Shown here piece by piece: positions 1 through 32,006 of a stretch of DNA of 32,006 nucleotides. The stretch is from an uncultured Akkermansia sp. (GTDB lineage: Bacteria; Verrucomicrobiota; Verrucomicrobiia; Verrucomicrobiales; Akkermansiaceae). The stretch covers positions 1-32,006 of the forward strand of contig CANQYL010000014.1 in the NCBI GenBank assembly GCA_947628035.1. Reading direction: 5' to 3'. Below the pieces are notes generated by a model. The model saw only the letters and a program-made list of their open reading frames with translations, made no database searches and had not been told where the DNA came from. Position numbers and translations under genes: made by a program. Position 1 is the first letter of the stretch. Each line of letters starts with the position of its first letter.

Positions 1-138
1 TTCTCCCGCGTCTCTCAAACAACTCTCAACGCCATCGCCCTCTGGATGAATCGCTACCCTCGCGCCATCTTCGAGGGCAAATCCGCCTGGCATATGGCTC
101 ATTCCTTCCGCCACTATTTTACCCCTCTCTTCGCATGA
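1..138 (+). CDS. IS30-like transposase, C-terminal fragment
   Basis: This reading frame enters from the left edge and gives 45 residues before a TGA at 136-138. The visible segment contains an LNAIALWMNRYPRAIFEGKSA-type stretch, which resembles the end of IS30-family DDE transposases (an 'N-x-R-P-R' segment followed by a 'K-S/T-A/P' segment just before the C-terminus). The enzyme would cut and join the element's ends. The 5' part lies outside the window, so it is unknown whether the gene is intact. The sequence following the stop looks like an IS30-type terminal repeat and supports the call. Family assignment is from motif memory only. Confidence 0.55.
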   Translation, partial: FSRVSQTTLNAIALWMNRYPRAIFEGKSAWHMAHSFRHYFTPLFA

Positions 139-158
139 CCTCAACTCTTTCTGTCATA

Positions 159-186
159 TGTTGCATTTGTTCTTGCAATTCACACG
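159..186 (+). mobile_element. Probable right terminal repeat of an IS30-like element
   Basis: About 20 bases after the transposase stop there is a TGTTGCATTTG followed by TTCTTGCAATTCAC. This resembles the 'TGTTGCA...' termini typical of IS30-family elements, lying at the expected distance from the transposase 3' end. The matching left end is outside the window, so the exact boundary and target duplication cannot be read. From here to 288 there is only non-coding sequence carrying the promoter of the next gene. Confidence 0.45.
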
Positions 187-275
187 GTTCTTCAAAATTT
201 ATTTAAGAAAACTTAAAAGAACTGGTACCAAGCTGACGCGAGAGCCATGAAAGATATAGGGGTACATGCACGTAT

Positions 276-283
276 GGTATGAT
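276..283 (+). promoter_or_regulatory. Extended -10 promoter of the M16 protease gene
   Basis: TGG followed by TATGAT at 278-283 forms an extended -10 element. It ends 5 bases before the ATG at 289, so transcription would start at or next to the start codon. No convincing -35 box was found at the right distance. The same arrangement recurs upstream of several other genes in this window. Confidence 0.5.
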
Positions 284-288
284 ATATT

Positions 289-3200
289 ATGAGCAACGTG
301 AAGAGAATCGGCATAGAACTCATGAGAAGCGGGCTGCTACTTGCGATGAGTCTGGGGGTTTACGTGTATGGTTCCGAGGAGAAAGCACACGTGCCGACAG
401 TGCAGCAGAGAGAGCAGGAATTGAGGGAAGATGCCCACATCACGCAAGGAAAACTCAAGAGTGGGTTGCGTTACATCATTCGACCGACGTCCGAGCCAGT
501 CGGGCGTGGCTCAGTGCGTCTTTACGTCCACGTCGGTTCCCTCAGTGAGAACGAGCTGAACACAGGGTTTTCCCATTTGCTTGAGCATATGGTTTTCAAC
601 GGGAGTCGCAACTACAAACGAGGAGAACTCATTCCGGTGATGCAGAAGCTGGGACTCGGCTTCGGAGGCGATGCCAACGCGTACACGAGCTTCCGGGAAA
701 CCGTGTATATGCTGGATCTGCCCAACCTCCAGGAAAAAACGGTCGACACAGCTCTCACCATCATGCGCGATTTTGCGGATGGAGCCACGTTGGATGACGA
801 AGCCATTGACAAGGAGCGAGGTATCGTCATCAGCGAACTCAAGTCACGCGACTCCGCTTCCATGCGCGCCACCGTCAGTCTGTTGGAGCAGTTGAGTGAA
901 GGCACAAGGTTGGCCAAATACATGCCTATCGGCAAAGAAGAAGTACTGCGTCACGGGTCAGCCGACCTTGTGCGCAAGCAATACAAGGACTTTTACGTAC
1001 CGGGAAACATGGTACTCGTTCTCACCGGCGACTTTGAACCGAAACAGGCCGAAACGTGGATCAACAAACATTTCTCTGAGATGCAAGCTACGACCGTAGC
1101 ACCCATGCCGGAACTCGGTTCCCTCTCCCCCTCCTCCCAACCCGAAAAATTGATTCCTAACGAAGAACTCGCTGATTGCAACATCATCATTTCCATCGTG
1201 CGTCCTTTCGAGAAGAAACCTGATTCCTTGAAACAGCGGGCGACGGATTTGCCGTTACAGTTGGCTTGCGAAATGCTTAACCGACGCCTCAAGCGTCTCA
1301 CACACACTCCAGAATGTCCATTCAAAGTCGCCCGAACCGAGTGGGAGGATCTCTACCAAGTGACCGATCTTTCCACCCTCAGTATAACCACCGATCCTGC
1401 CAAGTGGCGACAGTCTCTGTCACTCGCTGTCGAGCAGCTGCGCCAAGCCATGCAGTTTGGCTTTGACCCCACAGAGCTGCAGGAAGCAACAGGGGCCCTC
1501 ATGGCCAACTTGCGACAAGCGCGCGACACATGGGAGACGATGCCGGCTTCAGCCATGGCGGATCTCATCGTACGTGCTCTCAGTGACGGGACGTTGATGA
1601 CCGATCCCGGGGAAGACATCCGCGCCATGGAGGTGGCGGTTCAACGCATTATGCAGAATCCGGAGCTCTGTCGGCGAGCTTTGGAGAAAGCATTTGACCT
1701 GCATCAGGCGAGGCTTACCCTCATGGGCAACCTTCCGAACGACAGCTCGGAAAAAGCACTCCGAGAAATCTTTGAACAAGCGCTCGCACAACCAGTGGAA
1801 GAGAGAGCATCTGAGACAACGAAACCCTTTGCATACGACACCATCGGTGTGCCCGGCGTCGTGTTGCACCGAGAGGATATCCAAGATCTCGGCATCACCA
1901 CTCTCACCCTTTCCAATGGCATCAAAATAAACCTTAAACCTATCGACTTTCGAAAGGGAAGCATACGCGTGACGGCGGCAGTCAACGGAGGAAGGCTTGC
2001 CCTACCCGACACGCCCGGACTCACACAAATGGTACGAGCTGTCATGCAGAGGGGCGGTCTTCAGGAACACAGCTACGATGAGCTGGAGAGTCTCTTCGCC
2101 TCCAAACGAGTCTCGCTAGACTTCGATCTTACTCCCACGCATATTGTTTTCACCGGATTGAGTTCCACAGAGGATCTTGAGTTGCAGTGCAAGTTGCTCG
2201 CTGCCTCCATCCTCTACCCCGGCTACAGAGAGGATGGCGAACTTCTTTTGCGTCACAGTCTTAACAATGAGTATCGCGATCTTGAGGCCACACCAAACGG
2301 TGTTTATGCCATGCAATCTCGCCGGGCTCTGTTTGGGAAAAATACACTCTTCGTTGTACCTCAGCGCGAGGAAATAGAAGCTCTTTCCGCCCAATCGGTC
2401 AGGGAGGTTCTCTCCCCTCTTCTGGAGAAGAACTTCACCGAAGTAAGTCTCGTGGGAGACTTTGATGTCGATGAGATCATCCCGATCCTTGAACGCACCT
2501 TTGGCGCCATGCCCCAACGTCGGACAGAACCGATACCCGTACCGGACACGAGACGTCGTGTGGAGTTCCAACCATGGGGGCAACGCGAGATCATGCGCTA
2601 CCCGACTGATCTTGACAAAACCATCGTAGCGCATGTGCACTATGCGGGCAACGGGAGAGATCTCCGTCGTAACCGTCGGCTCCATATCCTCTCCTCCATC
2701 GTGCGCGACAAACTCTTCAACGGTCTGCGCGCAAACATGGGAGAAAGCTACTCACCCAGTGCGAAACTGCAACTCAATCCGGACTTCGATAATGCTGCCC
2801 TGCTCACCACGGTAAGCTTCGGGGTAAAAGGTAACCGCACAAAGGTGAGCGCAGCCATGGAAAGTATCTGCACTGCCGTAGGACGAGGCGATATTTCCGA
2901 CGATGATTTTGAGCGGGCGAAGCGCCCCATTGTAGCAGCCATGCAGAAATCGCTCGTCTCTCCGGACTACTGGGAAGAAAATCTCATCGACCTGCAGAGT
3001 AACCCTCAACGCCTATCTCTCATGCGTGATTTTAGCAAGGATGTCCAAGGCATCACGGCAGACGAGATACGAGCTCTCGGTTGCGAAGTCTTTGGCAAAC
3101 CTGAGCAAACCAACTTTTACTTCGTCGTGCCTCAGGATACGGAAATTGATAAGGACGAAAACCAGGCTCAAGCCGGTCTAAACACCCGGGAAACAGAAGA

Positions 3201-4674
3201 GACTCCTGCCTTCAGCTCTCCTGCAGAGGGGGAATACGTCGTCCTGATGACGAAAGCTACGGCAGAGCGGGCAGAATGGAAAGCGGTGGCGGACGCGCTG
3301 CTGAAGAAATACGCCGGAGCCACGCTCGAAACCGTGGAAAAATTGGATGTAGAGAGTTGTGCGGAAACCCTGCGCAGGAGTGGCGCACGCTATGCCGCCA
3401 TCGTTCTGCGTCCCGAGGAGGTTAACCGAGCCACGGTTGACATCTTGCACCGAGCCACTCGAAAAATCGACGACGATCCGTACGGAGACTGCCTGTGGGG
3501 GATCATATCCGGAAGCAACGCGGAAGACGCTCTGCGCATCGCTCAGCATGAAAAACCGCTCATCATCACAAGTCTCCTCTCCACCATGGTCGAGCCCGAC
3601 TGCTCCCGGATGGAACGCAGTTTCTGCATGACAGAGAAGAAAGACTTCGCCATCACGGAACGCCATGGCTATGACTCGTCCTCCACCTCCACCTTCACCG
3701 CTGACACTCCGGAGGGTCTTGATGTCATCCAAAACGGCTTGCAACCCCGTTTCTCCTACCAGCTCTCCACGCAGGCACCTCAGCTTATCGTTGCCGGAGG
3801 ACACGGTTCACCCTTCAGTCTCGAAATGCCTTCGTGCAAGGGTCTCATCTTCTCCGCTGATAATCGTTTCCACCAAGTGGGCTGCCAACACCTCATCGCT
3901 TTTGCCAGCGCACGCCAGCCCGCCCTAGAAGGCAAAACGGGCGCACTGCAAAGTCTTGCAGAAGCGATGCATTTCCCCATCATTGAACCTGATGAGACCG
4001 TGCGAGTGTGGGTGGATATGGGTCCCGGGGAAAGAGGAGATGTCCACAGTACCACTCAAAGCATGGTCATCACGGCTCTCTCTGCTTACGGATGCAACCA
4101 ATTTTCCGGCTACACCGTGCCCTCCTGGCACCACGAGGCAGCCCAAAACACATTGCAGTTCTTTCTGAAACACACGGATGAAACAACTTTAGCTGAGGCC
4201 TTTTATCTGGGCAACCAGATGCTTATCGCTCGCACGTTGGAATTGGATCCGAAATTGCTCAATGTGCAGTTCAACGATTCGGAGATCAGTCCGACTCTCC
4301 AACGCGACATCCTGCAAGCAGGCGCTCATATACCCACGGCCAAAGCTCGTGAAGCAGTCGGGCTTGTCCAGGAACGCGACATCCTCGCATTCTTCGGCGA
4401 CCCCGCATGGGTAGCTGCAGTGGACAGCACGCGCATACCTGCCCCGCTTCAAATGACTTGGAACGAATCCGCTCGTGACCTCTCCATCACGGCGAGGATC
4501 GATTTTTCCGGACCCGCCGCCGCCCTTTTTCCCAAGCGGCTCCGGGAAGCTGAAACCATCAGCTGCAGCCTGAAAAATGCCATCATCACAGATGATTTCA
4601 TCCTCATTCCTTCCCTCTCCCTCAAAAAAGGAGAATCCATCACGATCCATCTGACGCCTGAGGGAACTAACTGA
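289..4674 (+). CDS. Secreted M16 (PqqL-like) zinc protease with gingipain-like C-terminal extension
   Basis: The 1461-residue protein begins with a signal peptide (hydrophobic segment about residues 14-27). An M16 peptidase domain follows with the inverted zinc motif HLLEH at residues 96-100; E183, in the segment ERGIVISE, is the likely third ligand. The NAYTSF and ETVY motifs around residues 130-140 match PqqL-type M16 proteases. Second and later M16-like domains run to about residue 985. PqqL-type proteins are usually around 930 residues. The extra 450-500 residues contain segments resembling gingipain/caspase-like (C25-like) domains: an 'RPEEVNRA' segment, 'DDDPYGDCLWGIISG', a GHG with candidate catalytic H1172, and a GYTVPSW segment. 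Where such domains usually have a G-N-C nucleophile motif, this protein reads G-P-G (about residues 1245-1247), so that domain may be inactive. It is probably periplasmic or outer-membrane associated. The M16 call is firm; the extension call is by recall of family motifs. A short intergenic gap separates it from the next gene. Confidence 0.85.
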   Translation: MSNVKRIGIELMRSGLLLAMSLGVYVYGSEEKAHVPTVQQREQELREDAHITQGKLKSGLRYIIRPTSEPVGRGSVRLYVHVGSLSENELNTGFSHLLEHMVFNGSRNYKRGELIPVMQKLGLGFGGDANAYTSFRETVYMLDLPNLQEKTVDTALTIMRDFADGATLDDEAIDKERGIVISELKSRDSASMRATVSLLEQLSEGTRLAKYMPIGKEEVLRHGSADLVRKQYKDFYVPGNMVLVLTGDFEPKQAETWINKHFSEMQATTVAPMPELGSLSPSSQPEKLIPNEELADCNIIISIVRPFEKKPDSLKQRATDLPLQLACEMLNRRLKRLTHTPECPFKVARTEWEDLYQVTDLSTLSITTDPAKWRQSLSLAVEQLRQAMQFGFDPTELQEATGALMANLRQARDTWETMPASAMADLIVRALSDGTLMTDPGEDIRAMEVAVQRIMQNPELCRRALEKAFDLHQARLTLMGNLPNDSSEKALREIFEQALAQPVEERASETTKPFAYDTIGVPGVVLHREDIQDLGITTLTLSNGIKINLKPIDFRKGSIRVTAAVNGGRLALPDTPGLTQMVRAVMQRGGLQEHSYDELESLFASKRVSLDFDLTPTHIVFTGLSSTEDLELQCKLLAASILYPGYREDGELLLRHSLNNEYRDLEATPNGVYAMQSRRALFGKNTLFVVPQREEIEALSAQSVREVLSPLLEKNFTEVSLVGDFDVDEIIPILERTFGAMPQRRTEPIPVPDTRRRVEFQPWGQREIMRYPTDLDKTIVAHVHYAGNGRDLRRNRRLHILSSIVRDKLFNGLRANMGESYSPSAKLQLNPDFDNAALLTTVSFGVKGNRTKVSAAMESICTAVGRGDISDDDFERAKRPIVAAMQKSLVSPDYWEENLIDLQSNPQRLSLMRDFSKDVQGITADEIRALGCEVFGKPEQTNFYFVVPQDTEIDKDENQAQAGLNTRETEETPAFSSPAEGEYVVLMTKATAERAEWKAVADALLKKYAGATLETVEKLDVESCAETLRRSGARYAAIVLRPEEVNRATVDILHRATRKIDDDPYGDCLWGIISGSNAEDALRIAQHEKPLIITSLLSTMVEPDCSRMERSFCMTEKKDFAITERHGYDSSSTSTFTADTPEGLDVIQNGLQPRFSYQLSTQAPQLIVAGGHGSPFSLEMPSCKGLIFSADNRFHQVGCQHLIAFASARQPALEGKTGALQSLAEAMHFPIIEPDETVRVWVDMGPGERGDVHSTTQSMVITALSAYGCNQFSGYTVPSWHHEAAQNTLQFFLKHTDETTLAEAFYLGNQMLIARTLELDPKLLNVQFNDSEISPTLQRDILQAGAHIPTAKAREAVGLVQERDILAFFGDPAWVAAVDSTRIPAPLQMTWNESARDLSITARIDFSGPAAALFPKRLREAETISCSLKNAIITDDFILIPSLSLKKGESITIHLTPEGTN

Positions 4675-4711
4675 CGCGGATATTCTTTTGCGCCCAACTC
4701 CACGAGAAGCC

Positions 4712-6007
4712 ATGTTTTCATTTCTGCGCAGGTATGTGCTGATCTTTCTCGTTCTATGGGGAGGTTTGGCAATCTGGCAGAGCGCGGGAAAGGTGAGTGA
4801 TCTCCGGAACGAGCGTATGCACACGCTCATTCTGATTGAAAAGACCCGTGCCAAACTGGAATACACGCGCAAGAAGATTAAGGTCACTCAGATGTCCGGA
4901 TTTATGCTGCTTAAGGATGTGATCACGTTCTCCGACTATTCAACACTGAAGGAACGAGCAACAAAACTCTTTGACGAGTACCGCTCCCTTCAGCGCGATG
5001 AAGAAGAGCTTCAAATCCGCTACGACCAACTTCAAGAAAATTACGTGAGTGTCGAGGGAACCCCACTCGGTAAAGACAACGACTTTCACAACTTTCTCAA
5101 AGCTTCCTTGTTCATCCTGTTGGCCGCCCTCGGAGCCGTGTGGTCGGAAGCTCTGCTGGCAACGCTTGGCCTCCTGTCAGCGACTCTTGCGGGCAAACTT
5201 CTCCTCTTTTACGGCCTAGCACCCTGGGTGGAAGGACTCGGTTCGCTCCACCTGTCCGACAGCAACACGACTCTCCCCCAATCGACACACAGCGAGAATG
5301 ACGGAGAGTTCGGCTGCAAAATGCTGCACATCGCGCTCCGTCCGGACGAGTCCATCAGCGTTCGTGATGAGGCCTTCTGCGCCGGGTACTCGGACTCTCC
5401 ACAACTCACCAAGGACACCCATTGGATATTCAGTCTCCGCCATCCCTTGATGAGCATCCTCTGCGGCCTCACCCTGATGACCCGCTTCCGTTCCGCTCCT
5501 GAAAGCGCGGTTGAGCACACGCTGAGCATCTCCTCCGACGACCCCGATGAATACTTCAGCAAACTTCTTCTACGCGAAGGAGAAAGAGTACTCATCAGTC
5601 CGACCTATCTCGTGGCATTCGGCTCCGGCATTCAAATCTCCGCCTGCTGGAAACTCTTCTCCCTTCCTGCTTGGTGTCTTGGGCAAATCCGCTACTACAC
5701 CCTCACGGGTTCCGGTACAGTTGTCGTTCGCTCCCAGGGAGGCATCACTCAGTTGACTGTGTCGCCCGCGCTTCCTCTCATCCGGAAAAAGCACAGTCTG
5801 ATCACTTCCTCATCAGGCGTCCTCCTTTCCGCCCGCCGCACGGAGACCCTGGTTCCCTACATCCTCGGTCGAACCGACCTCTTCGACCTCCAGCTCCGAG
5901 GTGAGGGCTGCGTCCGCCTCCGCAACGCCCAAGTCGTGCCGGCTACGCTTGTGGAGAAGACCTTTTACACCTTCCTGGAGGGGCTCGGCAAACTACTCGG
6001 TTTCTGA
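4712..6007 (+). CDS. Membrane protein with coiled coil and AIM24-like domain
   Basis: The start is placed at ATG 4712, which has a GAGAAG upstream; a TTG eight codons earlier is also open. This gives 431 residues. An N-terminal membrane segment (about residues 6-20) is followed by a charged helical region likely to form a coiled coil (about 30-110). One or two more membrane segments lie around 130-175. The C-terminal half is beta-rich: a GERVLISPTYLVAF stretch and a later TGSGTVVVRSQGG stretch resemble AIM24-family proteins, a fold of unclear function. The gene lies 37 bases after the M16 gene on the same strand and may be cotranscribed with it. A new promoter starts immediately after its stop. 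The domain match is from memory and the biochemical role is unknown. Confidence 0.6.
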   Translation: MFSFLRRYVLIFLVLWGGLAIWQSAGKVSDLRNERMHTLILIEKTRAKLEYTRKKIKVTQMSGFMLLKDVITFSDYSTLKERATKLFDEYRSLQRDEEELQIRYDQLQENYVSVEGTPLGKDNDFHNFLKASLFILLAALGAVWSEALLATLGLLSATLAGKLLLFYGLAPWVEGLGSLHLSDSNTTLPQSTHSENDGEFGCKMLHIALRPDESISVRDEAFCAGYSDSPQLTKDTHWIFSLRHPLMSILCGLTLMTRFRSAPESAVEHTLSISSDDPDEYFSKLLLREGERVLISPTYLVAFGSGIQISACWKLFSLPAWCLGQIRYYTLTGSGTVVVRSQGGITQLTVSPALPLIRKKHSLITSSSGVLLSARRTETLVPYILGRTDLFDLQLRGEGCVRLRNAQVVPATLVEKTFYTFLEGLGKLLGF

Positions 6008-6020
6008 CCCAAAAATCCTC

Positions 6021-6054
6021 TTGTCTCCTGCAACACTTTTGGTAGAATGCACTT
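6021..6054 (+). promoter_or_regulatory. Promoter of the ABC transporter operon, predicted leaderless
   Basis: TTGTCT at 6021-6026, a spacer of 16 bases, then TAGAAT at 6043-6048 preceded by TGG (extended -10). The usual transcription start seven bases after the -10 falls exactly on the GTG start codon at 6055, so no ribosome-binding site can exist upstream. Confidence 0.65.
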
Positions 6055-7386
6055 GTGCGCCGGTACATCGTCAAGCGACTGATTCTGGCTCCGATCACGC
6101 TGATCGGAGTTACGTTGATCGTGTTTTGTCTGACCCGCATAGTGCCGGGAGGTCCCGTGGACAGGATCCTCCAAGAACAGGTCATCGCCTCGCTCTCCGG
6201 GGAAAAAACGAGTGGCATCAACACATCACAGGTCAGTGATGCCGAGCGCGAAAAACTGGAGGATCTCTTCAATCTCAACGAACCCATCTTTAAAGCCTAC
6301 CTCCAATGGCTCGGCATCCTTCGCTCCCGCACAAACATCAACCGCGCCGAATTTAGCTCCGAAGGACGCGCAACCATCACTCTTTCCGCACCGGACGGAT
6401 CCCCCCGCACTCTGGATATCCAACGGGAGGGACTCACGCCCCGCTTCCATGCACCTGCCTGGTTTAGCGAAGAAGGTTGGAAGCTCATCATTGAGCCGCC
6501 AAAAGAACCGAGCAAACAGCATCCCCGTACTTCGACGCGACCTTTTCCACCGCACCATGAAGCATCCGACCTCGCCCGACGCGCCGGCAGCAGACCATGG
6601 CGTGCCGTCATATTCCGGGAGGAATGGAACGGTCTCCTGCAGGGCAATCTCGGTAGCTCCTACAAGTACAACGAGCCCGTCCTTTCCATGATTCTCAGCC
6701 GGCTCCCTGTCTCCCTCTACTTCGGCATCCTGGCCGCCATCATCACCTACTTGATCAGTATTCCTCTCGGCGTTTTCAAGACCATGCATCACGGCAGCTG
6801 GACCGATAGCGTCACCAGCATCCTCGTCTTCATCGGTTATGCGGTACCCGGCTTTGCTCTGGGTGCCGTGCTGCTCATCTATCTCGGGGCCAGACTGGAA
6901 TATTTCCCTCTGTACGGCCTCACGAGCGTGAATTATGAGAGCATGAGCCTCAATGAAAAAATCTCCGACCTGGCGGCGCACACCGTCCTTCCCCTCACCT
7001 GCTACATCATCGGAGCCCTCGCCACGACCACAATGATGGTCAAGAACAACCTGATGGAAAACTTGGCGACCGACTATATGCGCACAGCGGCAGCCAAGGG
7101 GCTCAGCTTCCGGCGCTCCACGTGGCTCCACGCCCTGCGAAATGCGATCATCCCCGTGGCCTCAGGTCTCGGGGGCGTCATCTGTTCCGTCGTGGGAGGT
7201 TCCATCCTCATTGAGCGCGTTTTTGACATCCGAGGCTTCGGCATGCTGAGTTTCCAAGCGCTCATGGACAAAGATTACACACTTATCATGGGCACCCTCC
7301 TCCTCAGCTCCGTCATCATTATCCTGGGCAATCTGCTTTCAGATATTCTCGTCGCCTGGCTTGATCCCCGCATCAAATTTCGTTAA
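6055..7386 (+). CDS. yejB: Peptide ABC transporter permease, YejB/OppB-like
   Basis: A 443-residue inner-membrane permease of the dipeptide/oligopeptide family. The N-terminus (RRYIVKRL followed by a hydrophobic helix and TRIVPGGPVD) is typical of OppB/YejB. The core permease domain spans about residues 215-440, with an EAA-loop segment (YMRTAAAKGLSFRRSTWLHALRN region) that contacts the ATPase. Between the first helix and the core there is an inserted periplasmic-looking region (about residues 90-200), making it longer than OppB (about 306) and YejB (about 360). The GTG start at 6055 is chosen because the promoter leaves no earlier option. The stop is directly abutted by the ATG of the partner permease, so the two are in one operon. 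Substrate (peptides, possibly microcin-like or murein peptides) is inferred from the family only. Confidence 0.85.
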   Translation: MRRYIVKRLILAPITLIGVTLIVFCLTRIVPGGPVDRILQEQVIASLSGEKTSGINTSQVSDAEREKLEDLFNLNEPIFKAYLQWLGILRSRTNINRAEFSSEGRATITLSAPDGSPRTLDIQREGLTPRFHAPAWFSEEGWKLIIEPPKEPSKQHPRTSTRPFPPHHEASDLARRAGSRPWRAVIFREEWNGLLQGNLGSSYKYNEPVLSMILSRLPVSLYFGILAAIITYLISIPLGVFKTMHHGSWTDSVTSILVFIGYAVPGFALGAVLLIYLGARLEYFPLYGLTSVNYESMSLNEKISDLAAHTVLPLTCYIIGALATTTMMVKNNLMENLATDYMRTAAAKGLSFRRSTWLHALRNAIIPVASGLGGVICSVVGGSILIERVFDIRGFGMLSFQALMDKDYTLIMGTLLLSSVIIILGNLLSDILVAWLDPRIKFR

Positions 7387-8982
7387 ATGAAAAAGAACTC
7401 GCTAGCCCTGATTCTCATCGCAGCGGCGCTCCTGAGCTCCGTTGCCGAACTGCGCGGCTGGCTTCTTCCTACCCTCTCCTGGTCTTTTTCTGTCTCCCGA
7501 CAGCTCAGTTTCCTCTCTGCTCCGCCGGAGCTCTGCCCCGCTCTGGCGGCTGACGGACGGGTACACTGGTTCGGCTGGATGATTGTCGTCCTTCTCATTG
7601 CGACAGGTTTCTATCTCCTGCTGCGTCCCTCATCCCGCTTCAAACTATCCCCTCAAGCTCGACGCAGCATAACATTATTCCGAGCTCACAAACGAGCCTC
7701 TCTTTCTCTCCTTTTGTTGGGGGGACTCGTTCTCTTTGCCGCAGCCGACCAACTCATCGTGGGAAAACGCGCCCTCGCTGTACAAACTGAACAGGGTGAA
7801 TGGTTCTTCCCCGCTTTTCAACGCAACATCATCCCGGGTGCGACCTTCGGTCTCTCCGGCAACGCCGCCCTTGCAGAAACCGACTACCGGGCCCTGCATG
7901 CCGCCCTCGGCAAGCCGGGAGGTCCGCAGTTTGTTCTCATGCCTCTCATCCCGTGGAATCCTACCGGTGATCCGGCGCCCTACCCAATGGAAAAATTGGT
8001 GGTGAAAGAGGGTCTGCTCTATACGCCGGACGGCACCTCCCTCTTTGATGGGCAAGCCTGCCGTCTCTTCCGCAACGGGGAAGTGCACCTGCGTATCCGT
8101 TACCGGCGCGGCAAGCCCGACGGTCATGTGCAGGGCTGGAACAGAGAACGCCGTGAGGTGTACTCCGCGCTCTGGCAGAGTGGTCAACTCCTTTCTGAAT
8201 CATACTCCGGCGAGGGATCTACCCCCAACTTTCTGCAGCAAAGCACCACGGATCACTTCCTCGTCCACTACCACCCTGCTCCGCCGTTCACCGGAGGACA
8301 CCTCCTCGGCACAGACAGCGCAGGAGATGACATAGCCGCCTACCTTTTCGGAGGACTTCAGGTGAACATTCAGGCAGCCATCTTCTACCTGCCTTTCATC
8401 TACGCCATCGGACTGTCCATCGGTATGCTCATGGGCTACTGGGGCGGCACGTTCGACATCGTGACACAACGCTTCATCGAGATCCTCTCTCAGCTTCCGT
8501 TCCTATTCCTGGTGATGATTCTGACGGATTTTGTTCCGGTAAGTCTGAGAGGAATGTTCGTAACTCTTGCGCTGATGATTATACTGGGATGGATGCCGAT
8601 GACCTACCTGATTCGCACGGCGACCATGCGAGAGAAAGCGCGTGACTACGTAGCGGCAGCTCGCTCCATGGGCGCCGGCTCCCTGCATATTATGCTGCGT
8701 CACGTCCTGCCGAATCTCTCACCCATCATCATCACCCTCATCCCCTTCAGCGTGGCTACGGTTGTGCTCTCCCTCACCTCGCTGGATTACCTCGGCTTCG
8801 GACTTCCGGATTCCTACGCCGCGTGGGGGCGCTTGCTCAACGATGGGTTGGCAAAACTTTCCTCCCCATGGGTGGCCTCCGCCGCTGTGGGTGCACTTGT
8901 CGTCCTCCTCCTGCTCATCACTTTCATCGGTGAGGGGGTGCGTGACGTTACCGACCCGCACCGCCATTCCCACTACGAATAG
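7387..8982 (+). CDS. yejE: Peptide ABC transporter permease, YejE/OppC-like, with large periplasmic insert
   Basis: 531 residues, much longer than OppC (about 300) or YejE (about 340). After N-terminal membrane helices there is a segment like that of YejE: a WFFPAFQRN stretch, then FGLSGNAALAETDYRA, then PLIPWNP. Around residues 205-275 the sequence RLFRNGEVHLRIRYRRGKP and what follows resembles MORN_2/YwqK-type repeats, which is unusual in a permease. The core permease domain begins after the LLGTDSAGDD segment (equivalent to the GTD-x-x-G-R-D motif) and contains the EAA-loop segment YVAAARSMGAGSLHIMLRH. It would pair with the YejB-like permease to form the membrane channel. The start codon directly follows the upstream stop, and the binding-protein gene follows after nine bases. 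Confidence 0.85.
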   Translation: MKKNSLALILIAAALLSSVAELRGWLLPTLSWSFSVSRQLSFLSAPPELCPALAADGRVHWFGWMIVVLLIATGFYLLLRPSSRFKLSPQARRSITLFRAHKRASLSLLLLGGLVLFAAADQLIVGKRALAVQTEQGEWFFPAFQRNIIPGATFGLSGNAALAETDYRALHAALGKPGGPQFVLMPLIPWNPTGDPAPYPMEKLVVKEGLLYTPDGTSLFDGQACRLFRNGEVHLRIRYRRGKPDGHVQGWNRERREVYSALWQSGQLLSESYSGEGSTPNFLQQSTTDHFLVHYHPAPPFTGGHLLGTDSAGDDIAAYLFGGLQVNIQAAIFYLPFIYAIGLSIGMLMGYWGGTFDIVTQRFIEILSQLPFLFLVMILTDFVPVSLRGMFVTLALMIILGWMPMTYLIRTATMREKARDYVAAARSMGAGSLHIMLRHVLPNLSPIIITLIPFSVATVVLSLTSLDYLGFGLPDSYAAWGRLLNDGLAKLSSPWVASAAVGALVVLLLLITFIGEGVRDVTDPHRHSHYE

Positions 8983-8991
8983 TCATCCCTC

Positions 8992-11199
8992 ATGTTTTCC
9001 TCCCTTCTTCACAGCTTTCGACGAACCCTCTCTCTCCCGACCGGATTGATGGTGGTGGTGTTGCTTCTGTGCAGCTGCGGGGAGGACCCGGAAGCTCGAG
9101 GGATCGATTGGACTCCCCCTCCGGACTCATCCCTGCCCCCAGGCTTCTCCGACGATGACCACGTACCTGCCTATGTCCGAGCCTGGCACATGCCTCCGGG
9201 ATTCCGCGGTTTCCCCACCCGCTGGAACGCGCGTGTGCGTTCCTACCTCGAGCAGGAACTGCAGAAGCAGCAGTCTGTCATTGACGAAGAAGAAGCCCGT
9301 CAGGCAGCCTCCGCCACACCTAGTGCACCGGAGGCACAACCCACCTCTCGTCTCCTCTATGCACTCGCCGAGAGAGAAAAGTACCGTTCCCGCCTCTCCA
9401 TGGGAGACTACCTCGTCTTCCTCACCGAAAAGGAACTGCCTCCTGACCTGCATTGGCAGAAAGGAGACAATCAGCCGGAACTCGGCGATCCTGCCGCCAT
9501 CAAAGGAGGCTCCTTGCGCATCGGTCTGCAACGCACCTTTCCCAATACACTGCGGGTCTTCGGTCCCAACAGCAACAATGCCACCCGACGGTACATTTAC
9601 AATGACATCGAGCTCCCCCTCGTGCGCATCCACCCACAAACGGGCGCCCTGATACCCGGAACGGCAGACCGTTGGGCTGTCTCTCCCGGTGGAAAGACCA
9701 TCTACTTTCACATCGACCCGAAGGCACGCTTCTCCAATGGCGATCCCCTGACGGCGCGTGACTTCGTGAGCTCTCTCTACCTGCGCACCTCTCCCTACAG
9801 CGCGGAGCCTTTTTATACGGACTACTATCTGAGCTCCTTCGCTCGGATAGCGGTGTACGGAGATCACGTAGTGGGTCTGACCCTCCCGGCGCCGCGTCCC
9901 TACTCTGCTTTTTACGCCGGGTCTCTCCCCTCGACCTGCACACGGTTCTTCGCAGAGTTCGGACCGGACTTTCCGCAGAGGTATTTGTGGCGGGCGGTTC
10001 CCACGACAGGAGGCTACGCTGTAGATGCCGACGGGGTAACCATGGGGAGTCGGATCACCCTTTCACGTGTGAAAAACTGGTGGGCTGCCGACCGACGATA
10101 CACGCGCTATTCCTGCAACGTGGATCACATCGTTTACTCATTCATCGCAGAAGGGGCGAAAATGCGCGAACTCTTCCGCATCGGCGAGTTGGATGTTATC
10201 TCGGCACGAGACTCCGATTATTGGTATGAAGGGCTGGAGATTCCTCCTGTGCATGCCGGTTACATCCAACGCGTGCGCTTTGCCAACGAATGGCCGCGCA
10301 ACAGCTTCGGTTTCCATCTCAACTGCTCCGCTCCACCCTTTAACGACATCTGCGCCCGCCTCGGATTCCACCACGCCCTCAACGTACAAGCCGTCATCGA
10401 CACCCTTTTCCGCGGAGATTTTCGACGCGGATCATCCTATTTCTCCGGCTTCGGCGCCTTTACCAATCCACACATCCGCGCCCTGCCGTACGACCCCTCC
10501 TTGGCGCGCGACTACTTCACTCGTGCCGGCTACACGGTGGAAGGAGCCGACGGCATCTTGCAGAAACCGGACGGTTCTCGTCTGCGGGTAACAGTGAGTT
10601 CCCGCATCGACCCGACCTATGCCGCGGCGATGAACATCCTGCGCGAGGATGCTGCCCGCTGCGGGCTACAGCTTGATTTTGAGCAAATGGATGACACCGT
10701 CTTCTACCTCAAAGTAAAAAACAAGCAATACACCGCCTGCATCTTTTCCTGGGGATTTACACCTCCCGTGCCGGATGCCTCGCCCTACTTCCTGTCCCAA
10801 TATGCTGTGGACGCAGAGGGCAACCCTATCCCCGGCACCTCCAACATCACCGCCATAGCCGACCCGCAACTGGATCGCGCCATCCTCGCCGCCCGCTCCG
10901 CGTCCTCCATGCAGGAGGCTATCGACGCTCAACATGCCGTACAGAAAGCTATCGCCGACACCGCTTGTTGGGTTCCCGGCTGGTCATCGGGGTTCTGGCG
11001 CTTCGCGCAGTGGCGTTGGCTCTGCTGGCCCAACTCTGCAACCACGCACTTTTGCCCCCCTCTCTACTATGACCCGCTGGATAGTCATCTGTACTGGATT
11101 GCCCCCCAAAAGAAGCGTGAGACTGAACGAGCGCGCGCCGAGGGAATGCGATTTCCGGAGGTCGAATTGAACATCCCCCTGCCTTCCTCTCACCCATGA
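8992..11199 (+). CDS. Extracellular solute-binding lipoprotein, family 5 (OppA/YejA-like)
   Basis: The 735-residue protein starts with a signal peptide whose hydrophobic core (VVVLLL) is followed by a lipobox-like L-C-S-C, placing the acylated cysteine at about residue 29. Residues 30-160 are proline- and charge-rich and look like a linker or extra domain. From about residue 160 it matches periplasmic peptide-binding proteins of family 5: a GGSLRIGLQRTFPN start, a YNDIELPLV and 'GALIPGTADRW' region, a 'KARFSNGDPLTARDF' segment, and later 'NEWPRNSFGFHLN'. It should capture peptides and deliver them to the two permeases encoded upstream. Its stop overlaps the ATPase start (ATGA at 11196-11199), pointing to translational coupling. 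Total length exceeds typical OppA (about 540) and YejA (about 600). Confidence 0.85.
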   Translation: MFSSLLHSFRRTLSLPTGLMVVVLLLCSCGEDPEARGIDWTPPPDSSLPPGFSDDDHVPAYVRAWHMPPGFRGFPTRWNARVRSYLEQELQKQQSVIDEEEARQAASATPSAPEAQPTSRLLYALAEREKYRSRLSMGDYLVFLTEKELPPDLHWQKGDNQPELGDPAAIKGGSLRIGLQRTFPNTLRVFGPNSNNATRRYIYNDIELPLVRIHPQTGALIPGTADRWAVSPGGKTIYFHIDPKARFSNGDPLTARDFVSSLYLRTSPYSAEPFYTDYYLSSFARIAVYGDHVVGLTLPAPRPYSAFYAGSLPSTCTRFFAEFGPDFPQRYLWRAVPTTGGYAVDADGVTMGSRITLSRVKNWWAADRRYTRYSCNVDHIVYSFIAEGAKMRELFRIGELDVISARDSDYWYEGLEIPPVHAGYIQRVRFANEWPRNSFGFHLNCSAPPFNDICARLGFHHALNVQAVIDTLFRGDFRRGSSYFSGFGAFTNPHIRALPYDPSLARDYFTRAGYTVEGADGILQKPDGSRLRVTVSSRIDPTYAAAMNILREDAARCGLQLDFEQMDDTVFYLKVKNKQYTACIFSWGFTPPVPDASPYFLSQYAVDAEGNPIPGTSNITAIADPQLDRAILAARSASSMQEAIDAQHAVQKAIADTACWVPGWSSGFWRFAQWRWLCWPNSATTHFCPPLYYDPLDSHLYWIAPQKKRETERARAEGMRFPEVELNIPLPSSHP

Positions 11200-12173
11200 A
11201 TCCTTTTCTTCTCAGTGTACGTGACCTGACCGTCGCCTTCCGTACGGAGCACGACGTTTTCCCCGTTGTGGAGGACGTGAATTTCGATATTGAGCACGGG
11301 TGTTGCGTCGGCATCGTGGGCGAAAGCGGCTGCGGCAAGAGCGCTACCGCGATGAGCCTGCTGCGACTCCTTCCTCAGCCGACCGGGCAAATTCTCTCAG
11401 GTTCCGTTTCCTTCCAAGGAAAAGATCTCCTTCATCTGCCTCTCAAACAACTCCGCGCTATCCGCGGCAACCGCATCGGCACCATCTTCCAGGAACCCAT
11501 GCAGGCTCTCAACCCCGTCCAGCGCATAGGAGACCAGATTGCGGAGGTCCTCCGTCTGCACAAGGGAATGAGCGAAACCGAGGCTCTGCAGGAAGCCGTA
11601 CGTCTGTTGGATGCCGTGCAGATCTCCGCCCCGGAGAGACGTGTCCATGAATACCCGCACTCCCTCTCGGGCGGTATGCGTCAGAGGGTTCTCATTGCCA
11701 TGGCGGTGGCTTGTCGTCCCAACCTCATCATAGCCGATGAGCCCACCACCGCCTTAGATGTCACGGTGCAACAGCAAATTCTCTCGTTGCTTCGCGAGAT
11801 GCGCTCCGATCTCGGAGCCGCCTGTCTTCTCATCACGCACGATATGGGGGTCATTGCGGAGAATTGCGATTACGTTTGGGTCATGTACGCAGGACGTTTG
11901 GTAGAGGGAGCCCCGGTGAGAGAACTCTTCTCCCATCCTTGCCATGCCTACACACACGCCCTTTTGCGCTCCATGATCACACCCGACCTCCCCCACAAGA
12001 CCCCTCTCTACACCGTGCCGGGTACCGTTGCCAGCCCGCGTCACTTTGTCCCGGGCTGCCGATTTTGCCAACGCCTGGGGCGCACCGGTGACACGCTCCT
12101 GCAACGTCCTTCCATAGTTGAAATCACTCCGTCTCACTTCGTAGAAGCCTGCCCCCTCTGCACCCATTCATGA
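11196..12173 (+). CDS. oppD: Peptide ABC transporter ATP-binding protein, OppD-like
   Basis: A 325-residue cytoplasmic ATPase with all nucleotide-binding motifs: Walker A GESGCGKS (residues 42-49), a Q-loop in FQEPMQALNP, signature LSGGMRQR, Walker B IIADEPTTALD, and an H-loop in LLITHDMG. The C-terminal end (PGCRF...ACPLC) is the cysteine-containing oligopeptide-specific tail found in OppD/OppF. The length equals a single-domain OppD (about 330), while YejF carries two such domains in about 530 residues. A second ATPase (OppF) normally follows; here only a short coupled ORF does. The protein might form a homodimer or pair with an ATPase encoded elsewhere. Confidence 0.9.
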   Translation: MNPFLLSVRDLTVAFRTEHDVFPVVEDVNFDIEHGCCVGIVGESGCGKSATAMSLLRLLPQPTGQILSGSVSFQGKDLLHLPLKQLRAIRGNRIGTIFQEPMQALNPVQRIGDQIAEVLRLHKGMSETEALQEAVRLLDAVQISAPERRVHEYPHSLSGGMRQRVLIAMAVACRPNLIIADEPTTALDVTVQQQILSLLREMRSDLGAACLLITHDMGVIAENCDYVWVMYAGRLVEGAPVRELFSHPCHAYTHALLRSMITPDLPHKTPLYTVPGTVASPRHFVPGCRFCQRLGRTGDTLLQRPSIVEITPSHFVEACPLCTHS

Positions 12174-12289
12174 CCGACAAATCATTTACGATTGGGATAC
12201 TAGCGCGTTGGCGCGCGGGGAGGAGGGTTTTTCTTGGGACACGCGTGGTGCAAACCGCGCTCTCGAAAAGAAAAGTTGAAAGGAAATAG
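12170..12289 (+). CDS. Short ORF translationally coupled to oppD, possible remnant
   Basis: An ATG overlapping the oppD stop (ATGA at 12170-12173) opens a frame of 39 residues beginning MTDKSFTIG and ending at the TAG at 12287-12289. The ATGA junction is the same as the binding-protein/ATPase junction, so it marks where a second ATPase gene (oppF) would be expected. The peptide shows no ATPase motif after the first residues, is rich in Arg and Lys, and runs into DNA resembling the upstream region of the second GH109 copy. It may be the start of a lost oppF, or merely a chance frame. Confidence 0.25.
   Translation: MTDKSFTIGILARWRAGRRVFLGTRVVQTALSKRKVERK
12203..12226 (+). terminator. Weak hairpin after the transporter operon
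   Basis: GCGCG (12203-12207), a TTGG loop and CGCGC (12212-12216) form a short GC stem. A T-rich run appears only after eleven more bases. It could be a weak terminator for the ABC operon; the distance to the T-run argues against a strong one. Confidence 0.25.
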
Positions 12290-12361
12290 ACTGAGCAACG
12301 TACTATTTATAGTGTACGAAAAGCACTCTGACTGTGGACAAGCGACACCAGTAAAAAAGCG

Positions 12362-13819
12362 ATGGGAGTGACGAAAAATTGTACCATGAATGCCGGGGAT
12401 TCATCGTGTGGACAGGATCCTGCCGGAGCAGAGGCTACGCATGCGAAAAACATTGCGCCCGCGGACACGTCCTCCGTTACCCCACGTCCCGATGGCAGCA
12501 TTTACATGGGTGGATTCCGTGCCCCGAAAATTAAGTGCGTGCGCGTGGCTGTCATCGGTCTGGGCGAGCGAGGGGCTCTCCAGACACTCCATTTTCTGAG
12601 CATCCCTCATTGCGAGGTGGTGGCGATTTGTGATCCTTATGACGACGCCACCAAGGCGGTAGCGGGCCAAATCGAACAACGCACAGGCAAACGTCCTGCC
12701 GAATACAACAAGGATCCCCTGGCTTACAAGAAAATGCTCGCAGAGATGAAACCGGATGCCGTCATCATCAACACCCCGTGGGAGACGCACGCCCGGATGG
12801 CTATTGACGCCATGGAGGCCGGGGCGCACGCGTTGGTGGAGGTGCCGCTGGCGATCTCTCTGGAAGATATATGGCGTGTGGTGGACACCTCGGAGCGCAC
12901 ACAAAAGCACTGCATGATGCTGGAGAACTGCAACTACGGACGCAACGAGCTGATGTTCCTGAACATGGTTCGCAAGGGGCTGATCGGTGAGTTGCTGCAT
13001 GGCGAAGCCGCCTACATCCATGAACTGCGCAGTCAGATGTTCAGTGAGAATCGCGGCGGCGACTCGTGGCGTGCTAAGCATTACGCCGCGCGTAACGGCA
13101 ATTTGTACCCGACGCACGGACTCGGTCCCGTCGCGCAGTACATGAGTCTCGCCCGTGGAGAAGACACCTTCGACCGCATCGTCTCCTTCAGCAGTCCCGC
13201 CAAGGGGCGCGCCGCCTACGCCAAGAAGCACTTTGCTCCCGACCACAAATGGAACAAGCTGGACTTCAAGTGCGGTGACATGAGCAACTCCATCATCAAG
13301 ACGAAGCTCGGTCGCACCATTCTCGTGCAGTGGGATGAGACGAGTCCCCGTCCCTACGACCGTAAGAACCTCATCCAGGGCACCGAGGGAACCCTCGCGG
13401 ATTATCCCTTGCGCGTCGCGGGTGAGCATATCAGCCCCGGTGTTCCCGAATCCCTTAAGAAAAAGCAGCCCGGGGGCGCGGAGATTAGCTCTGAAGGCGG
13501 CTACCACGAGTGGTATGAAGGAGAAAAGGCTGAAGCCGACCTCTATGCCAAGTACGACCACCCACTCTACAAGCGCCTGGGCGAAGAAGCCCGACAAAAA
13601 GACGACCGTGGAGGCATGAATTACATCATGCTTTACCGCGTCATTGAGTGCCTGCACAACGGCGAACCGATGGATCAAAATGTGTACGAGGGCGCGTTCT
13701 GGTCGGCTGTCGGACCTCTGTCCGAGAAATCGGTGAACGAAGGAGGAGCCCCTCAAATCTTCCCGGACTTTACCCGCGGCGATTGGGAAAACACAACACC
13801 CCTGCCTATCATACCATAA
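12362..13819 (+). CDS. GH109-like NAD-dependent glycosidase, copy 1 (no signal peptide)
   Basis: A 485-residue Gfo/Idh/MocA-fold protein. The Rossmann nucleotide site VAVIGLGERG is near residues 61-70, and an EVP motif follows in the cofactor/substrate region. Segments MLENCNYGRNE and RNGNLYPTHGLGP are hallmarks of GH109 alpha-N-acetylgalactosaminidases, which use NAD+ transiently to cleave GalNAc from blood-group A and O-glycans. Y249 and H252 in the YPTH segment correspond to the residues known to be important in that family. The N-terminus (MGVTKNCTMNAG...) aligns with the secretion signal of the downstream copy but has lost its hydrophobic core, and a TGA in frame upstream rules out a longer start other than a non-ATG one. 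The protein would therefore stay in the cytoplasm or be non-functional. It is a tandem duplicate of the next gene. Confidence 0.85.
   Translation: MGVTKNCTMNAGDSSCGQDPAGAEATHAKNIAPADTSSVTPRPDGSIYMGGFRAPKIKCVRVAVIGLGERGALQTLHFLSIPHCEVVAICDPYDDATKAVAGQIEQRTGKRPAEYNKDPLAYKKMLAEMKPDAVIINTPWETHARMAIDAMEAGAHALVEVPLAISLEDIWRVVDTSERTQKHCMMLENCNYGRNELMFLNMVRKGLIGELLHGEAAYIHELRSQMFSENRGGDSWRAKHYAARNGNLYPTHGLGPVAQYMSLARGEDTFDRIVSFSSPAKGRAAYAKKHFAPDHKWNKLDFKCGDMSNSIIKTKLGRTILVQWDETSPRPYDRKNLIQGTEGTLADYPLRVAGEHISPGVPESLKKKQPGGAEISSEGGYHEWYEGEKAEADLYAKYDHPLYKRLGEEARQKDDRGGMNYIMLYRVIECLHNGEPMDQNVYEGAFWSAVGPLSEKSVNEGGAPQIFPDFTRGDWENTTPLPIIP
13250..13740 (+). repeat. Identical direct-repeat tract, copy A (in GH109 gene 1)
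   Basis: Read base by base, this stretch of 491 bases equals 15026-15516 with no difference, while sequence on both sides is diverged (first mismatches at 13249/15025 and 13741/15517). It encodes the central-to-late part of the GH109 proteins. The pattern suggests recent gene conversion between the two copies. Confidence 0.9.
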
Positions 13820-13824
13820 ATACG

Positions 13825-13869
13825 TTTACGATAAATCGTTTAGTACTTATGATTTGAATGCTAGCATTC
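13825..13869 (+). promoter_or_regulatory. Candidate promoter and palindrome upstream of GH109 copy 2
   Basis: TTTACG (13825-13830), a 17-base spacer and TATGAT (13848-13853) form a plausible promoter right after the stop of copy 1. The predicted start of transcription lies inside a perfect 14-base palindrome, GAATGCTAGCATTC at 13856-13869, which could be an operator or a leader structure. It would give a long leader of about 240 bases before the ATG at 14102. Confidence 0.4.
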
Positions 13870-14101
13870 TACGCATGGGGATGCAAAGTAATAGCGGAAC
13901 GAAATTTTAACAATGAGGGGAGCTACGAGAAAAACGTCCGGAGGTAGGCAAAGCCGTCTTGCCGGATTTGCTGCCATCGTCCAGAGCAAAGGCATTTTTC
14001 ATGCGTTTGCTATATGCAAACCACGCTTTGAGAAAGAAAGATTGAAAGAAACTTTAACTCGGCTACGTATTGCTAACGGTACACGAAAAATTACTCTACC
14101 T

Positions 14102-15595
14102 ATGAACATACGAAATCAGTTGAAAAGAGTGATGGGGATGGTGACGAGTTTCACCATGATTTTCAGTGGCTTGTTGTGTGCACAGGATCCGGGTCCTGCC
14201 GGAGCGGAGGCCACACATGCGAAGAACATTGCGCCGGTGGACACGTCTGCCGTTACCCCGCGTCCTGAGGGCAGCATCTACATGGGTGGATTCCGTGCTC
14301 CGAAAATTGAACACGTGCGTGTGGCAGTCATCGGTCTGGGCGAGCGCGGAGAATACCAGGCGCTCCATTTCCTGAGCATCCCTCATTGCGAGGTGGTAGC
14401 GGTGTGCGATCTATTTGAAGACGCCACGAAGAAAGTGGCGGATCGCATCGAGAAGCGCACGGGCAAGCGCCCCGCCGAATACAACAAGGATCCCTTGGCG
14501 TACAAGAAAATGCTCGCAGAGATGAAACCGGATGCCGTCATCATCAACACCCCGTGGGAGACGCACGCTCAGATGGCTATTGATTCTATGGAGGCCGGGG
14601 CGCACGCATTTGTGGAGGTACCGATGGCGATCACTCTGGAAGATATATGGCGCGTGGTGGACACCTCGGAGCGCACGCATAAGCACTGCATGATGCTGGA
14701 AAACTGCAACTATGGACGCAATGAGCTGATGTTCCTGAACATGGTCCGCAAGGGGCTGATCGGCGAGCTGCTGCACGGCGAGGCCGCCTACATTCACGAG
14801 CTGCGTATGCAGATGAAGAGCGAGAACCGCGGCTGCGGCTCGTGGCGTACGAATCATTACGCCGCGCGTAACGGCAATTTGTACCCGACGCACGGACTCG
14901 GTCCTGTTGCGCAATACATGAGTCTCGCCCGTGGAGAGGACTCCTTTGACCGCATCGTCTCCTTCAGCAGTCCCGCCAAGGGGCGCGCCGCCTATGCCAA
15001 AAAGCACTTTGCTCCCGACCACAAGTGGAACAAGCTGGACTTCAAGTGCGGTGACATGAGCAACTCCATCATCAAGACGAAGCTCGGTCGCACCATTCTC
15101 GTGCAGTGGGATGAGACGAGTCCCCGTCCCTACGACCGTAAGAACCTCATCCAGGGCACCGAGGGAACCCTCGCGGATTATCCCTTGCGCGTCGCGGGTG
15201 AGCATATCAGCCCCGGTGTTCCCGAATCCCTTAAGAAAAAGCAGCCCGGGGGCGCGGAGATTAGCTCTGAAGGCGGCTACCACGAGTGGTATGAAGGAGA
15301 AAAGGCTGAAGCCGACCTCTATGCCAAGTACGACCACCCACTCTACAAGCGCCTGGGCGAAGAAGCCCGACAAAAAGACGACCGTGGAGGCATGAATTAC
15401 ATCATGCTTTACCGCGTCATTGAGTGCCTGCACAACGGCGAACCGATGGATCAAAATGTGTACGAGGGCGCGTTCTGGTCGGCTGTCGGACCTCTGTCCG
15501 AGAAATCGGTGAACGAGGGAGGCGCCCCGCAGGTCTTCCCGGATTTCACGCGCGGCGACTGGAAAAATACGGCTCCGCTTCCCATCATCCCGTAA
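14102..15595 (+). CDS. Secreted GH109-like alpha-N-acetylgalactosaminidase, copy 2
   Basis: Start ATG 14102 gives 497 residues beginning with a good Sec signal peptide: basic MNIRNQLKR, a hydrophobic core (MGMVTSFTMIFSGLL) and a probable cut after LLCA at residue 27. A longer in-frame start at 13913 exists but would bury the signal peptide behind 63 extra residues. The mature protein has the NAD-binding VAVIGLGERG, the MLENCNYG motif and RNGNLYPTHGLGP, with Y261 and H264 matching the key residues of GH109. It is expected to act in the periplasm, removing alpha-linked GalNAc from mucin or blood-group A glycans by NAD-dependent redox-elimination chemistry. The gene is a tandem copy of 12362-13819 with an offset of 1776 bases in the aligned region. 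Substrate specificity is inferred from the family. Confidence 0.88.
   Translation: MNIRNQLKRVMGMVTSFTMIFSGLLCAQDPGPAGAEATHAKNIAPVDTSAVTPRPEGSIYMGGFRAPKIEHVRVAVIGLGERGEYQALHFLSIPHCEVVAVCDLFEDATKKVADRIEKRTGKRPAEYNKDPLAYKKMLAEMKPDAVIINTPWETHAQMAIDSMEAGAHAFVEVPMAITLEDIWRVVDTSERTHKHCMMLENCNYGRNELMFLNMVRKGLIGELLHGEAAYIHELRMQMKSENRGCGSWRTNHYAARNGNLYPTHGLGPVAQYMSLARGEDSFDRIVSFSSPAKGRAAYAKKHFAPDHKWNKLDFKCGDMSNSIIKTKLGRTILVQWDETSPRPYDRKNLIQGTEGTLADYPLRVAGEHISPGVPESLKKKQPGGAEISSEGGYHEWYEGEKAEADLYAKYDHPLYKRLGEEARQKDDRGGMNYIMLYRVIECLHNGEPMDQNVYEGAFWSAVGPLSEKSVNEGGAPQVFPDFTRGDWKNTAPLPIIP
15026..15516 (+). repeat. Identical direct-repeat tract, copy B (in GH109 gene 2)
   Basis: Exact partner of 13250-13740 (491 bases, no mismatch seen), flanked by diverged sequence within the same gene. 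Confidence 0.9.
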
Positions 15596-15623
15596 AAACC
15601 GGCAACTTTTGAGACAATAGAAC

Positions 15624-15657
15624 TTGCCCCGGAGAGTGAATGTGGTAGAATAAACGC
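15624..15657 (+). promoter_or_regulatory. Leaderless promoter of the GH36-like gene
   Basis: TTGCCC at 15624-15629, a 16-base spacer and TAGAAT at 15646-15651 preceded by TGG. The predicted transcription start coincides with the A of the ATG at 15658. Confidence 0.6.
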
Positions 15658-17712
15658 ATGAGTTTTCATCAGATCATAACAGCTTTGGCAGCGCTAGGTA
15701 TGGCGGTCGGTGGGTTGACCTCCGCGCAGGAAACGGGAGCCCAAACGGGCGCCCTCTGCGGTGTCATAACAGTTTCCAATGAGAATCAAGTCATGATAGA
15801 GAACAAATATATTGCCGTTGAGATTGAAAAAGTTGGTCGCAAGCTCGTCAATGTGACGATCCTTGATAAAGTAAACGGGCGCACCTACAATCTCGGGAAG
15901 GACATTTTCCGCCTCGAGGTGCTGGATGAGCAGACGGATGAGGCGTGCTCCAAGAAAGAAGTGGCGGAGACGAAGCATGCCCTGACGGCGTCGGATTTGC
16001 TCTGCGGCGATCTCGTGGTGGATGAACTGCCTGCCAAACCGGAGGCGCGCCGGCTCGTGGAGCGGGTGAAAGGCACGCGGTTGAGCGTTCCCTTTGCCGT
16101 GCCGACAGATGGCAACAAGATGACGTGGTGGCTGGAGTTGCGTGAGGATACGCCTTACGTTCGCGTGGGGTTGGATATCACGCCCCAGCAATTTGCCATG
16201 CCGGTCCGAAAGCTCACGCTTCTGAACGTCACGGCGAAGGAAGCCCGCGTAGAGGGGAAAGTCAAAGGTGCACCCATTGTCGCGTCAGGGAACAGGCTTT
16301 TTGCGGGCGTGGAGCATCCGATGAGTTTGAGCGAGGTGACGGAGAAAGGATTCACCTGTTCGCTGGAGCGCAAGACGGATTTACCGCGGCGCACGGCGAG
16401 TCAGTTCTCCGCCGTGCTCGGCTTCAGTGAGCCGGGACAATTGAGACGTACGTTCCAACTGAGGTACCTGAACAACGAGCGCGCTCGCGCCTATGCCCCC
16501 TTCCTCAATTACAACACGTGGTACGACATCGGCTACTTCACTCCCTACGACGAAAAGGCCATTCTCGATACCGTCAAACTCTTCGGCGATGAGCTCGTCA
16601 CCAAACGCGGCGCCGTCATCGATTCCTTCATGATGGACGATGGCTGGGACGACACGGAGACACTCTGGCAGTTCCACAAGGGTCTGCCCAACGAGTTCCG
16701 CAAGGTGCGCGAGCTGGCGGAGAGCTTCCACGCCGGTCCCGGCGTGTGGCTTTCCGCCTGGGGCGGTTACGGCGGACCGAGAGAGAAGCGCCTTGCCGCC
16801 GCAAAGGGAAAATACGAGACCAATGAGGGCGGCTTTGCTCTCTCCGGTCCGAAGTACTACGAGTACTTCCGCGACCTGTGCCTGCACATGATTCGCGAAA
16901 ACGGGGTCAATCACTTCAAGTTTGACGGCACCTCCAGCGAGGCGACGCCGGCGGAGGGTTCCCAATTCGGATCGGACTTTGAAGCCATCATCGCCCTCAT
17001 CGAGGAGCTGCGCAACGAGCGTCCGGATATCTACATCAACCTCACCACAGGCACCTGGCCGTCCCCGTTCTGGTTCGGCATCGCCGACTCCATCTGGCGC
17101 GGCAACTGGGACCACGATTTCTGCGGCGAGGGGTCGGACCGTAATCAGTGGATCACCTTCCGTGACTCCCAGATCTACGCCAACAACGTCGCGGTTTCTC
17201 CTCTCTGCCCCATCAACTCCCTCATGACCCACGGTGTCCTCTACAACAAGAGTGCGCACCACCTCACCACCACCTCCGGCGATGACCTCGCCAAGGAAAT
17301 TTGGAGCGGCTTCGCCCTCGGCACGCAGATGCAGGAGCTCTACGTCACCCCCTCCATGCTCAAGCCCGAGGAATGGGATGTGATCGCCGCCGCGGCCAAG
17401 TGGACCCGGGAAAATGCCGACACGATGGTGGATTCTCACTGGGTGGGCGGAGACCCCGCCGCGCTTGAGGTGTACGGCTTTGCCTCCTGGTCGCCGAAGA
17501 AGGGGATCCTCGCCCTGCGCAACCCCTCCTCCAAGCCGCAGAGCTTCTTCTTTGACCCGGCAGCCGTCTTTGAGCTTCCGGTCGGAGCTCCGACTTCCTT
17601 CAAGCTTTCCTCCCCGAAGGGAGATAAGCTGCCGGCTGACTCCGTGAGCGTGGGCAAGCCCCTTAAGATTGACCTCGAGCCTTTCCAGGTCATTGTTCTT
17701 GAGGCCGAGTAA
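15658..17712 (+). CDS. Secreted GH36/clan GH-D-like alpha-galactosidase or alpha-GalNAcase
   Basis: A 684-residue protein with a signal peptide (hydrophobic ALAALGMAVGGL, likely cut after TSA near residue 23). Residues 30-270 look like an N-terminal beta-sandwich. A TIM-barrel region follows: NYNTWYDIGYF, then a FMMDDGWDD motif, then HFKFDGTSS whose D423 sits where clan GH-D enzymes have their nucleophile. RGNWDHDF (D485 or D487) may hold the acid/base. A small beta domain closes the chain (from about residue 610). GH27/GH36 enzymes remove terminal alpha-galactose or alpha-GalNAc. Placement right after two GH109 genes suggests work on blood-group or mucin glycans in the periplasm. The exact family is not certain; GH36-like is the best match by eye. 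A strong terminator follows the gene. Confidence 0.7.
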   Translation: MSFHQIITALAALGMAVGGLTSAQETGAQTGALCGVITVSNENQVMIENKYIAVEIEKVGRKLVNVTILDKVNGRTYNLGKDIFRLEVLDEQTDEACSKKEVAETKHALTASDLLCGDLVVDELPAKPEARRLVERVKGTRLSVPFAVPTDGNKMTWWLELREDTPYVRVGLDITPQQFAMPVRKLTLLNVTAKEARVEGKVKGAPIVASGNRLFAGVEHPMSLSEVTEKGFTCSLERKTDLPRRTASQFSAVLGFSEPGQLRRTFQLRYLNNERARAYAPFLNYNTWYDIGYFTPYDEKAILDTVKLFGDELVTKRGAVIDSFMMDDGWDDTETLWQFHKGLPNEFRKVRELAESFHAGPGVWLSAWGGYGGPREKRLAAAKGKYETNEGGFALSGPKYYEYFRDLCLHMIRENGVNHFKFDGTSSEATPAEGSQFGSDFEAIIALIEELRNERPDIYINLTTGTWPSPFWFGIADSIWRGNWDHDFCGEGSDRNQWITFRDSQIYANNVAVSPLCPINSLMTHGVLYNKSAHHLTTTSGDDLAKEIWSGFALGTQMQELYVTPSMLKPEEWDVIAAAAKWTRENADTMVDSHWVGGDPAALEVYGFASWSPKKGILALRNPSSKPQSFFFDPAAVFELPVGAPTSFKLSSPKGDKLPADSVSVGKPLKIDLEPFQVIVLEAE

Positions 17713-17773
17713 ACAGAAAACTCCCTGGCGGACGCTTTTCGGTTCCAATTTCTCCATTCAAGCAACGGGACAT

Positions 17774-17800
17774 GAGCGCGGTTGTACCGCGCTCTTTTTT
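17774..17800 (+). terminator. Rho-independent terminator after the GH36-like gene
   Basis: GAGCGCGGT (17774-17782), loop TGT, ACCGCGCTC (17786-17794), immediately followed by a run of T. The 9-bp stem is perfect. It ends the GH109/GH36 transcription region. Confidence 0.9.
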
Positions 17801-17849
17801 CAGGAGGGATCCCATCCACTCATTTCAAATTGACATCTACCAAAAAAAC

Positions 17850-17884
17850 TTGCTATGCAATCATACCTGTGGTATGTTGTAGGC
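17850..17884 (+). promoter_or_regulatory. Leaderless promoter of the acyl synthetase gene
   Basis: TTGCTA (17850-17855), a 17-base spacer and TATGTT (17873-17878) preceded by TGG. The seventh base after the -10 is the A of ATG 17885. An in-frame ATG at 17855 lies inside this promoter and is therefore rejected as a start. Confidence 0.6.
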
Positions 17885-20056
17885 ATGTCAGACGTGCGAT
17901 TGTACGGAAAGGAAAACATCCCGGTTCAGGCCTCCCTTTTTTTGCCAAACCGAGTTGATGGGCGGGTGGTAAAGGAACTGGAAAAAGCTTTAGGAGGTGA
18001 GGAGAAAGTCGTATACTTGGTAGAAGAAGAACTTGAGCCCTCCCCGACGATTCTCGACGGTATCAAACCGGAACGAGTGGTGCATTTTCGCTTCCGCACG
18101 AGTCGTAGCCGCGATCTGCGTGAAAAATTGATGGTGCACTTCCAAGCCGGTAAGCATTTTGTGTACCTTCCCGGAAGACCTTCTCAGATATTGGGCTGTC
18201 TGACTGATGTGCCGAAACCCTTTTTGATGCAGTTGAGCGCCCTCCACATATCGCCGGTGCCCGTATTTTCCGGATACTACCGCAAAGACATCATTCAGGC
18301 TTACACGACTGACACAAAGTACGACTGGGCCGTGGTGCATATCCTCAAAAAGCTGGCACCCGGACCTCAAAGCGGTGAACGTATTCTGGAAGCTTGGATG
18401 AAAGCTTCCTCCGTGGAATACGAACGCCATCCTCTGTTGGATAAATCACTGGCACGTATGCTTGTGGAGGGACTCAAGCACAACCCCGGATCTCTGCTCA
18501 TTGACGGATTGGATGATTCAGAACTCACTTACACCAAACTGCTGGGTGTTGTTCTTGCTCTCGCGAAGGAACTCAAGCATCTTGTCAAGGAGCCCCGACT
18601 GGGCATCATCCTGCCTCCGGGAAAAGGAGGCATGATTGCCAACTACGCATGCTTTCTTGCCGGCATTTCCCCAGTCAATATCAATTACACATCTTCAGAA
18701 ACAGCCTTCCACAGCATCGTCCGACAGAGCGGAATCCGACACTTTATCACCGCCCGCGCCTTCATGAACAAGTTGCCGCAATTTCCTTGGCCTGAGGAGG
18801 AGAAATTACTGCACTTGGACAACATCCTGCGCGGCATCGGCACCGCAAAGATTGCCGGGTGGGTAGCCTTTGCCAAAATGGCTCCTGTCGCCGTCATTGC
18901 CAAGGCGTTCAGTCTTGATGAGCGTCATGGTGAGGATGAACTTGCTCTCCTCTTCACCTCCGGCTCTTCAGGGGAACCCAAGGGCGTCGCGTTCACGCAC
19001 CGCACGGTGATAGCCAACATTCTCCAACTACTCAGCAAAGTATGGCTGCCCTCAGGCGCCACCTTCCTCTGTAGTCTGCCGATCTTCCACAGCTTCGGTC
19101 TCACGGTCTCTACCCTTCTACCGCCGCTCTACGGATTTACGATGGTCACCTACCCCTCCCCGCTGGAGGCCAAGACGCTCAACGATCTCATTGAAAAGTA
19201 CCGCTGCAGCCTTGTACTCACCACACCGACCTTCGGACGAGCCATGCTGCGAAAAGCCAAACCTGATACTTACCGCAGTGTGCTCTACTTCATCGTCGGA
19301 GGCGAGAAGATGCAGCCAATCCTCGCTGAAGAATTCAAAAAGAAATGCAATGTGCAGGTGCTTGAAGGGTACGGTCTGACCGAGACCGGTCCCGTATGCG
19401 GCGTCAACTTACCGGATGCCCCTCCGTCTGAGACCACACCGTACTATGTGCCGGGTATCTGCGAGGGAAGTATCGGACAAATTTTGCCGGGACTAGCCGT
19501 TAAGATCACCGATCCGGATGACAGAACGCGCGCACTTCCTCTCTCTGAGCAAGGCATGATTTGGCTGAAGGGTGCCAATGTCTTCCATGGCTACACTGGA
19601 GATAAATCCAACAACGAAGGTATCTTTGATGAAGAGGGCTGGTTCATGACCGGCGACCTCGGACACGTGGATCTCAATGGCTTCCTTACCCTCGGCGGTC
19701 GTCGCTCCCGGTTCTCCAAAGTGGGCGGTGAAATGGTGCCCCACGAGGTTGTGGAATCCGCCGTCGAGGCTTTTGTTCAGCGGCCGGAGGGCATGTCTCA
19801 TGAGCAACGCGCCGTGGCTATCGTCGGCGTTCCTGATGCCCAGAAAGGAGAAGCACTCGTTCTACTCTCCTGCGTTCATTTCGGCAATCTCACTCTGAGT
19901 CTGGATGAAATACGAACCCACCTCATTTCTCAGGGTATCCCTCGCCTGTGGTGCCCGAGAGAAATTATTCCCGTGGAAAGCATTCCTGTGCTTCCGACGG
20001 GGAAACTTGATCTGCGAGGCTGCAACATGCTCGCCCAAGAAGCACTGAGTAAATAG
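17885..20056 (+). CDS. AMP-forming acyl-ACP/acyl-CoA synthetase with degenerate PlsC-like N-terminus (Aas-like)
   Basis: 723 residues from ATG 17885. From about residue 200 it is an AMP-binding (adenylate-forming) enzyme: P-loop FTSGSSGEPKGV at 357-368, GYGLTETGP, a MTGDLGHVDLNGFL segment, and catalytic lysine K707 in PTGKLD. It would activate a fatty acid as acyl-AMP and pass it to ACP or CoA, as in Aas-type phospholipid recycling. Residues 1-190 start with RLYGKENIP...LFLPNRVDGRVV, which follows the layout of PlsC acyltransferases (G-x-E-N-I-P, then N-H-x4-D), but the catalytic His is R23 and the Asp is V28, so acyl transfer by this domain is unlikely. No MFS flippase domain is present, unlike full Aas-type fusions. 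It is monocistronic, with its own promoter and a strong upstream terminator. Confidence 0.75.
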   Translation: MSDVRLYGKENIPVQASLFLPNRVDGRVVKELEKALGGEEKVVYLVEEELEPSPTILDGIKPERVVHFRFRTSRSRDLREKLMVHFQAGKHFVYLPGRPSQILGCLTDVPKPFLMQLSALHISPVPVFSGYYRKDIIQAYTTDTKYDWAVVHILKKLAPGPQSGERILEAWMKASSVEYERHPLLDKSLARMLVEGLKHNPGSLLIDGLDDSELTYTKLLGVVLALAKELKHLVKEPRLGIILPPGKGGMIANYACFLAGISPVNINYTSSETAFHSIVRQSGIRHFITARAFMNKLPQFPWPEEEKLLHLDNILRGIGTAKIAGWVAFAKMAPVAVIAKAFSLDERHGEDELALLFTSGSSGEPKGVAFTHRTVIANILQLLSKVWLPSGATFLCSLPIFHSFGLTVSTLLPPLYGFTMVTYPSPLEAKTLNDLIEKYRCSLVLTTPTFGRAMLRKAKPDTYRSVLYFIVGGEKMQPILAEEFKKKCNVQVLEGYGLTETGPVCGVNLPDAPPSETTPYYVPGICEGSIGQILPGLAVKITDPDDRTRALPLSEQGMIWLKGANVFHGYTGDKSNNEGIFDEEGWFMTGDLGHVDLNGFLTLGGRRSRFSKVGGEMVPHEVVESAVEAFVQRPEGMSHEQRAVAIVGVPDAQKGEALVLLSCVHFGNLTLSLDEIRTHLISQGIPRLWCPREIIPVESIPVLPTGKLDLRGCNMLAQEALSK

Positions 20057-20340
20057 GTGAAAAAAATTGACTCTCGGCGTTTTCTCGTATACCTTGCCGG
20101 GTTAAGGTCAATCTGAACCTCTTGGCGCCTCTGTACGTCATCCCTCATCCAACCGGCAATCGCCGATTTCATTCATCCTTCCATCAAAATCGGAACTTTG
20201 ACTCGCTCGACTCACAGCCATCGAGCATCTCTATGGTGCAGGGACATCCAGACTTCGATATCTCCGTTGAGAAGGGCATGCTGCATGCCTCCGCAAGATG
20301 CAAACCAGCTCTGTAAAGCCGGGCAAAGGTGCATGAATGC
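20057..20340. other. Intergenic stretch between convergent genes, no clear gene
   Basis: This non-coding stretch lies between the synthetase stop and the terminator of the opposite-strand GGGtGRT gene. A TTGACT at about 20069 with TATACC about 15 bases later is a weak promoter-like signal. A frame of 64 codons opening with TTG at 20122 has no recognisable features. Short inverted repeats are present: GGCATG-CTG-CATGCC near 20275-20290, and TGCAT-GA-ATGCA near 20331-20342. A small RNA cannot be excluded but nothing supports one strongly. Confidence 0.4.
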
Positions 20341-20378
20341 ATAAAAAAGCAGCTCGATGGAAACCCACCGAGCCGCTT
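20341..20378 (-). terminator. Rho-independent terminator of the NifU/GGGtGRT operon
   Basis: Read on the minus strand, AAGCGGCTCGGTGG, a short GTTT loop and CCATCGAGCTGCTT form a 14-bp stem with two G-T type mismatches, followed directly by TTTTTAT. It lies 23 bases after the stop of the GGGtGRT gene. Confidence 0.85.
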
Positions 20379-20401
20379 GAAATAGAGAATGAAAGCGTGG
20401 A

Positions 20402-21403
20402 TTACTTCGCCATGGCTTCTTCCACAGCGACAGCCACGGAAACGGTGGCGCCGACCATGGGGTTGTTCCCCATGCCGATGAGTCCCATCATCTCCACGTG
20501 AGCTGGTACGGAAGATGAGCCGGCAAACTGCGCATCACTGTGCATACGACCCAAGGTGTCGGTAAAACCGTAGGAGGCGGGACCGGCAGCCATGTTATCC
20601 GGATGCAGGGTACGCCCCGTTCCTCCACCGGAGGCAACAGAGAAATACTTCTTACCCTTCAGCACGCACTCCTTTTTGTAAGTACCGGCCACGGGGTGTT
20701 GGAAGCGTGTCGGATTCGTGGAGTTGCCGGTGATGGACACATCCACACCCTCCAGCCACATGATCGCCACACCTTCTCGCACATCATCCGCTCCGTAGCA
20801 GTTCACTTTGGAGCGCTCTCCCGTGGAAAACGGCGTCTTTTTCACGACCTCGACTTTACCGGTGGAGTAGTCAAACTTGGTCTGGCAGTACGTAAAGCCG
20901 TTGATGCGGGAAATAATGTACGCAGCATCCTTACCGAGGCCGTTGAGGATCACGCGCAGAGGCTTCTTACGCACCTTGTTAGCCGAGCGAGCAATTCCGA
21001 TCGCCCCCTCTGCAGCCGCAAATGACTCATGCCCCGCCAAAAAGCAGAAGCAATCCGTCTCCTCGCGCAACAGCATAGCAGCCAAATTCCCGTGCCCCAG
21101 ACCCACCTTGCGGTCATCCGCCACTGAGCCGGGGATACAGAAACTCTGAAGTCCCTCACCGATGGCTTCGGCGGCATCAGCGGCTTTCTTGCAGCCCTTT
21201 TTGATAGCGATGGCAGCGCCGACGGTGTAGGCCCAGCCCGCATTATCAAAGGCGATGTTTTGGATACCGCGCACGATAGCGCGCACATCAATTCCTTTCT
21301 CAAGGCAAACCTTTTCCGCATCCTCACAGGAGTCAATGCCGTACTTCTTGAGCACAGGCAGGATCTGATTGATACGGCGATCGTATGATTCAAATAGTGG
21401 CAT
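20402..21403 (-). CDS. GGGtGRT family protein
   Basis: A 333-residue cytoplasmic protein (no signal peptide or membrane segment) carrying the motif GGGTGRT at residues 259-265 that names this conserved family of anaerobes. Other conserved-looking features are several cysteines (C26, C33, a C-F-C pair and later ones), a GHGNLAAMLLREET segment and a glycine-rich end (MMGLIGMGNNPMVGATVSVAVAVEE). The function of the family is unknown. It is typically found beside an iron-sulfur scaffold of NifU type, as here, with the scaffold gene 25 bases upstream on the same strand, so an Fe-S-related role is likely but inferred. The start ATG at 21403 has a poor Shine-Dalgarno. A strong terminator follows. 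Confidence 0.85.
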   Translation of the reverse strand: MPLFESYDRRINQILPVLKKYGIDSCEDAEKVCLEKGIDVRAIVRGIQNIAFDNAGWAYTVGAAIAIKKGCKKAADAAEAIGEGLQSFCIPGSVADDRKVGLGHGNLAAMLLREETDCFCFLAGHESFAAAEGAIGIARSANKVRKKPLRVILNGLGKDAAYIISRINGFTYCQTKFDYSTGKVEVVKKTPFSTGERSKVNCYGADDVREGVAIMWLEGVDVSITGNSTNPTRFQHPVAGTYKKECVLKGKKYFSVASGGGTGRTLHPDNMAAGPASYGFTDTLGRMHSDAQFAGSSSVPAHVEMMGLIGMGNNPMVGATVSVAVAVEEAMAK

Positions 21404-21428
21404 AATTGAAAATGAGGTTAAAGTTTAA

Positions 21429-22121
21429 TTACTCGTGGCGGGGATCAATGTATTTAGCGGCACCTTCAAATTGACCGTAGGTACCGGTGTATTTCTTGTA
21501 CGCCTCGTTCGCGTCCATGCCTTTCTTAATCTCCTCCATCATGGGACCTACCTTCACATACTGATACCCGCAGATTTCATCGTCTGCGTTCAACGCCAGT
21601 TTGGTGATGTAGCCTTCTGCCAGCTCAAGATAGCGGGACCCTTTCTTAAGGGTGCCGTAGAGAGTGCCCACCTGTGAACGCAGGCCCTTGCCCAGGTCTT
21701 CCAACCCTGCCCCAACCGGCAACCCTCCTTCGGAGTACGCACTCTGAGTGCGTCCGTATACGATCTGCAGGAAGAGTTCACGCATGGCGGTGTTGATGGC
21801 GTCGCACACCAAATCCGTGTTCAACGCCTCCAATATCGTCTTGCCCGGCAGGATTTCCGAAGCCATAGCGGCAGAATGCGTCATCCCCGAGCAGCCGATG
21901 GTCTCCACCAGCGCTTCCTGAATCACGCCTTCCTTCACGTTGAGAGTCAGCTTACACGCTCCCTGCTGCGGTGCGCACCAGCCTACTCCGTGCGTCAGTC
22001 CGGATATATCCTCGATCTTCTTAGATGCGGTCCACGCCCCCTCCTGTGGAATAGGCGCCGGGCCGTGGTTGCAGCCCTTTTTCACGCAACACATATGTTC
22101 AACTTCTGTTGTGTACTGCAT
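21429..22121 (-). CDS. NifU/IscU-type iron-sulfur cluster assembly scaffold
   Basis: 230 residues. The scaffold fold is recognised from GWCAPQQGACKLTLNV and ETIGCSGMTHSAAMASE, placing ligand-type cysteines at C49, C56 and C77. These should hold a transient Fe-S cluster before transfer to client proteins. An extra cysteine-rich N-terminus (C11, C12 and C17) may add a second metal site. The C-terminal 90 residues exceed a minimal IscU (about 128) and are typical of the version that accompanies GGGtGRT proteins. It is the first gene of a two-gene unit, with a promoter and about 70 bases of leader upstream. A stand-alone sufE elsewhere in the window shows the cell also has Suf-type machinery. Confidence 0.8.
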   Translation of the reverse strand: MQYTTEVEHMCCVKKGCNHGPAPIPQEGAWTASKKIEDISGLTHGVGWCAPQQGACKLTLNVKEGVIQEALVETIGCSGMTHSAAMASEILPGKTILEALNTDLVCDAINTAMRELFLQIVYGRTQSAYSEGGLPVGAGLEDLGKGLRSQVGTLYGTLKKGSRYLELAEGYITKLALNADDEICGYQYVKVGPMMEEIKKGMDANEAYKKYTGTYGQFEGAAKYIDPRHE

Positions 22122-22157
22122 AATGATGACTTTCTTGGGGTGAATCTCGGAGGCACC

Positions 22158-22171
22158 GGCACGCGCGTGCC
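22158..22171. promoter_or_regulatory. Perfect palindrome in the nifU-like leader
   Basis: GGCACGCGCGTGCC is a perfect 14-base palindrome lying in the predicted leader between promoter and start codon of the scaffold gene. It may be a regulator site or a leader hairpin; no known consensus is recognised. Confidence 0.35.
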
Positions 22172-22193
22172 ACCGTCTCCTTTCGTCGGCGTC

Positions 22194-22222
22194 AGTCTAG
22201 CAAATATACCCTCAATTGTCAC
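22194..22222 (-). promoter_or_regulatory. Promoter of the NifU/GGGtGRT operon
   Basis: On the minus strand GTGACA (22222-22217), a 17-base spacer and TAGACT (22199-22194) preceded by TGC (extended -10). Unlike other promoters here it leaves a leader of about 65-70 bases before the ATG at 22121. Confidence 0.6.
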
Positions 22223-22269
22223 GCCAAAAAAGAACGTTTGTGCACGGAGAAAGGTCTTTGCTCGCTCCG

Positions 22270-24771
22270 TTATCGTGCAGGATTCTGTCGGGTAAACCGT
22301 TCCGGACTGGAGTGCGGGGTTACTGTCCGAGAGGAACCATTCACCACGACTCGGACCTCAGAGGGTGAGTCAAGAGAGGAATGTACGGCGTAGGCGACAA
22401 CCTTGCCATCCTTCCACTCCATATCGACCACCAAATTGCCGCGTGCACGCAACCCGACAGCCTTGCCGTCCTTCCAGGCCATCGGCAGAGCGGGCAGGAG
22501 TTCCACATATCCTTCATGACTTTGAATCAGCATTTCACACACAGCGCGGGGAATGCCCAATGAACCATCGAGCTGCATGGGGGGATGTGTCGTCAGCAGA
22601 TTATCCAGCATATTGTAGCGCAGCAATGACTGAAGCATCCCGTATGCCGATTCGGCATCATGCAACCGCGCGTAGAGAGCCGCCCTCCACGGCCATGTCC
22701 AGCTACGACGGTTGTCATCGTTCAGACCACGCAATTTGAGACTTTTTTCAGCAGCTTTCGCTAGCTCGGGCGTACGTGTTCGGGAGATGGTAGAACCAGG
22801 GAAGAGGGCGAAGAGGTGCGACGTGTGTCGGTGACCGGACACCATTGCCGGTCGATCCACGATCCACTCCTGCAGGTAGCCCCCGGATCCTATGCGATCA
22901 GGGGCAAGACGGGATGACAACGATTGCAGATGCTGGGCGTAGTCGGAATCCAGATGCAACGCCTGAGCTGCCTGCGTCGTTATCTTAAAGAGCTCGCGCA
23001 CAAGTTGCTGGTCATGAGCCACTCCGTCCTCGACAGGACCCCATTCGTGCGACCATCCGTTGGGAACCACCAGAGTGCCGACGTCCAGATCATTCAGTTC
23101 AGGGTGCAGGGAACGATCGATTGGTTGTCCATCCGACACAAGTCCTGTGCCTCCAGAACCCAATTCTTTCAAATTGTGCTCCCAATATCGGCAAATTTCC
23201 TTGAATAAGGGATACGCCTTTTCACGGAGAAAATCTGTATCACCTGTGAATTGGTAATGTTCCCAATAATGAAGAGCAAACCATGCGTTAGCAGTGGGAC
23301 ACATCATCCATCCGACTCCCCCCCACGGATTCAGAGAAATACGTGTAACCCAGCCGAGCATATCTTCCCCGTACAACTGTCGAGTGAACTTGGAAAGCGG
23401 GCGGCGCATGGCATTTAAATACTCCAACAGCGGTTCATGACACTCCGACAAGTTCGCTTCCTCTGCCGACCAATAGCACATCTCAAGATTGATGTTTGTA
23501 TGGTAGTCACTTGCCCAGGGCGGACTCACCTTGTTGTTCCAAAGACCCTGCAAATTCATGGGCAGGTTACCGGGACGCGATCCGCTGATCATCAAATAGC
23601 GCCCGTACTGAAAAACAAGCTGTTCCAGATTCGGATCCTCTACACCTTTTCGGTAGCGCTCCAGGCGCTCATTTGTCGGTATCTCGTGTACGATTCCACC
23701 GTTTATTTCAAGCCTCAGTCGGTTGAATAATGAGGAAAAATCATCGGTGTGACGGCGGATCAATTCCTTGTAGTTATATTTGACGGCCTCCGCAATGATA
23801 CGTTGGTTGCGCAAATCGGGCGGTTCCCCCTTCCAAGCGACCGTGTCATCCATCTTGTAATCCGTGGCCAGTGAGACGAGAATGGTGAACTTACGCGCGC
23901 CGATGATGCTCACATAGGGTGTATCCGTTGCGTCATATTGGGGAAGTTGCTTCATCCCCTCGCCTGCGTATTTTACTTGCAGGGAATACGATTTTCCGTT
24001 CATCCGCACCTCGCCCAACTCTGCAAATACGATGATTCTGCCTTCAAATTTTTCTCCGTTGCGAAGCGTACCGATCATGCACAGCCCATCGGAACCGACC
24101 GGTTTGTATCTCACCGTATGATAGGGCATGAGAGCCACTCTGGCATTCAGAACTCCTCCGGTCTCGGCTTCTGCATGGTACACAAACACATCATCCGGTT
24201 TGCTCACGAAATACTCCCGTCTGTACTGAACCTCCTCATCCCCTTTTTTCTCCGCGTAGTTGCAAGTGGCCACTGCTTTTTCCAAACTGAGCGACCTCCG
24301 GTAACCGACCACTTTACCCTGCACATCGTAGTCAACGTACAGTTGAGCAAAGGGCTGGTAACTACCAAATTGGTTCTCTCCTGATAGAGGTCCATATTCA
24401 TACCCAGCTCCCATGTTGAGAGCATTCCTTCCCCCACTCCACAAGCTCACCTCGTTGAGCACGACGCAGTCTAAATGCACTCCCCCATACACCGTTGCCC
24501 CCACTCGCCCGTTACCCAACGGCAGAGTCTCGGACTCCCACACATCTCTCGAATCCATTGACTCATCGCAATCTGCCGACCCCTCCACGTTCCATGGAAG
24601 AGAAATCGCTTTGACCTGCGCCGGTTGATCGTACCATAGCTCATTTTGTTTTGCCGTCGTAGCCCCGTGGGCTAAAGACAGACCAACACCCGTCATCCAC
24701 ACCACCATTTGAATGATACGTTCCATGAAATTGGGGGATGAGATAACCACGCAGTCCTCGTTTCTCTTCAT
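22270..24771 (-). CDS. GH95 alpha-1,2-L-fucosidase, secreted
   Basis: 833 residues. An N-terminal hydrophobic segment (IIQMVVWMTGVGLSLAHGA) acts as signal peptide. The start at 24771 is favoured because a promoter ends eight bases before it; ATG 24726 would give a tighter signal peptide. Hallmarks of GH95: LPLGNGRVGATVYGG and NEVSLWSGG in the N-terminal domain, then DYHTNINLEMCYW with N426 and N428, SHEWGP with candidate acid E576, and HPPMQLDGSLG with D735. These match the catalytic Asn, Glu and Asp set known from GH95 enzymes. The enzyme removes alpha-1,2-fucose from H-antigen ends of mucin O-glycans or milk oligosaccharides, probably in the periplasm. It fits with the GH109 and GH36-like genes on the other strand. 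Confidence 0.92.
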   Translation of the reverse strand: MKRNEDCVVISSPNFMERIIQMVVWMTGVGLSLAHGATTAKQNELWYDQPAQVKAISLPWNVEGSADCDESMDSRDVWESETLPLGNGRVGATVYGGVHLDCVVLNEVSLWSGGRNALNMGAGYEYGPLSGENQFGSYQPFAQLYVDYDVQGKVVGYRRSLSLEKAVATCNYAEKKGDEEVQYRREYFVSKPDDVFVYHAEAETGGVLNARVALMPYHTVRYKPVGSDGLCMIGTLRNGEKFEGRIIVFAELGEVRMNGKSYSLQVKYAGEGMKQLPQYDATDTPYVSIIGARKFTILVSLATDYKMDDTVAWKGEPPDLRNQRIIAEAVKYNYKELIRRHTDDFSSLFNRLRLEINGGIVHEIPTNERLERYRKGVEDPNLEQLVFQYGRYLMISGSRPGNLPMNLQGLWNNKVSPPWASDYHTNINLEMCYWSAEEANLSECHEPLLEYLNAMRRPLSKFTRQLYGEDMLGWVTRISLNPWGGVGWMMCPTANAWFALHYWEHYQFTGDTDFLREKAYPLFKEICRYWEHNLKELGSGGTGLVSDGQPIDRSLHPELNDLDVGTLVVPNGWSHEWGPVEDGVAHDQQLVRELFKITTQAAQALHLDSDYAQHLQSLSSRLAPDRIGSGGYLQEWIVDRPAMVSGHRHTSHLFALFPGSTISRTRTPELAKAAEKSLKLRGLNDDNRRSWTWPWRAALYARLHDAESAYGMLQSLLRYNMLDNLLTTHPPMQLDGSLGIPRAVCEMLIQSHEGYVELLPALPMAWKDGKAVGLRARGNLVVDMEWKDGKVVAYAVHSSLDSPSEVRVVVNGSSRTVTPHSSPERFTRQNPAR

Positions 24772-24779
24772 CCTCTCCC

Positions 24780-24808
24780 AATCTAGCAGATTACTCCGCC
24801 CTTGTCAC
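24780..24808 (-). promoter_or_regulatory. Near-leaderless promoter of the GH95 gene
   Basis: Minus strand: GTGACA (24808-24803), a 17-base spacer, TGC and TAGATT (24785-24780), then eight bases to ATG 24771. Transcription should start within two bases of the start codon. Confidence 0.55.
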
Positions 24809-24859
24809 GCTCAAACAAGCTCACGATGTAATGGGAATGAGGATTTGACGGTTCAGCTC

Positions 24860-24887
24860 TTTACAAAATGCGGGGGCATGGTATAAT
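24860..24887 (+). promoter_or_regulatory. Promoter of the argF operon
   Basis: TTTACA (24860-24865), a 16-base spacer and a consensus TATAAT (24882-24887) preceded by TGG. It leaves about 14 leader bases with a GAGAGAG segment before ATG 24908, so this gene can have a ribosome-binding site. It is divergent from the GH95 promoter. Confidence 0.65.
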
Positions 24888-24907
24888 TTGCGGCTTCTGA
24901 GAGAGCA

Positions 24908-25816
24908 ATGAAAACGCTTTTAACAATCGAAGAACTAACGAGAGAGGAGATTTGTGAACTCCTTGAATTGGGTCACCGTCTCAAAGCGGAGAGAGGGGAG
25001 CACGCCCTCCTCCCGCTCAAGGGGCAAACGTGGGCGCTCATCTTTTCCAAATCCTCGACCCGCACGCGAGTCTCGTTTGAGGCGGGAATCTATGAGTTAG
25101 GTGGGCGTCCCATGTTCCTCTCCACTCGGGATATGCAACTTGGGCGCGGCGAGCCGATCAAAGACACGGCACGCGTACTCGGTCGCATGGTTCATGGAGC
25201 TGTCATCCGAACCTTCGCTCAACAGGATGTGGCGGACTTTGCTCACTTCTCCGGCATTCCTACTATCAACGCCCTCACCGATCAGGAACACCCCTGTCAA
25301 ATCCTAGCAGACCTGATGACTCTCGAAGAAATTTACGGGGTGGGAGCATGGAAAAACATGAAGATTGCTTTTATGGGCGACGTGGACAACAACGTCGGAC
25401 GTTCCTGGATGTGGGCAGCCAAACGACTCGGATTTACCCTTGCCCTGGGCGGTCCCGCCTCCGCTCTTCCATCGGATGCCACCCTACGAGCCCTTAACTG
25501 CCCGACGATCACCGCCACAACAGATCCCTACGATGCGGTGAAAGATGCCACCGTCATCAACACCGACACGTGGATATCCATGGGGCAAGAGGAACAAAAA
25601 GGGAGCAAGGAGCAAGCTTTCTTCCCCTACCAGGTCAATGCCGAACTACTCAGCCATGCTGCTCCTCGCCACAGCGTCTTCCACTGTCTGCCCGCCTATC
25701 GTGGCTACGAGATCACGAACGATGTACTGGAAGCGCATTCCGACGCTATTTTCACACAGGCAGAAAACCGTCTGCACGCCCAGAAAGCCGTACTCCAAAC
25801 CCTTGTCGAATCATGA
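24908..25816 (+). CDS. argF: Ornithine carbamoyltransferase
   Basis: A 302-residue cytoplasmic enzyme that makes citrulline from ornithine and carbamoyl phosphate in arginine synthesis. SSTRTRVSFEAG (about residues 40-50) is the carbamoyl-phosphate site, DQEHPCQ holds the conserved His-Pro-x-Gln, DVDNNVGRSW lies in the second domain, and HCLPAYRG is the ornithine-binding loop with the reactive Cys. A TDTWISMGQE segment also fits OTC rather than aspartate carbamoyltransferase. Length is normal for the family. Its stop overlaps the start of sufE (ATGA at 25813-25816), and it leads a four-gene unit. Confidence 0.93.
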   Translation: MKTLLTIEELTREEICELLELGHRLKAERGEHALLPLKGQTWALIFSKSSTRTRVSFEAGIYELGGRPMFLSTRDMQLGRGEPIKDTARVLGRMVHGAVIRTFAQQDVADFAHFSGIPTINALTDQEHPCQILADLMTLEEIYGVGAWKNMKIAFMGDVDNNVGRSWMWAAKRLGFTLALGGPASALPSDATLRALNCPTITATTDPYDAVKDATVINTDTWISMGQEEQKGSKEQAFFPYQVNAELLSHAAPRHSVFHCLPAYRGYEITNDVLEAHSDAIFTQAENRLHAQKAVLQTLVES

Positions 25817-26223
25817 GCTACAACGACCGCATTGAAGTCCTTTTGGACGAACTATCCGTCTTCTCTGATTGGCAGGAGCGCTATGAATACATCATATCGT
25901 TGGGACATAGTCTCGCCCCGCTCCCGTCCAAATACCGCAAACCGGAAAACCTCATCAAGGGCTGTCAAAGCCAGGTGTGGGTGGGAACGGAGGTAAAAGA
26001 CGGACAATTCATCATTTACGCCGACAGCGATTCTCTCATCACCAAGGGGCTTATCGCCATCTTTATCCGCCTCCTCTCCGGTCTTTCCCCTACGGAAGTT
26101 CTGGCAGCAGATCTCAAAAAACTTGATGCAAGCGGGCTCAAGGAACATCTTGCCTCTACCCGTGCCAACGCGCTCACAACGATGGCCGACACCATACGCC
26201 GAGCTGCTGCGGATTCCTTGTAG
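25813..26223 (+). CDS. sufE: SufE cysteine-desulfurase sulfur acceptor
   Basis: 136 residues from the ATG overlapping the argF stop; a longer frame reaching back into argF is rejected. SufE accepts sulfur from the desulfurase SufS on a single cysteine and passes it to the Suf scaffold for Fe-S cluster building. The acceptor is C51 in LIKGCQSQVW, the same position as in the E. coli protein. Helical C-terminal segments with LSGLSPTEVL also fit. No other suf gene is adjacent, which is unusual but common for stand-alone sufE. Translational coupling to argF is likely. Confidence 0.9.
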   Translation: MSYNDRIEVLLDELSVFSDWQERYEYIISLGHSLAPLPSKYRKPENLIKGCQSQVWVGTEVKDGQFIIYADSDSLITKGLIAIFIRLLSGLSPTEVLAADLKKLDASGLKEHLASTRANALTTMADTIRRAAADSL

Positions 26224-26243
26224 TTTTCATCGGCAGCACGTTT

Positions 26244-27137
26244 GTGATCGACGAAATGCTCCAGAGCAGGTTGCTACAAAGGCAGCGCATCCTGCCTCCG
26301 GAGACAAATGCCTTCCGTTTGATCACCGAGGACGAGATTTGGCGAGGTGTGAGCGTCGATTACTTGGCAGGGAGATATCTTGTCTCCCTGCGCAATGCAA
26401 AGCTGCCCGCGGAATTACGCGATTGTCTCCTGCGCCATGAGGCTGATTCCTTTGTCAAGCTCCTCGACAAGGAACAAAAAAACTCCCCTACTCCGCTCCG
26501 CGAGCCCAAACAGGCAATCCTCTTCAACGTCACGGAAAACCGCGTCCGCTTCATCCTTGATATGCAGTCGGGCTATTCGCAGGGGTTCTTCATCGACCAG
26601 CGAGACAACCGTACGCACCTTCGAACCCTCTGCCATCCGGGGCAAACCGTGCTCAACCTGTTCGCTTACACGGGAGCCTTCTCGGTCTGCGCCGCCCTGG
26701 CGGGAGCCACCACGACCACGCTGGATCTCGCGCAACCCTGCCTCAATCGCTGCAAGGAGAATATGCTGCTCAACGGCATTGACCCCGAGCTCCACTTCTT
26801 CTGTCGAGGAGATGCCCTGCACTGGCTCTCTCGCTTTTCCAAACAGAAACGCCGTTTTCATTTCATCATCATGGACCCGCCCACCTTTTCCCGCGATGAC
26901 AAGGGAAACCTCTGGCGCGCGGAAAAGGATTACACAGCCCTTGTGAAACGAGCCTCCGCCTGTCTCGCTCCCGGCGGAACCATGCTCTGCACCACCAACA
27001 GCCGACGTCTCTCACAAGATGCCTTTGCCTCGCTGGTACGCACAGGTTCTCCTTCGACAGCCCGCATGGAATCCTGTCCCATGCCACCGGATTTTTCTCC
27101 GGAAAATTACCTCAAAACCATATGGATTTACACATGA
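26244..27137 (+). CDS. RlmI-like class I SAM-dependent methyltransferase
   Basis: 297 residues, start GTG 26244 (ATG 26256 is an alternative). A SGYSQGFFIDQRDNR segment followed by LNLFAYTGAFSVCAA (SAM motif I) and FHFIIMDPPTFSR (motif IV, DPP-type) matches the RlmI/RlmK branch of 23S rRNA methyltransferases. LAPGGTMLCTTNS and a NYLKTIWIYT end complete the domain. The N-terminal part is shorter than in RlmI (about 396 residues) and no PUA domain is evident. A ribosomal RNA cytosine target is possible but the short form may have another substrate. It begins 20 bases after sufE and overlaps the next gene by four bases. Confidence 0.75.
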   Translation: MIDEMLQSRLLQRQRILPPETNAFRLITEDEIWRGVSVDYLAGRYLVSLRNAKLPAELRDCLLRHEADSFVKLLDKEQKNSPTPLREPKQAILFNVTENRVRFILDMQSGYSQGFFIDQRDNRTHLRTLCHPGQTVLNLFAYTGAFSVCAALAGATTTTLDLAQPCLNRCKENMLLNGIDPELHFFCRGDALHWLSRFSKQKRRFHFIIMDPPTFSRDDKGNLWRAEKDYTALVKRASACLAPGGTMLCTTNSRRLSQDAFASLVRTGSPSTARMESCPMPPDFSPENYLKTIWIYT

Positions 27138-27487
27138 CTCTCCCCGACATCTCCCCGCAGGACCCCTCTCTTTCTCCCGAAATGCGCACAGCTCTAAGCA
27201 TCTTCCGGTGTCCTCCGCGTCGTCTGCTCTGCGCGCAGACGGTATGCTCCGCCATGGGGCGGGAGGATCTCACGGAGGAGATGAAAGAGTGCAGCGGAGG
27301 ACGTGCTCCCGGCGGCACTTGCGGCGCCTTGTTCGCCGCCATCACAATGGCGCCGGAACGCGAAGCCGCTCTTCGGGAACTCTTCCGGTCTTCCCTCGGT
27401 TCCGATCTCTGTAGAGAACTCAAGCAACGCCATCGGGTCCCCTGCCCTCACTGCATCGTCACTGCCATTCGCGGTCTGCAGAGCTGA
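27134..27487 (+). CDS. Small cysteine protein resembling C_GCAxxG_C_C family
   Basis: 117 residues from the ATG overlapping the methyltransferase stop (ATGA at 27134-27137). Cysteine spacing CPPRRLLCAQTVC, then CSGGRAPGGTCGALFAAI, and a final CRELKQRHRVPCPHC resembles the C_GCAxxG_C_C family, small proteins thought to bind a metal or redox centre; the central GCA is changed to GGR-A here. No signal peptide or membrane segment is seen. It is the last gene of the argF unit, and its stop lies ten bases from the stop of the opposite-strand ftsQ. Function unknown. Confidence 0.55.
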   Translation: MTLPDISPQDPSLSPEMRTALSIFRCPPRRLLCAQTVCSAMGREDLTEEMKECSGGRAPGGTCGALFAAITMAPEREAALRELFRSSLGSDLCRELKQRHRVPCPHCIVTAIRGLQS

Positions 27488-27497
27488 GCGACAACCC

Positions 27498-28406
27498 TCA
27501 TTTCTTCGGTTTCTGCTCGTTCTCCTCCTCAAAGACGGCAACCGGATTCAGAGCCGGAATGACATTCACGGAGCGCAATTTTCTGTGTGTCGCTCGTGCG
27601 TGATCAAAAATCATTGCGAGTCGATCCATCTGTTCGTGAATGTTACGTTTCTCCATTATCACCTCTGTACCCGTTTCAAGAACCAACCGAAATTCCCAAT
27701 CCTTCGGATGGAAGATTTCGACAATGCGCGGTATCTCATCGGGATTGTACTTGTTTGAGGCAGCAACAAGACGAGCTATCGGACGCGACAACTGCTCCTC
27801 AATCTTCTCTCCTTCACTCAGCTTCGCAGCGTCCTCCGGTCTCAGGTACCATGTTGCAACCCCCATGAATTGACCATGCAGCTCATCATGCGGTCTGAAC
27901 AGCACCCCTTCCGGATCCATAAAAAAGCGGGATCGATCTCCCGTACGCACACCGTCCTCCCACTCAACAAAAACGATGGGGATCCGCTCCTCCACTTCGA
28001 TATACAGGGTATCCGGCAACTCAGCACGAATGACGGCAGAACGGATACCCGGGACGGCCTCCAGCTTGCGGCGAAGCGACTCCGTGTTGAGAGTAGCCAT
28101 ATTCACTCTGCCTTCAATATCCAACAGTTGTAGAGTTTTTTCTTTGTCGATGATCCCATGGCGGGACTGAAAATGGATATACTCCACACTCATGCCGTAC
28201 GCCATATCCAGAGCATAGTCGATACTATACCAGACCAGGAATAGCAAGGGAAGAGCAACCAAAAACACCTTGATCCCGCGCTTCACCCTCTGCTTTCCCC
28301 TCCTGATCGCAAGCATACTGAATAAGCGCTCGCGCAGAGAAAGTCTCCTCTCAAGGCTGCGCACATTGGAGGACTCGCTGCGGTACCTGTTCCGTGAATT
28401 TTTCAT
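27498..28406 (-). CDS. ftsQ: Cell division protein FtsQ-like
   Basis: 302 residues: a basic cytoplasmic N-terminus (about 1-44), one membrane helix (VFLVALPLLFLVWYSIDYAL, about 47-66), then a POTRA-type domain with VPGIRSAVIRAELPDTLYIEVEERIPI, followed by a beta domain. FtsQ is a bitopic inner-membrane protein linking early and late division proteins at the septum. Its place after ddl and murC-murB on the same strand is the classic dcw order. FtsQ sequences are poorly conserved, so the call rests on layout plus the 'P-x-x-L-x-I-x-V-x-E-R-x-P' signature. The usual following gene ftsA is not here. Confidence 0.85.
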   Translation of the reverse strand: MKNSRNRYRSESSNVRSLERRLSLRERLFSMLAIRRGKQRVKRGIKVFLVALPLLFLVWYSIDYALDMAYGMSVEYIHFQSRHGIIDKEKTLQLLDIEGRVNMATLNTESLRRKLEAVPGIRSAVIRAELPDTLYIEVEERIPIVFVEWEDGVRTGDRSRFFMDPEGVLFRPHDELHGQFMGVATWYLRPEDAAKLSEGEKIEEQLSRPIARLVAASNKYNPDEIPRIVEIFHPKDWEFRLVLETGTEVIMEKRNIHEQMDRLAMIFDHARATHRKLRSVNVIPALNPVAVFEEENEQKPKK

Positions 28407-28438
28407 CGGCTTCCGATCCGGTCGAGAAAATCATGTCG

Positions 28439-29362
28439 CTATCTCTCGCATCGCAGGGATATCTCTGCAATACGTGTGCAGAGTTCTCCATAGCTGATAC
28501 CGACTGCAGCAGCTGCCTTCGGGAAGAGGGAAGAGCCCGTCATCCCGGGGATGGTATTGATCTCCAGCACATACGGCTCACCTCCGTCCGGCAGCAACAA
28601 ATCCACCCGACCGTACACCTCCACCCCGAGGGCATGATAGGCTTTCAACGCCTCCTGCTGCACAGCCTTCGTCTCCTCTTCGCTCAGGTCTGCCGGGCAA
28701 ATGTAATCCGTGCCCTCTCCGCCGTACATGGAGGGATATTTGTTGCGCATATCGTAAAAACCGCTCCGAGGACAGATATGAATCACGGGCAGAGCCACGC
28801 CGTCGAGTATCGACACCGTGAGCTCCTTGCCACAGATGTATTCCTCCACCAGCAGACGTTTGCTGTAGCGGGCAGACTCCTTCAGAGCCGCCTCCAGATC
28901 CTCCGCGTCACGCACGATCTCCACCCCCACAGAGGAACCCTCGCACGGCGGCTTGATCACCAAGGGCAGAGTCAACGTCGGTCTCCCGGGCAATTCGATC
29001 ACCTCGCTTCGGGGTGTACGTACACCTTCCCTCAAAAAAATTTCCTTGCTCAGAATCTTGTCGAAACAGATGCGGCTGGAGGCGGAGCCTGCCCCGGTGT
29101 ACGGAAGCCCGAGATTTTCCAGAAAAGATTGGACCGAGCCATCCTCCCCGTACGTACCGTGAATCAGGTTGTAGCAAAGCTCCGTTCCATCAGGAATCGC
29201 CGGGTTTTCCTTCCCCACCTCAATGGGTGCAACTCTCGTGAATCCCTCTTGTCGAAGGGCCTCCAGCACCGCCTTGCCGGAAACGAGCGACACTTCCCTC
29301 TCGGACCCGGGACCTCCCATGAGGAGGGCAATGGTTGTATCTTTGCGCAGTGTGTTCATCAT
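28439..29362 (-). CDS. ddl: D-alanine--D-alanine ligase
   Basis: 307 residues. GGPGSEREVSLVSG at the N-terminus, YNLIHGTYGEDGSVQ, LPYTGAGSASSRICFDK, VKPPCEGSSVGV-like (VIKPPCEGSSVGVEI) and EINTIPGMTGSSLFPKAA are diagnostic of Ddl. The enzyme is an ATP-grasp ligase joining two D-Ala in the cytoplasm for the peptidoglycan stem. Length is standard. It lies 20 bases after murC-murB and 32 before ftsQ, so the three are likely cotranscribed. Confidence 0.95.
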   Translation of the reverse strand: MMNTLRKDTTIALLMGGPGSEREVSLVSGKAVLEALRQEGFTRVAPIEVGKENPAIPDGTELCYNLIHGTYGEDGSVQSFLENLGLPYTGAGSASSRICFDKILSKEIFLREGVRTPRSEVIELPGRPTLTLPLVIKPPCEGSSVGVEIVRDAEDLEAALKESARYSKRLLVEEYICGKELTVSILDGVALPVIHICPRSGFYDMRNKYPSMYGGEGTDYICPADLSEEETKAVQQEALKAYHALGVEVYGRVDLLLPDGGEPYVLEINTIPGMTGSSLFPKAAAAVGISYGELCTRIAEISLRCER

Positions 29363-29382
29363 CGGTTACTTCATGAAAATTG

Positions 29383-31689
29383 TCAAAACTCGGCATTCCT
29401 GTCGCCCATCACCTGCACCTCTGTCCGGAGCACAATGCCTCTCTCCTCTTTCGCCTTCGTGCGAATCAGGTCGATCAACTCGGTCACGTCTGTCGCCTTT
29501 GCGTGGCCTGTGTTGACGATAAAGTTGGCGTGCACCTCAGAGACCTGAGCACCGCCGATGCCGTATCCCTTGAGACCGAGCTCTTCGATGAGTTTGCCGG
29601 CGGGGTCAGACCCCTCAGGGTTCCGGAAAGTGCAGCCTGCACTCGGTTGCACAGGTTGGCTTTCTTTTCTCACCGTGTGGTATTTCTGCATCGTCTGTTC
29701 AATTTGAAGGTGGTCACCTCGGGCGCCGCTGAAGGTGGCTTGTAGAACGGTGTTTCTCGTAAAATCCGGAATCTCCCTGTACTGAGCACGCTGCATATTC
29801 TTCTTTTCCATGTGCAGGAGTTCGCCATCCTTGTCCATCACATCGGCGCTGCAGAAAACGCTCCACATATCGCTCCCCATGCTGCCGGCATTCATGCGCA
29901 AACTTCCTCCGACACAACCCGGTATCCCCTCCATCCACTCGAAGCCTGTGATGCCGTTGGCTGCGGCGAAAGACGCCAACTTTTTGAGTCTCACTCCGGC
30001 GCCTGCTGTGATGCGTGTGCCCTCCACACTCAATTTGTCGAATTCGCCTCCATTCAGGTGAATGACTGCCCCGCGGATCCCTCCATCCCGTACCACGAGA
30101 TTCGAACCTCTCCCCACAAAACAAACAGGTATGTTGCGATCCTTAAAAAAGGTGAGAACCCTCCGAGCCGTCTCCGTGTTATCCGGCTCCAACCAGTACT
30201 GAGCGTCCCCTCCCACCCCTATCGTCGTGTGGCGCGCCATCGGCTCATAGAGGCGGAACGGGAAGGCGCTTCCGCAATCCTGCTGCATCTCCGCCATAAG
30301 CCTCAAATCCGACGCCACCCGAGTGCCCACTTCATGCACATTGCCCGCCCCAAGCGTCAGAAAGAGGTCACCCTGTCGCAGCACATTGCCGATCACGTGA
30401 TGAGCCATCGCCAAATCGGACAGAAAATGGACATCTTTGTGTCCATGTTCTCTCACGGCATCCACGACGGTTTGCCCGCTTATGCCGGGAATCGGCGGCT
30501 CACTCGCGGGATAAACATCGGCGACGAAAAGTTTGTCCACCATCTGCAGCGCACGTCCGAAATCATCGCGCAACATTTTTGTGCGCGTGTAGCGGTGCGG
30601 TTGAAAGAGGACCACCAGTCTTCCGGGCTTCAGACTCCGGGCCGTCTCCAACGTAGCCGCTATTTCCGTGGGATGGTGTCCATAATCATCCACAATGCGA
30701 AAGTTGTGCGACAGGTATTTGGTTTCAAACCGCCGCCGAGCCCCCGCGAAGGAGGCCAATCCCCGAACAATGCTCGGAAAATCACATCCCAGCTCCAAGG
30801 CCATCGCCACCGCCGCCAGTGAGTTGAGCACGTTGTGCCTGCCCGGGATGCCCAACTCCACGCGACCCAACGCCTGCCCGCCACGGTGAATCGTGTACAC
30901 GGAGCGTCCACTCCGGACCTCTACTTCAGATGCCGTGTAATCCGCATTTTCCCAGCCATAGGAGATGCTGTTCGGGAAAGCTGAGCACACCTCTGAGGCA
31001 TGGCGATCACTGTTGCAGTAGATGATCTTTCCTCGGGTCTGCTCGCACAACCGACGAAACACGCTCTTGATGTGCTCAATGTCGCGATAAAAATCCAGGT
31101 GTTCTGCCTCAATGTTGAGAATGATGCTGTACTCCGGCAGATAGTTCACAAGCGTCCCATCACTCTCATCGCCCTCGGAGACGAGATATTCGCTGCTTCT
31201 GTTCCAATGTGCATTCGCCCCGAGCACCGGAATCTCCGCCCCGACGTAATGACACGGTCTCAGCCGCCCTTCCCGCAACAAATGGGCTGTGAGCGATGAG
31301 GTCGTGGTCTTCCCATGGGTTCCTGCCACCACGATACCTTTCTTGCTGTTGAGGATGGCAGCCAAACACTCTGCGCGACGCACGCAAAGACAGTTGTTCA
31401 ACCTCGCCGCATGCAGGGCCACATTGTCCTCTCGTATGGCGCTGGAATAGACGACCACCTCTGCATCCTGCACGGGTGTCGCAGAATGCGGGCTATAGAA
31501 AATGAGTCCCGCCTCCTGCAACTTTTCCGTCTCTCTGCTCGTCACGCGATCGCATCCGCTCACCCGGTGTCCCATCTCCAACAGCATACGGGCTAATCCG
31601 CTCATCCCGCTCCCCGCCACACCAATCAGATGGATTCGCATCGGATGAGATCTGTCCAGGAGTCTTTTGCTTAGTGTTTCTGCTGTCAT
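29383..31689 (-). CDS. murC/murB: Fused MurC-MurB: UDP-MurNAc--L-Ala ligase / UDP-MurNAc dehydrogenase
   Basis: 768 residues from ATG 31689; an upstream ATG at 31740 is rejected as it lies before the promoter. The N-terminal half (about 17-470) is MurC: IHLIGVAGSGMSGLA, the ATP loop GTHGKTTT, a DDYGHHPTEI segment and LFQPHRYTRT. The C-terminal half (about 480-768) is MurB: HTTIGVGGDAQYWLEP, GRGSNLVVRDGG, EWMEGIPGCVGGSLRMNAG, and AGCTFRNPEG, GGAQVSEVHANFIVN. MurB reduces UDP-GlcNAc-enolpyruvate with FAD and NADPH; MurC then adds L-Ala, so the fusion joins consecutive steps. The residue normally a catalytic Ser in MurB (G-S-x-F) is C686 here, which could still donate a proton. Such fusions occur in Verrucomicrobia. 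Confidence 0.93.
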   Translation of the reverse strand: MTAETLSKRLLDRSHPMRIHLIGVAGSGMSGLARMLLEMGHRVSGCDRVTSRETEKLQEAGLIFYSPHSATPVQDAEVVVYSSAIREDNVALHAARLNNCLCVRRAECLAAILNSKKGIVVAGTHGKTTTSSLTAHLLREGRLRPCHYVGAEIPVLGANAHWNRSSEYLVSEGDESDGTLVNYLPEYSIILNIEAEHLDFYRDIEHIKSVFRRLCEQTRGKIIYCNSDRHASEVCSAFPNSISYGWENADYTASEVEVRSGRSVYTIHRGGQALGRVELGIPGRHNVLNSLAAVAMALELGCDFPSIVRGLASFAGARRRFETKYLSHNFRIVDDYGHHPTEIAATLETARSLKPGRLVVLFQPHRYTRTKMLRDDFGRALQMVDKLFVADVYPASEPPIPGISGQTVVDAVREHGHKDVHFLSDLAMAHHVIGNVLRQGDLFLTLGAGNVHEVGTRVASDLRLMAEMQQDCGSAFPFRLYEPMARHTTIGVGGDAQYWLEPDNTETARRVLTFFKDRNIPVCFVGRGSNLVVRDGGIRGAVIHLNGGEFDKLSVEGTRITAGAGVRLKKLASFAAANGITGFEWMEGIPGCVGGSLRMNAGSMGSDMWSVFCSADVMDKDGELLHMEKKNMQRAQYREIPDFTRNTVLQATFSGARGDHLQIEQTMQKYHTVRKESQPVQPSAGCTFRNPEGSDPAGKLIEELGLKGYGIGGAQVSEVHANFIVNTGHAKATDVTELIDLIRTKAKEERGIVLRTEVQVMGDRNAEF

Positions 31690-31701
31690 GGGGCGCGCGC
31701 C

Positions 31702-31729
31702 ATTATACACGAAACACGCGTAGGAGCAA
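31702..31729 (-). promoter_or_regulatory. Promoter of the murCB-ddl-ftsQ unit
   Basis: Minus strand: TTGCTC (31729-31724), 16-base spacer, consensus TATAAT (31707-31702), then twelve bases, GC-rich, to the ATG at 31689. The leader would be about six bases. Confidence 0.65.
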
Positions 31730-31740
31730 GGCAAATCCAC

Positions 31741-31865
31741 CCCTCCTCACGCAACTCTTACAGCAAACAGGGACATCAAAAAGAAACAATATATTAAAAA
31801 TCAATAATTTATATCAAACACACCGTTTTATCGTTCGCTCCAAAGCGCGTAATAGCGAGCGAACA
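31741..31865. other. AT-rich gap with inverted repeat upstream of murC-murB
   Basis: The segment around 31770-31830 is strongly AT-rich compared with its neighbours and could act as an UP element for the murCB promoter. GTTCGCTC (31833-31840) and GAGCGAAC (31857-31864) form a perfect 8-bp inverted repeat with a 16-base loop just after the cdsA stop. No T-run follows the stem on either strand, so it is not a standard terminator. Confidence 0.5.
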
Positions 31866-32006
31866 TTAAAACGTTGAAAGGGCTGCGACAAACGCGATGG
31901 TGAAGGCGGGGGAGTCGATGAGGTCGATAATCCCGCCGATGCCGGGGAGGAGGTGACTGCTGTCTTTCACGCCAATACCTCGCTTAACGAGCGAACCGGC
32001 GAGATC
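31866..32006 (-). CDS. cdsA: Phosphatidate cytidylyltransferase, C-terminal fragment
   Basis: The minus-strand frame entering from the right edge gives 46 residues ending in a TAA (31868-31866). The segment [19 protein letters not shown] followed by [13 protein letters not shown] is the signature end of CdsA, the integral-membrane enzyme that makes CDP-diacylglycerol from phosphatidate and CTP for phospholipid synthesis. Only the last part of the gene lies in the window. It precedes the murCB promoter on the same strand. Confidence 0.92.

Follow-up and report, generated by a model that had tools for sequence, protein, structure and literature searches.

The protein encoded at nucleotides 289-4674 (+) of the window, the 32,006-nucleotide stretch of uncultured Akkermansia DNA that was analysed, is probably a live M16 metallopeptidase bearing a catalytically dead, selectively maintained module, which derives from what was probably a fusion of two proteases. 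The open reading frame is uninterrupted, and its translation of 1461 amino acids consists of a signal peptide, the M16 metallopeptidase and a C25-like domain of ~480 residues that has lost its cysteine. By inspection of the translation, residues 1-29 (289-375, +) have a K/R-containing start followed by a hydrophobic stretch; with this Sec-type signal peptide at its N-terminus the protein reads as exported.

The M16 part spans residues about 44-960 (418-3168, +). Pfam finds Peptidase_M16 (PF00675, 1.6e-24) and M16_C (PF05193, 2.6e-27), the latter in two stretches of the frame, which gives the paired homologous halves of peptidase family M16, of which the second is inactive. A PDB sequence search matches this part to 9ldy_A (E 4.1e-62) and to PqqL (6ofs_A, 5.1e-41); the alignment with 9ldy covers residues 44-825, and M16 peptidase matches reach residue 825. 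The zinc signature of the family, HxxEH with a downstream glutamate, is present as H96-L-L-E-H100 (574-588, +), the intact motif that the earlier note had reported, and the conserved segment ERGIVISE, of which one glutamate, E176 or E183, would be the third zinc ligand. The motif is intact wherever the N-terminus is present; from this and from its conservation the M16 module is likely to be a working zinc peptidase.

The remainder of the chain (residues 973-1461) has no convincing match in Pfam or NCBIfam, and none by sequence in the PDB. An AlphaFold2 model of the domain, computed from an alignment of 72 sequences comprising the window's protein and its relatives, has a mean pLDDT of 94.9 and a pTM of 0.94, and a Foldseek search with it has gingipain RgpB as its top match (E 1.1e-9), followed by gingipain K. 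In VIA-align 2 the model matches RgpB with Z 23.7 and rmsd 3.2 over 280 residues, the alignment spanning model residues 6-409 and so both caspase-like subdomains; Kgp has Z 21.9, the next family, Csx29, 13.4 and C11 peptidases about 7; these are among the top structural matches and point to the caspase-like fold of clan CD. The model of the cysteine-bearing copy of A. muciniphila matches RgpB with Z 22.5, and in Foldseek alone it had no gingipain among the matches listed. Predicted in the window's domain are an N-terminal pseudo-caspase subdomain like gingipain subdomain A (residues about 983-1088; 3235-3552, +; model residues 11-116, inside the span aligned with RgpB), a caspase-like subdomain like gingipain subdomain B, assigned from the model and the structural matches and expected to hold the active site (residues about 1090-1383; 3556-4437, +), and a C-terminal beta-sandwich (residues about 1384-1457; 4438-4659, +; model residues 412-485), which by its strands and the beta-sandwich domains aligned with it resembles the Ig-like domain of gingipains. 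This order, a pair of caspase-like subdomains and then the Ig-like one, is that of the gingipain fold, present here in a predicted model. The notion that the extension consists of further, inactive M16 domains was rejected: there is no M16 match past the two halves, and the fold is gingipain-like instead.

The earlier note had related short segments of the sequence to a gingipain or caspase-like family; the fold bears this out, and the implied sequence resemblance does not hold up. The C25 profile of Pfam (PF01364) matches neither the window's domain nor its relatives, nor anything in the Akkermansia genomes sampled in the search of the phylum. The domain is called C25-like because its fold matches gingipain but its match to the C25 sequence profile is not significant, and both its assignment to clan CD and its homology to C25 rest on predicted structure.

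The catalytic dyad is broken in the window. His1172 (3802-3804, +), at the catalytic histidine position, is kept, and G1245-P1246-G1247 (GGT CCC GGG; 4021-4029, +) stands where G-N-C is expected, with glycine at the nucleophile position; the earlier note had placed both correctly, and, on its question of which residue aligns with the catalytic cysteine, the cysteine of the relatives falls on Gly1247. In the model, the histidine (residue 200) comes just after strand 194-197 and the position of the lost cysteine (residue 275) after strand 267-271, with an inserted hairpin and two helices between them; the two positions would thus lie on successive core strands as in clan CD, the superposition on RgpB being known as aligned ranges and not residue by residue. 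A His-Cys catalytic dyad is a feature of clan CD (PMC12445089), and cysteine-bearing relatives have both residues. At column 1247 of an alignment of 116 rows, 106 rows have cysteine and the other 10, every one of them a member of the window's clade, have glycine; the histidine is present in 114 of the 116, and the exceptions again belong to that clade. Outside it, histidine and cysteine (the latter usually in the motif GNCL) were found in all inspected copies, from several phyla.

When genomes that had scored low in the scan of the genus were fetched afterwards, six more without the cysteine were found, and the Cys-less clade comprises 13 genomes from about a dozen species, the window and G352 being near-identical in this protein. 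All 13 have glycine at 1247 (G-P/S/T-G). The histidine is kept in five (the window, G352, G025, G008 and G014) and replaced by glutamine or proline in eight. A tree of the M16 part only, which is independent of the C25-like domain, unites the 13 as one clade (SH-aLRT 100) and needs one change for the cysteine and one for the histidine, the nearest sister (L044) keeping both; a tree of the C25-like domain with the motif columns removed agrees for the first seven Cys-less rows. The cysteine was lost once, in the clade that includes the window, and the histidine was lost later in eight of the 13 genomes. A well-placed cysteine hidden by misalignment, which the earlier note would have counted against itself, was excluded, the flanking strand and the G-x-x-x-x-G frame being gap-free in all 13 genomes, and the same glycine in 13 genomes speaks against a frameshift or assembly error as the source of Gly1247. 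No second, cysteine-bearing copy was found in the window's genome. Isolate names that begin with 'Lapin' suggest that several members of the clade came from rabbits.

The C25-like domain belongs to a family that has no Pfam coverage and is present in several phyla. A genome scan gave 421 encoding stretches, and the best 80 of the 421, which were examined, include Akkermansia, other Verrucomicrobiota, Lentisphaerota, Kiritimatiellota, Planctomycetota and Alistipes. Of 76 Akkermansia genomes 70 have the domain, which for the most part shares its reading frame with M16. The earlier note had asked for the same fusion in related genomes and had thought a metalloprotease joined to a dead domain an unusual design: the domain is probably dead here, but the fusion is common in the genus, normally with the His-Cys pair, and the missing cysteine is specific to one clade. 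In L054, L078, L084 and L089 the domain is a separate gene that adjoins M16 and begins with what looks like a signal peptide of its own, and in G023 and G009 M16 lies elsewhere in the genome; some other splits of domain and M16 (L045, L065, L074) resemble draft-assembly frameshifts. G233, an Akkermansia genome that is 99% complete, has neither a close M16 orthologue nor the C25-like domain, so the protein is dispensable. A search of the open literature brought up no paper describing an M16/gingipain-like protein from Akkermansia.

Outside Akkermansia the domain mostly stands alone. With an intact GNCL it precedes Transglut_core (PF01841) in L174:337-3021(-), L177:1022-3757(-), L178:616-3324(-) and L176:243-2678(-), and it occurs, also with intact GNCL, together with a transglutaminase-like domain (PF01841) in L114:618-4652(+); by these sequence matches the transglutaminase-like domain is a second fusion partner besides M16. 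EF-hand-like motifs precede the domain in L108:4533-6383(+) and L110:2455-4287(+), copies from Lentisphaerota and Kiritimatiellota. The long N-terminal part of the Alistipes frames was rejected as a fused domain, as it precedes a likely ATG with a lipoprotein signal.

Conserved columns were defined as those with the same residue in at least 95% of cysteine-bearing sequences, and were counted as changed if different in most of the 13; by this measure 30 of 103 changed in the domain against 5 of 167 in M16 (Fisher p 8e-10, a value that is indicative, the columns being linked by shared ancestry and not independent). Many of the changed columns belong to the loops of the histidine, the cysteine and GxGGWG or to the ITDW segment: residues 1282-1287 (4132-4149, +) replace the conserved G-x-G-G-W-G loop, and residues 1114-1117 (3628-3639, +) read MTEK where nearly all cysteine-bearing Akkermansia copies have ITDW. 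A preceding comparison, covering six species, found the changed positions all unchanged in the sister L044 and 0-5 changes in control clades.

An unlikely explanation, which nevertheless has some evidence for it, is passive retention, with the function gone and the domain left as a folding tail in slow erosion. Conserved positions outside the motif loops changed too, and the domain has evolved somewhat faster in the Cys-less clade, with a ratio of domain to M16 distance of 1.33 vs 1.02. Against erosion, the frame is full-length with HLLEH intact in all 13 genomes, and dN/dS in the domain, estimated by a simple counting method with some pairs near saturation, equals that of cysteine-bearing pairs (0.08-0.18 for Cys-less pairs vs 0.08-0.20). 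There has also been opportunity to lose the domain, because it is separated from M16 in other Akkermansia. The active site has collapsed and the protein has not; the C25-like domain is maintained by purifying selection. Having lost a catalytic residue from an otherwise catalytic family under continued purifying selection, the domain fits a pseudoenzyme of a peptidase fold, the activity of the catalytic relatives being assumed.

It is improbable that the family never contained a peptidase and that its fold, with the conserved histidine and cysteine, serves another reaction or a binding function throughout. No tested family member was found, and the C25 sequence match is, as noted, not significant; moreover, most copies read HAT, with alanine after the histidine, where the residue following the catalytic histidine is usually glycine. 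On the other side are the predicted gingipain fold with histidine and cysteine ending successive core strands, the near-invariance of both residues across several phyla, and the best hhalign path against 13 same-phylum C25 sequences, which, without being significant (P 0.16), sets histidine on the C25 histidine, cysteine on cysteine and FYGDPAW on GDPA.

A cysteine specific to the clade is also to be considered. Every one of the 13 Cys-less genomes has Cys1183 (3835-3837, +), which all other copies lack, and Cys1199 (3883-3885, +) is limited to the Cys-less clade and its sister; in the AlphaFold2 model the two face each other almost directly across the open end of a hairpin (214-218/221-225). 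That another residue such as Cys1183 took over from Cys1247 and the domain still cleaves is very improbable, despite the strict coincidence of Cys1183 with the loss, since the histidine is gone in eight of the 13 genomes although Cys1183 stays, the other active-site loops decayed simultaneously, and the hairpin register, putting Cys1183 opposite Cys1199, makes a disulfide likelier than a new nucleophile.

Under the preferred reading, a dead module kept on a live metallopeptidase, the Akkermansia protein probably began as an exported double peptidase, M16 with a His-Cys module; two proteases per chain would be the ancestral design because the fusion normally carries the pair. The C-terminal module, of gingipain (clan CD) fold, would descend from a His-Cys cysteine peptidase, and intact copies would still be active as peptidases. 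In the window's clade the nucleophile would have been lost once and not replaced, with the histidine following it in some species. With its nucleophile lost and unreplaced, the window's module should not cleave, and as judged from its residues the domain is presumably inert. As a non-catalytic part of the metallopeptidase, the dead module would most likely be retained for stability, to dock substrate or to govern how the M16 chamber is entered. The selection data show that the domain is maintained, not what its role is; most plausibly it would support or regulate M16, and the substrate-binding or regulatory module that the earlier note had suggested is one such putative role. The fuller proposal, that selection maintains it as a pseudopeptidase which has taken on substrate docking or gating for M16, the active sites of both modules being at work in close relatives, is tentative and has somewhat less than an even chance of being right.

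The neighbourhood was considered as a functional clue and set aside. Genes of a peptide-type ABC transporter lie downstream of the protease gene (6055-12173, +), but no function was drawn from neighbours because, among the loci checked, the transporter adjoins the protease gene only in the window's species and L049; AIM24 is near the protease gene in L057 also. Elsewhere in the window, MurC and MurB share one frame of 785 residues (29383-31740, -) near genes for Ddl and FtsQ; tandem GH109 genes (12362-13819 and 13913-15595, +) with near-equal Pfam scores are possibly a recent duplication; a GGGtGRT protein adjoins a NifU-like protein (20402-22121, -); and a frame of 684 residues (15658-17712, +) has no Pfam match.

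The mucus-associated gut genus Akkermansia has been studied intensively, and a putative exported double protease is widespread in it, A. muciniphila included. The window's clade offers a natural series from protease to pseudoenzyme, with an intact sister, loss of the cysteine and loss of the histidine, the partner enzyme remaining unchanged.

Among known systems, the N-terminal 960 residues are like PqqL (6ofs), the putative zinc protease 6b03 and 9ldy in having two M16 halves and HxxEH; unlike the window's protein, those chains, of 913-924 residues, are too short for a C25-like extension. The caspase-like proteases Csx29 and TPR-CHAT of Craspase have the clan CD core in common with the domain, as a clearly weaker match (Z 11-13.5); they are intracellular CRISPR partners carrying TPR repeats. 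The closest counterparts are the gingipains RgpB and Kgp (MEROPS C25, clan CD), with the same predicted fold of two caspase-like subdomains and then an Ig-like domain; gingipains and the cysteine-bearing relatives are alike in being exported, as far as signal peptides predict, and in having histidine and cysteine where successive core strands end. In contrast to gingipains, the C25-like family has no sequence-family match, 48-83 residues from histidine to cysteine and the motifs HAT and GNCL, and its domain is fused behind M16, in the window's copy without the cysteine.
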